From: Alicyclobacillus shizuokensis NBRC 103103
GTDB lineage: Bacteria; Bacillota; Bacilli; Alicyclobacillales; Alicyclobacillaceae
Length of the DNA: 64,000 nucleotides
Direction of reading: 5' to 3'
NCBI RefSeq assembly: GCF_001552255.1
Contig: NZ_BCQV01000006.1
Span: 1-64,000, forward strand
In this document: piece by piece, positions 1 to 64,000 of the stretch
Numbering within the stretch: the stretch's first letter is position 1
Layout of the letters: every line of letters starts with the position of its first letter
Made by a program: the position numbers and the translations under genes
The notes under the pieces: generated by a model
What the model saw: the letters and a program-made list of their open reading frames with translations, nothing else
What the model was told of the DNA's origin: nothing
Databases searched by the model: none

Positions 1-1877
1 GTGGTTTCCGTGACGGTCGCCACCCCGTCCATTCCTATCCGGAACTGCTCGGTGTGCTCAGCCATCTGTGCCACCGCCGCCGACACCGCCTCAATCTGCG
101 CCGCCACATCCGAGGTCGCCTGCAAGATCTGCTGGAAGGAGGCACTAGCCCGTCCGGCCCGGTCCACACCCTGTCCAACCGCCTCGACGCTTTCCGCCAT
201 CGACCGCACCGCCTGGTCCGTATCCTTGCGCATGGCCTCGACGCGCGCGACGATCTGCTGTGCCGACTCTGCTGATTGCTCGGCCAGTTTGCGCACTTCG
301 TCGGCCACCACCCCGAAACCACGGCCCAATTCACCAGCCCGGGCGGCTTCGATAGCGGCGTTGAGCGCGAGCAGGTTGGTTTGATCGGTGATGTTGGTGA
401 TGACCTCAATAATGGACCCAATCTCTCGCGACCGTTCACCAAGTCCCTGAATCTGTTCAGCCAGCCGATTGACACGCTCCTGAATCGCCCGCATTTGGGC
501 AATGACGTCGTCCAAATCCGTCTGGCCGCGAGCCGCGACCAGGGAAGCATCCTGTGCGGCGCTGGCCACCTGTTCGGAAGCGTCCCGTACCTGCTCCATC
601 TCCCCAGCCATCTCTGCCACCTGCTGGCGCCCATGCTCGACAATCTGCGCCTGCTTTTCCATGCCGGCCGCCGTTTCCTGCACGGTCAATGTGACCTGCT
701 CCGTCGCCCGGCTGTTCTCTTCCGCGCTGGCGGTCAATTCCTCCGCTGACGCGGATACCTGTTGCGCAGTCTGGCTGACGTCGCGGATAATGCTCTGCAG
801 CGACTGCGCCATGGCGTTAAACGTCTCGGCCAGACGTCCTAGATCGTCACGCCGTCCAACGCGAATGCGCCGGGTCAAATTGCCAGCGCCGATCTCTTGC
901 GCCGCCGTGACCAACTCGGCCAACGGTTCCGTGATGGAGCGGACAACGAAGAACATCAGGATGAGCCCGATAACCAGCGTGATAGCAATGTCGTAGATGG
1001 TGGCGTTGCGAATGGGAGCTGTGGCGGCGCTGTATTCGCTCGGCAAGATGACGCTCGCCACTTTCCAGCCAGTCAGCGCATTGGTCATAAATTCGATGTG
1101 CTGCGCCTCCTGACCGTTGCCACCCACGTCAAACGCACCCGTTGTTCCGGAAAACATCGGCTTCCAGGCGGTATCCTTGAGTACCGTGCCGGTGCGCATT
1201 CCTTTCTCCGAAATGACCACATGGTCGTTCGTGATGACCGCCAGGTGCCCCGTCCGCCCGATTTTTACATCCTCCGCCATGCTGACTATCGGGCTGGCCA
1301 ACAGATCCAGACCAATGACTCCGTCTCCGTTCGGCAACGCCCGCGCAATCGGGATCACGTAGGTGCTGCTCGCTTTATCGTATTGCGGCGATCCGATGAC
1401 GATGGAGCCGTCGGCATTTCTAGCCTGTTTGTACCAACTCGACTTGGTGGGATCAAACCTGTTGTTCTGCGCCCCCGCCGGCTGGACAAAGACCCCCTTG
1501 TCGGTCCCCACATAGGCGCGCAGGACAAGACCATCGTGCGAAGTATAGAAGTTTTGCAGTTCCGTGTTCAGCAGGCTTGTGTTGCCTGTCATCAAGATGG
1601 AGTCGACATCATCTGCGAGGAATGTGAGATTTTCCTCCTGCTGGGTGAAAAATGTCGTCAAAGATTGGTCGAACACCGTGGCCCCGGAAACAGCGGAGGA
1701 CGTTACTTCCGACTTGACCTGGGTTTGTGCGGCCTGGAAGGAGAACCAACCTATCACCACAGTTGGCACTGTCAAGAAGATGAGAAAGGAGACTAACAAT
1801 CGTGTCCCGACAGACCCGACCCGGCCGTAGTGGCCGACCGACGGCAGATGAAACCGAAGATCCGCAAACTTCACCAC
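1..1877 (-). CDS. Methyl-accepting chemotaxis protein, C-terminus outside window
   Basis: Transmembrane chemoreceptor that would signal to the CheA/CheW array. About 625 residues are visible. The N-terminus ([10 protein letters not shown]) leads into a membrane helix near residues 27-47, then an extracellular region of about 250 residues that looks like a dCache ligand-binding domain, a second helix near 293-312, a HAMP segment, and a long coiled coil. The conserved hairpin tip [16 protein letters not shown] lies near residues 495-510 and is followed by [12 protein letters not shown]. The GTG start at 1877 follows AGAGG on the minus strand; a second GTG comes directly after it. The upstream leader holds a c-di-GMP riboswitch and terminator, so expression probably depends on that second messenger. 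The gene runs off the left edge. The family is certain; the ligand is unknown. Confidence 0.93.
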
Positions 1878-1944
1878 AATACACACCCTTACCTCTGTGC
1901 AGATTGGCAACTTCCACTGCCTGTCTCTGTCTGACGGCCTGCAA

Positions 1945-1970
1945 GCAAAAGGCAGCCCGCACGAGCTGCC
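1945..1970 (-). terminator. Intrinsic terminator between riboswitch and chemoreceptor gene
   Basis: On the minus strand GGCAGC (1970-1965) pairs with GCTGCC (1956-1951) across an 8-base loop and is followed by TTTTGCTT. It lies just after the c-di-GMP-I aptamer and before the chemoreceptor start at 1877, where the expression platform of a transcription-terminating riboswitch would be. Confidence 0.75.
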
Positions 1971-1974
1971 AATT

Positions 1975-2071
1975 CAACGGCAACCCGGCGATCCTAGACT
2001 TGGCCTTAGCTGCAGCCCGTAGACCCGTAGTTTTGCGTCCCAGCGTTTCCGCTGGTTTGCCCTGAACGTTG
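1975..2071 (-). promoter_or_regulatory. Cyclic di-GMP-I (GEMM-I) riboswitch aptamer
   Basis: Read on the minus strand the element has the GEMM-I hallmarks: AGGGCAAACC, then the perfect hairpin CCAGCG-GAAA-CGCTGG with a GNRA tetraloop, then GGACGCAAA and a second arm that includes the CTACGGG region. The ends close through CAACG (2071-2067) and CGTTG (1979-1975), giving a P1 helix. The intrinsic terminator at 1945-1970 follows, so ligand binding probably decides whether transcription enters the chemoreceptor gene. Whether c-di-GMP turns the gene on or off cannot be read by eye with certainty. Confidence 0.88.
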
Positions 2072-2216
2072 CTCTATGTATCTCTTGTGCATTCTCTTTC
2101 ATTCCGGGACGAGACAAACGAAGACTCGATCTCCCTCTTCCCCACAGAGGTCACCCCATGCGTCCGACCGGCGCATCCGCTCGACCGCTCGGAACCTACC
2201 GGACAGGCAGGGCTTG

Positions 2217-2241
2217 GGTATACCATCGCATCCATGGTACC
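2217..2241. repeat. Interrupted inverted repeat in the receptor/cheB intergenic region
   Basis: GGTATACCAT is followed after seven bases by ATGGTACC, so the arms match except for a TA insertion. It lies between the chemoreceptor leader and cheB and could be an operator or a chance palindrome. Nothing else convincing is seen in 2073-2304; no clear sigma-A promoter was found for either gene, and a SigD-type promoter for the receptor could not be shown. Confidence 0.3.
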
Positions 2242-2304
2242 ACAACCAACAAATCCCGACAATAACCGACATGACCCTGTCCAAATACGCCTTAGGCGCG
2301 TAAA

Positions 2305-3069
2305 ATGCCTGATGTACAGGCTGACATGCTGTTGTATGCTGAGGGAGACGAATTTCAGAGACCGTACACTGGACTGCGAGGGTTGCCACCATTGACGACT
2401 ATAGACAGATCTTCACGAGAAACCTGCGGTTGGCCGAGACTTGTTCTGATTGGCGCCTCCACCGGTGGACCTGCGGCGCTGGCACGGCTTCTCCCGGAAT
2501 TCCCCCCTGGGTTTGCAGCCCCAATTGTCGTCTGCCAGCACATGACAACAGGGTTCACCGCTCCGCTCGCTCAGCACTTGGACAGGCTCTGCCCACTGCC
2601 GGTGAGTGAGGCTGTTCACGGCGAGCCCGTGCAGCCCGGCCGCATCTACCTGGCGCCGGCCGGGTGGCAGACGCGGATCTGTGAAGACCGGGGAGCGGTT
2701 TGCTTCCAAATTGAGGACGGCGGGGCATACTTATACCGGCCCTGCATCGATGTCACGCTCACATCCCTGGCCGCCCTGTATCGACAGGACCTGCTAGCCA
2801 TCATCCTGACCGGGATGGGCCGGGACGGAACCGACGGCTGCCGGGCAGTGCACAAATACCGCGGCTACGTCATGGTGGAGGCCCCGGAGACCTGTGCAGT
2901 CTACGGCATGCCCAGATCCGTCTACCAAGAGGGGCTGGCGGACGTACAACTGCCGTTGCACGCACTGTGGCCGCACATAGAAGAGCGCCAGCGCGCCCTG
3001 CGCATGGTCTCGAGAGTGGACGGGTCCGCCGTCCAACACCCAGAAGAGACAGGGAGGAAACCTTCATGA
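2305..3069 (+). CDS. Stand-alone CheB-type protein-glutamate methylesterase
   Basis: Matches the C-terminal catalytic domain of CheB, which removes methyl groups from chemoreceptor glutamates. With the start at 2305 the 254-residue product shows the triad in order: Ser52 in GASTGGP, His79 in VVCQHM and Asp174 in GMGRDG. The usual N-terminal receiver domain is absent; only about 45 residues precede the catalytic fold, so phosphorylation by CheA cannot regulate it in the usual way. Its TGA overlaps the ktrB ATG (ATGA at 3066-3069), predicting coupled translation with a potassium transporter. The start is uncertain: the SD before 2305 is poor and a later start is possible. Its substrate could be the adjacent receptor or something else. 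Confidence 0.85.
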   Translation: MPDVQADMLLYAEGDEFQRPYTGLRGLPPLTTIDRSSRETCGWPRLVLIGASTGGPAALARLLPEFPPGFAAPIVVCQHMTTGFTAPLAQHLDRLCPLPVSEAVHGEPVQPGRIYLAPAGWQTRICEDRGAVCFQIEDGGAYLYRPCIDVTLTSLAALYRQDLLAIILTGMGRDGTDGCRAVHKYRGYVMVEAPETCAVYGMPRSVYQEGLADVQLPLHALWPHIEERQRALRMVSRVDGSAVQHPEETGRKPS

Positions 3070-4379
3070 CCTGGCGCCGCATGACACCCCCCCAGCGCAT
3101 CGCTGTCAGCTACGCCGTGTTTGCGCTTCTGGGTGGCCTGGCCTTGCTCCTGCCCATCGCACACCGAATACCGGTCAGTTTCACCGATGCCGTGTTCACT
3201 GCCGCCAGCGCCGGGTATGTCACCGGACTCAGTTCGGTCAACACCGAGTCCACCTGGACCCCCTTCGGGGACGCCCTCATCGCGTTTCTCATCCAGATCG
3301 GCGGCGCTGGCATCACCCTCGTCACAACGAGCATTTATCTGCTGATGGGCCGCCGCATCCCGCTCGGCACCCGCATCCTCATGGCTCAGGACCGCAACTT
3401 CGGCCTGGTCGGGGTGGTGCGCCTATTTCGCAACATCGTGTTTTACAGCTTCATCATCGAAGGGGCGGCCAGCCTGCTGCTGACCCTGTATCTGCACTTT
3501 GTGTACGCGTACGCCTGGCTGCGGGCGGTTGGGTACAGCGTGTTCCACTGCATCTCCGCATTCAACAACGCGGGTTTTGACATCTGGAGCAACAACCTGG
3601 AAGGCTTTCATGACGATCCGTTCGTGGTCCTGTTGACGAGCGCCCTGATCATTCTGGGCGGACTCGGCTTCGTCGTGTTGGCGGAACTGTATTCGTACCC
3701 GGTGCACCGCAAGTTGTCCCTGCACACGAAGATCGTGCTGCTGATGACCGCCGTCCTGCTGGTCGTCGGCACCATCCTGATCTTCGCCTTTGAGGCCCAG
3801 GCCTCGATGCGAGGACTGGGGTGGCCGAGTAAACTCCTCAACGCCTGGTTCATGTCGGTCAGCACCCGTACAGCCGGCTTCGACACCGTGCCTGTCGGGT
3901 CCATGCGCGAGGTCACCTGGTTCATCATGTGCATCCTGATGTTCATCGGCGCCTCGCCCGGATCGACCGGCGGCGGCATCAAGACGACCACGTTCTACAC
4001 GCTGATCAAGACCGCGATCGCGACGGTGCGGGGAAATCCGGAGATTGTTGTCGGCGAGAGATCCATCCCGTTCGACATCGCCCACCGCGCACTGGTGATT
4101 TTTCTGCTGTCGATGGGGGTGGTGACGGGTGGCACACTGATTGACGCCGCCCTGGAGCCGGACCTCCCACTGATGAAGGTGTTGTTTGAAGAGGTCTCGG
4201 CCTTTGGCACCGTGGGGTTGACCACCGGCATCACCGGGGTGATTGGCACGCCGATGAAATGGGTGATAATCTTTACGATGTATATTGGGCGTATCGGCAT
4301 CTTCACCTTCCTGCTGAGCATCACCCAGCAGTCCCAATCGAAGGCCCGGCACGTTCCGGAGAAGATTTTCATCGGATAG
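3066..4379 (+). CDS. ktrB: KtrB-type potassium uptake pore subunit (TrkH/KtrB family)
   Basis: Integral membrane subunit of a KtrAB-type K+ (Na+-coupled) uptake system, 437 residues. Four pore-loop motifs are visible: the TGLS region after GYVTGL, AFNNAGFD, STRTAGFD and TVGLTTGITG, with the gating-loop sequence GASPGSTGGGIKTTT before the last repeat. Multiple hydrophobic helices fit the four M1-P-M2 repeats. The ATG at 3066 follows GGGAGGA with good spacing and overlaps the cheB stop codon; the frame is open further upstream but that part belongs to cheB. ktrA follows after 12 bases, so the two subunits are clearly co-transcribed. Confidence 0.94.
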   Translation: MTWRRMTPPQRIAVSYAVFALLGGLALLLPIAHRIPVSFTDAVFTAASAGYVTGLSSVNTESTWTPFGDALIAFLIQIGGAGITLVTTSIYLLMGRRIPLGTRILMAQDRNFGLVGVVRLFRNIVFYSFIIEGAASLLLTLYLHFVYAYAWLRAVGYSVFHCISAFNNAGFDIWSNNLEGFHDDPFVVLLTSALIILGGLGFVVLAELYSYPVHRKLSLHTKIVLLMTAVLLVVGTILIFAFEAQASMRGLGWPSKLLNAWFMSVSTRTAGFDTVPVGSMREVTWFIMCILMFIGASPGSTGGGIKTTTFYTLIKTAIATVRGNPEIVVGERSIPFDIAHRALVIFLLSMGVVTGGTLIDAALEPDLPLMKVLFEEVSAFGTVGLTTGITGVIGTPMKWVIIFTMYIGRIGIFTFLLSITQQSQSKARHVPEKIFIG

Positions 4380-4391
4380 GGGTAATCCAGC

Positions 4392-5120
4392 ATGGCTAAG
4401 AATCGCGGCTTCGCGGGCATCGGCCCCGGTCGTTTCGTCAACGGAACGACGCGCCGCCAACCGAAAACCATTGGCATCATCGGCGCCGGCCGGTTTGGCT
4501 CCGGCGCGGCTCAAGAACTGCTGCGGCACGGACACAATGTCCTGATTGTGGACAGGGACCCAACTTGCTTGGAGCCGTTTGCCCCCTTGTGCCATACGGC
4601 CATCGGCAACGCCGAGGACAGCGATTTTCTCGCCGAAGCCGGGTTCAAAGACGTGGATGCGGTGATTGTCGCGATTGGCGACAACGAGACCAGTTCCAAC
4701 CATGCTACCATCAACTGCAAGGACTTCGGCCTGTACGTGGTGGCCAAGGCCACGCACCCCACGCACGGCAAGATTCTCGAACGCCTAGGGGCCGACAAAG
4801 TGGTGTACCCGGAGCACGATTCCGGGGTACGGCTGGCGCGCATGCTCACCCGCTCCGCCGTGCTGGAGATGTTTGAACTGTACGAAGAAGTGTTCATGAT
4901 GGAGGTCAATGCCGGCGGGGAGCTTTTGCACAAGTCCCTCGAGAGGCTGAATCTCCCACGGCGCTTTGGCGTGCAGGTCGTCCTCATTGTGCGCGGGCGC
5001 GAAACCTTGTTCCCCGTCACCGCACAGGATGTGATCCAGCCGGACGACAAGCTGGTCCTGCTCGGATCATCAGAATCCCTGCACACCGTCGCGAAGCTGG
5101 CCGAGAAAGGCGACGAGTGA
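4392..5120 (+). CDS. ktrA: KtrA-type regulatory subunit of potassium uptake (RCK/TrkA)
   Basis: Cytoplasmic RCK protein that forms a ring on KtrB and gates it in response to ATP/ADP and, in some species, c-di-AMP. The 242-residue product has a 25-residue N-terminal extension, then a Rossmann fold with GAGRFG (residues 31-36) and acidic Asp54 at the end of the second strand, the TrkA-N pattern. The C-terminal part (about 160-240) fits a TrkA-C domain. The ATG follows an AGGGGTA-type SD. The extension is unusual compared with B. subtilis KtrA but may be counted from too early a start; the next methionine lies far inside the fold. Confidence 0.93.
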   Translation: MAKNRGFAGIGPGRFVNGTTRRQPKTIGIIGAGRFGSGAAQELLRHGHNVLIVDRDPTCLEPFAPLCHTAIGNAEDSDFLAEAGFKDVDAVIVAIGDNETSSNHATINCKDFGLYVVAKATHPTHGKILERLGADKVVYPEHDSGVRLARMLTRSAVLEMFELYEEVFMMEVNAGGELLHKSLERLNLPRRFGVQVVLIVRGRETLFPVTAQDVIQPDDKLVLLGSSESLHTVAKLAEKGDE

Positions 5121-5149
5121 CGGCACCCGAACGCCCGTCAGCCGAGGGG

Positions 5150-5180
5150 CCGGGAGACGGCCCGGCGCCGTGCCTCCCGG
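5150..5180. terminator. GC-rich hairpin between converging ktrA and MBL genes
   Basis: CCGGGAGACGG (5150-5160) pairs with CCGTGCCTCCCGG (5168-5180) with a small bulge and a 7-base loop. It separates two convergent genes and could end transcription from both sides, but neither side has a clear T-tract. Confidence 0.45.
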
Positions 5181-5191
5181 ATACCCTTCCC

Positions 5192-5839
5192 TCAGTCGCT
5201 CCGGGCGAGCGACCGCAGAAACGGATTGGTCCGCCGCTCCACCGCCATCGATGTCGACTGCATGTGCCCTGGATACAACTGCAACCCATCGTCTAGGGCC
5301 AGCAGCCGCCTTAGCGAAGCCTCCATCGCAGCGGCGTCGGACAGCGGCAGGTCGGTTCGCCCAATGGTGCCGGCGAACAGCGTGTCCCCGGTGAACGCCA
5401 GCTCGCTCCCAATCAGACAGACGCTGCCCGGCGAGTGGCCGGGGGTGTGCCAAACCGAGAACGTCAACCCTGCCAGCGACACCTCGTCCCCGTCCTCATA
5501 AAACGCGTCGGGCGGCGCCAGCTTGTCGACCGTGCGGCCAAGCCACATCTGGGCGTACTCGGGCACCTGCTGCCACAGCGGCAAATCCGCGCGGTGCACG
5601 TACGCCGGCACACCGTAGCGCTGGCGCACCACATCGACGCCCAGCACGTGGTCGATGTGGGCGTGCGTGTTCCACACCGCGGTCACCCGCCAGCCCTTCT
5701 CTTCAATGTGAGCAAACACGGGATCCAAGGACACATCCCCAGGATCGACAATGACCGCGGGCGATCCCGCATCTTCCGCGACCGCCAGCACGTAGCAATT
5801 GGAGCCAAAAGGGCTCACCACAAACGCCTCGACGTGCAC
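5192..5839 (-). CDS. Metallo-beta-lactamase fold hydrolase (glyoxalase II-like)
   Basis: Probable zinc hydrolase of the YqgX/GloB-like group, 215 residues. The metal-binding motif THAHIDH is at about residues 58-64, followed by HTPGHSPGS, FTGDTLF and a late YPGH. The GTG at 5839 was chosen because GGAGGTGG lies seven bases before it and the product then begins MHVEAFVVSPFGSNCYV, as in relatives; the frame is open to a TTG at 5869 that overlaps the dtd stop. It is the last gene of a long leftward run after dtd. Substrate unknown: glyoxalase II, a persulfide or another thioester hydrolase are all possible. Confidence 0.9.
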   Translation of the reverse strand: MHVEAFVVSPFGSNCYVLAVAEDAGSPAVIVDPGDVSLDPVFAHIEEKGWRVTAVWNTHAHIDHVLGVDVVRQRYGVPAYVHRADLPLWQQVPEYAQMWLGRTVDKLAPPDAFYEDGDEVSLAGLTFSVWHTPGHSPGSVCLIGSELAFTGDTLFAGTIGRTDLPLSDAAAMEASLRRLLALDDGLQLYPGHMQSTSMAVERRTNPFLRSLARSD

Positions 5840-5865
5840 GTTGCAGCCACCTCCACAACTCGTAG

Positions 5866-6315
5866 TCAAAAGCCTCGCTTGCTGTCCACGAGAATTGTGA
5901 CGGGCCCGTCGTTGACCAACGAGACCTGCATCATGGCACCAAACCGCCCTGTCTCCACGCGCAGCCCACAGCCGCGCAGCCGCGCGTTGAACCGGTCGTA
6001 CAAAGCGCGCGCCAACTCCGGCGCAGCCGCCGCCATGTAGTTGGGGCGGCGCCCCTTGCGCACGTCCCCGTACAGGGTGAACTGTGAAATCGACAGGATG
6101 GCGCCTCCGACGGCCAGCACGTCACGATTCATGCGTCCCGTCTCATCTTCGAAGATGCGCAGGCGGGCCACCTTGTCCGCCACGTAGTCGGCGTCTTGTT
6201 CCGTATCCTCAACGCCCACACCGAGCAGGACCACCAACCCATGATCAATGCGGCCGACCACACGGCCACCCACCGTCACCTCGGCCGGGCCTGACCGCTG
6301 CACCACCGCTCGCAC
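5866..6315 (-). CDS. dtd: D-aminoacyl-tRNA deacylase
   Basis: Removes D-amino acids (and glycine mischarged on tRNA-Ala) from tRNA, a proofreading step in the cytoplasm. The 149-residue length is normal for DTD1. The two active-site signatures are present: SQFTLYGD in the middle and [11 protein letters not shown] near the end. The GTG start at 6315 follows GGGGGAGGA. It sits directly downstream of relA, the same order as in B. subtilis and many other Firmicutes, and overlaps the longest frame of the hydrolase gene. Confidence 0.96.
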
Positions 6316-6349
6316 CGGCTCCTCCCCCTTTTGGCTCAGTCATCGTGCT

Positions 6350-8506
6350 CTACTGGATCACGCGCCGCACGCTCTGCACATCCTTGAGCCGCTTCAGCCG
6401 CTCGACCACGCTGCGCAGGTGTTCCAGGTTGTGAACGCGCACACTCAGGTGAATGTGGGCGATCCGCTGGTGATCCGCCCGGCCGCTGACCGCGCTGACC
6501 TCGGTCTTGGACTCGGCCATCGCCATCAGCACCTCGTTGAGCAGGCCATTCCGGTCGAGAGCCAAGATCTCCAGCTCCACGCGGAAATCGGAATCGGGGG
6601 TCGGAGCCCACTCCACGGGCAACATCCGCTCCGCGTCGGCGCGCAGTTCCTTCACGTTCGGACAGTCCGTGCGGTGCACCGACACCCCGCGCCCGCGCGT
6701 CACAAAGCCGAGGATGTCATCGCCCGGAACCGGATTGCAGCAACGGGCGAAACGCACCAACAGGTTGTCCGCTCCCTGGACACGCACACCGGTCGGATTG
6801 CGTCGCGCACGGGAGGGAAACTCTCGGTTGACGACTTCAATCGTCGTCTCCTCATGGTCCTTGCGGTAGCGCTCGACCAGCCGTGTCACCACCTGAGCAG
6901 GGCTCAACGCACCGTAACCGACGGCGGCAAACAAGTCGTCCTCGCGGCTGAAATTGAACTTCTGCAAGATATCGGCGACGTAGGTGGAGGTCATCAGGTC
7001 AGTTGGATTCAACCGCTGCCGGACCAACTCCTTCTCAATCAATTCACGGCCGCGATTGATGTTCTCTTCACGCTTTTCCTTTTTGAACCACTGCCGGATC
7101 TTGCTCTTGGCCTGAGAAGATTGCACAATTTTCAGCCAATCACGGCTGGGCCCGTAACTGTGGCGGGAGGTCAGGACCTCGACAATATCCCCGGTTTTCA
7201 GTTTGTAGTCCAGCGGCACAATCTTGCCGTTGACCTTGGCGCCGATGCAGCGGTTGCCGATGTCGGTGTGAATGCGATAGGCAAAATCAATCGGGACCGA
7301 TCCCGTCGGAAGTTCAATGACATCACCCTTGGGGGTGAACACAAACACCTCGTCCGAGAACAGGTCGATCTTCAGCGTCTCCATGAAGTCCTGGGCGTCG
7401 CGGAAGTCCTGTTGCCATTCCAGGACCTCCCGGAACCAGGCGAGCTTTTGGGCGAACTTGCCCTCCGCCCGTTGTGCCCCCTCTTTGTACACCCAGTGGG
7501 CGGCAATCCCGTACTCCGCCGTCTGATGCATCTCCCAGGTGCGAATTTGAATCTCCAGGGGATCCCCATTGGGGCCGATGACGGTGGTGTGCAGGCTTTG
7601 GTACATGTTCGCCTTGGGCATGGCGATGTAGTCCTTGAAGCGGCCCGGCATCGGCTTCCAGAGTGTGTGCACGACGCCCAGAACCCCGTAGCAATCCTTG
7701 ATGCTGTCCACAATCACACGTACGGCGAACAGGTCGTAGATCTCGTTGAACTCTTTGTGCTGGGTCACCATCTTCCGGTAAATGCTGTAGATGTGTTTGG
7801 CGCGCCCGGAGACCTCCGCCTGGATATCCAGTTCCTGCAGGCGCTGGCGCAGGATCTGCATCACGCCTTCGACGTACTGCTCCCGTTCCCGGCGCTTTTT
7901 CGCCATCAGGTTGACGATGCGATAATACTGCTGCGGGTTCAGGTAGCGCAGCGCCGTATCCTCCAGTTCCCATTTCACCGTGTAGATGCCCAGCCGGTGC
8001 GCCAGAGGCGCGAAAATCTCGAGCGTTTCACGGGCCGTGCGCACCTGCTTCTCCGGCGTCTGGTAACGCAGGGTGCGCATGTTGTGCAGCCGGTCGGCCA
8101 GTTTGATCAAGAGGACGCGGATGTCCTTGGCCATCGCCATGAACATCTTGCGCAAGTTTTCAGCCTGGTGCTCCTCCCGGGAGTCGAATTTAATCCGTTT
8201 CAGCTTCGTGACCCCGTCCACCAGGGCGGCCACCTCCGGGCCGAATTCACGCACAATCTCCTCATCGGACACGGCCGTGTCCTCGACCACATCGTGCAGC
8301 AGCGCGGCTGCGAGCGTCGTGGTGTCCAGGCGCAGGTCCGCCAAAATGTCCGCCACAGCCAACGGGTGGGTGATGTACGGATCGCCCGATTTACGCCGCT
8401 GGCCGCTGTGTGCCTTTTCGGCCAGCGCGTAAGCCCGGCGGACCATAGCGAGCTCCTCCGGTTTTGCGTATCCTGCCACCTTCTCGCAGAGGTCCTCGAT
8501 GGACAC
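6350..8506 (-). CDS. relA: Bifunctional (p)ppGpp synthetase/hydrolase
   Basis: Rel-type enzyme of the stringent response that both makes and degrades (p)ppGpp. Order of domains in the 718-residue product: HD hydrolase with HDVVEDT near residues 71-77, synthetase domain with KDYIAMPKANMYQSLHTT and EIQIRTWEMHQTAEYGIAAHW, a TGS domain near 385-445 (FTPKGDVIELPTGS), and a C-terminal ACT domain. The hydrolase residues are intact, so it should be bifunctional. I prefer the GTG at 8506 (VSIEDLCEKV) because AGGGGAG lies seven bases upstream; the frame is open to a TTG/ATG at 8551/8548 that touches the apt stop but has no SD. Confidence 0.96.
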   Translation of the reverse strand: MSIEDLCEKVAGYAKPEELAMVRRAYALAEKAHSGQRRKSGDPYITHPLAVADILADLRLDTTTLAAALLHDVVEDTAVSDEEIVREFGPEVAALVDGVTKLKRIKFDSREEHQAENLRKMFMAMAKDIRVLLIKLADRLHNMRTLRYQTPEKQVRTARETLEIFAPLAHRLGIYTVKWELEDTALRYLNPQQYYRIVNLMAKKRREREQYVEGVMQILRQRLQELDIQAEVSGRAKHIYSIYRKMVTQHKEFNEIYDLFAVRVIVDSIKDCYGVLGVVHTLWKPMPGRFKDYIAMPKANMYQSLHTTVIGPNGDPLEIQIRTWEMHQTAEYGIAAHWVYKEGAQRAEGKFAQKLAWFREVLEWQQDFRDAQDFMETLKIDLFSDEVFVFTPKGDVIELPTGSVPIDFAYRIHTDIGNRCIGAKVNGKIVPLDYKLKTGDIVEVLTSRHSYGPSRDWLKIVQSSQAKSKIRQWFKKEKREENINRGRELIEKELVRQRLNPTDLMTSTYVADILQKFNFSREDDLFAAVGYGALSPAQVVTRLVERYRKDHEETTIEVVNREFPSRARRNPTGVRVQGADNLLVRFARCCNPVPGDDILGFVTRGRGVSVHRTDCPNVKELRADAERMLPVEWAPTPDSDFRVELEILALDRNGLLNEVLMAMAESKTEVSAVSGRADHQRIAHIHLSVRVHNLEHLRSVVERLKRLKDVQSVRRVIQ

Positions 8507-8547
8507 ACGACCACTCCCCTGCCGCGCCCATTGCTGTGCCATAGCCA

Positions 8548-9060
8548 TCAATACTCAACCAACGTTCGGATGGTGATATCGGACAGCTTGTCCCGGCCGC
8601 GCAGGTGTGTCAGCTCAATCAAAAACGCGGCGCCGACAACCTGCCCGCCCAACTTGCGGACCAACTCAATGGTCGCCCCGATGGTGCCGCCGGTGGCCAA
8701 CAGGTCATCGGCCACCACCACCCGCTGCCCGGGGGCAACCGCGTCCGTGTGAATCTCAAGCACGTTGGTGCCGTACTCCAATTGATACTCCACGCTCACC
8801 GTCTGCGCAGGCAGCTTGCCGCGCTTGCGCACAGGCACGAAGCCTACGCCCAGGGCATAGGCCAGTGGCGCCCCGACCACGTACCCGCGCGCCTCCGGGC
8901 CCACTATCAGGTCGGCGCCCACCCCCCGTGAAAACTCGGCCAGCGTCTCAATCGCCCGCCTGTACCCGGCACCGTCGGCCAAGAGCGGAGTGATGTCACG
9001 AAATAAAATTCCCGGCTGAGGAAAATCCGGAATCTCCCGGATGAGCCGCCTAAACTCCAT
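8548..9060 (-). CDS. apt: Adenine phosphoribosyltransferase
   Basis: Salvages adenine to AMP with PRPP. The 170-residue length is exactly that of typical bacterial Apt. The PRPP-binding loop VVVADDLLATGGT is at about residues 114-126, and the N-terminal IPDFPQPGILFRDITPLL is the Apt signature. ATG at 9060 follows AGAGGGA by five bases and is preferred over an upstream in-frame TTG. It lies 36 bases downstream of recJ and immediately before relA, a pairing conserved across Bacilli. Confidence 0.97.
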   Translation of the reverse strand: MEFRRLIREIPDFPQPGILFRDITPLLADGAGYRRAIETLAEFSRGVGADLIVGPEARGYVVGAPLAYALGVGFVPVRKRGKLPAQTVSVEYQLEYGTNVLEIHTDAVAPGQRVVVADDLLATGGTIGATIELVRKLGGQVVGAAFLIELTHLRGRDKLSDITIRTLVEY

Positions 9061-9096
9061 AGTTTCCCTCTTATCCAATATGAAACCGACCCTTCG

Positions 9097-11094
9097 TCAA
9101 ACGGACCATGCCGCGTTCGTCCGCAAATGGTCACGGTAGTGTGCGGCTTCCCGCAAATCGCGCGGCGCCGCCGATTCAACAACATGATACGCGTGATCCG
9201 ACAAGCGAGCAAACCCGAGTTCGACAAACGTGTTGAGCATCGTCGCCACCTGATCCAGTCCGTAGCCCGGCGCTTCCCGCACCGCCTCGACGGCCTGCAG
9301 ACGACGGCGCGCCCGCAGCAGGCGATACAGGTCGGCAAAATGCTCACGCGTCAGCACACGATTGGAGAGTCCTGCCTGAATGACCCGCAGTTGGACGCGC
9401 ACCCGGCCCTGCCAAACGTTCTGCTCCAACTCGACAATCGCGGTCACCGTATCGCCCGGCTTCCACGTGGACACCGAAGGCGGGGCATGGAACCAAACCA
9501 AATCCTGGAAGTTTCCGGCCTCGCTGACCTTGATCCGGACATGGCGGCCATCTCCCATCCAGCGCACCTGGACAATGCGCGCCGGGCCGACACAGAACCG
9601 CCACATGGGGTGACCCGGTCCGTACGGTCCCAGGCGGTCTATCCATGCGGCCAACTCCAGTGTCGCATCCGCGAGGGGCAGGTAGTCGTCGGCCAGGACC
9701 TGCGGTGTGCTCGCCGATGGCAGGCGTTCAGACTGCCAAGCGGCGGCGAACGCGCTCAGCCGCTCGCGGACCTCCACCAGGCGTTCCCGCGACAGGCCGC
9801 AACCGACCGCCTCATCGTGGCCGCCAAAGTGGTCGAACAACTCAGCGCTGTCTGCCAACGCCTGGTGCAGGGGAAAGCCAGACGGAGCGCGGCCGGATCC
9901 CCGCAGGAGGGTGTCTCCGGTGTCGGCCAGCACCAAGGCGGGCATCCCGTATGTCTCGCTGAGTTTCGCGGCGACGATGCCGACCACGCCGAGCGGCCAA
10001 GGCCCGTGGGACACCAAAAAGCCGCATCCGGCCGCAATCTGCTCCCGCGCCTGCTCCTGCGCCTGCGTGAATGCCCGCTCGGTTTCTACCTTGCGCAGGC
10101 CGTTGAGCCGCTCAATGTCCTCGGCGCGGGCCTGGGCTTCGCCGGGATCGGCGGCAAGCAGCAGGGCCAGCGCGTGCTCCGCCGTGTCCATGCGCCCGGC
10201 GGAGTTCAACCGCGGGGCAATCCGCCACAGCACGTCGCTGGCCGTGACACTGTCCGCATCGACACCCGACACTGCGCACAAGGCCAGCCACCCCGGTCGG
10301 CGACAGCGGCGAAGAGCGGCCAGCCCCTCGACGACCAGCCGCCGAGTTTCACCTATCATCGGCATCACGTCCGCCAAAGCGCCCAGGGCCGCCAGGCCCA
10401 GGCGAAACGCCTCCCCCACTCGCGCCCGCTCCACCGCGGGAGCTGCCAGGCCGCCGGCTTCCGTCAGAAGCGCCTGGCACAGCTTCCAGGCCACGCCGGC
10501 TCCCGACAACCGCTTGAGCGCATCCGGATGGCTTGCGCGCGACCAGTGAACGACCGGAATCCGAGTCGGCGGCGGCCCCTCCCCCGGCTCATGGTGATCC
10601 GACACCACCACATCCAGCCCCTGGGCCAACGCGTACAGCACGGCCGCCTCGGCGCGAATGCCGTTGTCCACGGTCACAAGCAACCGGCACCCGGCCGCCA
10701 GCGCCCGGTCGACCAACACATGGGACAGCCCGTATCCGTCCCGCTCCCGGTGCGGCAAGACGCACACGCACTCGGCCCCGAGCGCGCCCAGAGTGTCAGC
10801 CAGGATAGCGGCGGCCGTGACACCGTCGACGTCGTAATCCCCCACCACCGCGATCCGCTCGCCTGCGCGCACCGCCTGCCCGATGCGCCCCACCGCCGCC
10901 GCCATGTCGGAAAAGGCGAACGGCGAGGTGTAAGGGACAGCGGACGGGGTCAACCACTGCGCCGGGTTGTCCTCCGCATCCAATCCGCGCGCGCACAGCC
11001 AGCGGGCAACACGCAGCGGAATCGACAGCCTCTCGGCCAGCGCCTTCGCCCGCGCCGGATCAACTTGCGCCGTGCGCCACAATGGTGTGGTCAT
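9097..11094 (-). CDS. recJ: Single-stranded-DNA-specific exonuclease RecJ
   Basis: 5'-3' exonuclease acting in recombination and mismatch repair. The 665-residue product has the DHH-family motifs DYDVDG at residues 86-91, then VDNG and SDHHEPG, followed by a DHHA1 domain with GGHDEAVGCGL and a RecJ OB-fold region. The ATG at 11094 follows AGGAGGGCG and overlaps the TGA of the upstream transporter gene (ATGA), indicating coupling; 86 extra in-frame codons upstream belong to the overlap with that gene. The C-terminal extension after the OB fold is shorter than in B. subtilis RecJ, which is near 786 residues. Confidence 0.95.
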   Translation of the reverse strand: MTTPLWRTAQVDPARAKALAERLSIPLRVARWLCARGLDAEDNPAQWLTPSAVPYTSPFAFSDMAAAVGRIGQAVRAGERIAVVGDYDVDGVTAAAILADTLGALGAECVCVLPHRERDGYGLSHVLVDRALAAGCRLLVTVDNGIRAEAAVLYALAQGLDVVVSDHHEPGEGPPPTRIPVVHWSRASHPDALKRLSGAGVAWKLCQALLTEAGGLAAPAVERARVGEAFRLGLAALGALADVMPMIGETRRLVVEGLAALRRCRRPGWLALCAVSGVDADSVTASDVLWRIAPRLNSAGRMDTAEHALALLLAADPGEAQARAEDIERLNGLRKVETERAFTQAQEQAREQIAAGCGFLVSHGPWPLGVVGIVAAKLSETYGMPALVLADTGDTLLRGSGRAPSGFPLHQALADSAELFDHFGGHDEAVGCGLSRERLVEVRERLSAFAAAWQSERLPSASTPQVLADDYLPLADATLELAAWIDRLGPYGPGHPMWRFCVGPARIVQVRWMGDGRHVRIKVSEAGNFQDLVWFHAPPSVSTWKPGDTVTAIVELEQNVWQGRVRVQLRVIQAGLSNRVLTREHFADLYRLLRARRRLQAVEAVREAPGYGLDQVATMLNTFVELGFARLSDHAYHVVESAAPRDLREAAHYRDHLRTNAAWSV

Positions 11095-12032
11095 ACTCCG
11101 CCCTCCTCGCTGTCCCGGCGCCCCTGGTCCACAGGCGGATCCGGATAATACGGGTTGACGTGCACGAACACGTCCAGCACCCTGGGAAACTCCTGCATCA
11201 GCACCTGCTTGACGTCGGCCGCAATGGCGTGCCCGCGGGCCACCGTCATGTCCGCGTCGACGCCGATTTTGACGTCGACAATCACGTACTGACCGTGATC
11301 GCGCACACGCAGTCCGTCGATTCTCCGCACGCCTGGCACCCCGCTGACACACCTCTCATAGGGCAGCATCTCTTGCCCTTCCAGCACCCGGTCCATCAAC
11401 GGCTGGGCGGTCTCCCGCGCCAGGTCGTAGCCCATCTTCAGCACCAACAAGGCCACGAACGCGCCGGCCACCCCGTCCATGTAGAGCAGCCAATGCACGC
11501 CCGCCCGCTGTCCGACGAGGGCCAGAACGATGCCGAGGAGAGCCGCCAAAGAGGCGAATACGTCGGAGCGATGGTCCACGGCGCTGGCCAACAGGCTGCG
11601 GCTTTGCAGCCGTTGCCCGAGCCGGTGGAAATATTGGTACAGCCCTTCTTTGACCACAATCGCTGCTGCGGCCATCCACGCCGCCGGCGCGGAAGGCGGA
11701 GAGACGGCCGTGAACAGGGAGCTGATGGAATCGTAGCCAACCTGCACGGCAGCCAGTACCAACACCGCCGCGACAACCGCGGAACTCAGCAACTCCGCCT
11801 TGCCGTGACCGTAGGGATGGTCCGCGTCCGGAGGCTTGCGTGCCACCCTCAGGCCGACCATGACCGCGATGGACCCGAACACGTCCGCACCGGAGTGCAC
11901 GGCATCGGCTAGCAGGGCACGGCTGTCCGCGTTCACGCCCACCACCGCCTTGGATAGGGTCAAGAGAACGTTGACCACCAATCCGCTCCAGGCGGCTATC
12001 TGCATTTCTCGATCCGTCGGCCCCCGCAACAC
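11091..12032 (-). CDS. Cation diffusion facilitator family transporter
   Basis: Membrane exporter of divalent metals (Zn, Mn, Fe or Co) driven by protons. The 313-residue product has six predicted helices. The metal-site residues are visible as ADAVHSGAD in helix 2 and SAVDHRSDVF in helix 5, with the loop motif HPYGHGKAE between helices. A cytoplasmic domain of about 90 residues follows. The GTG at 12032 is preferred because GGAGGAG precedes it directly; the in-frame GTG at 12047 overlaps that SD. B. subtilis carries no CDF gene at this spot as far as I recall. Metal specificity cannot be told. Confidence 0.92.
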   Translation of the reverse strand: MLRGPTDREMQIAAWSGLVVNVLLTLSKAVVGVNADSRALLADAVHSGADVFGSIAVMVGLRVARKPPDADHPYGHGKAELLSSAVVAAVLVLAAVQVGYDSISSLFTAVSPPSAPAAWMAAAAIVVKEGLYQYFHRLGQRLQSRSLLASAVDHRSDVFASLAALLGIVLALVGQRAGVHWLLYMDGVAGAFVALLVLKMGYDLARETAQPLMDRVLEGQEMLPYERCVSGVPGVRRIDGLRVRDHGQYVIVDVKIGVDADMTVARGHAIAADVKQVLMQEFPRVLDVFVHVNPYYPDPPVDQGRRDSEEGGV

Positions 12033-12057
12033 GCCTCTCCTCCACACGGATCAAGAA

Positions 12058-12077
12058 TGCGCTCCGACAGGAGCGCA
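12058..12077 (-). terminator. Hairpin downstream of secF
   Basis: A perfect 8-base stem, TGCGCTCC and GGAGCGCA, with a four-base loop, between the secF stop and the transporter start. On the minus strand it is followed by TTCTTG, only a weak T-tract, so it may attenuate rather than end the secDF transcript. Confidence 0.5.
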
Positions 12078-12100
12078 CCCCGTACCACCAAGTTTTCCGC

Positions 12101-13015
12101 CTATGCGCCCGGCACCCCTTCCGCCTCGCCGCGGGGTAATCCCCGTCCGCGCCAGACGAGCCAGATGGGACTGGCGATAAAGATGGAGCTGTAAGCCCCG
12201 CTGACCAGCCCGACGATGAGAGCGAGCGTGAAGTTGTGTATCGACTGGCCGCCGAACAGATACAGCATCACCGCCGCTATCAGCACCGTCACGACGGTGT
12301 TAATAGACCTCGTCATGGTCTGCCAGAGGCTACGGTTGACCAGCTCCTGGAGATCATGGTACGTCTTGGGTGGCGTGAGCTTGAGGTTCTCCCGAATACG
12401 GTCAAAAATGACAATGGTGTCATTGATGGAGTAGCCGACGATGGTCAGCACCGCGGCGACGAACGTCAGGTCCACTTCCAGGCGGAACATCGCGAACACC
12501 GAGATCACGATGAACGCGTCATGCAGGAGCGCGATGATGGCCGCAATCGCAAACCGGTACTCAAACCGCACCGCGAGGTAGGCGACGATGAACAAGGACG
12601 CCAGCAGCACCGCCCAGACCGCCTTGCGCGAGGTCTCCTGGGCCACGAACGGGGATACCGTCGAAATGGAGGACCCATGCTGGTTTGGGAACCGCTGTTT
12701 CTCCAACCGATTGATGGTGGCCACTTGTGCCTGCGTCAGCACCTGGGGAAAGCGTACAACGGCCGTCTGTTTATTGGCGCCGGCGACGGTGATGGCGTCC
12801 TGTCCGACCGGCAGCCCGGCGTCGTTCATCATCGACCGCACCTGCGCAATGTCCACCGGCTGGCCGAGGTCCATCTGCACCCGCGATCCAGCCTTAAAAT
12901 CGGTCCCTAAGTTGAATCCCATGGTGGCCCACACAATCAAACCGACGACGGTAATGGCGAGCGACAACCCGAAGAACCAATGCCGCCGGCGCACGATGTC
13001 GAAGTGCACCTTCAC
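12101..13015 (-). CDS. secF: Protein translocase subunit SecF
   Basis: Membrane partner of SecD that uses the proton motive force to complete protein export. The 304-residue product has a first helix near residues 14-32, the exported-side segment that includes FNLGTDFKAGSRV, and the transporter helices with the conserved GYSINDTIVIFDRIREN motif. The GTG at 13015 overlaps the secD stop (GTGA), so the two are translated in tandem; the open frame upstream lies inside secD. SecD and SecF are separate here, whereas B. subtilis has them fused as SecDF. Confidence 0.96.
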   Translation of the reverse strand: MKVHFDIVRRRHWFFGLSLAITVVGLIVWATMGFNLGTDFKAGSRVQMDLGQPVDIAQVRSMMNDAGLPVGQDAITVAGANKQTAVVRFPQVLTQAQVATINRLEKQRFPNQHGSSISTVSPFVAQETSRKAVWAVLLASLFIVAYLAVRFEYRFAIAAIIALLHDAFIVISVFAMFRLEVDLTFVAAVLTIVGYSINDTIVIFDRIRENLKLTPPKTYHDLQELVNRSLWQTMTRSINTVVTVLIAAVMLYLFGGQSIHNFTLALIVGLVSGAYSSIFIASPIWLVWRGRGLPRGEAEGVPGA

Positions 13016-14274
13016 GCCTTCACCCCCTCTCTCTTCGCACCGTACCACCACGGTCGGCGGACGGCGCCCGAGCGAGTGAGCAAGAGCAGCATGGCGCGGC
13101 TCAGCAGAACCGCCGTCAACATGCTGATGACAATGCTGATCATCAAGGCCACTGCGAAGCCGCGGATATCTCCCTCTCCAAACCAATACATCACCGCGCC
13201 GGCGATGAACGTGGTCGCGTTGGCATCGACGATGGTCCGGAGCGCCCGCTTGTTCCCGGAAATCACAGCCGACTGCAGGCTCTTGCCGGCGCGTACTTCG
13301 TCTTTCACGCGTTCATAGGTGATGATGTTGGCATCCACGGCCATGCCGACGCCGAGCACCAGCGCCGCCAAGCCGGAGAGGGTCAACACCACATGCATGC
13401 CGGAAAACGTGATCAGCGTCAGGTAGCCATAGGCGACAAGGGCCAAATCGGCAACCAATCCAGCCAGCCGATAGACCATCAGCATGAAGATGAAAATCAG
13501 GGCCACCGCCGCCAGACCCGCCCACAGCGTCGCCCGCAGCGAGACCATGCCGAGGGTGGGACCGACATTCATGGAGCTGACCAGCTTCAAGGGATAGGGC
13601 AGAGCGCCGGCGTTCAACTCCTTGGCCAACTCCGTCGCGTTTTGGACCGTGAAGTTCCCGGTCAGTTGCGTCTGTCCATTGGGAATTTCCTCGTTCACGT
13701 TCGCCGCTGTCAACAACTGTCCGTTGAGGAACGTGTACAGCGGCTTGTGCAAGTATTTCTTGGTGATATTGGCCCACTTTTGTTTGTCCTTAAACTCTAC
13801 GTCAACCGCAACGTTGCCGTATTGGTCCTGCCCTACCTGCGCGCTGTTCGGCCGAATATCGGCGCCGGTGATGAGCGGCTTGGCCTTGGGGTCCGGCACC
13901 CATTTCCCATTTTTTTGCACGACGCTGCCGTAGATCTGCAGTTGCGCCGTTTGGCCTATCACTCGCTCCGCCGTCTGCTGGTTGAAGTTGCCGGCCAACT
14001 CGACGCGGATTTGGTTGCCGCTCTCCAATTCGATCACGGGCGAGGCCACACCCAGCGAGTTCACGCGCAATTGCACCGCTTGCAAGAGGGCCTGTTTCCC
14101 GGCTGCGGTCAGAGCCTGCCCTTTGGGGGGTTCAATTTTGTACAGCAAATCCATGCCGCCCTGCAGGTCCAGTCCCAGCCGAATGGTTTTCCAGACGTTC
14201 ATGGAAGTGCCTGCGGTCACACCGAGAATGATGCAGACAATCGCTAGAAAGCCGAGAAAGCGGCCCCACCTCAT
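13012..14274 (-). CDS. secD: Protein translocase subunit SecD
   Basis: Works with SecF and SecYEG in late steps of protein export. The 420-residue product begins with a membrane helix, then the signature LGLDLQGGMDLLYKIE (residues about 33-48), an extracytoplasmic region of about 180 residues, and helices with GMAVDANIITYERVKDEVR. ATG at 14274 and an in-frame TTG just before it (14277) both lie after GGGGAGG; the TTG has the better spacing, so the true start could be either. A sigma-A-type promoter and a strong leader hairpin precede it. Confidence 0.96.
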   Translation of the reverse strand: MRWGRFLGFLAIVCIILGVTAGTSMNVWKTIRLGLDLQGGMDLLYKIEPPKGQALTAAGKQALLQAVQLRVNSLGVASPVIELESGNQIRVELAGNFNQQTAERVIGQTAQLQIYGSVVQKNGKWVPDPKAKPLITGADIRPNSAQVGQDQYGNVAVDVEFKDKQKWANITKKYLHKPLYTFLNGQLLTAANVNEEIPNGQTQLTGNFTVQNATELAKELNAGALPYPLKLVSSMNVGPTLGMVSLRATLWAGLAAVALIFIFMLMVYRLAGLVADLALVAYGYLTLITFSGMHVVLTLSGLAALVLGVGMAVDANIITYERVKDEVRAGKSLQSAVISGNKRALRTIVDANATTFIAGAVMYWFGEGDIRGFAVALMISIVISMLTAVLLSRAMLLLLTRSGAVRRPWWYGAKREGVKA

Positions 14275-14302
14275 CAATGCCTGTCCTCCCCACCGCGCCG
14301 AC

Positions 14303-14343
14303 GGAGGTGCTCAAAACAGACCACTCCTGCCTTGAGCACCTCC
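14303..14343. repeat. Perfect 12-bp stem in the secDF leader
   Basis: GGAGGTGCTCAA (14303-14314) and TTGAGCACCTCC (14332-14343) form a perfect 12-base stem with a 17-base loop, between the probable secD promoter and the secD start. There is no T-tract after it on either strand, so it looks more like a stable leader structure than a terminator. Confidence 0.7.
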
Positions 14344-14364
14344 CGCGAAAACAACACGTCCATT

Positions 14365-14394
14365 AGTATAATCAACCGCGCTTTCCACCGTCAA
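14365..14394 (-). promoter_or_regulatory. Probable sigma-A promoter for secD-secF
   Basis: On the minus strand TTGACG (14394-14389), an 18-base spacer, and TATACT (14370-14365). The -35 box lies inside the last codons of comN, and transcription would begin about 85 bases before the secD start. Confidence 0.7.
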
Positions 14395-14704
14395 ACCAGG
14401 GAAGTGCGGCCAACGGACTCTCGTCGTCCGCGCGCCCTCGATAGGCATCGAGGGTCGCGTAGTTCATGAACTGACCGATTTGCAGCCCCAAGATGGCTTC
14501 CACCATGCGGTGCAGCGGCTGGCTGCCGCGTGTCCGCTCACGCACGCAGCGCCATACGTCGTCGGCTGTCACCTGCTCGTAGCCCAACAAATGAAACTCT
14601 TCCGCCTTGATGGCGCACAGATTCATCAGGTCGGGTTCATAGCCGCGCCATGGTTCCGCCAAGGTTCCCGGCTCGCGAACCAAAGGTTCCTCCTGCCAAC
14701 CCAT
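14372..14704 (-). CDS. comN: ComN-type post-transcriptional regulator
   Basis: Small cytoplasmic protein of 110 residues. In B. subtilis ComN (YrzD) acts post-transcriptionally on comE mRNA and interacts with DivIVA. Assignment rests on size, on the central helical segment with KAEEFHLLGYEQVTADDVWR, and on the location beside secD and spoVB, the same as in B. subtilis. The ATG at 14704 follows GGGGGAGA. The glycine/aspartate-rich end (GRADDES...) is not conserved. No enzyme motif is visible. A promoter for secDF starts within its final codons. Confidence 0.78.
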   Translation of the reverse strand: MGWQEEPLVREPGTLAEPWRGYEPDLMNLCAIKAEEFHLLGYEQVTADDVWRCVRERTRGSQPLHRMVEAILGLQIGQFMNYATLDAYRGRADDESPLAALPWFDGGKRG

Positions 14705-14818
14705 CTCATCTCCCCCTACCCAAAGGCGACGACCGTCCGCCTACACGATGGGCCTGGCGCCTGGTCGTTCGTTATAAGACAAGTTCGTCGCGCTTCGCAG
14801 AGTTCCTGCAGACAAGCG

Positions 14819-14846
14819 ACTATCCGCCGGCAAGGACGCATACAGA
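14819..14846 (+). promoter_or_regulatory. Candidate SigE-type promoter for spoVB
   Basis: ACTATC, 14 bases, then CATACAGA resembles the mother-cell SigE pattern (ATATT-N14-CATACAnT). It is 110 bases before spoVB, a gene controlled by SigE in B. subtilis. The match is partial, so this is tentative. Confidence 0.3.
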
Positions 14847-14956
14847 TGGCTGTAGGACGTGCTCCGTCTGTCCAACCGCACGCCAGTGCAGGCCGCCACG
14901 AGCAGCGGCAGGTGTGCGCCAGATGTCAGGTCCATTCGCCAAGGAGGGGTTGCTGC

Positions 14957-16540
14957 GTGGTCCGCCGTTCGTTTCTCCAGGGCGCTATAATCCTGATGGC
15001 CGCCGCTCTGGTCAATCGAATCCTCGGCTTCGTCTATCGCATCTTTCTCACACGCTTGATTGGCGCCGAAGGCATCGGCCTGTTCCAGCTCGTCAGCCCC
15101 CTTCTCAGTCTCATCCTGACCTTTGTCACCGCTGGCCTGCCTGTCGCCATATCCAAGCTGGTCGCAGAGACGGTTGTCCAGCGAGACAAGGTTCGCACCT
15201 TGCGCGTCCTGCGTGTCAGCACTGTTGTCATCTTGAGCATGGCTGTCCTCTTCACCCTTCTGATGTGGCTGCTGCGAGACCTGGTGCGCAAATACTGGCT
15301 GACCAACCCGATGGCCTATCCGACCTACCTGGCGATGATTCCCATTGTCTCCGTCATTGCCGTCGCCAGCATTTTCCGCGGCTACTTCCAGGGTCTGCAG
15401 GACATGTCACCGCCCGCCTGGGCCTCCATCCTGGAGACGCTGGTTCGCATCGGCAGCGTCTGGGTCCTGGCCGCATACTTTGTTCACGTCAGCCTGGCCT
15501 ACGCGGCCGCCGCCGCCATGCTTGGCATGCTGTGCGGTGAACTGGCCGGCCTCATATTCCTGATCATTCAATACCGGCGGCGCGCGCGTGTATCGGTAGT
15601 GTTTGCGGACGCGCCCAACCGCAGTCTGGAGAACGCCAGGCAGACACTGTCCGCCATCGCCGAGGTGGCCGCCCCGGTGACGCTCAACCGCCTCATCGGC
15701 TCGCTCCTGTATGCGGCCGAACCGGTGTTGGTCACGCGGGCGCTCGCGCTGGCTGGATACGGAACCCAGGCGGCGACCACCCTCTATGGCCAGTATGGAG
15801 GCATGGCCATCCCGCTACTGGTCTTTCCGACCGTGTTCACGGGCGCATTGGCCACCACCCTGGTCCCCGCCGTGTCGGAGGCTGCCGCCGACGATGAACC
15901 CGAGCGCATCCGGACGCGTCTCATGCAGACCTGGAAAGCCACCGCTCTGGTGGGGTTCCCGATGTCGGTCGCACTCACCTTGTTCGCCACGCCACTGTGC
16001 CAAGCCATCTACGGAGAGCCCAGTGTCGGCCCGATTCTGGCGCTGATGGCCCCGAGCGGTTTTCTGCTCTACCTGCGCGGCCCCTTGGCCGGTATCCTGC
16101 AGGGGCTGAACCGGGCCGGCGCAGCCATGCGCAACTCAGTGATTGGCGGCGTCGTGCAGCTGGCTCTTATGTATCTGCTGGCCGCTCGCCCCGGGCTCGG
16201 CATCCTGGGCGTGGCGCTGGCCACATCCGCCTCTGTGGTGCTGACAACGGCGTTGAATTTTATCGACGTGTACCGGCACATCGGGTTTGCGATTCGCATT
16301 GACGACACCGCGAAAATTGCCCTAGCGTCCTTCGGGTTGCTGGTGGTCCTGGAGTTTCTGCGGCAAACCCAACAGCCAACCCGTACGGTCTCCATGCTGT
16401 TGGCGCTGGCGGTGGGCGGAGCCGTCTACACCTGGCTGCTGGGATCCATGCGGGTGCTGACCTCGTCCAACCTGTCGCGCATTCCGCGCATCGGGCCGCT
16501 CTTGGCGCGCGTGTTGCGATGTTTTCCGTTCACCACTTGA
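14957..16540 (+). CDS. spoVB: Stage V sporulation protein B, MurJ/MOP-type flippase
   Basis: Polytopic membrane protein of the MOP superfamily, needed for spore cortex synthesis and thought to move lipid-linked peptidoglycan precursors. The 527-residue product starts MVRRSFLQGAIILMAAALVNRILGF-like, with the helix-1 pattern and the RxxGAEGIGLFQL motif of the SpoVB/polysaccharide-exporter group, and 13-14 hydrophobic helices. GTG at 14957 follows AAGGAGGGG with good spacing; the open frame upstream runs through the comN divergent region and is not coding. It is on the opposite strand from all its neighbours in this block. Confidence 0.93.
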   Translation: MVRRSFLQGAIILMAAALVNRILGFVYRIFLTRLIGAEGIGLFQLVSPLLSLILTFVTAGLPVAISKLVAETVVQRDKVRTLRVLRVSTVVILSMAVLFTLLMWLLRDLVRKYWLTNPMAYPTYLAMIPIVSVIAVASIFRGYFQGLQDMSPPAWASILETLVRIGSVWVLAAYFVHVSLAYAAAAAMLGMLCGELAGLIFLIIQYRRRARVSVVFADAPNRSLENARQTLSAIAEVAAPVTLNRLIGSLLYAAEPVLVTRALALAGYGTQAATTLYGQYGGMAIPLLVFPTVFTGALATTLVPAVSEAAADDEPERIRTRLMQTWKATALVGFPMSVALTLFATPLCQAIYGEPSVGPILALMAPSGFLLYLRGPLAGILQGLNRAGAAMRNSVIGGVVQLALMYLLAARPGLGILGVALATSASVVLTTALNFIDVYRHIGFAIRIDDTAKIALASFGLLVVLEFLRQTQQPTRTVSMLLALAVGGAVYTWLLGSMRVLTSSNLSRIPRIGPLLARVLRCFPFTT

Positions 16541-16632
16541 ACCGTCTCCCAGAGGATGACGGGCCCTGATCTCGCCCGCGTATACACGCGTATACAGAGG
16601 AGCGGACGGACGTGACCTGCGTGGCGCGGCCC

Positions 16633-17322
16633 TCACTCGTCCCGAGCATCGAGAAACAGCCGCCCCTGGGCGTCAATGGCCGCGTACGCGACATCCGTCA
16701 GGTCTCCGTAACCGCGCCGGCACACTTCCGCCTCCAGCCACTCTCGGCTCTGCCCAATTTGGCGCAATGTTTTCTCAACCACCCGCCCGTCCACCACAAG
16801 CGGCATCGGCATGCCGGCAAACTCCGGAACAAGTCCCGCGTCTGCCGGCGTCAGCGGCTGCTTTTCCGGACGGGGAAAGACACTGAGTTGGCCGGACGTC
16901 TCCAGAATCGCAAACTCGACATCGGCCACGTTGGCGAACCCCTTTTCCCGCAACTGGGTCAAGAGATCGTGCATCGTGTAGCGCGAGCGGGCCATCTCCC
17001 TGTCGCGAATCTGTCCGTGTTCAATCAGGACGGTTGGTTCCCCCTCCACCCAGTGACGGAAGCGGTGGTTCTTCAACTGCACCAGCGCCACCAGGATCTG
17101 CAACACCACCAAGGCGCCAATGCACAGGAGAGATTGCACGAGCGGTACGCGGGTGTCTTCCATCGGCACGGTCGACAGCTCGGCGATCATCACCGAAACC
17201 ACGAAATCGAACACCGACAGCTGGCCAATCTCCCGTTTTCCCATCAAGCGCAGGGCCAACATGACCGACAGGTACAGCACCACGATGCGCACGCACAACT
17301 GCCACAGCGGCAGTTCCAACAC
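16633..17322 (-). CDS. DUF421 (YetF/YrbG-type) membrane protein
   Basis: Three hydrophobic helices near the N-terminus, then a cytoplasmic domain of about 150 residues. The hallmark RLMGKREIGQLSVFDFV follows helix 1, and PTVLIEHGQI occurs in the soluble part, both typical of DUF421. B. subtilis YrbG holds the same place beside spoVB. GTG at 17322 gives 229 residues and has GGGGG nine bases upstream; the longer frame to an ATG at 17364 has no SD. Biochemical function is unknown; in B. subtilis some DUF421 proteins are found in spores. Confidence 0.88.
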   Translation of the reverse strand: MLELPLWQLCVRIVVLYLSVMLALRLMGKREIGQLSVFDFVVSVMIAELSTVPMEDTRVPLVQSLLCIGALVVLQILVALVQLKNHRFRHWVEGEPTVLIEHGQIRDREMARSRYTMHDLLTQLREKGFANVADVEFAILETSGQLSVFPRPEKQPLTPADAGLVPEFAGMPMPLVVDGRVVEKTLRQIGQSREWLEAEVCRRGYGDLTDVAYAAIDAQGRLFLDARDE

Positions 17323-17442
17323 AAACAACCGCCCCCAACCGGTAACAGACTGCGGCGCCGTCATCCAGGGGAGAGTGAGATCCGCGCCTGATCATCAGTA
17401 TGAGCCAAGAGAGGAGGCAGTATGATGCCAGAAGGGAAGTGC

Positions 17443-19599
17443 TCAGGCCTGCGACGCCTCCTCCGCATGCAGCTCCGCAAACAGGTCTCCCACCCGGTCC
17501 AACAAATCGGTGAAGTCGTTCAACTCCGTGAACAGTTCTGTCCGGCAATTGAGTTTCAGTGTCAGGCTCACCTCTGTATTGAGCGTGACAGAGCGGCTGG
17601 CGACCGCCTCCAACAGACGTTCCGCCACCGCGTCCAGTTCCGATTGGGAGCGGACCGGCAGGAGGACGAAAAATTCGTCGCCGCCGTAACGGCAGGCCAG
17701 TTCGCCCTGGCGCAGGGACTCTTTCAGCACCAGGCTGACGCCCCGCAGCGCCTGATCCCCGGCGTCAAAGCCAAACGTCTGGTTGACCTGGGAGAAGTGA
17801 TCAATGTCCAGACAGATGGCCCCCCAAGTACGGACCCCGCGCGCCAGCTCCTCACGCAAACACACGTTGATGAAGTGAAGCGTGTACAGTCCCGTCAGGT
17901 CATCCACAAACAGCTGCGCATCGAACTCCGGCGAATACACCACCGTGCGATTGCGCCCCCGCTGCTTCGCTCCCCAATACAGGGCGGAGTCAGCCTTGAG
18001 CAGGAGGTCTCTGTCGTTGCTCCCGTGGTCGGGAAAGGAGGCAAAGCCACAGCTTACGGTCAGGCCCTGCAGGCGGTGGCCGTCAAATTCCACCACATGC
18101 CGACTGATCTCGTCGCGCATCCGCTCCAGGACTGTCCATGCTGCGCGCGGATCGACGGGGAGGATGAGAGCGAACTCCTCACCGCCGTAACGTGCCACGA
18201 TGGCACCGGGGCCGGCGAGCTGCGACAGGAGCCCGGCAACCGATTTCAGCACCGCGTCCCCCGCCAGGTGCCCGTAGGTATCATTGAATTTCTTAAACAG
18301 ATCCACATCGACGACGGCGACCGTCAGTGGCTGCCCGTGTTCACGCGCCGCCTGCAACCGCCCCGCCAGCGCCGCATAGAAAAATCGGTAATTGTACAGT
18401 CCCGTCGCGCCATCCCGCCAGGATAACTCCTGCAACTCCTGGTACAGCTTGGCGTTCTCCAGCAACATGGCTACCTGGGCAGCCAAGGCCGACACGTACT
18501 CCAGGGTGCTGGTGAACGCAGAGCTGTTGGCTGCGAAACACATCATCACGCCGTGAGCGTGCCCTTGCGCCCGCAGGGGGAACATCGCCACGCTGCGAAA
18601 CCGAGCTGTCGGCAATCCACTGTTGCGGCGCAGGCGCGGATCCCTGTGCGCATCGGGAATGTAGATCATGCCCGCCCCCTGCGTGACCTGCCACACCACG
18701 CTGCCGTCCTCCTCCCGCCACCCGTCCAACTGATAGGAAGCCGAGGTCTCCATGGGGTAAATCGCGTTCGGTAAGAGGATGCGATCCCGCTCGTCCAGCG
18801 TGAAGATGGCGGTCGAGTCGGCATCCGTCAGCTTCGCGGCCAAGCGCGCCGCCTCCTCACAGATACGGTCCACGTCAAACTCGGCGGCGAGTCGTCCGGT
18901 CAACTGGTGCACGTGCTGCATCAGGGCCATCCTGCGGTACATGCGCAGCAGATGGCCGAGCAACACGATGGGCAGAACGGCGATGGCGGCCAGCACCGGG
19001 TTGATGGGCTGGAGCGCTACCATGACCACGTCGAACGGGATCGCAATCAGGTAGGTCATCCCGTCCCAAGCGGCCGCCTCCCTCGCGCTGCTCCAGGAAA
19101 ACCGTCCCCACAGCCAGGCGCAGACCTGCACCAGCCCGTGGTTGACCACGAAGAACACAGCAGCGCCGGCCAGACCGGCCATAAACCGCTGCACTCCGAC
19201 GGCCGTGGACATGCCAAACGAGGCCACCCCGCGCATGACGAGCGCCATAGCCCAGGCGCTCACGGCGTACTGGCCGGCATTAAACAATGTGCTGGTCCAG
19301 CGCGGCCGCGGCTGGCGAAGCCAGGGCGTACACAGCTCTGCCACCACCAGCAGCCACATCGCCGGAGCGACCCCGTAAGCCAGGGCTACGCCAATCGGCA
19401 ATGCGACAATCAAAGTTATCAGAGTCTTTCCAGTCGGCACTAGAATGGCTTCGAGCACGGTAGCGAGGGCAAACCAATACAGAAGCAGCCAGAGGGGGAT
19501 CCGGGTCAACCCCGGAAACGCGCTGCATGCAAGGAGGATTCCCATCAAACCGACACCCAACTCGAAGACTCCGGCTAAGGCCGCCCGGTCACCTTTCAA
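17443..19599 (-). CDS. Membrane diguanylate cyclase with GAF and two GGDEF domains
   Basis: Predicted 718-residue protein making c-di-GMP from GTP. Order: about seven membrane helices (residues 1-225, MASE-like), a GAF-type sensory domain (about 245-395), a first GGDEF domain with RYGGEEF, and a second with RYGGDEF. The first has an intact metal site (VDVDLFKKFNDTYGHLAGD) and normal end (KADSALYWGAK). The second keeps LDIDHFSQVNQTFGFDAGD but its end has diverged. Neither has a standard RxxD inhibitory site five residues before the GG (AGPG and RQGE are there), so product feedback is probably absent. Start codon TTG at 19599 is uncertain; a TTG or ATG some 15-20 codons later is possible. It interrupts an otherwise conserved gene order. 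Confidence 0.92.
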   Translation of the reverse strand: MKGDRAALAGVFELGVGLMGILLACSAFPGLTRIPLWLLLYWFALATVLEAILVPTGKTLITLIVALPIGVALAYGVAPAMWLLVVAELCTPWLRQPRPRWTSTLFNAGQYAVSAWAMALVMRGVASFGMSTAVGVQRFMAGLAGAAVFFVVNHGLVQVCAWLWGRFSWSSAREAAAWDGMTYLIAIPFDVVMVALQPINPVLAAIAVLPIVLLGHLLRMYRRMALMQHVHQLTGRLAAEFDVDRICEEAARLAAKLTDADSTAIFTLDERDRILLPNAIYPMETSASYQLDGWREEDGSVVWQVTQGAGMIYIPDAHRDPRLRRNSGLPTARFRSVAMFPLRAQGHAHGVMMCFAANSSAFTSTLEYVSALAAQVAMLLENAKLYQELQELSWRDGATGLYNYRFFYAALAGRLQAAREHGQPLTVAVVDVDLFKKFNDTYGHLAGDAVLKSVAGLLSQLAGPGAIVARYGGEEFALILPVDPRAAWTVLERMRDEISRHVVEFDGHRLQGLTVSCGFASFPDHGSNDRDLLLKADSALYWGAKQRGRNRTVVYSPEFDAQLFVDDLTGLYTLHFINVCLREELARGVRTWGAICLDIDHFSQVNQTFGFDAGDQALRGVSLVLKESLRQGELACRYGGDEFFVLLPVRSQSELDAVAERLLEAVASRSVTLNTEVSLTLKLNCRTELFTELNDFTDLLDRVGDLFAELHAEEASQA

Positions 19600-19817
19600 A
19601 TGCCCTCACCCACTCCAAAGGCACCTTCCCGCCCCAAGCGCCGCCATATCTCATAGACTCCAAGGATCTCTCGAATCTCTTTCTGTCATGGATGGATTGT
19701 CCCGAATTTCCAACGTTGCACAATCTATTGTACATGAATTTCATAAATGATGGACAGGGGGAATAGAATCAGCATGGCGGCACCGAATACCGATCCTTGG
19801 CAAGGAGAGGATGCACA

Positions 19818-20216
19818 GTGGCGGAGCACGATTCCAACTCGTTCCGTCGGTTTCCCGTTCTGTTCGGACTCGCTTGGTCCCTGTTCGTCACCGCCGTTGG
19901 GGCTCTGCTCGTGGCCATGTGGGCCCACTTCGGGTCCGCGTCCGCAGCTCAGCTGGACACGGCCGCCTACTGCATTCGCTGCGCCGCCGTGATTTGCGGG
20001 GCGCTGATCAGCAGCCGCGCCGGAGCAACCAGGGGATGGTACTACGGCGGCGTTGTGGGGCTATCCTACGCAGGGATCTTGCTGGGCATCGGGCTGGGCT
20101 TGTACCCGGACACAACGGCCCTGGACCCTGCAAGCGTGCTTCGCGTGTGTATCATCTCCCTGATCGGGGCCTTCACAGGCATCATCGGTGCGAGCACGAC
20201 ACGCATCGAGGATTAA
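19818..20216 (+). CDS. TIGR04086 family small membrane protein (YrzE-like)
   Basis: The 132-residue protein has four predicted membrane helices, the third and fourth ending in GVVGLSYAGILLGIGLGL and RVCIISLIGAFTGIIGA. These are the features of the TIGR04086 family, which lies beside yajC in many Bacilli (yrzE in B. subtilis). GTG at 19818 follows AAGGAGAGG by seven bases and yields MAEHDSNSFRRF. A terminator follows its stop. Function is unknown; the link with yajC suggests a role near the secretion machinery, but this is only positional. Confidence 0.82.
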   Translation: MAEHDSNSFRRFPVLFGLAWSLFVTAVGALLVAMWAHFGSASAAQLDTAAYCIRCAAVICGALISSRAGATRGWYYGGVVGLSYAGILLGIGLGLYPDTTALDPASVLRVCIISLIGAFTGIIGASTTRIED

Positions 20217-20227
20217 CATCCAGAGCA

Positions 20228-20250
20228 GGGCCGCCTCAACCCGGGCGGCC
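20228..20250 (+). terminator. Hairpin after the TIGR04086 gene
   Basis: GGGCCGCC and GGGCGGCC form a 7-8 base stem 11 bases after the stop codon; TTGTCG follows, a weak T-tract. It separates this gene from convergent yajC. Confidence 0.55.
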
Positions 20251-20279
20251 TTGTCGCCCCCCCACCGGCCTGGGCAACG

Positions 20280-20624
20280 TCAATCATCCCCGGCCGACGA
20301 GTCCTCCCGTTCATCTGACTCCCTGTCCCGCGCCGCCACGGACTCTGAAGCTTCCTCGTCGGAAGCGGCGCGGACGACATTGGCGATGGCCTGCGGGTGC
20401 ACCTGAACGGCGACATCCGGGGCAATCTCCACCGTAACCCGCTCCTCGCCCACTTCGACGACCGTGCCGAAAATCCCGGCTGATGTCATGACCTCGGCCC
20501 CCGGCGACAAATTGCGCATCATCTCAGCGCGCCGTCGTTGGTTCCGCCGCTGCGGCAGAAACATCAGCAGATAGAACAGAGCCAGGATGACCACGATAAA
20601 AATAATCGAACTGCTGGACTGCAA
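20280..20624 (-). CDS. yajC: Preprotein translocase subunit YajC
   Basis: Accessory subunit of the SecDF complex. The 114-residue product has a single N-terminal membrane helix (about residues 5-22, IIFIVVILALFYLLMFLPQRR), the QRRNQRRRAEMM basic stretch after it, and the LSPGAEVMTSAGIFGTV core. The acidic, serine-rich tail (ASDEEASESVAARDRESDERED) is longer than in E. coli. TTG at 20624 is the likely start, as GAGAGG lies ten bases upstream and the product begins MQSSSS. Downstream of tgt and queA, as in B. subtilis. Confidence 0.92.
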   Translation of the reverse strand: MQSSSSIIFIVVILALFYLLMFLPQRRNQRRRAEMMRNLSPGAEVMTSAGIFGTVVEVGEERVTVEIAPDVAVQVHPQAIANVVRAASDEEASESVAARDRESDEREDSSAGDD

Positions 20625-20694
20625 ACCGACACATCCTCTCTCGTCACGACCACCCGACGTGCAGACCGGCGGGCATGCGTTCACGCATAGTCAA

Positions 20695-22874
<2,180 letters not shown>

Positions 22875-22919
22875 ATCTTTTCACCCTTCCTCAGACAGCG
22901 GCAGCGCAATCAAAACTTT

Positions 22920-22948
22920 ATTATACGGGATCACTTGCAGTCCCAAAA
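22920..22948 (-). promoter_or_regulatory. Sigma-A-type promoter for queA-tgt-yajC
   Basis: On the minus strand TTTTGG (22948-22943), a 17-base spacer, and a perfect TATAAT (22925-22920), 45 bases before the queA start. Confidence 0.7.
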
Positions 22949-22960
22949 CCCTCAGATATA

Positions 22961-22990
22961 CAATAAGGGCCGACAGTGCATCGGCCCCTA
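22961..22990 (-). terminator. Intrinsic terminator after rsgI
   Basis: GGGCCGA (22967-22973) pairs with TCGGCCC (22981-22987) across a seven-base loop. On the minus strand the stem is followed by TTATTGTAT. It lies about 60 bases after the rsgI stop and before the queA promoter. Confidence 0.7.
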
Positions 22991-23048
22991 CAGTGTACAT
23001 AACACCTCGTAAATCAGCGCACACCCCATCCCGCCGTCAGACTCTACG

Positions 23049-24578
23049 TTAATGTATCGCCCCGTGCAGGTGCACATGGGCCTTGGTTTGGACACCGTGT
23101 GTCTTGCCAGCGTCCCGCGTCTTGCGGTGTGACTCGACCGCAGTATGGGCGGATGAGTGTGAATGGGTGTGATTGGCGCTCGATTGGGTCAACCACCCGT
23201 TCCCGTACCTGTGCCCAGGGTCACCAACGGACGCCCCACCTTTTTCCCTCCCCGACGTGCGAACATGAGACTTACTCCCTGGCTGAATCCGCCCGTGAGA
23301 CTCATGGTGCTCCGGCTGCCTGGGGTGCCCGTTCATCGGCGCCCGTGCGTGTCCGCCCCACGCCGGGGACCACCCGGAGACCGAGGCAGGGCGCTCCGTG
23401 TGCGACGCGGTCCGCGCCTTGGTCTGAAAATTGGTCGGTTGGTTAGCCGTCTTGACTCGGCCCTGTTTGAGGGTCGACGCAGCCCCTCCATCGTCCCTCG
23501 GAGGCGTCTCCGACGGCTGCACCTGTACCCAGAGAGTGACTCCGCCCACCTCGATCCGCACAAACCCAGCCTTGTCCTCAGAATAAGACGACCCCGACGC
23601 CTGGGCCGGGGGTTGCCCGGTTCCACTCTGCGGGGACGCTCCATCCGTCGGCCCCGCAGCCTGTGGCTGCCCATGTTGGCTGGAAGATGCCCCGCCGCTG
23701 CCGGACCGTGCAGCGGTCCCTGACTCGCTTGCCCTAGATGGCACCGCACTTGTCGGAGCCGAAGACGCGGGCAGAGAGCGGATGAGCGAAGCTATCGCCG
23801 CGTCATCCCCGTTTTCGAGTGTGTTCAGCAGCGATTTCGATGTCTGGGCTGTGGTGAGCACCCGCGCCAATGTATCGCCGGACAGGTCCGACAGGGAGAC
23901 CGGCTCGCCCTCCTTGTGCGCGGCCAAATAGGCGGCCAGCTTGCCCGGAGACAATTTCGCCGCCGCCGCCGTCTTCCAAACACTGTGGGATAGGTCCAAC
24001 GAGTACACACGGGGATGCAGTCGTCTGGCACTCGGGTTCCCAGAGATGGCGGACTTCACCGCCGCCGCCGCACGGGACGCCATGTCACCCACGGCATGAC
24101 TCGAGTCCGCGGGCGCCGCCGAGACCAAAATCGTATCCCCGGAAGACATCATCTGCCCTGTGACCGTGGCCGTGACCAATTGGGCAATGGCTTGTCCCAG
24201 CGCATCGCCGTCCACATGCACATGCTCCAGCAAAGAACGCCCGGATGCATTGAGCGGCGAAGCCCGCAGAACACGGGTGTGACGGTCGACCGTCAACGAG
24301 ACACTTGGATTGATGTCCAGCGACACGTACGCGTAGGCGCGTCCTGACGGCCAAAATTGTCCCGCACCCAGCAGCCCAATCCCCGCAAACACAACCGCTG
24401 TGCAGACGGCCACGGCGGCCTTCTGCCACCCGCGATTCCGCGCGTGCCGATGCATCTCCCAACTTACTTCTCCACCCACCGACATGCCGCTCCGCCGCGG
24501 AATCCGACAAAACTCGCCATCGCGGGTTAAAACGATGGCATGCCGCCGAGTGATGCCAAGCACAACCCCCCTTGGCAT
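23049..24578 (-). CDS. rsgI: RsgI-type membrane anti-sigma factor
   Basis: Single-pass membrane protein that holds SigI inactive. The 509-residue product has an N-terminal anti-sigma domain (residues 1-48, PRGVVLGITRRHAIVLTRDG), a membrane helix at about 52-72, then the conserved extracytoplasmic YVSLDINPSVSLTVDR. The Asn90-Pro91 bond corresponds to the autocleavage site reported for RsgI proteins. From about residue 270 the ectodomain is low complexity, rich in Ser, Gly, Pro and Gln, and ends in a His-rich tail. ATG at 24578 follows AAAGGAGG; the frame is open further upstream into sigI. It follows sigI by 61 bases, as in B. subtilis. Confidence 0.9.
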   Translation of the reverse strand: MPRGVVLGITRRHAIVLTRDGEFCRIPRRSGMSVGGEVSWEMHRHARNRGWQKAAVAVCTAVVFAGIGLLGAGQFWPSGRAYAYVSLDINPSVSLTVDRHTRVLRASPLNASGRSLLEHVHVDGDALGQAIAQLVTATVTGQMMSSGDTILVSAAPADSSHAVGDMASRAAAAVKSAISGNPSARRLHPRVYSLDLSHSVWKTAAAAKLSPGKLAAYLAAHKEGEPVSLSDLSGDTLARVLTTAQTSKSLLNTLENGDDAAIASLIRSLPASSAPTSAVPSRASESGTAARSGSGGASSSQHGQPQAAGPTDGASPQSGTGQPPAQASGSSYSEDKAGFVRIEVGGVTLWVQVQPSETPPRDDGGAASTLKQGRVKTANQPTNFQTKARTASHTERPASVSGWSPAWGGHARAPMNGHPRQPEHHESHGRIQPGSKSHVRTSGREKGGASVGDPGHRYGNGWLTQSSANHTHSHSSAHTAVESHRKTRDAGKTHGVQTKAHVHLHGAIH

Positions 24579-24639
24579 CGGGCCGCCTCCTTTCGCCCCA
24601 GGACGGGCTGCCGGATGGCCTACCGCCGCTCCGGACGCC

Positions 24640-25383
24640 TTACGAAATGTAGTCTTGCAAAGTTGCATAATCGCCGCACAACAACAGGATGACGGCGAGA
24701 ATGTACTTTCTCTGTCTTTCCAACGTCTTGCGCGATACGTGGACTCGCTCCTGCAGCTGTTTCAACGGCAACGCTCGCCGCTCCATGACGTAACGACGCA
24801 ACTCGTCGTCCGCCGCGACCAAACGCGCAATCTCCATTGCGTTCTGCCGGGCGTCCGCGTGTTTCGGAGACACCTTGACCAATTCCTGGAAAGACAACCC
24901 AAACTCCCGCAGCCGCTTGGCATATTCCTCAATCTCCTGCCGCCGCCGTCGTTCCTCCTCCTCTCTTTCATACGCATCCAGCGATGTCCGCACCTCGACG
25001 TAGTTGATGACATTATCCCCTTCATCCACTACGTCGAAGTCGGTCCAGGGTACGGTGCGTCCGTGCAAGCGCTGGGAACGAAAGTAGTCAATCAGACGGC
25101 GACGGATGATGGTCTCTGCAAATCCGAGAAAGTTGACCTTCTTCGATGGATCAAATCGATCTATCGCCTCATTCATACCCATCAGGGCAATGCTGAACTC
25201 GTCATCTCGGTCTGGATCGATGTAGCGACGCGACGCTTGTGACGCAATCCGCAGCGCGAACGGCACGTAGGCTTCAATTAGGTCACTGCGCGCCTGCTCG
25301 TCCCCAGACTGAGCCAACCTGAGCAGCGGGTAGAGACGTTCGGGGTCCTGCGACGTTTTGCGTCGAAAGGGGAATCCCCCCAC
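24640..25383 (-). CDS. sigI: RNA polymerase sigma factor SigI
   Basis: Alternative sigma-70-family factor linked to heat and cell-wall stress in B. subtilis and to polysaccharide sensing in clostridia. The 247-residue product carries a region 2 with DEFSIALMGMNEAIDRFDPSKKVNFLG-type sequence and a C-terminal helix-turn-helix (LQERVHVSRKTLERQRKYILA). GTG at 25383 is preferred because GAGGTGG precedes it and because the predicted SigI promoter would leave only a few leader bases before the alternative GTG at 25392. Co-transcribed with rsgI. The pair is inserted between queA and ruvB, which are adjacent in B. subtilis. Confidence 0.93.
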   Translation of the reverse strand: MGGFPFRRKTSQDPERLYPLLRLAQSGDEQARSDLIEAYVPFALRIASQASRRYIDPDRDDEFSIALMGMNEAIDRFDPSKKVNFLGFAETIIRRRLIDYFRSQRLHGRTVPWTDFDVVDEGDNVINYVEVRTSLDAYEREEEERRRRQEIEEYAKRLREFGLSFQELVKVSPKHADARQNAMEIARLVAADDELRRYVMERRALPLKQLQERVHVSRKTLERQRKYILAVILLLCGDYATLQDYIS

Positions 25384-25407
25384 ACCTTCCACCTCGCTCT
25401 ACATAAA

Positions 25408-25435
25408 TTCGTGCCGCGCGGGAGTTTTTGGGGGT
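25408..25435 (-). promoter_or_regulatory. Probable SigI-dependent autoregulatory promoter
   Basis: On the minus strand ACCCCC (25435-25430) runs into five A residues and CGAA (25411-25408) follows 18 bases later, 25 bases before the chosen sigI start. From memory, SigI promoters of Bacillus and Clostridium have a C-rich -35 (ACCCCC/CCCC next to an A-tract) and CGAA at -10. No sigma-A boxes are seen at this place, though the spacing is slightly long. Confidence 0.6.
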
Positions 25436-25477
25436 CTTCTCGCCAAATCCGCTCGGGAGTCCAACCAACATCGCGAC

Positions 25478-26512
25478 TCAACCGCCCATCTCGTCTGCAT
25501 CTTCTGTCGCAAAGCGGCCCGGCGGAATCGGTTCATGCAAATGCTCATAGGCGCGCGCAGTCGCCACCCGCCCGCGCGGGGTACGCTGAATCATGCCCAG
25601 TTGAATCAGATACGGTTCATAGACGTCCTCTATCGTGCCTGCCTCTTCTCCCACGGCGGCAGCCAGCGTATCGAGACCCACTGGCCCGCCGTCAAACTTC
25701 TCAATCAGGGTCCGCAGCAGTCTGAAATCGAGCTCATCCAAGCCAAGCCGGTCCACGTGCAACCGCGCCAACGCCCGCTCGGCGACCTCGCGCGTAACCG
25801 TGGGCTGCTTGTGCACTTGGGCAAAATCGCGCACCCGCTTGAGCAAGCGATTCGCCACGCGCGGGGTACCGCGGCTGCGACTGGCGATCTCCAACGCCGC
25901 CTCCGCCGCCAATGACAGCTGCAGAATGCCCGCTGTGCGCATCACGATGGCTGCCAGATCCTCCGTCGTATAGTAATCCAGATGCGCTATCACGCCGAAG
26001 CGGTCGCGCAGCGGCGCGGATAGCAAACCTGCCCGCGTGGTCGCTCCGACCAGTGTGAAAGGAGGCAAATCCAAGCGCACCGAGCGCGCCGTGGGCCCTT
26101 TGCCAATCAGGATGTCCAGGGCAAAATCCTCCATCGCCGGGTACAACACCTCTTCGACCGCTCGCGGCAAGCGATGAATCTCGTCAATGAACAGGACATC
26201 GCCAGACTGAAGGTTGGTCAACAGCGCCGCCAAGTCTCCCGGACGCTCAATGGCCGGGCCCGACGTGACGCGAATGCTCACGCCCAGTTCGTTGGCGATG
26301 ATCATGGACAAGGAGGTTTTGCCAAGCCCCGGGGGACCGTACAGAAGGACGTGATCCAGCGCCTCCTGACGCTCCCTGGCCGCCTGGATGAACACCCGCA
26401 GGTTGTCCTTGACCGCTTGCTGGCCAATGTAATCGTCCAAGAACCGCGGGCGCAACGTATCCAGGATTGCATCCTCGCGGCGCCACTCAGCGGCCACCAT
26501 GCGCTCCTCCAT
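25478..26512 (-). CDS. ruvB: Holliday junction ATP-dependent DNA helicase RuvB
   Basis: Hexameric AAA+ motor that drives branch migration with RuvA. The 344-residue product contains Walker [10 protein letters not shown] (59-67), Walker [10 protein letters not shown] (about 112-120), sensor [10 protein letters not shown] and the winged-helix domain with [16 protein letters not shown]. The ATG at 26512 follows GGAAGGGGA; the frame is open to 26560 but the extension ([13 protein letters not shown]) has no family support. Follows ruvA after a 69-base gap. Confidence 0.97.
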
Positions 26513-26581
26513 CCATGCGTCCCCTTCCGTACGTTCGGTGATTCTCTTAGCCAGCCTCACCTGCCGCGGCCAGCGACCTGC

Positions 26582-27229
26582 TTACGCCCGCACACCGCTG
26601 AGGTAGCGCAGGCAGCCGCGCAGCGCTTCCGCCGCGTCCAAGCTTTGCCCCTCTTCGAACACGGCGGCGACCGCCTCGGAGGCTTGCTTTTCATTATAGC
26701 CAAGCCCGATCAGGGCCTCAATCACATCCCCAGCCAGCCCCTCCGCCCCCGGATACGGACGGGAGCCCGGGAGCGCCGCCGGCGGGACCAAGCTTCCCTT
26801 GGCAGCGGCTGCGGTTCCCTTAGCCACGGCCACCTTCTCGCGCAGCTCCAGGATGATGCGCTGTGCCGTTTTCTTGCCCACGCCAGGCAGTCGGCACAAA
26901 GCGGCCGCGTCCTCGTGCACCACCGCCTGGAAGAATTCGTCCCGGCTCACGTCCGAGAGAATTTGCAACGCCCCCTTCGGTCCGACTCCGGACACCCGCA
27001 GCAGCATTTCAAACCAGTCCCGATCCCGTTCGTCCAAGAACCCGTACAACTCATCCGAATCTTCACGGACATACCGATAGGTATGCAAGAAGGCCTCGCA
27101 TCCTAGGGCGACCTGCCGCGTGACGGGCACGGGCACATAGACACGGTACCCGATCCCATGCACGTCGAGGTCCACGTAGCCTGCGCCGACCGCATGCACC
27201 GTGCCGCGTACAAACACAATCACGGCCAC
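26582..27229 (-). CDS. ruvA: Holliday junction branch migration protein RuvA
   Basis: Binds four-way junctions and loads RuvB. The 215-residue product begins MAVIVFVRGTVHAV, has the helix-hairpin-helix motifs VSGVGPKGALQIL and LPGVGKKTAQRIILELREK, and a C-terminal RuvB-binding domain with EALIGLGYNEKQASEAV. GTG at 27229 follows GGAGAGGA by about six bases and overlaps the ruvC stop by ten bases. Confidence 0.97.
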   Translation of the reverse strand: MAVIVFVRGTVHAVGAGYVDLDVHGIGYRVYVPVPVTRQVALGCEAFLHTYRYVREDSDELYGFLDERDRDWFEMLLRVSGVGPKGALQILSDVSRDEFFQAVVHEDAAALCRLPGVGKKTAQRIILELREKVAVAKGTAAAAKGSLVPPAALPGSRPYPGAEGLAGDVIEALIGLGYNEKQASEAVAAVFEEGQSLDAAEALRGCLRYLSGVRA

Positions 27230-27759
27230 CGCGCTCCTCTCCGGCCCCCATCCGTGGCTGACGGTCGCAGGCGCTCTGCGATGGGCGCCGCATGGGCGTG
27301 CGTGATGGCCAAGGCCAAAGCGTCCGCCGCATCGTCCGGGCGCGGTTTGTCCGCCAGTCCCAGGAGCACCCGCACCATTTCCTGAACCTGTCCCTTGTCG
27401 GCGCGGCCGTAGCCAACCACTGCCTGCTTCACCTGCATGGGCGTGTATTCGGCAATGGCCAGTTGCGCCTCCGCCCCGGCCAGGAGCGCCACCCCACGCG
27501 CCTGCCCGACACTGATGGCCGTGGTGGTGTTGCGCCCCATGAATAACTGTTCAATCGCCATGACCTCGGGACGCGTCCTGGCGATAAGCGCGCTCAATTC
27601 GTGGTAAATCATCTGCAAGCGGACAGCCACCGGGGTGTACGCTGGCGTTTCGATGCACCCGAACGCCACCGGGCGCAGCCGTGAACCCTCCGCGTCCAGC
27701 ACACCGTAGCCCATTCGCGCCGTGCCCGGGTCAATCCCAAGCACACGTTGCTGGTTCAT
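27220..27759 (-). CDS. ruvC: Holliday junction resolvase RuvC
   Basis: Endonuclease that cuts Holliday junctions. The 179-residue product has RNase H-fold catalytic acids: Asp10 in VLGIDPGTARMGYG, the Glu of VMAIEQLFMGRNTTTA, and the pair in RPDDAADALALAI. ATG at 27759 follows TAGGAG. B. subtilis lacks RuvC and uses RecU, so its presence next to ruvAB is notable but is known in other Alicyclobacillaceae and in clostridia. Confidence 0.96.
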   Translation of the reverse strand: MNQQRVLGIDPGTARMGYGVLDAEGSRLRPVAFGCIETPAYTPVAVRLQMIYHELSALIARTRPEVMAIEQLFMGRNTTTAISVGQARGVALLAGAEAQLAIAEYTPMQVKQAVVGYGRADKGQVQEMVRVLLGLADKPRPDDAADALALAITHAHAAPIAERLRPSATDGGRRGARWP

Positions 27760-27910
27760 GACATGCCACTCCTAGCCGCGGGCAGCCCCGCGCTGGTTGT
27801 CAGATCAGGTTCTCCTTGGGGATATAAAATTCCTACTTGACAAGGCAGGCTCGAAATGCAGAGACAGAACTGGGGCTGGCCACCGCCGACGGCTGCCCGC
27901 GGCAGACCGA

Positions 27911-27939
27911 AAAAGAGGCGGAGCTTGGAGCCCTCCGCC
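27911..27939 (-). terminator. Intrinsic terminator after the secreted hypothetical gene
   Basis: GGCGGAG (27917-27923) pairs with CTCCGCC (27933-27939); on the minus strand the stem is followed by TCTTTTTC. It ends the gene at 27978 and separates it from ruvC. Confidence 0.85.
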
Positions 27940-27977
27940 CGCCGCGTACTGTATGTCCAACGATTGTGCCCGGTCAT

Positions 27978-28397
27978 TCAGACGGATCGCTGACTGCTCA
28001 AGTCGGGAACCTCGCGCACGTAGACCGGCAGATGAAACCACAGCGTCAGGCTGTTGTCTAGCCGCCAACACGGGTGTTCGACGGCGAAGCTGACCACCGC
28101 ATCGGTCGCCACCGGCCTGACCGTCAGTTGTCCGCGGCCGTCTCCGTACAGGGTGAGGAACACCGCCCGGCGCCGCGGAGCATCGACCGTCCAAGCATCG
28201 GCGGCCCGCTCGACGGAAACCTGCGCCTGGTCAAAGTCGGTGACTGCCGGCGCATCCGCCCACGCCCGTGGAGCTGCCGTGAAGACCGCAGCCAGCACGG
28301 CCGCACTGCCGATGGCAAGCCGTATCCACATCCGCCCGCATCGGCTGCGACCGGCTACGGCCGGCCATTTCCCGCAGGCGCGACACCGTGACATCAT
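27978..28397 (-). CDS. Secreted protein of unknown function, in the bofC position
   Basis: The 139-residue product starts MMSRCRACGKWPAV, has a signal peptide with hydrophobic core WIRLAIGSAAVLAAVFTAA and a likely cleavage after AWA, then about 90 residues rich in beta-type sequence (RAVFLTLYGDGRGQLTV, LTLWFHLPVYVREV). No catalytic motif or cysteine pair is evident. ATG at 28397 follows GAGGTGGGA. In B. subtilis bofC, an exported sporulation gene, lies in this neighbourhood, but I see no clear sequence likeness to BofC, so I leave it unnamed. A good terminator follows. Confidence 0.7.
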   Translation of the reverse strand: MMSRCRACGKWPAVAGRSRCGRMWIRLAIGSAAVLAAVFTAAPRAWADAPAVTDFDQAQVSVERAADAWTVDAPRRRAVFLTLYGDGRGQLTVRPVATDAVVSFAVEHPCWRLDNSLTLWFHLPVYVREVPDLSSQRSV

Positions 28398-28507
28398 TCC
28401 CACCTCATTTCCTGTCGGTTCAGGCGTAGCATGCCACATGCAGCCGTCATTATGCAGGGTCACCGGTTTGCCCCCCGCCGGTCCAAGACACGCCCGCGGG
28501 CCCCGAT

Positions 28508-29242
28508 TCAGGCGGACTCGGTAAGCTCCAGGTTGGCATACACGTTTTGCACATCGTCGTGCTCGGACAGCGCGTCGATGAGGTCGAGCACCGATTCGGC
28601 TTGTTCACCCGACAGGGGGACAGTGGTCTTGGCTTCATAGGTGATCTCTGCGTCCTCCACGGTCCACCCCTGCGCTTCCAGGCCGTCGCGGACTTGGGTG
28701 AACACCTCGGGCGCCGTGATGACCACAAACGCGTCCGCTTCCTCGCGGACGTCGTCCGCCCCCAAGTCGAGCGCCGCCAAAATCACATCATCCAGCGTCA
28801 CCCCGTCCGTCTTGGCCACGCTGATGGTCCCCACCCGGTCAAACATCCAGGCGACGCAGCCGGTCTCTCCCAAATTGCCGCCGCGCTTGGCGAAGATGTG
28901 ACGGATGTCGGCGGCCGTCCGGTTGCGGTTGTCGGTGACAATCTCCAGCATGACGGCCACTCCATGCGGGCCGTACCCCTCGTACACAGCCTCCTCGTAG
29001 TGAACCCCCTGCAAGCTGCCGGTCGCCTTAGCGATGGTGCGGGAGATGCTGTCGTTGGGCACGTTGTTCTGTTTCGCCTTCTCAATCGCCACACGCAGCC
29101 GGAAGTTGGTCTCCGGGTTCCCCCCGCCTTCCTTCGCCGCATTGTAGATGTCGCGCGACAGCTTCGTGAACAACTGGCCGCGAACGGCGTCCTGCTTGCC
29201 TTTGCGCCGCTGGATATTGTGCCATTTCGAGTGTCCTGCCAT
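28508..29242 (-). CDS. YebC/PmpR family protein
   Basis: Member of the YebC/TACO1 family, described both as a DNA-binding regulator and as a factor that relieves ribosome stalling at proline runs. The 244-residue product begins with the near-invariant MAGHSKWHNIQRRKGKQD and contains GPHGVAVMLEIVTDNRNRTAADIRH and FAKRGGNLGETGCVAWMF. The gene follows nadE by only three bases, so it may be read from the same transcript. The family is certain; the exact role here is not. Confidence 0.96.
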   Translation of the reverse strand: MAGHSKWHNIQRRKGKQDAVRGQLFTKLSRDIYNAAKEGGGNPETNFRLRVAIEKAKQNNVPNDSISRTIAKATGSLQGVHYEEAVYEGYGPHGVAVMLEIVTDNRNRTAADIRHIFAKRGGNLGETGCVAWMFDRVGTISVAKTDGVTLDDVILAALDLGADDVREEADAFVVITAPEVFTQVRDGLEAQGWTVEDAEITYEAKTTVPLSGEQAESVLDLIDALSEHDDVQNVYANLELTESA

Positions 29243-29245
29243 GTA

Positions 29246-30094
29246 TCACAACCCCCAATCGCGCAGATAACGGAAGTCAATCCCTATCGTCCGTCCCGAC
29301 ACCTTCGCAATCACCGGGGTGCGCCGCTTGTACTGGTTGCGCCGGATGCGCTCCGCCAGCCGCCGCACCAATTCCTGGTCGTAGCCGAGTTCGACCAGCT
29401 CGGACACCGACAGCCGCTGATCCACCAACTGGTACAGGATCTCGTCGGCGTCGTCGTAGGTGAAGCCGAGTTCCTTCTCGTCCGTCTGGTCCTGCCACAA
29501 GTCGGCGCTCGGCGCTTTGTCCAAAATCGCCTGGGGCACCCCGACGGCGGCGGCCAGCTGCCGCACCTGGCATTTGTACAGGTCACCAATCGGGTTGAGC
29601 GCGCTGGCCATGTCGCCAAACTGGGTGCCGTACCCGAGCAGCAGCTCCGTCTTATTGCTCGTCCCCAGCACCAGCGCCCCTAGGTGCGCGGAGAGGTCAA
29701 ACAAAATACTCATCCGTTCGCGCGCCATTTTGTTGCCGCGGCGCAGGGGAGTCGATGGGCCAATCAGGTCGTCCATCATCTCAAAATAGGCGTCCACCTG
29801 GGCCGTCACCGGCACCACCAGGCTGGGCATCCCCAGGTCGTCGACCACCGCCCTGGCGTCGCCGAGGCTGGCCGGGGAACTGGTTTTATACGGCATCAAC
29901 ACCGCCTGCACGCGCTCGGCCCCCAAAGCGCGAACGGCCAGATAGGCTGCCAGGGCCGAATCGATACCCCCGGACAAACCCAGCACCACGCGCTGAAACC
30001 CGGCCTTCTCCGTCTCCTCGCGGATGAACGCCGTCAACGTGGCCACCGTCAAATCGGTGTTGAGCGCGAGGCGCTCGCGAATCGCAGGCTTCAT
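29246..30094 (-). CDS. nadE: NAD+ synthetase, ammonia-transferring domain
   Basis: Converts deamido-NAD to NAD with ATP. The 282-residue product is the synthetase domain alone: P-loop [13 protein letters not shown] (residues 38-50), [18 protein letters not shown], and the late [22 protein letters not shown]. The glutaminase domain found at the N-terminus of glutamine-dependent enzymes is missing, but a nitrilase-family gene with matching motifs lies directly upstream and overlaps it (ATGA at 30091-30094). The two probably form one glutamine-dependent enzyme. Confidence 0.94.
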
Positions 30095-30957
30095 GACTGC
30101 ACCCCTCCGTTGCCAGCGCGGATGCGGTCCAATTCCGCCCGTACCAAGTCCATTCGCTCGTCCCGCAGCAGCGGCGTCGTATAGCGAATCCTGCGCACCG
30201 CCCGTATGTCCACGTCCGCCAGCAGCAGCGCCTCCTCCAGCACAGAGCCCTCGGCAGTAAACTCGCCGTCGGGCGCCAGCACGAACGAGCCGCCGAAAAA
30301 GTTGACGCCGTCCTCAAAGCCGACACGGTTGGCAAACACCACGTAGGCCCCAAACAGGCGCGCGTACACCTGCAGCAACTGGCGCCAAAAGGACTGCGAT
30401 CCGAACCTGTCCTGTTCACCCACGCTGCGGGCTGGACTCGACGAGGGGACGAGCAGCAGCGAGGCGCCGTCCAGCGCCAGCAGATACGGGCTGGTCACGT
30501 GCCACGCGTCTTCGCAGATCAGCATGCCGGTGCGGCCGAACCGGCCCGAAAAGGCCGCGAAACGGTTCCCCCTGGCAAAATACCGACCCTCGTCAAACAT
30601 CCCGTAGGTCGGCAAATACACCTTCCTGTGCACCGCCGCCACCTCGCCGTCCTTGGCGTACACGGCCGCGACGTAAAACAGGTGTTCGTCCGATTCCTCG
30701 ACAAAACTGAATACGGCGTCAATCCCGCGGCTCGCGTCGACGACCCGGACAATCTCCGGGTCATTCAGGCGACGGGCCACCTCCAGGGTCAAGTCCTGAA
30801 CCTGGTAGCCGGTCAGACCCAGTTCAGGGAAGACCACCAACTGCGCTCCCCGATCCCGAGCCTTGGTTATCCATTCGATGTGCTTTTCTGCGTTTTGTGC
30901 GATATCCCCAAGAGCTGGCCGCACCTGGGCGACGGCCAGCTTGCCACATTCGCGCAC
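30091..30957 (-). CDS. Nitrilase-superfamily amidase, probable glutaminase partner of NadE
   Basis: Carbon-nitrogen hydrolase of 288 residues with the full triad: Glu45 in [11 protein letters not shown], Lys112 in [15 protein letters not shown] and Cys148 in [11 protein letters not shown]-x-W is characteristic of the glutaminase domain of glutamine-dependent NAD synthetases, as is the following [17 protein letters not shown]. It would hydrolyse glutamine and pass ammonia to the adjacent NadE. GTG at 30957 follows AGAGGAG by eight bases; the frame is open to 31044 through promoter sequence. It may instead be a separate omega-amidase, but overlap with nadE argues for the synthetase role. Confidence 0.88.
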
Positions 30958-31014
30958 GCCTGTCACTCCTCTGTCGATGGCAACCGGACTTCGTCCGCCT
31001 TCAGTACGCCTTTC

Positions 31015-31044
31015 AGTATAAGATTGCCGGCAATCCAACAGCAA
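31015..31044 (-). promoter_or_regulatory. Promoter of the NAD synthetase unit with a palindrome in its spacer
   Basis: On the minus strand TTGCTG (31044-31039), 18 bases, TATACT (31020-31015). The perfect 14-base palindrome GATTGCCGGCAATC (31022-31035) fills most of the spacer, where a bound repressor would block RNA polymerase. Confidence 0.65.
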
Positions 31045-31065
31045 GCGGTCGCCGCACCGGCGAGG

Positions 31066-32103
31066 CTAGCTCCAGGGGCGCGCCACCACACGCCGCAATT
31101 GGGTGGCGCCGAATCGTTCCCGATAGTCCTGCTGCCAAGCCAGCCAGCGCTGGCGCTCCTTGTGCAGGGCGGCTGACACGCGCAGCCGCCCGCGCACCGG
31201 ACAACCCTGGCCGCACCATTCGGCCAGGGCCCGCACCAAGACGTCTGGAAACAAGAGCAGGCGCCAAGCGCGCTCTTCGGCCGACTCGGGGAGTGCAGCC
31301 ATTTGTCGATAGGTGTCCATCCAGCGCCGCACCTCGGCCGTTCCCGGAGGGGAAAAGTACACACTGTGGTTGAACAGTTGCATCACGTCGACAAGCGGAT
31401 CGTCCCAGCCGGCACGGTCAAAATCAATCAGGCCGATCCGGCCCGCGCGCAGATCTGGGGCCGCCTGGGATGCGTCCCGCCCCACCTGGCCCGACAGCCA
31501 GATCAGGTTGTGCGGCGCGGCGTCGCGGTGGCAGAAGGTGACAGCACCGGAATCGGGCGCGGCTGGATTGGCAGGACAAGCTCCGGCCATGGCGAACACC
31601 AAGCCGCGCGCCCGGGCCAAGGCGGGCCAGGCCGCCTCTGCCTGCGGCCAGGCTCTGTGGAGTGTCCGCAGCTTGCCAGTCAACCGCGCGGCCAAACCCG
31701 CGCGCTGGGCGAAGCTGGGCAACGCTGGCAGCCAGGGCTGCGACAGGCGGTGCAGCTGGGCCAGCGCCCGCAGCGCCGCCAACCGTTCTCGCGGGTTGGA
31801 CAGACTCACGTGGCGGCCCGCCAACCACGGCTGGAGGTATCCCAGCTGTCCATCCCATCCCGTGAGCAGGCGGCCGCCCCGGGTGGGGATAGGCGCGGCC
31901 AAGGTCAGGGCAGTGGCCAGTCCTTGGGCGAGACGGGCCAGTTCGCCCAGTCGTCCTTGCCCATCGTTCCGTCCGGCCGGCTTCCAGATGTAGCGGCCGC
32001 CCCGGACATCGACAATCCCCCAGACCGTCTTGATGGGCAGGATGCACAGCGGCTGGATGCCGTACTCCCGCGTGAGCAGCCGCACCAGCGCCGAATTGGT
32101 CAT
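31066..32103 (-). CDS. Spore coat CotS/YsxE-family kinase-like protein
   Basis: Protein of the aminoglycoside phosphotransferase/choline kinase fold, 345 residues. Kinase-like motifs are present: FCHRDAAPHNLIW (catalytic loop HxD-x4-N) and LIDFDRAGWDDPLVDV (DFD metal-binding motif). CotS, CotI and YsxE in Bacillus spore coats belong to this fold, and ysxE lies beside the LysM gene spoVID in B. subtilis. Here ATG at 32103 overlaps the stop of a LysM coat gene (ATGA), a similar pairing. A sugar or antibiotic kinase is an alternative, but the context favours the spore coat. Confidence 0.8.
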   Translation of the reverse strand: MTNSALVRLLTREYGIQPLCILPIKTVWGIVDVRGGRYIWKPAGRNDGQGRLGELARLAQGLATALTLAAPIPTRGGRLLTGWDGQLGYLQPWLAGRHVSLSNPRERLAALRALAQLHRLSQPWLPALPSFAQRAGLAARLTGKLRTLHRAWPQAEAAWPALARARGLVFAMAGACPANPAAPDSGAVTFCHRDAAPHNLIWLSGQVGRDASQAAPDLRAGRIGLIDFDRAGWDDPLVDVMQLFNHSVYFSPPGTAEVRRWMDTYRQMAALPESAEERAWRLLLFPDVLVRALAEWCGQGCPVRGRLRVSAALHKERQRWLAWQQDYRERFGATQLRRVVARPWS

Positions 32104-33092
32104 GGTCTGTCGGATGCCGCGTCGCCCTCTTGCCGTTCGGGATGTTGCCGGGAATCCGGGTCCTCCCACAGGGCGGATTCGGAATCCCACGTCCAGGACG
32201 ACGAACTGTCATCGTCCCAGTCGTCCGCCCACGCGCCGGCGTAGGCCGCGGCGTACGGCGGACCGCCCCATGCATAGGGCGGATGCGCACTCCAGCGATA
32301 AGGGTAGTGGGTGTGCGGTCCATGATCCGGCATCGGCCCCGGCGGCTGCGGCCACGGGTACGGATACCCCGAGGGCGCGCCGGGCGGGTAATACATCCCG
32401 CCTGGGTACGCATACCCGTAGTAGGGCTGGATGGGTTGCGCGGCATAGCCGGCCCCCGGCTCCGGCACCGCCGGATATCCCGGCGGCGAGATGGGCGGTG
32501 CAGGGCCTTCCCAGTCGGGGGGGACAGGTCCGACGCCAGCCGTCGCAGCCTGACCCGCGGATTCCCAACCAGCCGCCCCCGCGCCGGCGGCGGCTGGGCC
32601 GGCGGTCACTCCGCCGGTGCCCGGCTGCGGTACGCTCGGCGATGGTCCTGTGCCGGGAACATAGACGATATCTCCAGGCTCCAGCGTCGACTTGTGCAGC
32701 GTGTTCATCTGCTGCAATTGGGTCACCGGCACCTGATAGGCTTGGCTGATGGACTGCCACGTCTCGCCGGGCTTCACCACATGCGGCCATACGAACCCGA
32801 AATAGGGCGGCAGCGGCTCGCCGCCGGCCGGCGTCTGCACCGTCCCCGGCCCAGCCGCCGTCCAATCCGCCGCTGGGGCGGCCCCGGGCACGGCGGCGCC
32901 CGTCCCCGTCTGCCCTGGACCGCCGCCCGTCTGTCCCTTGTTCAGCTCCGGAATCAGGATGATGGATCCCGGCTGGAGTTGATTCGGATCGCGGATTTGC
33001 GGATTGGCAGCCATCAAAAGTGGCAAGCGGACGCCGGTCCGCTTGCTGATCTTCCACATCGTGTCGCCTTCGCGTACAACATACTTCTTCAT
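32100..33092 (-). CDS. LysM spore coat morphogenetic protein, SafA/SpoVID-like
   Basis: The 330-residue product has two LysM domains: residues 2-49 (KKYVVREGDTMWKISKRTGV to LIPEL) and 103-147 (HVVKPGETWQSISQAYQV to VYVPG). A long low-complexity region follows, rich in Pro, Gly, Tyr and Ala, with repeated tyrosine/proline pairs as in coat-interacting tails, and an acidic Ser/Asp end. ATG at 33092 follows TAGGAGGCGG. No signal peptide, as expected for a protein that coats the forespore from the mother cell. LysM and the ysxE-like partner support a SafA or SpoVID role; which one cannot be decided. Confidence 0.82.
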   Translation of the reverse strand: MKKYVVREGDTMWKISKRTGVRLPLLMAANPQIRDPNQLQPGSIILIPELNKGQTGGGPGQTGTGAAVPGAAPAADWTAAGPGTVQTPAGGEPLPPYFGFVWPHVVKPGETWQSISQAYQVPVTQLQQMNTLHKSTLEPGDIVYVPGTGPSPSVPQPGTGGVTAGPAAAGAGAAGWESAGQAATAGVGPVPPDWEGPAPPISPPGYPAVPEPGAGYAAQPIQPYYGYAYPGGMYYPPGAPSGYPYPWPQPPGPMPDHGPHTHYPYRWSAHPPYAWGGPPYAAAYAGAWADDWDDDSSSSWTWDSESALWEDPDSRQHPERQEGDAASDRP

Positions 33093-33182
33093 CCGTCCGC
33101 CTCCTAGATGTCGCCCCACTCCCGCGGCGCCCGCCGCGGAGAGCGGCATTCTGCCACCAATATATGCAGGAGCCCAACTGAT

Positions 33183-33206
33183 GCCCAACAGCTGTTGAAG
33201 TTGGGC
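33183..33206 (-). terminator. Hairpin after tyrS
   Basis: GCCCAAC (33183-33189) and GTTGGGC (33200-33206) form a seven-base stem 46 bases after the tyrS stop. There is no T-tract on the minus strand, so termination is likely weak. Confidence 0.4.
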
Positions 33207-33251
33207 GGTCGGCCAGCGCTCCCGGGCGAGGGACGGAGAGCGGCCGTGAGG

Positions 33252-34496
33252 CTACCGCACGCGGCAGCGCACAAAGCGGCGCTTGCCAACCTGGATCACC
33301 ATTCCGTCACGGACCTCTACCTTCGCATCCACATCCTGCAGACGCTCACCGTCGATGCGCACACCCCCCTGCTCGAGGAAACGACGCGCCTCGCTGCGGC
33401 TGACGGCCAGCCCCAAGTTCACCAACAGTTCGACAATCCATACCTCCCCTCCGTTACACTCGGCTTCGGGCATGTCGTCCGGCAAGCCCCCAGCTTGAAA
33501 CACCTGTCGCCAGCGCGCCACCGCCTCGCGGCTCGCGTCCTCGCCGTGAAACCGGCGCACCAGCTCGCCGGCCAGGCGCATTTTAGCGTCGCGCGGGTGG
33601 AGAGAACCGTCCTTGAGACCGCTCTGGATGCACTCCAACTCCTCCAGCGGCACTTCGGACACCAGTTCGAAATAGCGCGGCATCAGTTCGTCCGGAATCG
33701 ACATGGCCTTGCCGAACATGGTGTGCGGGTCTTCCGCCACGCCGATGTAATTGCCGAGGCTCTTGGACATCTTGTTCACACCGTCCAGGCCCTCCAGCAG
33801 CGGCATCATCAAGGCGACCTGCTGCTCTTGCCCAAATTCACGCTGCAGGGTGCGCCCCATCAACAGGTTGAACTTCTGATCCGTTCCGCCGAGTTCAATG
33901 TCGGTCCGCAGGTGCACCGAGTCATACGCCTGCATCAGCGGATAAAAGAACTCGTGAATGTGAATCGGCCGATTCTCCCGGAACCGCTTCTGGAAGTCTT
34001 CCCGCTCCAGCATGCGGGCCACCGTCAACGTGGAAGCGAGACGCACCACATCGGCAAACGTCAGGGGCGCCAACCAATCCGCGTTGTAGACGACCTCCGT
34101 CTTGTCCGGATGGAGGACTTTGAAGATTTGCGCCACGTACGTTTGCGCGTTGCTTTGCACCTCGTCCTCGCTCAACTGCCGGCGGGTTTCCGATTTGTCG
34201 GTCGGATCGCCAATTTGGCCGGTGAAGTTGCCGATGACCAGGTGGGCCACATGGCCGAGGTCCTGGAGCTGGCGGATCTTTTGCAGGACCACCGTGTGCC
34301 CCAGGTGGATGTCCGGCGCGGTCGGATCCAATCCCAGTTTGATACGCAGCGGCTGCCCCGTCGCCACCGACTGGCGCAGCTTCCGTACGAGGTCCTCCTC
34401 AGGGACAATCTCCGCCGCACCGCGGCGGATCATGCGCAGCTGGCGGGCCACCTCCGCCTCCTGCTCTGGTGTCAAGGAAACCTTGCCCTCGGACAT
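33252..34496 (-). CDS. tyrS: Tyrosyl-tRNA synthetase
   Basis: Charges tRNA-Tyr. The 414-residue product has the class I signatures HLGH (64-67) and KMSKS (242-246), the tyrosine pocket sequence GGTDQKFNLLMGR, and a C-terminal S4 RNA-binding domain (AVSRSEARRFLEQGGVRIDGER). The HIGH region (LDPTAPDIHLGH) and overall look are nearer to the TyrZ type than to the B. subtilis TyrS type. ATG at 34496 follows AGGAAAGGGG; an in-frame TTG two codons upstream is less likely. Controlled by a T-box leader. Confidence 0.96.
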   Translation of the reverse strand: MSEGKVSLTPEQEAEVARQLRMIRRGAAEIVPEEDLVRKLRQSVATGQPLRIKLGLDPTAPDIHLGHTVVLQKIRQLQDLGHVAHLVIGNFTGQIGDPTDKSETRRQLSEDEVQSNAQTYVAQIFKVLHPDKTEVVYNADWLAPLTFADVVRLASTLTVARMLEREDFQKRFRENRPIHIHEFFYPLMQAYDSVHLRTDIELGGTDQKFNLLMGRTLQREFGQEQQVALMMPLLEGLDGVNKMSKSLGNYIGVAEDPHTMFGKAMSIPDELMPRYFELVSEVPLEELECIQSGLKDGSLHPRDAKMRLAGELVRRFHGEDASREAVARWRQVFQAGGLPDDMPEAECNGGEVWIVELLVNLGLAVSRSEARRFLEQGGVRIDGERLQDVDAKVEVRDGMVIQVGKRRFVRCRVR

Positions 34497-34552
34497 TGCC
34501 AAAACCCCTTTCCTGTGCTTCCGAGATCACTCGCCGTGACGCAGCCGTCACG

Positions 34553-34800
34553 AAAAAAATCCCCGTCCCCATACGGGACGAGGATCCACTCGCGGTACCA
34601 CCCGATTTGCCCTCGACACCCACGGATGCCAAGGGCCGCTCATTGGCGAATAACGGAGCCACCGTCGTCGACTGCCGCCGGCGCGCCTCCCAGGCCGTAA
34701 TTTCAGTGGCGGACGGGACCGGTTTCCACCCCCCACCGGCTCTCTGAACCTCGCCGGCCACCTACTGCAGCCTGTTCACGGGCTGTTTTCCGAGCTGAAG
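34553..34800 (-). promoter_or_regulatory. T-box leader of tyrS
   Basis: The minus-strand leader contains the AG-bulge region AGAGAGCCGGTGG, the Stem I specifier-loop sequence TGAAATTACGG with TAC (tyrosine) as specifier, and the T-box GGGTGGTACCGCG at about 34589-34601. A terminator with stem CCTCGTCCC/GGGGACGGGG and seven T residues (34559-34553) follows. Uncharged tRNA-Tyr should favour readthrough into tyrS. Confidence 0.93.
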
Positions 34801-34808
34801 TTTGTGCC

Positions 34809-34838
34809 AGTATACCAAGCCATGCGCTGCACCGTCAA
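34809..34838 (-). promoter_or_regulatory. Sigma-A-type promoter of tyrS
   Basis: On the minus strand TTGACG (34838-34833), 18 bases, TATACT (34814-34809), just before the T-box leader. Confidence 0.75.
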
Positions 34839-34842
34839 TGGT

Positions 34843-34871
34843 TTGCCGCGCCTGTTGACTCCCTCTATAAT
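34843..34871 (+). promoter_or_regulatory. Sigma-A-type promoter of the penicillin-binding protein gene
   Basis: TTGCCG (34843-34848), a 17-base spacer, and a perfect TATAAT (34866-34871), 27 bases before the ATG. It diverges from the tyrS promoter. Confidence 0.65.
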
Positions 34872-34897
34872 CAGGATATTGGGGAGGAGGTATCCGC

Positions 34898-37798
34898 ATG
34901 GGCGACACGCCGAAACGGCCATCGCGCGGACAAGCGGACCGCTGGCAGGCGATGTCCGACGAGCCGACGCAAGCGGCACGCTCGCAGCGGCCGCGCGGGC
35001 GCCGCATCGCCATCGCGATCGCAAAGATAGCGGCGATGTCTGTGGCCTCGCTGATTGTCCTCGCGTTGGGCGCCGGCATTGGCTACGCCAAGTCGCTGCT
35101 GAAAGGCTTACCCGCCATTTCGGCTGCGACTTTCACCGACCTCAGCCAGCCATCGGTCGTGTACGACCGCAACGGCCGGGTCATAGGAAAATTTGACAAG
35201 AATGGGGCGCGACAGCCCATCTCATCCATCCACCAGGTGTCCAACAGCCTTGTGGACGCTTTTGTAGCAGGAGAGGACAAGACCTTCTGGACGAACATCG
35301 GCATCAACCCCGTGGCGATGGGCAGGGCGCTGGTGCAGGATGTGCTGCATCACCACATCGAAAGCGGTGCCAGCACCATCACCCAGCAGACGGTGAAACT
35401 GGCGGTGTTTCCGGAGCAACAGCAGACTCTGCGCCGCAAGGTACAGGAAATCGCTCTGGCGCTGAAACTCAACCACATCCTCACGAAACCGGAAATCATG
35501 ACCGATTACATGAATTGGGTGTGGATGGGCAGCATGGGCGGACAGCAGGTGTACGGCGTCGAGGCGGCCTCGCAGATTCTCTTCCGCAAGAGCGCCAAAG
35601 ACCTCACTCTTCCGGAGGCGGCTTTCCTGGCCGCCATTCCGAACAACCCGGCGCAGCTCACGCCGTACCGCTATGATTCAAGCAAGCGGCGCTATGTGAT
35701 AGACCCGTCACCGGTGATTCCCAGACAACGCTACATTCTGGAACAAATGTTGAAGAACAAGATGATCACCAAGGCGCAATACGAAGATGCGGTGTCGTAC
35801 GACATTCAAAAAGACCTGCATCTGCCGCCGAAAGTATCCATTCAGTATCCCTATTTGATGAAGAGCGAAATTGAACCTTGGGTGACGCAACAGCTGGTCA
35901 AGCAAGGGCTGTACCCCAACAAGGCGGCGGCGGACGCGGCGCTCTCGACGGCCGGTTACAAGATTTACACCACATTCGATCTGAAGATTCAGGACCATAT
36001 GGACCAGGTCCTGAAAGATCCGAAGTTTTACGCAGGCACTACGGCGACGCGGATTGACGCCCAAGGTAAGCCGGAGAAGAACCTGTTTGAAGCGGGAGCG
36101 GCGTTGATAGACAATCACACCGGAGCCATCCTGGCGCTCGGCGGCGGCAACGGCAAGAGCGAAGTCGACCACTCCGATGTCCCGCGCTCACCGGGATCCG
36201 CCATCAAGCCGCTGGTCGACTACGGGCCCGCCCTGGACATGCACGCCATCACCGCCGCCACGCCGCTTGAGGACGTGCCGGTGTCTTGGTATAAGAATGG
36301 AGATGTCCACGACGACGACTTTCGCTGGCGCGGCGTGACCACCGTCCGCGACGCCCTGACGTATTCCTATAACGTGCCGGCCCTCGTGGTGCTGCACGAC
36401 ATCGGACCGCAAAACGGAACCAAGTACCTGGAGAAGATGGGCATTTACCCTGGACAAAAGACCCTGGATGGCCGTGTCACCCTGACGCGCGACGACATGT
36501 CCCATTTGTCCACGGCCATCGGCGGTCTCACCTACGGGCTGACCGTGCAACAGATGACCAGCGCCTACACCACGCTGGCCAACGAGGGTGTGTGGCACCA
36601 ATCCTATTTTGTGTCGAAAATCGTCGGGCGCGACGGCGAGACCGTATACCAAGCGCACCCGAAGGTGAACAAGGTGTTCTCTCCGCAGGCCACCTTTATC
36701 CTGGACGACATGCTGCGGGATGTCGTGACGAAGGGGACGGCTTCCGCCGTGGGCGGACATTTTCCTTCTCAATATATTTACGGCAAGACAGGAACCTCCG
36801 ACAACGAACACGACGGATGGTTCGTGGGATTCACTCAGGATTACACCCTCGGCCTGTGGACCGGATATGATTACGAGCGCCACATCCCGTCCACCATTTA
36901 TAACGAGAAGTTCACGATGTGGAACGACATCATGGATCCCCTGCTTCAGGAGCACCCGTCGACCAAGCCGTTGCCGCGGCCGTCCGGTTTGGTCCGTGTC
37001 GCGGTCTGCAAGGCGTCCGGTCAACTTCCGACAACCCTGTGCAAGGCGGACAACGACGTGGAGACCGAGTGGTTTATCCAGGGTACACAGCCGACCAAGA
37101 GGTGCGACGTGCACGTCCAGGTGCCGTATGTGGTGTACCACGGCAAGAAGTACCTGGCGACCACCAACACACCGGCCGACGAGATTCAGGTGGGCGTGTT
37201 CCTAAAACTCCCGTTCACCATACCGGCCGGCGTGCACACAGGGATTGATTCCCAATTGGCACCGACCCAGCCGGACCCGCGCGGCGGCCGCGTGCTGTCC
37301 GCGTTGTCCGATGCCGAGTTGGCCCAACGACCGGCTGCCCCGGTCGTGACGGCGGCCATCCGCGGCGATGGTGTCTGGCTGCGCTGGTCACGGGCTCAGG
37401 GAGCGTCCTCATACAGCGTTTGGCGATCCGTTCAACCCGATGGTCCTTATGTGAAAATCGCCGACGGGCTGACGGACACCCAGTACCTGGACCAGGCAGT
37501 TCCCCAGACAGCGGGGAAGGTGTACTACCGCGTCTATGCGGCCACGGCGTCGGGACTCTCGACGCCCTCGAACACAGCGGTCGTTGAGGCAAATCCGGGC
37601 GGAGGAAACGGAATCCCCGGCGACAATGCGGGACGCAACAGCGCCGGCAACGGGCTGGCGGGAGAAGGCGGCGGAAACTCGAACAACAGCCCTCCGCCGC
37701 CAGATACGGAAGCGCAGCCACCGGGAAATAGCGAGGCAAGTGGGGGATCAGGAGAAGCCCATTCAACTCCTCCATCTGGAGAAAACGGCGCGCACTGA
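34898..37798 (+). CDS. Class A penicillin-binding protein with fibronectin type III domain
   Basis: Bifunctional peptidoglycan glycosyltransferase/transpeptidase of 966 residues. A basic cytoplasmic tail precedes a membrane helix (about 40-62). The GT51 domain has catalytic Glu126 in AGEDKTFW, GASTITQQ and LRRKVQE; Asn133 stands where the EDxxFxxHxG motif usually has His. The transpeptidase has S434-AIK, S490-YN and K630-TGTS, all intact. A fibronectin type III domain (about 811-900) and a Gly/Asn/Pro/Ser-rich tail end the protein. ATG follows GGGGAGGAGG. Close to PonA/PBP1a of Bacilli; the longest gene in the window. Confidence 0.94.
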   Translation: MGDTPKRPSRGQADRWQAMSDEPTQAARSQRPRGRRIAIAIAKIAAMSVASLIVLALGAGIGYAKSLLKGLPAISAATFTDLSQPSVVYDRNGRVIGKFDKNGARQPISSIHQVSNSLVDAFVAGEDKTFWTNIGINPVAMGRALVQDVLHHHIESGASTITQQTVKLAVFPEQQQTLRRKVQEIALALKLNHILTKPEIMTDYMNWVWMGSMGGQQVYGVEAASQILFRKSAKDLTLPEAAFLAAIPNNPAQLTPYRYDSSKRRYVIDPSPVIPRQRYILEQMLKNKMITKAQYEDAVSYDIQKDLHLPPKVSIQYPYLMKSEIEPWVTQQLVKQGLYPNKAAADAALSTAGYKIYTTFDLKIQDHMDQVLKDPKFYAGTTATRIDAQGKPEKNLFEAGAALIDNHTGAILALGGGNGKSEVDHSDVPRSPGSAIKPLVDYGPALDMHAITAATPLEDVPVSWYKNGDVHDDDFRWRGVTTVRDALTYSYNVPALVVLHDIGPQNGTKYLEKMGIYPGQKTLDGRVTLTRDDMSHLSTAIGGLTYGLTVQQMTSAYTTLANEGVWHQSYFVSKIVGRDGETVYQAHPKVNKVFSPQATFILDDMLRDVVTKGTASAVGGHFPSQYIYGKTGTSDNEHDGWFVGFTQDYTLGLWTGYDYERHIPSTIYNEKFTMWNDIMDPLLQEHPSTKPLPRPSGLVRVAVCKASGQLPTTLCKADNDVETEWFIQGTQPTKRCDVHVQVPYVVYHGKKYLATTNTPADEIQVGVFLKLPFTIPAGVHTGIDSQLAPTQPDPRGGRVLSALSDAELAQRPAAPVVTAAIRGDGVWLRWSRAQGASSYSVWRSVQPDGPYVKIADGLTDTQYLDQAVPQTAGKVYYRVYAATASGLSTPSNTAVVEANPGGGNGIPGDNAGRNSAGNGLAGEGGGNSNNSPPPPDTEAQPPGNSEASGGSGEAHSTPPSGENGAH

Positions 37799-37840
37799 CT
37801 CCGAGACTCGCCACCTGGAGAAACCACGGCCGAAATGACA

Positions 37841-37882
37841 AGGGGCTGCTTCAAGTGCCTTGGACACTGTGGGGCAGCCCCT
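37841..37882. terminator. Bidirectional hairpin between the PBP gene and mutS2
   Basis: AGGGGCTGC (37841-37849) pairs perfectly with GCAGCCCCT (37874-37882) across 24 bases that can partly pair (AGTG...CACT). Converging genes end on both sides; T-tracts are weak (GCTTT on plus, TTGTCATTT on minus). Confidence 0.65.
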
Positions 37883-37893
37883 GCTTTACACGG

Positions 37894-40230
37894 TTAGAGG
37901 GCCAGGGTGACGATGGTGGCGCCGTCTCCGCCCTCTCCGGGGCCGCCGGGCACCCAAGAACTGACGTGGCGATGGGCGCTGAGGAAGCGGCGGACGCCGT
38001 CGCGCAGGGCACCCGTTCCTTTGCCGTGGATGATGGTCACCCGTGGCAGCCGGGCCACCACCGCGTCATCGAGGTACTTGTCCAGCCTGTGCACCGCTTC
38101 TTCCACCGTCTCGCCGCGTACATCCATCTGCAGTGGCACCGACTTGACGGCGCTGCGGCGCACACCGGTGGATTTTGGCGCCGGCGCCGGCCGATTCAGC
38201 ACCTCGACCTCGTTCGCCGCCACCTTCATCCGCAACAGCCCTAGCTGCACCACCAGTTCCCGCCCGTCCGCAGAAACCTCCAGCACTTCTCCTTTTTGCC
38301 CCACCGAGGCCACGCGCACCAGGGTGCCCGGAACCAGAGCCCCCACGTGGGCCGCAGGTGTCGCGGATACAGCCCTCTCTCCCGGCTCCGGCCGCGCTTC
38401 GTCCAGACGCTTGCGCAGAGCCACCAGCTCGTGGTCCTTCACCGTCTCGGCTCGGAGCTGCCGCAGCTCCTGGATGACCGATTCAGCCTCCCGACGGGCA
38501 GATTCGAGAATCCGTTCCGCTGCGGCTGTCGCGGCCGCCTGCTGCTGCCTCACCTGCTCATCCAAGGCGCGTGTCCGACGTTCCCAGTCTTCTCGCAGCT
38601 TCTGAGCCCGAGCTTTCTCCTCCGTCGCTTGGGCGAGGGCGCGGTCCGCCTCTTTACGCGCCGTCTCCATCTTGGCGATGATGTCCTCCATCTGCACGTT
38701 CGTGTCCGCGATCCCCTGTCGCGCCCGCTCAATCACCGTCTCCGGCAGACCCAGCCGCGCAGCGATGGTCAGCGCGTTCGAGCGCCCTGGCACACCCATG
38801 CGCAGGCGATACGTGGGACGCAGGGTATCGACGTCGAACTCGACGCTGGCGTTCATGGCCGACGGGTGGGAGAAGGCGTACGCCTTCAATTCGGGATAGT
38901 GTGTGGTCGCCACGACGCGGCTGCCACGTGCGTAAAACTCGTCCAGGATGGCCATGGCCAGGGCCGCGCCCTCGGACGGATCGGTCCCCGCGCCCAGCTC
39001 GTCGAGCAGCACCAGACTGTGCTCACCCGCCGTTTGCAACATGGAAACGATATTGCGCATGTGTGAAGAAAAGGTGGACAGGCTTTGCTCGATGCTCTGC
39101 TCATCGCCGATATCCACACAGATCTCATGGCACCAAGCGACCTCGCTCGGCCTCTGGGTGGGCAGAAAACAGCCACACATCGCCAACAGGGTGAGCAGAC
39201 CCACTGTCTTCAGGGTCACCGTCTTGCCGCCCGTGTTGGGACCGGTAAGGATGAGCAGTCGGAACGACTCCCCCAGGCTCATGTCGAGCGGGACCGCTTC
39301 GCCGCGGGGCAACAGCGGATGGCGAGCGCGACGCAGGTGCCAGACGCCATCCCGACGAATGATGGGACGCTGGGCATCCTCGCGCCGGGCCCAGTCGGCT
39401 TTCGCAAACCAACTGTCCAGGCGGGCGACCACATTCAGGTTCTCCTCGCAGACATCCGCCACGCCGCCGACGGCCTGCGACAGTTCGTGGAGAATGCGCT
39501 CGATTTCGCGTTCCTCCTCCACAGCCAGCCGCTCCGCCCGTTGATTCTGCTCGACCACGGCCTGGGGTTCAACAAACACGGTCGCACCCGAGGCCGAGTA
39601 GTCCCGGATGATGCCGCGGATTTGGTTCTTAAACTCCACCCGGACCGGCAGACAGAGACTGTTGCCGCGCATGGCAATGACGGGATCCTGCAAGATTTTC
39701 TGGTGCGAGCGGAGGAAGCCGTCCAGCACCTCCCGGACACGCGCTTGGATGGCGCGGCGCTCACTGCGCAGCCGACGCAGAGTGGGGCTGGCCTGGTCTA
39801 GGACGGTACCGTCCACATCGATGGCGTGGCGGATCTGTTCTTCGACGGCGCGCGTAGGCGTCAGCCTCTGCGCCGCTTCAGTGAGGGATGGCCAGGACGT
39901 CCCGTGCCGCTCAATGAACTGGCGGATGCGGCGCACCGCCTCCATGACGTCGGCAATGGCCACCAACGCCTCCGGACTGAGCGTGCCGCCGATGCGTATA
40001 CTGCGCAGACTGCCGCGCACGTCGGTGATGCCACCAAACGGAGGCGGCCCAAACCGAAGCAGCATTTGCAGAGACTCATCCACGGCGGTCAGTTCCCGCT
40101 CCGCGTCCTCAGGCACGGCGAAGCAGCGCAGGCCCAACAGTCGTTCCCGGCCGAGGGAAGTGGCCGCGCGCTCCGCCATCCGCTCGATGACCTTGTCAAA
40201 TTCAAGTAAGATATATGTGCGTTCGTCCAT
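37894..40230 (-). CDS. mutS2: MutS2 endonuclease/ribosome-rescue ATPase
   Basis: MutS-like ATPase without the mismatch-recognition domain; in B. subtilis MutS2 limits or promotes recombination and also splits collided ribosomes. The 778-residue product has core and lever regions, Walker A LTGPNTGGKTV (about 333-343), Walker B LVLLDELGAGTDPSEG, a long coiled coil (about 510-640), and a C-terminal Smr nuclease domain with MDVRGETVEEAV and TIIHGKGTGALR. ATG at 40230 is preceded by GGAG; the longer open frame upstream is not supported by the family. Confidence 0.95.
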   Translation of the reverse strand: MDERTYILLEFDKVIERMAERAATSLGRERLLGLRCFAVPEDAERELTAVDESLQMLLRFGPPPFGGITDVRGSLRSIRIGGTLSPEALVAIADVMEAVRRIRQFIERHGTSWPSLTEAAQRLTPTRAVEEQIRHAIDVDGTVLDQASPTLRRLRSERRAIQARVREVLDGFLRSHQKILQDPVIAMRGNSLCLPVRVEFKNQIRGIIRDYSASGATVFVEPQAVVEQNQRAERLAVEEEREIERILHELSQAVGGVADVCEENLNVVARLDSWFAKADWARREDAQRPIIRRDGVWHLRRARHPLLPRGEAVPLDMSLGESFRLLILTGPNTGGKTVTLKTVGLLTLLAMCGCFLPTQRPSEVAWCHEICVDIGDEQSIEQSLSTFSSHMRNIVSMLQTAGEHSLVLLDELGAGTDPSEGAALAMAILDEFYARGSRVVATTHYPELKAYAFSHPSAMNASVEFDVDTLRPTYRLRMGVPGRSNALTIAARLGLPETVIERARQGIADTNVQMEDIIAKMETARKEADRALAQATEEKARAQKLREDWERRTRALDEQVRQQQAAATAAAERILESARREAESVIQELRQLRAETVKDHELVALRKRLDEARPEPGERAVSATPAAHVGALVPGTLVRVASVGQKGEVLEVSADGRELVVQLGLLRMKVAANEVEVLNRPAPAPKSTGVRRSAVKSVPLQMDVRGETVEEAVHRLDKYLDDAVVARLPRVTIIHGKGTGALRDGVRRFLSAHRHVSSWVPGGPGEGGDGATIVTLAL

Positions 40231-40320
40231 ACTGGCTCCGTTATCCTCGCTTCCAGCACCGCCGCGCCGCTGTGCGTGCAGCCCGGCCCGACGGCGTCCA
40301 GTGGTCGCAAGTTCCAACCC

Positions 40321-40329
40321 ATTGTAGCA
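40321..40329 (-). promoter_or_regulatory. Candidate extended -10 promoter of mutS2
   Basis: On the minus strand TGCTACAAT (40329-40321) gives an extended -10 about 90 bases upstream of the mutS2 start. No good -35 box is present. Confidence 0.35.
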
Positions 40330-40388
40330 CATGAGTCGGGCAGGTTGCGGACAGCCTATGGGTACAACGCATGGAAAGGAGGAGCGGC

Positions 40389-40736
40389 ATGAACTGGCTG
40401 GGAACGATTGTCCGCTTCATCGTATCCGCTCTGGTCCTGATGTTTGTCGGCTTTTTGGTGCCCGGGTTTGCAGTCGTGAACTTCTGGACTGCACTGGTCG
40501 CTGCTGTCGTCATCGCCCTGTTGGGTTGGGCAGTGGAGGCTCTGTTTGGGCGCCGGGTCTCTCCATACGGGCGAGGACTGGTCGGGTTCATCGTCAGTGC
40601 AGTCATCATCTACCTGACCCAACTGGTGGTTCCAGGGATGCGCGTCACCGTGCTCGGGGCATTGCTGGCCTCGTTGGTGATTGGCATCATCGACTTGTTT
40701 GTTCCGACAGAGTTCCGCCGCGGCCGCGACACCTGA
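40389..40736 (+). CDS. Four-helix small membrane protein of the phage-holin superfamily IV (YvlD-like)
   Basis: The 115-residue protein begins MNWLGTIVRFIVSALVLMFV and has four predicted helices with the conserved GFLVPGFAVVNFWTALVAA and the central basic loop RRVSPYGRG, as in PF04020 proteins such as YvlD. ATG at 40389 follows AAAGGAGGAG; the open frame six codons earlier is not needed. Despite the family name it is a chromosomal housekeeping-type gene with no phage genes around it. Function is unknown. It lies between mutS2 and cvpA, where B. subtilis has polX. Confidence 0.85.
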   Translation: MNWLGTIVRFIVSALVLMFVGFLVPGFAVVNFWTALVAAVVIALLGWAVEALFGRRVSPYGRGLVGFIVSAVIIYLTQLVVPGMRVTVLGALLASLVIGIIDLFVPTEFRRGRDT

Positions 40737-40770
40737 GCCCGCTGGGCAAAAACAGTTGCTGAGTCGAAAG

Positions 40771-40799
40771 GAGACGATCCCGCTGGACCGGATCGTCTC
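40771..40799. terminator. Terminator between the YvlD-like gene and cvpA
   Basis: GAGACGATCC and GGATCGTCTC form a perfect ten-base stem with a nine-base loop. TGTTCTTG follows on the plus strand and CTTTCG on the minus strand, so it can serve both converging genes. Confidence 0.82.
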
Positions 40800-40811
40800 T
40801 GTTCTTGTCCG

Positions 40812-41339
40812 CTATGTTGTTTCCACCGTCGTGGTTTGCGTCTGTCCGTAAGGGGCAAAGTGCCGGTCTTCAAACCAGGTGGCAATCGCCGAATGGTTCA
40901 GTTGCTGCTGCAACCGCGGATTCTGCACATAGTGCAGAACCAAGGTCAAAACGTACACCACGGCGAGCGCCAACACAGCGCCGACCAAAAGTCCCGCCAG
41001 TCGATTGAGCGTGGAGAGTACAGGGAGTCGGAACAAGCTGTCCATAGCGCCAATCACCACCCGAACCACGAGAAGAATCACGACGAAGGCCAGGAAGAAG
41101 GCGATGGCACCGTTGACGTCCCCAAGCCACCGGCCCAACCCAGATCCGACCGGATTCGGCCCGCCATGCAGGGATCCAATCATCTGGGCCAGGTACGGGC
41201 GTAGCCACATCGCTCCCGCGTAGGCGGCCACCACACCCGCCAAACGCATCACGCTACGAAAGAGCCCCTGCTGATAACCACGAATGGCGCCGACCACGAC
41301 GATGACTGTCACAATCAAATCAAACAGGTCCAAGCACAC
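40812..41339 (-). CDS. CvpA family membrane protein
   Basis: The 175-residue product has four predicted membrane helices, with DLFDLIVTVIVVVGAIRGYQQGL at the start and GAIAFFLAFVVILLVVRVV and GLLVGAVLALAVVYVLTLVL later, typical for CvpA/YshB proteins. The C-terminus ends with a hydrophilic threonine-rich stretch. GTG at 41339 follows GGAGCGGGG. In B. subtilis yshB and zapA lie in the same order between mutS2 and pheT. E. coli CvpA is needed for colicin V production and affects envelope stress; the role here is unknown. Confidence 0.88.
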   Translation of the reverse strand: MCLDLFDLIVTVIVVVGAIRGYQQGLFRSVMRLAGVVAAYAGAMWLRPYLAQMIGSLHGGPNPVGSGLGRWLGDVNGAIAFFLAFVVILLVVRVVIGAMDSLFRLPVLSTLNRLAGLLVGAVLALAVVYVLTLVLHYVQNPRLQQQLNHSAIATWFEDRHFAPYGQTQTTTVETT

Positions 41340-41357
41340 ACCCCGCTCCCGGCTACG

Positions 41358-41657
41358 TCAAGGATTTTCATCGGGGCCGTCGGACTCCTTCGTGGCGACG
41401 GCCGTCTGGTCGTCCAACAAGGCCAGCAGTTCCTCGTATTCATTCTGCAGACGAATCAATTCATCCGCCAGATTGATAGCCGCGAGCACGGCCACACGCC
41501 GCGATTCAAGCTGGGGGTTTGCCTTGGCCACCTGCTCCATCACCGCGTCCACCTTGTCTGCCACCTGGCGCAGATGAGCCACGGATGCATTTCCGCGGAG
41601 CGTATACTCAGTGCCAAGAATGAAGACGCGCGCGCGGTTTACCTCTTCTTTCGCCAC
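41358..41657 (-). CDS. zapA: Cell division protein ZapA
   Basis: Small cytoplasmic protein (99 residues) that stabilises FtsZ bundles. The N-terminal globular part has VFILGTEYTLRGNASVAHLRQVADKVDAVM and the C-terminal half is a coiled coil (RRVAVLAAINLADELIRLQNEYEELLALL), ending in an acidic tail. GTG at 41657 follows GGGGGG. Conserved position between pheT and cvpA. Confidence 0.93.
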   Translation of the reverse strand: MAKEEVNRARVFILGTEYTLRGNASVAHLRQVADKVDAVMEQVAKANPQLESRRVAVLAAINLADELIRLQNEYEELLALLDDQTAVATKESDGPDENP

Positions 41658-41786
41658 GGATAGCCCCCCATCGAATGAGCAATCAGATGAGCATGCGTTT
41701 CATCCCTCATGGTTACAGGGTTCGTGCAAGGGTGGCCAAACTCCTGCAAAAGCGCCCGTTTTCCCGTGGGCCCGGGTCAAGGGGAC

Positions 41787-44261
41787 TCACTCGGCCCCGG
41801 CTTCTCTCTCACCGCGCAGGCGGGCGCCAAACGCCTGCTCCCACGCCCTGAGTATGGCCCGTTCGACGGCTTCCGTTTCCTCGTCCGTGAGGGTCCGCTC
41901 ATCCGATTGGTACGTGAACGCCACCGCCATACTCTTTTGACCCTCGGGCACACCCGGGCCCACGTAGACGTCAAACACGCGACAGTCCTGCAGGATGTCT
42001 CCAGCTTGCTCGGCCGCCTGAGCCGCCTTGGCCAGCAACTGCGCACTGGACACCTCTTGCGGCACCAACACCGCCAGGTCGCGGCGGACAGCCGGATACC
42101 GGGGCAGGGTTTGCGCCTTCCAGGCGCCGCCCAGGCACGCTTCCAACTTGTGCAGGTCAAACTCGGCGTAGACCGCCCCGCCTATCCCCAGCCGCTGTAC
42201 AGTTTCGGGATGCAATTCACCCACCGTTCCCACCTGCAATTCCCTGTCGATCCGTACGCAGGCTGCGCGGCCCGGGTGCAGCCAGGGCGCGTCCCTGTCT
42301 TGAATCGGAACAAAATCGGCCCGCATCCCCAACCCGAGGCTGGTCAACCAAGCTTCCAACACGCCCTTCGCGTCGTAAAAATCGTACGCGCGCGCCGCCT
42401 GCCACAGCCGCACTGGCTGCTCGCCAAACCACAGCCCCGCCCATTGCTCAACCTCCTGTGGCTGCTCCCGCAGCGGCAACTCGAGCGGCCAATAGACGCG
42501 CCCAATCTCGAAAATGCTGCCCCCCACCATACCGTGGCTGAGATTGTATGCGGCCACTTGGGCCAAGCCGGGCAGCATATGCGTGCGCAGGGCCATTCGC
42601 TCGTCAGACATCGGCCGCAAGAGCGGAATCATCTTCCGGTACGGGGAATCTTCTGCCAGCCGCAGGGCGTTCAGCTGATCCGGATGCCCCAGGGTGTATG
42701 TGAACACTTCGTTCATCCCCAGCCCGGCCAAAATCTCGCGCGTCCACTTGCGCAGCCGCTGGGCTTGTGTCCGCATTCCCACGGTCGTCGGACCCAGCGG
42801 CAGGGTTGCCGGGATGTCGTCGTAGCCGTGAATGCGGCCAATCTCCTCCACCAGATCTGCCTCCAGACGGATGTCGGCCCGCCGCGTCGGCACCCTAACC
42901 TGCCACTTTTCCTCCGATACCCGTTCGACGGAGAAGCCCAGGCGGCGAAAAATCTGAGCCATCTCTGTTGCCGCCAAATCGGTGCCCAGGAGTTGGTTGG
43001 CGCGCTGAGGCGAGAAATCAACCATCGGCGGCTGTGGCCGCCGCTCCTGCTCAGCGCACACGACGCCGCCCACAGGCGCGGCGCCCGCCAACTCCTGCAA
43101 CAACTGGCGGGCGCGCAGCAGCGCGCCGCGGACCGCGACCGGATCAATCCCCTTCTCAAAGCGTTGCTGCGCCTCCGAACGCAGACCCAGCTTTTGTCCG
43201 GTACGCCGCACACTGGCCGGGTCAAAAGCGGCCGATTCGAGAACCACCCGGCGCGTGGACGCGGTGATCTCCGAATTTTCACCGCCCATCACGCCGGCGA
43301 TGCCGATGGCCCGCTGTGCATCGGAGATCACGATGACATCCTCGTCCAACAGCCGCTCCTGCCCGTCCAGTGTGACCAATCGCTCCCCCGGCTGCGCTTG
43401 ACGCACGACGATGGTCCCCTGCCGCACTTCGTCAAAGTCAAACGCGTGCAGCGGCTGTCCCCATTCCAGCATCACGTAGTTGGTGACGTCGACGACCACA
43501 TCAATCGGACGCACACCCATCGCCAACAGGCGCATCTGCATCCACAGCGGCGACGGCCCGCCGGCGATGCCGGTCACGACCTGCGCCTCGTAACGGGGAC
43601 AGCGGGGTGTTCTGAGCTCAATGCGCACGGGAGACGCGCCCGCATCCAGCACCTCGCTCCCCAGGTCAGGTTCCGGAAAGCGCAGCGGCCGCTCCAGGAG
43701 CGCCGCCGCCTCATACGCCAACCCGCGCAGCGACAGGCAGTCACTGCGGTTGGGCGTCAGGCTGAGGTCGAGGATGACGTCGTCGAGCCCCAACAGCGGC
43801 GCCACGTCCGCGCCCACCGGGGCGTCGTCGGGCAACAGGTATAACCCCTCAGTCTGGGCCTTGGGCAGCCAGCGCACCTCCAGCCCAATCTCCTGGGCAG
43901 AACAGAGCATGCCCTGCGACTCGACTCCCCGCAGCTTGGCCTGGCCGATTCGCCCACCTGGCAACTGGGCCCCGACCAAAGCCGTGGGCACCCTTTGCCC
44001 CGGGGCGACGTTGGGCGCACCGCAGACAATCGTCAGCAAGGTGTCCTGTCCCACGTCCACCGTGCAGACCTTCAGCCGGTCCGCATTGGGGTGCGCATCA
44101 CACGTCACCACACGCCCGACGACCACCCGTTCCAACCGTTCCACGCGCGGACTGACAGATTCCACCTCAATGCCGGCGCTGGTCAGGGCATCGGCCAGCG
44201 CTTGCGGCGAGACTCCGTCCAAATCGACATACTCGGACAGCCATTGATACGAGACTCTCAT
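41787..44261 (-). CDS. pheT: Phenylalanyl-tRNA synthetase beta chain
   Basis: Editing and tRNA-binding subunit of PheRS, 824 residues. Domains in order: tRNA-binding OB fold (about 40-150, with GRVVTCDAHPNADRLKVC), B1/B5, editing B3/B4 (about 210-390), B5 with RIHGYDDIPATLP, the catalytic-like core with HMLPGLAQVAAYNLSHG, and the C-terminal FDX-ACB anticodon-binding domain with PRYPAVRRDLAVLV. Follows pheS by 39 bases and shares its T-box leader. Confidence 0.97.
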   Translation of the reverse strand: MRVSYQWLSEYVDLDGVSPQALADALTSAGIEVESVSPRVERLERVVVGRVVTCDAHPNADRLKVCTVDVGQDTLLTIVCGAPNVAPGQRVPTALVGAQLPGGRIGQAKLRGVESQGMLCSAQEIGLEVRWLPKAQTEGLYLLPDDAPVGADVAPLLGLDDVILDLSLTPNRSDCLSLRGLAYEAAALLERPLRFPEPDLGSEVLDAGASPVRIELRTPRCPRYEAQVVTGIAGGPSPLWMQMRLLAMGVRPIDVVVDVTNYVMLEWGQPLHAFDFDEVRQGTIVVRQAQPGERLVTLDGQERLLDEDVIVISDAQRAIGIAGVMGGENSEITASTRRVVLESAAFDPASVRRTGQKLGLRSEAQQRFEKGIDPVAVRGALLRARQLLQELAGAAPVGGVVCAEQERRPQPPMVDFSPQRANQLLGTDLAATEMAQIFRRLGFSVERVSEEKWQVRVPTRRADIRLEADLVEEIGRIHGYDDIPATLPLGPTTVGMRTQAQRLRKWTREILAGLGMNEVFTYTLGHPDQLNALRLAEDSPYRKMIPLLRPMSDERMALRTHMLPGLAQVAAYNLSHGMVGGSIFEIGRVYWPLELPLREQPQEVEQWAGLWFGEQPVRLWQAARAYDFYDAKGVLEAWLTSLGLGMRADFVPIQDRDAPWLHPGRAACVRIDRELQVGTVGELHPETVQRLGIGGAVYAEFDLHKLEACLGGAWKAQTLPRYPAVRRDLAVLVPQEVSSAQLLAKAAQAAEQAGDILQDCRVFDVYVGPGVPEGQKSMAVAFTYQSDERTLTDEETEAVERAILRAWEQAFGARLRGEREAGAE

Positions 44262-44300
44262 ACCTTTCTCCCCTCATCCTCGGCAGCATCGGGCATCTCT

Positions 44301-45380
44301 TCAGAAAACCGACGAAAATTGGCGCAGCAGCCGCAGGTCGTTCTGATACAGCAGGCGGATGTCGTCAATCCCGTACTTCAACATGGCGATCCGCTCGGGG
44401 CCCATGCCGAACGCAAAGCCGCTGAACTCGCGGCTGTCGTAGCCGGCCCCATCCAGCACCTGCGGGTGGACCATGCCAGCGCCCAGAATTTCCAGCCAGC
44501 CGGTGTACTTGCACACCCGGCAGCCACTGCCGCCGCAGTTCGTGCAGCGCACGTCCACCTCGGCGCTCGGTTCCGTGAACGGGAAGAAACTGGGGCGCAG
44601 GCGCACCTCCTGATTCGGACCGAAGACAGCCCGGGCAAACTGCTCCAACGTCCCCTTCAAGTCGCTCATGCGGATGCCCCGGTCGACCACCAGACCCTCA
44701 ATCTGATTGAACGCGTGCGAATGCGTGGCATCGTCCTCGTCCCGCCGATACACCCGGCCCGGGCAGATCACCTTGATGGGCGCAAACGGGCGCATGTTCT
44801 CCATCGTCCGCACCTGCATCGGGGATGTCTGGGTGCGCAGCAACAGCTCCTCGGTCAGGTAGAACGTGTCCTGCATGTCGCGCGCCGGGTGGTCCTTGGG
44901 AATGTTCAACATCTCGAAGTTGTAGTGGTCCGTCTCCACCTCAGGGCCTTCCACGATGGAGAAGCCCATGCCCAGAAACACGTCCTCAATTTCGGCGATC
45001 ACCCGCGTCAAGGGGTGGATGGAGCCGCGGGCAGGCGTGCGCCCGGGCAGGGTGACGTCGATGTGCTCCTGACGCAGGCGGGCGGACAACGCCAGTCCCT
45101 CCACCCGCTGCTTGGCACGCCCGAATCGGTCTTGCAGCACCCGCTGGGCTTCGTTCATCACCTGCCCAAGGCGCGGTCGCTCCTCTTTCGGCAGCTCCTT
45201 CATCTGCCGGGAAACCTGAGCTAGCGGGCCCTTCTTGCCCAGGTATTGGACCCGCCAGGCCTCCAGCCGCCGACTCGCGTGATCGGCGCCGGACGCCGCC
45301 TCGTTCTCGATTTCTTCCAGCTCGCGCAGGGCGGCGGCACGAATGTTGTCAATGTCAGCCTGCAACTGTTCCGTGTTCAT
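44301..45380 (-). CDS. pheS: Phenylalanyl-tRNA synthetase alpha chain
   Basis: Catalytic subunit of PheRS, 359 residues. A coiled-coil arm forms the N-terminus, then class II motifs: motif 1 near [19 protein letters not shown], motif 2 in [24 protein letters not shown], motif 3 in [17 protein letters not shown]. The [17 protein letters not shown] segment is common in bacterial PheS. ATG at 45380 is the likely start, but its SD is weak; an in-frame GTG four codons earlier lies closer to GGGAAGG. The open frame further upstream runs through the T-box leader. Confidence 0.96.
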
Positions 45381-45434
45381 CCCGAATGTCACCAGCCTTC
45401 CCAAAGGACAAAGGTCCAAACGTGCTCGTGCCGC

Positions 45435-45818
45435 AAAAAAAGCAACTCGCCCAAGGGACGAATTGCTCGCGGTACCACCCTTTTTGACCTGCCGCGCACG
45501 CAAAAGTCCGCATCGGTGCGCAGGCAAGCCCACCTCATCACGGATAACGGATCCGCCCCGGCCAGCCCTACTCCCGCTTCCGCTCCGGTTTTGCTTAACG
45601 GCGCTCGCCACACCCTTAGGCCGACGCCACACGCAAACCTGGTCCAGGCGGAAGGTTTCAGACTGGCAGCTCCAGGGTGAACTTCACACAGAACGCCCTA
45701 CTGGTGCGCTCTCAGTCTAAGGCGTCACCTCCCTGGCAGAGGGCCTCCTGCGCTACTCTCCCTTTCACAGCCGTTCGCAGTTTTTACGGGCCACCTCATC
45801 GGCACACTGTTCCTTATT
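45435..45818 (-). promoter_or_regulatory. T-box leader of pheS-pheT
   Basis: The minus-strand leader shows AGGGAGAGTAGC and CTGAGAGCGC from Stem I, the specifier loop GTGAAGTTCACC with TTC (phenylalanine), and the T-box AGGGTGGTACCGCGAG at about 45466-45481. A terminator GCAATTCGTCCC/GGGCGAGTTGC with seven T residues (45441-45435) ends it. Confidence 0.94.
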
Positions 45819-45824
45819 CCTTAT

Positions 45825-45853
45825 AGTATACGGGAAGGCGCAACACAAGGCAA
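45825..45853 (-). promoter_or_regulatory. Sigma-A-type promoter of pheS-pheT
   Basis: On the minus strand TTGCCT (45853-45848), 17 bases, TATACT (45830-45825). The -35 box overlaps the T-tract of the preceding terminator. Confidence 0.7.
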
Positions 45854-45895
45854 AAGATCTCGCGATGGAGACCGCCAGGTTTCGAAGCGAGACCT
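45851..45895 (-). terminator. Intrinsic terminator after the MFS gene
   Basis: On the minus strand AGGTCTCGC (45895-45887) pairs with GCGAGATCT (45863-45855), nine pairs with one G-T, followed by TTTTGCC. It starts at the MFS stop codon. Confidence 0.7.
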
Positions 45896-47091
45896 CAATT
45901 TGTCCGTTGAATCAGCAGATAGTAGTGAATCCTCATCTCCACCAGCCACGCCATGATCAGCAGAACCGCAATCAAGCCCACCACACCTGGCCAACCCAGC
46001 CGGCTCCAACACAATCCCCCACAAGCGCCCACAATACTGGAGCCGGCATAATAAAACAGCAGGTAGAGGGATGAAGCCTGGGCCCGAACCTGGTGAGCCA
46101 ATTGACCCACCCAGCCGCTGGCTACAGCGTGGGCAGCAAAGAAACCAAACGTGAACGCGCAGAGTCCCACTAGTTTCATCCACAGCGTAGGAAACAGCGT
46201 GATCAGGCAGCCGGCCAAAGCGATGGCCACGGACATGCGCAGCGCCCTGCCACGCCCCCATTGCTCAGCCAAGCGGCCCATCCAAGCTGAGCTGACGGTC
46301 CCGGTCAGGTACACCATGAACAAAAACCCGACCACCGTCTGGCTGAGACCATAAGGTGGCTCCATCAGCAGGTAACTGATGTAGTTATACATGGTTACGA
46401 AGCCACCCATCAACAGAAAACCCAGCAGATACATACAGCGCAACGCCGGATTGCGGAGGGCCCGGACAAACCGGCGCCACATCTCCGCCGTCCTGACCGA
46501 CTGTGGCGTGAAATGTGCCGGCTTTGGCAACCACAGCCAAAACAACACTGCCAGCACCAAGCCGATGACCCCGATGGCCGCTATCGCCAGCCTCCAGGAG
46601 TACATGTCGGTCAATACACCCGTCACCAATCGCCCCACCATACCCCCGACGGACGTACCGCTGACGTACAACCCCATGACGGGCGCCACCGAAGCCGGGT
46701 GAAATTCCTCACTCACATAAGTCATGGCAATCGAGGGAAATCCCGCCAGGACGACGCCCTGGAGCACGCGTAAGACCACCAGCAACGCAAAACTCGGCGC
46801 CGCCGCCACGGCCAGACACAGCAGGGAGGACAATAGCAGGGACAGCGCCATGACCCGCTTGCGCCCGAACCTATCGGAGACCCCGGATACAACCATCATC
46901 GTAAGGGCCAAAGCGCCCGTTGCAGCGGACAGGGAGAGACTGGCTGCCGCCGGACTGACCTGATAGTCACGGGACAACAGAGGCATCACGGGTTGTGTGG
47001 TGTACAACACAGCGAACGTAATGAAAGCTCCGGCAAACAACGACAGAGTTGCGGACCCGTACCCCGGTTGCCCGCGCTTGATATAAGACAC
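45895..47091 (-). CDS. MFS transporter (YnfM/arabinose-efflux type)
   Basis: Twelve-helix major facilitator protein of 398 residues, probably an exporter. The signature between helices 2 and 3 is GVSDRFGRKRVMALSLLL, and helix 5 carries VMGLYVSGTSVGGMVGRL, the antiporter motif-C-like region. GTG at 47091 (MSYIKRGQPGYGS) follows AAGGGAG by eight bases and is preferred over the frame opening at 47145. Similar to YnfM-type predicted transporters. Substrate unknown. It lies alone between a gene fragment and pheST. Confidence 0.9.
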   Translation of the reverse strand: MSYIKRGQPGYGSATLSLFAGAFITFAVLYTTQPVMPLLSRDYQVSPAAASLSLSAATGALALTMMVVSGVSDRFGRKRVMALSLLLSSLLCLAVAAAPSFALLVVLRVLQGVVLAGFPSIAMTYVSEEFHPASVAPVMGLYVSGTSVGGMVGRLVTGVLTDMYSWRLAIAAIGVIGLVLAVLFWLWLPKPAHFTPQSVRTAEMWRRFVRALRNPALRCMYLLGFLLMGGFVTMYNYISYLLMEPPYGLSQTVVGFLFMVYLTGTVSSAWMGRLAEQWGRGRALRMSVAIALAGCLITLFPTLWMKLVGLCAFTFGFFAAHAVASGWVGQLAHQVRAQASSLYLLFYYAGSSIVGACGGLCWSRLGWPGVVGLIAVLLIMAWLVEMRIHYYLLIQRTN

Positions 47092-47141
47092 CCTAAAGAC
47101 TCCCTTCGCTGCTATTATTGTGACACAATGGGCCACTGCAC

Positions 47142-47459
47142 TCAACGAGCCAGTGCACCATGGCCTTGGCCGAACTCAATGGTCTGTTGGGATGGGTGTT
47201 GAGGAGTCTCGGCTATTCGGTGTCGCTGCTGTCCGGACGGGTCCTGCGCGATGACGGGACCTATGGCCCTGAATTTGATCACACGCTGTTGTTGGTAGAG
47301 CTGGATGATGAATACATCGTTGATGTGGGATTTGGCGACTCCGTGCGAAGCCCCTTGCCGTTGTCAGGTGAAGTGGTCGCCGATGTCAGCGGTGCCTATC
47401 GCGTCATGCCGGGATCGGATGCCGGCGTGCTTGTGTTTCAAAAAAAACTGGGGGGATGA
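47142..47459 (+). pseudogene. Fragment of an arylamine N-acetyltransferase gene
   Basis: From about 47166 the frame encodes AELNGLLGWVLRSLGYSVSLLSGRV, then GPEFDHTLLLVELDDEYIVDVGFGDS, the middle part of arylamine N-acetyltransferases including the catalytic His and Asp. The first 65-70 residues, with the catalytic Cys in RGGxCxELN, are missing: upstream sequence runs at once into the MFS promoter region. The frame stops at 47457 after FQKKLGG, and the +1 frame continues briefly as DDWVSEIQSTRFP, suggesting a frameshift. Truncated at both ends, so it cannot encode an active enzyme. Confidence 0.8.
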
Positions 47460-47689
47460 TTGGGTCTCAGAGATCCAGTCCACCCGGTTCCCATAGGGTC
47501 CGAAGCGGACCGGAACGATTTGCTGAAACGCCATTTGGGTATCGACATCCAGAAACTGGAGTCCCAGCAGCGACAGAGGGGATGACACAAGGCCGCCGTG
47601 GCCCCATGCGGCAAGGGCCTCAGCCGAGGCCCGATGGCGCGTCAGGGGCCACATGCTTCCAAACTGAGCCCAATGAAAATCATGGCCTT

Positions 47690-47715
47690 ACAAGGTTTCA
47701 CGCCTGGGCGAAACC
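47690..47715 (-). terminator. Probable terminator after hutG
   Basis: On the minus strand GGTTTCGC and GTGAAACC form an eight-pair stem (one G-T) followed by TTGTAA, 13 bases after the hutG stop. The 230 bases between the acetyltransferase fragment and this hairpin hold no further recognisable gene. Confidence 0.55.
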
Positions 47716-47727
47716 GTCAGCGTCCGC

Positions 47728-48717
47728 CTACACGGCATCCGACGTTTCCGGCCTGTCCGGTCTCAACGCCACCCCAACCATGAAAGAGAGTGCCAGGTGT
47801 GCGGCGACGCGTGTCGTCAGGTCGCGCACATCCTGGGTGGGATCGGCGCAGACGATGTCCATCATGGCCACCTGCGCCTGGGCGCCGAGCCACTCCAAAG
47901 CCTCCATCGCTTCCCACACCTGCAGACCACCGGGACTGGGGGCTGGAACCCCCGGCACGACGCTTTGGTCCAGCACGTCCATATCGAAACTGACGTAAAC
48001 CAGATCCGTGCCACGACTGGCCGTACGCCACGCCTCCTCCACCACGGCGGCCAATCCCCGCTGCCGCACCTGGCGCGCCGTGATCACGCTGACCCCGTGC
48101 GCCAGCACATACTCGTGGTACGCTTTGGCGTTCACAAAATCGCGTAGCCCTATCTGCACGACGTTATCGCCCTTCACCCGTCCTGACTCCAGGATAGTGC
48201 GAAACGGTGTGCCGTTATGGCGCCCCCCGTCCTCCAAGTTACGGACATCGTGATGGGCGTCAAAGTGAACGATTCCGATGCGGCGTTCGGTTGCTCTCAC
48301 CAGTCCGAGTACAGCGCACCCAGTCGTCGAGTGGTCGCCGCCGAGCATCAGCAATGGAGTCTGATGCGTGCGCCAATATGACTCAACCGCCCCTTCGATG
48401 GCCTCATGGCAGCGGGCCAGGTCCGTCAGGTGCATGCGCACGTCGCCTAGGTCCATCACCCGCAGCCGCTCTGACAGGTCCAGGCGATGATGGACACTGT
48501 ACGGCGTCAAGGATTGGAACGCCGAGCGAATGGCGGCAGGCAACTGAAACGCCGCCGAGTGGCTGATGGACGTCTTGCTGAGCGGCGCGCCCAGCAAGGC
48601 CAGGTCAAACGCCGCCGGATCCCTATTGTCCTCGGGATATGGCTGAATCCAATCCGCTACCTTGGGGTCCAGATGGTCGCGAAAACGCCAACCCGGACGC
48701 TGCACGTGGGAAATCAC
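47728..48717 (-). CDS. hutG: Arginase-family hydrolase, probable formimidoylglutamase
   Basis: Manganese hydrolase of the ureohydrolase family, 329 residues, with the metal motifs MLGGDHSTTG, VHFDAHHDVRN and VSFDMDVLDQSVVPG. Its place after hutU and hutI indicates formimidoylglutamate hydrolysis to glutamate and formamide, the last step of histidine breakdown in Bacillus. Agmatinase or arginase activity is a less likely alternative. GTG at 48717 follows GGAGGCGAGGGG and overlaps the hutI stop. Confidence 0.87.
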   Translation of the reverse strand: MISHVQRPGWRFRDHLDPKVADWIQPYPEDNRDPAAFDLALLGAPLSKTSISHSAAFQLPAAIRSAFQSLTPYSVHHRLDLSERLRVMDLGDVRMHLTDLARCHEAIEGAVESYWRTHQTPLLMLGGDHSTTGCAVLGLVRATERRIGIVHFDAHHDVRNLEDGGRHNGTPFRTILESGRVKGDNVVQIGLRDFVNAKAYHEYVLAHGVSVITARQVRQRGLAAVVEEAWRTASRGTDLVYVSFDMDVLDQSVVPGVPAPSPGGLQVWEAMEALEWLGAQAQVAMMDIVCADPTQDVRDLTTRVAAHLALSFMVGVALRPDRPETSDAV

Positions 48718-49994
48718 CGCCCCTCGCCTCCTTCAGCCAGCACTCGGCCAGCCCGCACCACCTGGACGCCGCGCTTGAACACCGCCTGGATGTGGTTGAT
48801 TCCGAAGTGGTACGGGATATACGCCAACTCATCCGTGTTCCAGATGCACAGGTCGGCCTGCTTGCCCACCTCGATGGTGCCCACAAGATGGCCGCGTCCC
48901 ACGGCGTGGGCGGCGTTGCGGGTGACCGCGGTCAGGATCTCCTCCGGCGTCATCTTGTACAGGTTGGCCGCGAAGGCCATGATCAACTGCAGCGACTCGG
49001 TCGGACAGCTGCCCGGGTTGTAGTCGGTGGCCAGCGCCACCGCCCCCTCCGCCTGGTCGAGGATGAAGCGGGCATCCGCCGGTTTGGCCCCTAGGTTCCA
49101 CGAGGTGCCCGGCAAAAGTACGGCAATCACGCCCGCCCGAGCGCAGGCGGCCAGCCCTTCCCGCGACGCGTGGATGACGTGGTCGACGCTGGTCGCTCCC
49201 AGTTCAGCCGCCAGCTCCGCACCGCCCAGGGCCTCGATCTCGTCGGCGTGGATCTTCAGCGCAAACCCCTTCTCTTTGCAGGCCTGGAGAAAGCGGCGGC
49301 TCTGGGAAACCGAGAACACGCCCTCCTCGCAGAAGATATCGCAGAACTCCGCCAATCCCTGCGCGCGCACCTCGTCAGCCAGCTCCAACATCATGTCGAG
49401 GAAGGTGTCCGCGTCCTCCCGATACTCGGGAGGCAGGGCATGGGGACCGAGAAAGGTGGACACCACATCCACCGGCTGCGCGTCGTTCAACGCACGGGCC
49501 ACGCGCAGCTGCCTGAGTTCCGTCTCTCGGTCGAGACCATAGCCGCTCTTGGCCTCCACCGTCGTGACCCCCTGCTCCAGCATGCGCGCCAGCGACACCT
49601 TCGCTTGGGCCAGAAGCTCCTGCTCGCCGGCCTCACGTGTCGCCCGCACCGTGGCCAGAATGCCCCCGCCCCGGCGCAGAATGTCCAGATACGGTACGCC
49701 GTTCAGTTTGAGACTCAGCTCGTTTTCACGAGACCCAGCATGCACTAGGTGGGTGTGCGGATCGACAAGGCCCGGCGTCACCAAGCGCCCGCCCGCATCG
49801 ACCGTTGTCTTGGCTTCCAACCGCGCACGCTCCGCCGCCGCGGCGTCACCCACGAACACCAGCTTCCCATCCTTGATACCGACCACGCCACCCTCCACGT
49901 AGCCCATATCCCGCATCGCCCGCCCGCGCCGCGGACCTTCTCCGCCCGCCAGGGTGGCCAAGCGACCGTTGCGAATCAGCAGGTCCACCTGCAT
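48714..49994 (-). CDS. hutI: Imidazolonepropionase
   Basis: Amidohydrolase that opens 4-imidazolone-5-propanoate in histidine degradation. The 426-residue product has the metal motif LVDPHTHLVHAGSRENE, AKSGYGLDRETELRQLRV, the KIHADEIEALGGAELAAELGA segment and ATDYNPGSCPTESLQ, all specific for HutI. ATG at 49994 follows GGGGGGATG. It lies 37 bases after hutU. Confidence 0.97.
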   Translation of the reverse strand: MQVDLLIRNGRLATLAGGEGPRRGRAMRDMGYVEGGVVGIKDGKLVFVGDAAAAERARLEAKTTVDAGGRLVTPGLVDPHTHLVHAGSRENELSLKLNGVPYLDILRRGGGILATVRATREAGEQELLAQAKVSLARMLEQGVTTVEAKSGYGLDRETELRQLRVARALNDAQPVDVVSTFLGPHALPPEYREDADTFLDMMLELADEVRAQGLAEFCDIFCEEGVFSVSQSRRFLQACKEKGFALKIHADEIEALGGAELAAELGATSVDHVIHASREGLAACARAGVIAVLLPGTSWNLGAKPADARFILDQAEGAVALATDYNPGSCPTESLQLIMAFAANLYKMTPEEILTAVTRNAAHAVGRGHLVGTIEVGKQADLCIWNTDELAYIPYHFGINHIQAVFKRGVQVVRAGRVLAEGGEGR

Positions 49995-50031
49995 GCATAC
50001 ATCCCCCCTGCCACGAGTCAGTCACGCACCT

Positions 50032-51681
<1,650 letters not shown>

Positions 51682-51993
51682 GGCGTCGACCTCCTGTACT
51701 CATGCTGACACACCCGTCCTGTCACCGTACGCCGGGTGCCAGGCCTCAATGAATCTGGACACACGGGATGCACGTTACGTCGGAACCCGCGATACACCTT
51801 TTGCCCTAGAGGGTACGCCAGCCGGTAAGGGCAGTAAATGGATGGGGTTGCGGTTTGTGAGTAGAAATTTGCGAGAACGAGAAACGTGCGGCTGGACGAA
51901 CCCGGACCCTCTACACGTCCGTCACTTCAGCATCACGATGCCTGGAATCCACTGCCGTCGCCCTCCTGTTCTGTGAGACAGGTGCGCAAAAAA

Positions 51994-52010
51994 TTGCGGA
52001 TCTGCCGCAA
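51994..52010. repeat. Inverted repeat in the hutU/permease intergenic region
   Basis: TTGCGG-ATCTG-CCGCAA, perfect six-base arms in A/T-rich flanks, 112 bases before the permease start. It could be an operator for either divergent gene. In the whole 440-base gap (51682-52121) no clear promoter or riboswitch was recognised; a second weak repeat, TGCCCT/AGGGCA, lies around 51801-51833. Confidence 0.4.
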
Positions 52011-52121
52011 ATATTTCCAGAGACGTCCGTGAGAAACCGTCTTACAATGTGCATACATACTACGATTTCGACTCTTCAAGTCAAACCCACGTGTCGCCAG
52101 ATACACCTAGGGGGGCTCGCT

Positions 52122-53504
52122 ATGCAGATGGAACAGCGCAGTATTGAGTATATCCCAGAAGCGGAGCGCCACGGCAACGTACGAAATCTATTCAACATCT
52201 GGTTCTCAGCCAACGCCCAGATCACCACAGTCGTGACCGGGGCGCTCGCGACCGTCCTCGGCCTCAACCTGTGGTGGGCCATCATCGCCGTTGTCGCCGG
52301 CAATGCCATCGGCGGGATTTTCATGGCCTACCACTCCGCACAGGGCCCGAAGCTGGGCGTCCCCCAGATGATTCAGAGTCGGGCGCAATTTGGGGTCATC
52401 GGCGCTGTTTTGCCGTTGGTCTTAGTCATCGTCATGTACCTCGGCTTTTTCTCGACCAGCTCCGTGCTCGGCGCCCAGGCCCTGGCCTTGGCCCTACAGA
52501 TCCCACAGAACCTAAGCCTCGTGATTGTCAATCTGGCGGCCGTTCTGCTCGTTACTTTTGGGTACGATCTTATCCACCGCTATGAGCGGGTGGTGGCCAT
52601 CCTCTTCCTGCTCTTGTTTATATATCTTACTATCCGTTTGTTGCAGCAGCCGTTTCCAACCCACATGGCCGAACCCGGCTTCTCGTGGGGGCCGTTCCTG
52701 CTGGTATTGTCCATCATGGCGTCGTGGCAGCTCACCTATGCCCCATACGTCGCGGATTACTCACGCTACCTACCGAGCCACACATCCACAAGCGCGACGT
52801 TTTGGTACACGTATCTGGGATCCGTCATTGGCAGCAGCTGGATGATGATCCTTGGCGCCATCGCAAGTCTCGTCGCCCCCAAGGAGTCTGAAGAAATGGT
52901 GGCTTATTTCGGACACTTGGCCGGAGCCGGTATGGATATTGTGGTCTATCTGTTGATTGTACTGGGCGTACTCGCCATCAACACACTCAACCTGTATGGA
53001 GGCTTCATGTCCGTCGCGACGACCGTCAGCGCTTTTACGCCCTGGAGGACAACACGGACAGCGCGGCTCCTGTTCATTGTCTTGGTGGCCGCGGCCGGTA
53101 CCGCTATTGCCATTTGGGGCCAAGGCAACTTCCTTGATAACTACTCAAAGTTCCTGCTGCTGTTGCTGTATTTCATGATTCCGTGGACGGCCATCAACCT
53201 GGTCGACTTCTATCTGCTGCGCCGGGGTCGATACAACATCCACGCGATTTTTGACCTGCATGGGGAATACGGAAAGGTCAACTGGATAGCGATACTCGCT
53301 TATGTGGTGGCTGTGTTCATCCAATTCCCGTTCATGAACACGGACCTCTACGTGGGCGTGCTGGCCAAGCACATGGGCGGCGCCGATATCGCGTGGATAG
53401 TCGGACTGTTGGTAGCTGCCGCCCTGTACTATTTTCCGATGAAGGCACGTTTGAGTCTCAACGGAACCATGCTGAATCAGGAGACAGGCCATCCGGACCT
53501 GTGA
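52122..53504 (+). CDS. NCS1-family nucleobase/cation symporter (cytosine/HMP permease-like)
   Basis: Twelve-helix uptake protein of 460 residues. NCS1 features: IWFSANAQITTVVTGAL in helix 1, GPKLGVPQMIQSRAQFGVIG in helix 3, SWQLTYAPYVADYSRYLP, and NTLNLYGGFMSVATTVSAF. Substrates of the family are cytosine, purines, uracil, allantoin, hydantoins, thiamine or hydroxymethylpyrimidine. The convergent neighbour tenA, whose stop lies inside this gene's last codons, hints at a pyrimidine precursor of thiamine, but no TPP riboswitch is seen. ATG at 52122 follows AGGGGGG. Confidence 0.9.
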   Translation: MQMEQRSIEYIPEAERHGNVRNLFNIWFSANAQITTVVTGALATVLGLNLWWAIIAVVAGNAIGGIFMAYHSAQGPKLGVPQMIQSRAQFGVIGAVLPLVLVIVMYLGFFSTSSVLGAQALALALQIPQNLSLVIVNLAAVLLVTFGYDLIHRYERVVAILFLLLFIYLTIRLLQQPFPTHMAEPGFSWGPFLLVLSIMASWQLTYAPYVADYSRYLPSHTSTSATFWYTYLGSVIGSSWMMILGAIASLVAPKESEEMVAYFGHLAGAGMDIVVYLLIVLGVLAINTLNLYGGFMSVATTVSAFTPWRTTRTARLLFIVLVAAAGTAIAIWGQGNFLDNYSKFLLLLLYFMIPWTAINLVDFYLLRRGRYNIHAIFDLHGEYGKVNWIAILAYVVAVFIQFPFMNTDLYVGVLAKHMGGADIAWIVGLLVAAALYYFPMKARLSLNGTMLNQETGHPDL

Positions 53505-54154
53505 TAGGCTGCATCCCAAAACATGTATTCGAACCGGCTGGCGGTGATGAAGCGATCATACAGACGCTGTCGCCGCCAATCCGGCGCGTCTGCCGCCAAC
53601 TCATCCAAGCACGCGCGCAACCATGCCGTCAATTCACCAAACCGCGGATCCGCGTATTGCTCAATCCAGGCGCGATACAGCGAATCGGGCGCCAGACGAT
53701 TCGATTTAGCCAGCCCGCAGCCCACTTCCCAATACAACCAGGCGCAGGGCAATAGCGCGGCCAACAGTTCCTCCAGGTCGCCGTGAGCGGCCGCATCCAA
53801 GACATATTTGGTATAGGCCACCGTTACAGGCGCGGGCTCGGTCGCCTCCAATTCCTCCGGGGAGATGCCAAACTGGGCCGCGTAGCCCCTGTGCAGGTCC
53901 ATCTCCCGATTCAAAGTCGACTCGAGCAGCCCTGCAAAACGACTCGCCCACTCCAGCTTTGGCGCTTTGATGGCCGCCCAGGCGAACAGCTTGCTGTAGT
54001 CGATGAGATACACATAGTCCTGCAAGATATAAAACCGGAATTTATCTACATCCAGAGTTCCATCGCCCAACTCGCGCACAAACGGATGCTGATGGGCCGC
54101 CTGCCAGATGCTGTGCGTTTGTTCATGCAACCAATCGGTCACCTGCTGCCCCAT
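53477..54154 (-). CDS. tenA: TenA-type aminopyrimidine aminohydrolase (thiaminase II)
   Basis: Salvages thiamine breakdown products by hydrolysing aminomethylpyrimidine to hydroxymethylpyrimidine. The 225-residue product keeps the residues known from B. subtilis TenA: Asp46 in QDYVYL, Cys137 in LPCAWLYWEVG and Glu209 in SRFEYMFWD, so it should be active. ATG at 54154 follows GGAGG. It starts 42 bases after the last permease gene of a sugar-type ABC system, and its 3' end overlaps that of the convergent NCS1 gene by 28 bases. Confidence 0.94.
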   Translation of the reverse strand: MGQQVTDWLHEQTHSIWQAAHQHPFVRELGDGTLDVDKFRFYILQDYVYLIDYSKLFAWAAIKAPKLEWASRFAGLLESTLNREMDLHRGYAAQFGISPEELEATEPAPVTVAYTKYVLDAAAHGDLEELLAALLPCAWLYWEVGCGLAKSNRLAPDSLYRAWIEQYADPRFGELTAWLRACLDELAADAPDWRRQRLYDRFITASRFEYMFWDAAYHRSGWPVS

Positions 54155-54196
54155 CCACCTAACCTCCCCGTCGGATTCGTGCTCACACCTATTCTC

Positions 54197-55027
54197 TTAG
54201 CCTTTCACCGCTCCGCTGGTCAACCCGCTCACAATCCACTTCCGGAACAGAATCACCAGCACCACAATCGGCACCAGGGAGACCACAGACCCGGCGAAAA
54301 TCGTACCATAGGGTACATTATACTGGCCGCTGAACAGGGCAATGCCGACCGGAATGGTGCGCATGCTGTCGGATGAATTGAACACAAGCGCCATGAAGAA
54401 CTCTGTCCACGCCGCAACAAACGTGAAGACCGCTGCCGTGAACAAGCCGGGCCGGGTCAACGGCAGGAAGATGCGCCAAAACGACTGGAACACGGTCGCG
54501 CCGTCGACGGTCGCCGCCTCTAGCAAGGCTCCGGGCACCTGAAGAAAGTAGTTGCGGAGTATCCATACCGCAAACGGCAGGTTGAACGCCGTGTAGGGTA
54601 TGATGAGGGCTTGATACGAGTTGAGCCAGCCCACGGTCCGCAGAAGCATGTACAGAGGTGTGACGATGGCGATGGGCGGAAACATGGAGATGACGAGCAG
54701 CGCAACCATCAGTGCGCCCTTGCTCCGAATCGGCAGACGCGCCACTGCGAAGCCGGCCATGCTCGCCAACGCCAACACACAGAATGTGCTGGCGACCGAC
54801 ACAATCACACTGTTGCGAATGTACCCTGCGAACCCGTAACGACTGAAGGCATCGTGATAATTGCCGGAGGTAAACCGCTCTGGGATGAAGGTCGGGGGGT
54901 ATTGGCTGATCTCCAAGGGTGACTTAAAGGACGTCAATAACATCCATACAAACGGCAACAAAATCAGGAGCAAGAACAGAATGAGGACCATGTACCCCAC
55001 CGCCGTGCGACTTCGCGACTGTACCAT
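54197..55027 (-). CDS. Carbohydrate ABC transporter permease, MalG type
   Basis: Inner-membrane subunit of a CUT1-family importer, 276 residues, six predicted helices. The EAA loop that docks with the ATPase is EAATVDGATVFQSFWRIFLPLTRP. The ATG overlaps the stop of the upstream permease gene (TGATG), showing translational coupling. No ATP-binding subunit is encoded nearby, so a shared MsmX/MsiK-type ATPase from elsewhere is expected, as is common in Bacilli. Confidence 0.94.
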   Translation of the reverse strand: MVQSRSRTAVGYMVLILFLLLILLPFVWMLLTSFKSPLEISQYPPTFIPERFTSGNYHDAFSRYGFAGYIRNSVIVSVASTFCVLALASMAGFAVARLPIRSKGALMVALLVISMFPPIAIVTPLYMLLRTVGWLNSYQALIIPYTAFNLPFAVWILRNYFLQVPGALLEAATVDGATVFQSFWRIFLPLTRPGLFTAAVFTFVAAWTEFFMALVFNSSDSMRTIPVGIALFSGQYNVPYGTIFAGSVVSLVPIVVLVILFRKWIVSGLTSGAVKG

Positions 55028-55977
55028 CAGGCTCCCTCCGTTTCCACCATCGATCGAAACGCGGATAGGAACACCAGGCAGACTGCCAGTACCATGACCA
55101 CCGTACTCACTGCGACAGCTGTACCCGTGCCAAAGTGCAGATTTTGGAACAGTGTCTCATAACCGAGAATCGCCAGCGACTCGGTTGCGGTTCCAGGACC
55201 TCCGTTGGTCAGCACAAACGGCAGATCGAACACCCCAAAGGCCTGCAGAATGCGGAACAACCCGGCTAGAGCGATGCTCCCTCGCAACATGGGGAAGGTC
55301 ACACGCCAAAACGCGTGCCATCGGTTGGCCCCGTCGATGTAAGCCGCCTCATGATACTCATCCGGGATCATCTGTAAACCAGCCAACAAAACAATCACGA
55401 CAAACGGCGTCGTTTTCCATATATCGGCCACCATCATGGCGACAATGGCCAAACCCGGGGTTCCTAGCCAGGTTACCGGCCCGCCAATCAGATGCAGCGC
55501 TTGGAGTATCGCGTTGAACACACCATAAACACCGTTGTAGATGTAGGCCCACATTTGTGCCGAAATGACCGTGATCAGCGACCAGGGAATCAGCATGATG
55601 ACCAAAGACACGTCCTTGAGTCGACGCACCCCATTGATGGCCAGAGCAATCAGCATGCCTAACATGAGCTCGACCGCCACCGTGACGACGGCATAGTAAA
55701 CTGTGAACCACACACTGTGCCAAAACACCCCGCTGGTGGCGAGCACGCGGTAGTTGGCGAGCCCAGTGAACGACAGCGCAAATCCGTTGGTCGTCAGGTG
55801 GACGTCGTTGAAACTCATCCAAACCGAATACAGAATGGGAAACAAGGTGACCGCCGCAATCACGATACCCATCGGCAACAACATGCTGTAGCCGGCCCGG
55901 CGCTGGTTCCGCAGCAAATTGGCGCGCCGGCTAGGCGACCGCACGGTTCCAGACAAGAGGGTCTGATGCACCGCCAT
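55027..55977 (-). CDS. Carbohydrate ABC transporter permease, MalF type
   Basis: Partner permease of 316 residues with six predicted helices. The EAA loop reads EAAYIDGANRWHAFWRVTFPMLRG. The N-terminus is basic (RSPSRRANLLRNQRRAGY) before helix 1. ATG at 55977 follows GGGAGGAG. A strong hairpin lies between it and the upstream binding-protein gene, which often lowers permease expression relative to binding protein. Confidence 0.94.
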   Translation of the reverse strand: MAVHQTLLSGTVRSPSRRANLLRNQRRAGYSMLLPMGIVIAAVTLFPILYSVWMSFNDVHLTTNGFALSFTGLANYRVLATSGVFWHSVWFTVYYAVVTVAVELMLGMLIALAINGVRRLKDVSLVIMLIPWSLITVISAQMWAYIYNGVYGVFNAILQALHLIGGPVTWLGTPGLAIVAMMVADIWKTTPFVVIVLLAGLQMIPDEYHEAAYIDGANRWHAFWRVTFPMLRGSIALAGLFRILQAFGVFDLPFVLTNGGPGTATESLAILGYETLFQNLHFGTGTAVAVSTVVMVLAVCLVFLSAFRSMVETEGA

Positions 55978-55995
55978 GATTTACTCCTCCCAGTC

Positions 55996-56030
55996 CTCCG
56001 GCAGGGCCAGGTGAGTGGACCCCGCCGGAG
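55996..56030 (-). terminator. Intercistronic hairpin between binding-protein and permease genes
   Basis: CTCCGGC (55996-56002) pairs with GCCGGAG (56024-56030), with further G/C pairing inside. No T-tract follows, so it is more likely an mRNA-stabilising or attenuating hairpin than a full terminator. Confidence 0.6.
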
Positions 56031-56043
56031 AGATTTGCACGCC

Positions 56044-57381
56044 TTAGAGGCCGCCGTTTCCACCCAGAGCCGACTGAATTTGCTTGGCTGCATCCGCAAG
56101 CGCCTTGTCCGTGCTGACACTGCCTGCCAGGGCCGCATTGACATTTGAATACACTGCTTTGGCAATGGCTGGATAGTTCGGATTTTGAGCCGGACGGGAC
56201 ACGTACTTGACCTTCGGCACGATAGAGAAGATGGGACTCTTCTGTTTTACGGACGGATCGTTTTGCACTTGTTTGTTGGTCGGGATTTCACTGAACTGCT
56301 TGGCCAGGATGGACTGCGCCTCCTTGCCGGTCATCCAATCGATGAACGCCAGCGCCGCCGGCAGGTTCTTGGTATGCGGGTTCACGTACAAATCCCAACC
56401 ACCGATGGTGCTGTAACCTGTGCCCCCGTCAAACGACGGCAGCGCCGTAACCCCAACCTTGCCGACCACCTTGGAGGCTTTGGGATCTTGCGAGTTCGGC
56501 CATGCATAGGACCAATTGCGAATGAATGCAGCATTGCCCTCCGTAAATACGTTTTCCGACTCTTGTTCCGTAAATTGCACGACAGACTTTGGCGTCACAC
56601 CGCTCGTGATAAGGCCGCGCATGAAGGACAGCGCCTTCTTCGCCGCTGCGGAATCGATAGCGGGTTTCCCATCTTTACCCAAGACCTGGCCGCCCGCATC
56701 GGCCAGATACTCGTCGAAGTCGCAGAGCAAACCTTCATAGGATGACCCCTGCCACACGAAGCCGTATTTGACCAGGCCTTTCTTCTGGAGAATTCGCGCG
56801 TCTTTCTGGACATCCTCCCAGGTGTTTGGCACCGACAGGCCCGCCTTCGCCAACAGGTCCTTGCGATAGAACAAAAAGGCGGTATCAACGAAGAATGGAG
56901 CGGCGTACACCTTGCCGTTGTAAGTGGCCCCCTGTACGAGCCCGTTGGCAAACCGGTTCCAGAACGAATTCGGCACCAGGCCTGTCAAAGGCTTCGCCAA
57001 CTGGTTGGCCGCGAACTGGGCGGGCCACACGACGTCGCCCAGGTACACGTCCGGCGTATTGGCCCCGCCTCCGATGGCGGTTGTCAAGCTGGCACGGTTC
57101 GTATCGGTGTTGTTATCCTGCATCTATAATTTTACCTTGATGTTGGGATGGCTCTGCTCGAACGCTTTGACCATCGTTTCGGGCAGACCTGTTTGGGTAA
57201 TGGGTGGCGTAGCCCAGACGATGGTCCCTTTCGCCTGCGAAGTGTCAATCGGTTTCGCGCCGCCCTGCTTCGCGGTATTGGCTGTGTTCGCCCCGCTTCC
57301 GCCCGATCCGCACCCTGCCGCGATACTGCACACGAGTACGACTGCCGTGCCAACGACCGCGCCTTTGCGTGCACGATTCAT
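56044..57381 (-). pseudogene. Sugar ABC transporter substrate-binding lipoprotein gene with in-frame TAG
   Basis: Extracytoplasmic binding protein of the CUT1 family. Both halves are in one reading frame: from ATG 57381 a signal peptide with lipobox-like SIAAGC (Cys24) leads to ETMVKAFEQSHPNIKVKL, then TAG at 57126-57124 as codon 86, then MQDNNTDTNRASLTTAIGGG and TPDVYLGDVVWPAQFAANQL through to residue 445. Sequence on both sides of the stop fits one continuous binding protein. It is therefore a nonsense mutation, a sequencing error, or a readthrough site. The closest types are trehalose/maltose or ThuE-like binding proteins. ATG at 57381 follows GGAGGGG. Without it the importer should not work. 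Confidence 0.85.
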
Positions 57382-57409
57382 CACAAACCCCTCCAAATTT
57401 GTCACTTTT

Positions 57410-57425
57410 GATGCACGCCTGCATC
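57410..57425. repeat. Inverted repeat upstream of the binding-protein gene
   Basis: GATGCA-CGCC-TGCATC, perfect six-base arms, in the 93-base gap between lacI and the binding-protein gene. A related CGTGCATCC occurs about 20 bases further. It lacks the central CG of LacI-type operators; it may be a short hairpin in the transcript. Confidence 0.35.
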
Positions 57426-57474
57426 GTCTATCTGAACATGATTCGTGCATCCAATCCGTTGGAAGATCATCGTG

Positions 57475-58497
57475 TCATCGAGACACCGTTTTCACCGTGT
57501 CACGTTCAATGATCTGGTGCGGTAATAAATGGATACCCCCACACGCCTCCGTCTCACCGGCGCCAATGGCCTGCAGCAGACACTCCACCGCCAACCGCCC
57601 GATTTGCTGAAACGGTTGGGCGACGGTCGTCAGCCCGGGCGTCGTCATTTCGGCCACATACAGGTTGTCGTAGCCCATCACCGAGACATCGTCCGGGACA
57701 CGCAGCCCATGCTCGGCCAGGCAGCGAATCGCCCCCAGCGCCATCTCGTCGCTGGCCGCGAACACGGCCGTGAAGCCCTCTCGGCCCACCCTTCTCAGGA
57801 TGCGATCCATGGCCCGATATCCCTCGTGGAAATGAAAGTCGCCAAAATCAACGAGTTCGTCGGAGTATTCCGCACCATAGTGTGCCAGCGCCTGCCGGTA
57901 TCCCTCCAGGCGCGTGGAGCCAGCCACGTCATTTTCAGGCGGACCCGCCACCATGGCGATACGGCTGTGGCCGCGTGCAATCAGGTAGGCCGTCGCGTCG
58001 AAGGCGGCTTTCACATCGTCCGTTCGGAACGCGGACAGCGGACGCATGCGCGAATGTGTCAAGGCGAGCACCACCGGAATCCCCAATCGATCAATCATCG
58101 CCTGATAGTCGTCCGTTATCGATCCACTCGTAAATATGATGCCGGCTACACGGTGCTGTTTCAGAAAGGTGAAACCGTCGAGCGCCCGGTGGTGATCCAG
58201 CTGCGCGTCGAACAGGAGCACCTTCATGCCGTGCTCCCAGGCAACCTCGTCGATTCCCTGGTAAAGCTCGTTGAAAAACAAGCCGTTGATGCCCGGGACT
58301 AACAACCCAATGGTGTCCATGTGCTGCACACTCAGCCCGCGGGCGATCGCGCTCGGTTGAAAGTCCAGCTCCGCCATCGCCTGCTGCACCTTGCGGCGCG
58401 TCTCAGCCCCGACTTTGACCGGATCGTTCAACACGCGGGACACCGTCGCCGGAGAAACCCCGGCCCTGTTGGCCACAGTCCGTATCGTCACCTTCAT
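57475..58497 (-). CDS. LacI-family transcriptional repressor
   Basis: Sugar-responsive regulator of 340 residues. The N-terminal helix-turn-helix is TIRTVANRAGVSPATVSRVLN and the hinge follows at about residue 50-60 (QPSAIARGLSVQHMDTIGLL). The rest is a periplasmic-binding-protein-like effector domain with the conserved AVFAASDEMALGAIRCLAEHGLRVPDDVSVMGYDN. ATG at 58497 follows AAGGGGG; the frame is open 8 codons further. It probably controls itself and the ABC transporter genes downstream on the same strand through the two palindromes in its leader. Confidence 0.94.
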   Translation of the reverse strand: MKVTIRTVANRAGVSPATVSRVLNDPVKVGAETRRKVQQAMAELDFQPSAIARGLSVQHMDTIGLLVPGINGLFFNELYQGIDEVAWEHGMKVLLFDAQLDHHRALDGFTFLKQHRVAGIIFTSGSITDDYQAMIDRLGIPVVLALTHSRMRPLSAFRTDDVKAAFDATAYLIARGHSRIAMVAGPPENDVAGSTRLEGYRQALAHYGAEYSDELVDFGDFHFHEGYRAMDRILRRVGREGFTAVFAASDEMALGAIRCLAEHGLRVPDDVSVMGYDNLYVAEMTTPGLTTVAQPFQQIGRLAVECLLQAIGAGETEACGGIHLLPHQIIERDTVKTVSR

Positions 58498-58516
58498 GGT
58501 TTTGAGCCCCCTTCCC

Positions 58517-58530
58517 AGCAAGCGCTTTCA
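58517..58530. promoter_or_regulatory. LacI-type operator, proximal site
   Basis: AGCAAGCGCTTTCA contains the palindromic core AAGCGCTT and, read on the minus strand (TGAAAGCGCTTGCT), is close to the LacI/CcpA consensus. It lies 20 bases before the lacI start codon. Confidence 0.7.
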
Positions 58531-58541
58531 TAAACATTTTC

Positions 58542-58555
58542 ATAAAGCGGTTTCA
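58542..58555. promoter_or_regulatory. LacI-type operator, distal site
   Basis: ATAAAGCGGTTTCA (minus strand TGAAACCGCTTTAT) is a second, less symmetrical copy. Its centre is about 25 bases from that of the proximal site, so the two lie on roughly the same side of the helix. Confidence 0.65.
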
Positions 58556-58567
58556 CGTTATGTACAC

Positions 58568-58597
58568 ACTATACCCGAAACCGTAGAGGATTTGCAA
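58568..58597 (-). promoter_or_regulatory. Sigma-A-type promoter of lacI and the transporter genes
   Basis: On the minus strand TTGCAA (58597-58592), 18 bases, TATAGT (58573-58568). Both operators lie just downstream of the expected transcription start. Confidence 0.75.
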
Positions 58598-58735
58598 GGA
58601 AGGTTCGATAGGAACCCCCGGAGACCGCATACAACGCAAAGCAGAAGCGGTCATGCGCAAAGATGCTTTGCAGCGGGAAAAACGATTCGTATCAACGGTG
58701 GATTTGTGTGTCGCCATAAGAGTGCCTGTCAGCTG

Positions 58736-59506
58736 TCATTCGTGCAGCACTTCGGCTATGCGCCGCGCTACCTGAACACGGTGGATGAGAGCGCGGTGAT
58801 CATAGGGAAAATCGCCAAGGTGGACGGCACCGTCCAAGCACGCGGAATCGTGCGGCACCAAGCCATCGCTGGCCTGGCCGTATCGTCTCGACAGGATTCG
58901 GAACCCGTACCACACTTCTCCGCAGGTCCCCCAGTTCCGCAAAGTTCCATCCGCTCGTCCACGCAGCGTGAAGACGCGTCCGCCTGGAGCCAGACGAAGC
59001 TTCTGCAACGGGTGATCCCGATTGAACTCGGCCATTGCCGCCGGTGTGAGTTCCCGTAGAACTTGTCCCCACCCCAAGCAACCGGCCAGCTGAAGCCCCT
59101 GTGTGGCGAGCGGGGTCCCGTGATGGGGTGTCGCGACCGTGACCACGTGGCGCACCAACCCGCTCTCCTGTTCGGCGAACAGCCTGGCGACTAATCCGCC
59201 TAAACTATGGCCGATGACATCAATCGGAGCCGCCAATCCGTGTTGTCGGCGCAGCAAGTCCCACTTTCTCTGGACGCGCTGCACCTGCACAGAAAGCGCT
59301 TGCCGTCCGGATAGGTACGGCCAATCGCGGCCACAGCCGAAGACCGTTATCCCTCCCACATCCCGCCGCCACACCCGGGTACATGCGTCCGTGTACACGA
59401 GCACAACCTGGTGACCCGGCAGCGCCAACGCAAGTTCACGCAGGAACCGGCGGCGCCAGGGATGCCAGTTCAGGAGGCCATGAATCAGAAGCAGCGTCCT
59501 CTGCAA
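58736..59506 (-). CDS. Alpha/beta hydrolase, lipase/esterase type
   Basis: Serine hydrolase of about 257 residues. The start of the fold is TLLLIHGLLNWHPWRRRFLREL, the nucleophile elbow is DVIGHSLGGLVARL, and a late His lies in DHRALIHRVQVA. No signal peptide is evident. I favour the TTG at 59506 (LQRTLLLIHG), preceded by GGTGGG, because the in-frame ATG at 59587 and GTG at 59554 lie within the odhB terminator hairpin, which would be an odd place for coding sequence. The longer start cannot be excluded. Substrate unknown. Confidence 0.82.
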   Translation of the reverse strand: MQRTLLLIHGLLNWHPWRRRFLRELALALPGHQVVLVYTDACTRVWRRDVGGITVFGCGRDWPYLSGRQALSVQVQRVQRKWDLLRRQHGLAAPIDVIGHSLGGLVARLFAEQESGLVRHVVTVATPHHGTPLATQGLQLAGCLGWGQVLRELTPAAMAEFNRDHPLQKLRLAPGGRVFTLRGRADGTLRNWGTCGEVWYGFRILSRRYGQASDGLVPHDSACLDGAVHLGDFPYDHRALIHRVQVARRIAEVLHE

Positions 59507-59543
59507 GCCCCATCGCCCACCCTGACAGATTTCTGTTGCAAAC

Positions 59544-59583
59544 GAAAAAGCCACCCCAGGCAAAATGGCACCTGCCGGGGTGG
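59544..59583 (-). terminator. Intrinsic terminator of odhA-odhB
   Basis: On the minus strand CCACCCCGGCA pairs with TGCC(T)GGGGTGG (arms 59583-59573 and 59562-59551, one bulged base), followed by CTTTTTC. It starts 19 bases after the odhB stop. Confidence 0.88.
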
Positions 59584-59601
59584 TCATGCATCGCGCACGC
59601 C

Positions 59602-60900
59602 TCAGCCTTCCAAAAGCAGTGTCTCCGGGTCTTCGATCATCTGCTTGATACGGCCGAGGAACTGGACTGCTTCTGCACCATCGACAATCCGGTGGTCATA
59701 AGACAGAGCCAGGTACATCATCGGCCGGATTTCAACCTGCCCATTGACGGCAACTGGGCGCTCCTTGATGCCGTGCATGCCGAGGATGCCCACCTGCGGG
59801 CCATTCAGGATGGGCGTGGAGAACAGCGATCCAAACACGCCACCGTTGGTGATGGTGAACGTGCCACCCTGCAGGTCCTCCAGGCGCAGCTTGTTGTCGC
59901 GCGCCTTTTTCGCCAGCCGAGCAATCTCCTGCTCAATTTCGGCAAACGTCAAGCGGTCCGCCTCCCGCACTACAGGCACCACCAGGCCGCCTTCGGTCGA
60001 GACGGCGATGCCGATGTCGTAGTAGTGCTTGACCACCAACTCGGTGCCCTGAATCTCCGCGTTGAGCAGGGGAAACGCCTTGAGCGCGCCGACCACGGCT
60101 TTGGTGAAAAACGACATAAAGCCGAGACCGACGCCATGCTGCTCCTTGAACATGTCCTTGCGGCGCTTGCGCACGTCCATGATGGCCGTCATGTCCACCT
60201 CGTTGAAGGTGGTGAGCATGGCCGCCGTGTGCTGCACTTCGACCAGACGCTTGGCGATGGTCTGACGCCGACGCGACATCGGCACCCGCTCCACGCGCTT
60301 GTCCCCGGACGGCGCGGGCGCTGCCGCGGCCGGTGCGGCGGCAGGCGCGCTCGGACGGGCGGCCGGCGCCGGCGCGGGAGCGGCCAGACCGGCCGCGGCC
60401 ACGTCGCCGGCGGTAATGCGTCCTGCCGGATCCCGACTGGGGACGGCCGTCAAATCAAGGCCGCGCTCCTTGGCCAACCGACGTGCGGCCGGCGTCGCCA
60501 GGGCCTGTCCGCCGTCCGTTTGCGGCGCCGACGGCTCCGCCACCGGCGGTTGATACTTCGGGCCCTCCTGGCCCGGGACTTGCTCGGCGTTGGCGGCTGC
60601 CGTCTGCGGCGCCGGAGTCGGCGTCGATGCAGGCGCAGCAGCCGGCGCTCCAGCCCCCGCCGGCGCACCGGCCCCGAGGATGGCGATGGTCTCGCCGACC
60701 TGTACCGTCTCGCCCGCTTGCTTCAAAATCTCCTGCAGGATTCCCGCTTCGTTGGCGACGACTTCGACATTCACCTTGTCCGTCTCCAGTTCCGCCACCG
60801 CTTCGCCCGCATTGACCGCGTCGCCGACCTGCTTCAACCAGGTGGCAATCGTACCTTCCACAATCGATTCCGCCAACTCCGGGACCTTAATCTCGCTCAC
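59602..60900 (-). CDS. odhB: Dihydrolipoyllysine-residue succinyltransferase (E2 of 2-oxoglutarate dehydrogenase)
   Basis: Core subunit of the 2-oxoglutarate dehydrogenase complex in the citric acid cycle. The 432-residue product has one lipoyl domain with Lys42 in [11 protein letters not shown], an Ala/Pro-rich linker (about 78-130), a peripheral-subunit-binding domain ([18 protein letters not shown]), a second linker, and the catalytic domain ending in [17 protein letters not shown] with the active His and Asp. Twelve bases separate it from odhA. The E3 gene is not in the window. Confidence 0.97.
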
Positions 60901-60912
60901 GGCCTTGCCCTC

Positions 60913-63762
60913 CTACTTCACGGCTATCTTCGACTCATTCAGCTGCAATGCTTCCGAGACAATGCGCGCCTGCTCAACATTGTGCACATCCGGCTCCCCT
61001 TCCGCCGGGCTCGACCGCCTGCGTCGACCGATGTAACCAACGGTGATATGGTCGGCCACGGACGCGTGAATGCGCGGCTCCATGTAGTTCCAGGCGCCCA
61101 TGTTTTTCGGTTCTTCTTGCACCCAGACAACCTCTTCCAGGTTGCTGAACCGGCTCACCACAGCCTCAACCTGCTCCTGCGGATACGGATACAGCTGCTC
61201 GACGCGCACAATGTGCACATGCTCGGGCTTGTCGGCGGCCGACTCCAACGCTGCCTCCAGGTCCAATGCCATCTTGCCGGTGCACAGGATGAGCCGTCTG
61301 ACCTTGTCCGGCTGCTGTCCCAAGCCGGGCTGCTCCACAATCGGCCGAAACTCGCCCGTGCATAACTCTTGCCACGGGGAGGCCGTACGCGGATTGCGCA
61401 GCAAACTCTTCGGCGCCATCAACACCAGCGGCCGCATGTGCGGAGTCCCGAGCCGCGCAGCCTGGCGCCGCAGCAGGTGGAAGTACTGGGCCGCGCTGGA
61501 CAGGTACGCCACCACCCAGTTGTCCTCGGCGGCCAACTGCAGATAGCGTTCCAGGCGGGCGCTCGAGTGCTCCGGGCCCTGACCCTCGTACCCGTGCGGC
61601 AGCAGCATCACCAAACCGGAATCCTGGCCCCACTTGGCACGCCCGGCAGCGATGAACTGGTCAAACATCGGCTGCGCGACGTTGGCAAAATCCCCGTACT
61701 GGGCCTCCCACAGCACCAAGGTTTCCGGAGCAAACACATTGTAACCGTACTCGAAGCCGAGCACAGCCGTCTCCGTCAACGGGCTGTTGTGGATGGCAAA
61801 GGTGGCCTTCGCCTGCGGCAGCGCCTGCAGGGGAGACCAGGTGCGGCCCGTGTGGGGGTCGTGCAACACCAGGTGACGCTGGGCAAACGTGCCACGCTCC
61901 GTGTCCTGACCCGTGATGCGCACCGGCGTGCCGTCCTCCAGCACAGTGGCAAACGCCAACGCCTCGGCCAACGGCCAATCCACGCGCCCGTCCCCCTCCA
62001 GGCTGGCTTCCCGCCGCTTCAAGATGCGCGCCAATTTCGGATACACGGTGAATCCTTCCGGCCAGGTCAACAGGGCACGATTAATGGCGCGCAGGCGCTC
62101 TGCAGGGACAGCTGTGCGGACCGGGTCCGGCCTGCCGACGTCTGAGATTGGCGATTTGGGCGGATCCACCTCACCCTGGGTCACCCGCTGATACTCCTGT
62201 TGCAGACGCTGCTGCACGTCCCGCTCCATCTTTTGTACTTCTTCTGGCTGCACGACACCCTGGCGCACGAGAGCATCCGCATACAGCGTCCGCACCGTCT
62301 TGTGCTGGTTGATCTTTTGGTACATCAGCGGTTGGGTGACAGCCGGATCGTCCATCTCGTTATGGCCCCAGCGCCGGTAGCCAATCAAGTCAATCAAGAA
62401 ATCCCGATGGAAGCGGGAACGGTATTGGCATGCCAAGTAGATGGCGGCCAGACAGGCCTCCGGGTCATCGGCGTTGACGTGCACAATCGGGATTTCATAC
62501 CCTTTGGCCAAGTCGCTCGCATAGCGTGTCGACCGGTCATCAAAACTCTCCGTGGTGAACCCAACCTTGTTGTTCGTGATGATGTGAATCGTACCCCCGG
62601 TTTGGTACCCAGGCAGGCGGGAAAGGTTGAGCGTCTCAGCCACCACACCCTCGCCCGAGAACGCGGCGTCGCCGTGGACCAACACGGCGAAGGCCCGCTT
62701 GGGGTCCTGCTTGGGCGCCCCGCCGCCCTGCCGGTCCTCCTGGGCCGCGCGGGTGAACCCTTCCACCACCGGGTTGACGACCTCAAGGTGGCTCGGGTTG
62801 TTCGCCAGGGTCAAGCGCACCTGTACCGACTCACCCTCCGTCAGCGAGCGTGCCATGCCCAGGTGGTACTTGACGTCGCCGGTCCAGCCGTAGTTGATGC
62901 CCATCGACCCTTCGGACGGTACCAGTTCCTTGTTGGGGGCCGCGTGAAACTCGGTGAAGATAACACCGTACGGCTTACCCAAAACGTGCGCCAACACGTT
63001 CAAGCGGCCACGGTGCGCCATGCCAATCATCACGTCGCGCGCCCCGGCCTCCACGGCGCAGCGAATCAGATGGTCGAGCATCGGCACCAGGATATCGACG
63101 CCTTCAATCGAAAACCGCTTCTGGCCGACAAAGGTCCGGTGCAGGAACCGCTCAAACCCTTCCACTTCCGACAACCGCTGCAAAAGCGCGCGCTTTTGCT
63201 CCGCGGTGAGGGGTCGCCTGAACGCCCCCGATTCCACCATCTGGTTCAGCCAGACGCGTTCCTCCGCCACATGCACGTGCTCAAACTCGTACGCCAGCGA
63301 ATGCGTGTAAATTTCGCGCAGGCGGGCGATAGCCGTGCGTCCATCGTGGACATCGGAAGGCGCTTGCGGCCAAATCAGGCGGGCGGGGATCTGCGCCAAG
63401 TCCGCCTCCGTCAGACCATAGGTGGCCGGTTCCAAGTAATGCGCATCCCGGCCCGAGTCGTCTATCGGATCGATCTCGGCCGCCAAGTGTCCGTATGTAC
63501 GGATGTTGCGGACCAACTCTGCGGCCGCTAGAACCTTCTGCCAATCGTGCACATCCGGCGCCCCGGCGCCTGCCGATGCGGGCGACGGACCGGTCTCGCC
63601 CTGCGGTGGCGGACCGTACTGGTCGAACAGCGCGCGCGTGCTCTCGTCCACCGACTGCGGATCTTCACGGTATCGTTCATACAACTCATTGATGTACCCG
63701 AGATTGGGACCGACAAATTCCCGCCACGGATTGTGCGTGTCGGCTGGTGTCCCATTCGCCAT
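60913..63762 (-). CDS. odhA: 2-oxoglutarate dehydrogenase E1 component
   Basis: Thiamine-diphosphate enzyme that decarboxylates 2-oxoglutarate. The 949-residue length is normal. Motifs: [18 protein letters not shown], the ThDP/Mg site [20 protein letters not shown] with [13 protein letters not shown], the [18 protein letters not shown] segment, and the C-terminal [15 protein letters not shown]. The N-terminus ([21 protein letters not shown]) resembles the E2-binding peptide seen in many OdhA. ATG at 63762 follows AGGAGATGG. First gene of the operon, with a clear promoter upstream. Confidence 0.97.
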
Positions 63763-63905
63763 ACGTCCATCTCCTCATCTCGGAATCGCTCAATCGCCAT
63801 ACGTAGCGTGAGGAATAATCCGGCTTGCCATACATGCTGAAAACACAGTAAAGCGCGCCCCTGCAGCGGCGCGGCGTGCATGGCAGCAAACAACTGCCGG
63901 AAACG

Positions 63906-63934
63906 ATCCTATCACTCAGGCAGAATGGTGACAA
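63906..63934 (-). promoter_or_regulatory. Sigma-A-type promoter of odhA-odhB
   Basis: On the minus strand TTGTCA (63934-63929), 17 bases, TAGGAT (63911-63906). It gives a leader of about 135 bases with no recognised riboswitch. The last 60 bases of the window hold nothing I can identify. Confidence 0.75.
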
Positions 63935-64000
63935 GTACAGGATACCCTGAAAATGGAAACTATCATGAAGTCGTAATTCCCAAATGATTCTCTCCGGATC

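Follow-up and report, generated by a model that had tools for sequence, protein, structure and literature searches.

In-frame stop codons in otherwise open bacterial genes are an already published class, and those in which TAG stands for CAG belong to it. They are the subject of a survey by Belinky et al. (2021; PMC7918605). In the available part of that survey, such stops are described as mostly short-lived, a TAG/CAG example is shown, and the stops are read as frequent readthrough events, the vast majority of which are assumed not to be functional recoding. Among the categories given there, carbohydrate transport and metabolism ranks second in frequency (6126 cases), after the mobilome (9889 cases). 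The stop described here, in a sugar-binding lipoprotein gene of Alicyclobacillus shizuokensis NBRC 103103, is of this kind. As in the part of PMC7918605 available, it has TAG for the CAG of orthologues, purifying selection around the site, a recent origin and a place in carbohydrate transport. Unlike the stops of the survey, which in that part are shared by at least two species, it is found in only one of 29 sequences (the window and 28 homologues). Among the Alicyclobacillus pseudogene and genome papers listed, none refers to this gene in its title.

The product of the gene is related to the family-1 solute-binding proteins (PF01547), with the same family recognized in the A. kakegawensis orthologue at residues 70-440. 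The best solved sequence matches are MalE3 (6dtq) and a trehalose/maltose-binding protein (1eu8). In contrast to the genes of this family, that of the window is broken at codon 86. The window is the whole 64-kb stretch analysed, bases 1-64000 of contig C6 (91,810 bases), and comes from a 3.63 Mb draft genome of 148 contigs with a completeness of 99.68%. The features of the locus are as follows, with all dN/dS values for the binding-protein gene and its neighbours calculated against A. kakegawensis.

57124..57126, minus strand: TAG, codon 86 of the binding-protein gene (sequence and translation; sense codon in 28/28 aligned homologues)
57127..57381, minus strand: upstream part of the gene, codons 1-85 (translation; alignment with A. 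kakegawensis)
56044..57123, minus strand: downstream part of the gene, codons 87-445 and the terminal TAA, with ATG first (PF01547, E-value: 8.4e-43; dN/dS 0.077)
55027..55977, minus strand: first permease, intact (PF00528; 316 aa in both species; dN/dS 0.100)
54197..55027, minus strand: second permease, intact (PF00528; 276 aa in both species; dN/dS 0.060)
57475..58521, minus strand: LacI-family regulator, upstream, intact (PF00356 and PF13377; dN/dS 0.078 and 0.084)

The binding-protein gene runs on the minus strand from an ATG at 57381 to a TAA at 56046-56044. Codon 86 is TAG (57126-57124) and is followed by 359 open codons in the same frame, the first of which is an ATG that directly adjoins the stop on its 3' side. 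An earlier note had described an in-frame TAG splitting a lipoprotein gene, and this is what the reverse complement of 57124-57126 gives in the frame set by the ATG at 57381; translation likewise yields the junction reported there, N-I-K-V-K-L-stop-M-Q-D-N-N. The note had also placed family sequence on both sides of the stop, and this agrees with the comparisons made. The downstream part has the conserved domains SBP_bac_1 (PF01547; E-value: 8.4e-43) and SBP_bac_8 (E-value: 2.1e-29). When taken by itself, the upstream part of 85 codons has no Pfam match at an E-value of 0.001, but it aligns over its full length with the A. kakegawensis orthologue. Read by eye, this upstream part appears to comprise a signal peptide, a lipobox-like AAGC and the start of the binding-protein fold. 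The export and lipidation signal, on the same by-eye reading, sits before the stop and so is not on the same product as the PF01547 domain. The gene differs from its A. kakegawensis orthologue by 89 substitutions in 1338 bases and no indels, and codon 86 is its sole internal stop; the absence of other damage claimed previously is therefore confirmed. The permeases and regulator, also said to be intact, are so by Pfam domains, length comparison and dN/dS against A. kakegawensis. A cluster of substitutions at codons 85-87 was considered as a special event and rejected because three changes within at most five bases occur not only at the TAG site but at three other places in the gene, two of them overlapping. 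Just past the permeases, a minus-strand TenA thiaminase II gene and a PF02133 permease gene converge tail to tail (both within 52029-54154). The latter permease matches the NCBIfam NCS1 model and, less strongly, that of the hydroxymethylpyrimidine transporter CytX, reaching the cut-off of neither.

Homologues were obtained by a pattern-seeded scan of 84,980 species genomes, which gave 30 loci. Two were left out of the site comparison (L037, with 31% identity, and L038, which matches residues 72-172 only), and the remaining 28 align over the site. In each of these, the position of codon 86 is occupied by a sense codon, never by a stop. The residue is Gln in 15 (CAG in 10, CAA in 5), Val in six, Ile in four, and Thr, Glu and Arg in one each. 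The nearest relative, A. kakegawensis NBRC 103104 (96% protein identity, 93% DNA identity), has CAG, from which TAG differs by one transition; A. herbarius has CAA. The three genomes of the genus that were searched, the window's own included, contain no second representative of its species. Because every aligned homologue has a sense codon and the nearest has CAG, the stop is, as judged from this alignment, derived in the window's lineage. Comparison with relatives had been proposed in the earlier note, and CAG is one of the codons that it had named as refuting the stop if found on resequencing. The most probable explanation, at roughly 80%, is an ordinary, recent nonsense (amber) mutation that inactivated the binding protein of the importer.

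The main rival to a nonsense mutation, itself improbable, is a sequencing or assembly error, in which case the cell would carry a sense codon and an intact gene. The draft state of the assembly, the single transition that separates TAG from the codon of the nearest relative and the clear purifying selection over the rest of the gene are consistent with an error, as is the fact that no other damaged gene was recognized wherever the window could be aligned with A. kakegawensis. However, the conserved genes compared show no further stop or frameshift, and the site lies outside homopolymers (the nearest run is four A) and 35 kb from the nearer end of the contig. Isolated substitution errors in such drafts are rarer than real nonsense alleles.

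The quality of the surrounding sequence was assessed from ORF comparisons. By tblastn, 47 A. kakegawensis ORFs of at least 100 aa match the window, and eight of these matches contain a stop, including that of the binding protein. The other seven were rejected as signs of bad sequence or a changed code because they lie on the strand opposite genes that are intact in the window (second permease, PheT, NAD synthase with YebC, RuvC, DUF421, RelA and D-Tyr-tRNA deacylase). An apparent frameshift in ORF K18 was rejected as antisense as well; the real strands carry ORFs of 121 aa and 175 aa, with equal lengths in both species. A length difference of more than 10% is seen in nine of 50 ORF pairs, among them that of the binding protein. 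Four of the ORFs (14480-16540, 20695-21819, 44301-45632 and 52029-53504) align with A. kakegawensis ORFs with no internal stop, so that their length differences look like start-site differences, and four more (1-384, 502-996, 26799-27080 and 37907-38605) are opposite ORFs that align without a stop. At 37900-40330, long ORFs run antisense to an 812-aa gene (minus strand) in both species and can mislead ORF-based stop counts.

Several other features of the window were observed. Approximately 2.1 kb (3077-5178) is missing from the compared A. kakegawensis stretch; by eye, the ORF at 2967-4379 and that at 4392-5120 resemble a potassium channel of the Trk/Ktr type and its regulator. A c-di-GMP-I riboswitch is found at 1976-2071 (minus strand; 75.6 bits, gathering score 35), and a T-box leader at 34571-34788 (minus strand; 111.7 bits, gathering score 93) precedes the gene at 33252-34502.

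Selection on the gene was examined on both sides of the stop. The dN/dS against A. kakegawensis is 0.173 before the stop and 0.077 after it, the latter within the range of the neighbours (permeases 0.100 and 0.060, LacI regulator 0.078, urocanase 0.086). When A. herbarius serves as the outgroup to polarise changes, the window branch carries 10 nonsynonymous and 10 synonymous changes downstream of the stop, and the A. kakegawensis branch 4 and 16, respectively (Fisher P = 0.096). For the whole gene, the ratios are 16:18 and 10:18, respectively (P = 0.44). These counts give at most a hint of relaxed selection on the binding-protein gene. The corresponding window-branch and A. kakegawensis-branch ratios of the neighbours are 11:21 and 15:32 (first permease), 2:22 and 10:25 (second permease), 10:32 and 14:34 (LacI regulator) and 4:20 and 15:30 (urocanase); the permeases are thus without relaxation on the window branch. 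The genes odhA and odhB (named by reading) were left unpolarised, with no outgroup match in the compared stretch. A low dN/dS after the stop would fit a young stop, a gene used via readthrough or restart, or a sequencing error alike.

Functional restart or readthrough, taken together, is unlikely. Amber readthrough or recoding would give full-length lipoprotein at a low level, and the low dN/dS downstream of the stop is consistent with this. PMC7918605, in the part available, makes the case that in-frame stops in bacteria frequently undergo readthrough for short periods; its authors assume that functional recoding does not apply to the vast majority of them. The genome has an open release factor 1 gene (546.9 bits, cut-off 423.25), which argues against recoding, as does the lack of a stop in any of the 28 homologues. 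Known leaky stop contexts have C as the base after TAG, whereas A follows it here. The search for amber suppressor tRNA genes that the earlier note had suggested gave a negative result: Rfam finds 53 tRNA matches in the genome, and of the 53 tRNAs that ARAGORN calls in 20 stretches covering these matches, none has a CTA anticodon. A weak Rfam match (C34:50390-50459; 29.8 bits) is not called by ARAGORN and has no CTA in its letters. A genome-wide pattern for an amber-type anticodon loop and T arm gave two hits, versus five in a reversed control, and ARAGORN calls neither hit a tRNA; in generic form the same pattern recovers 43 of the 53 known tRNAs, so a suppressor of unusual form could escape detection. 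Pyrrolysyl-tRNA synthetase (PylS) has two weak matches (22.8 and 22.6 bits) below the cut-off of 178.15, which is reached in one of 14 control genomes. TAG also serves as a normal terminator, in about 10 of 50 window ORF pairs and in both species in about eight of these; the counts are approximate because the pairs were picked greedily and several antisense ORFs were included. Genes that end in TAG in both species include relA (6350-8551, Pfam-supported) and a 949-aa gene (60913-63762). The earlier note had left recent loss, sequencing error and recoding side by side. Recent loss fits best, an error is less probable, and recoding is without support from the release factor, tRNA, PylS, terminator-usage and conservation tests. 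Functional readthrough is the least probable of the explanations considered.

Restart at the adjacent ATG differs in the product expected. Ribosomes that end at the TAG would restart at the ATG and make a cytosolic 359-residue protein of some use. The two codons adjoin in frame, an AAGG lies 11 bases 5' of the ATG, and a review (PMC5972666), in the part available, describes how bacterial ribosomes can reinitiate close to a stop, at a start codon with a Shine-Dalgarno-like sequence ahead of it; some restart at the ATG is therefore plausible. The AAGG, however, is also present in A. kakegawensis, where no stop exists and codon 87 is TTG, itself a possible start codon. The earlier note had pointed out that Met opens the downstream half and that a signal-less product could be made by restart. 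The first point is correct and such a product is possible, but codon 87 does not encode Met in any of the 28 homologues. The product would lack the first 86 codons and, as read by eye, the signal peptide and lipobox. Aligned to MalE3 (6dtq), it begins near residue 40 of the solved chain and lacks approximately the first 39 residues; an early strand-helix-strand (secondary structure by eye) would therefore be missing. A useful restart product is very unlikely. Equally improbable is the proposal that the TAG-ATG pair has been selected as a switch, acting by stop-restart or by low-level readthrough, through which the binding protein is lowered or relocated, with the downstream part under selection.

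The proposed model for an ordinary, recent amber mutation is as follows. A single mutation in the lineage of the strain would have converted to TAG a codon that specifies Gln in the nearest relatives. Translation would stop after 85 residues, and at most a short lipid-anchored stub would be exported. The importer would be left without its binding protein, presumably with loss of transport. The genome contains 12 other matches to the binding protein, all without an internal stop, as candidate stand-ins; their identity to it is at most 34%, and the match with the best score has 31%. The gene itself displays the stop, its derived state and an intact remainder. An in-frame stop where orthologues are open marks a young pseudogene, and the gene would be either a pseudogene of very recent origin or a null allele that is segregating.

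If real, the stop would represent another lineage-specific loss of a sugar importer, useful for strain description only. The finding of a full-length or restarted product would give it more importance, because purifying selection is still evident in the downstream part over the time since its lineage diverged from A. kakegawensis.
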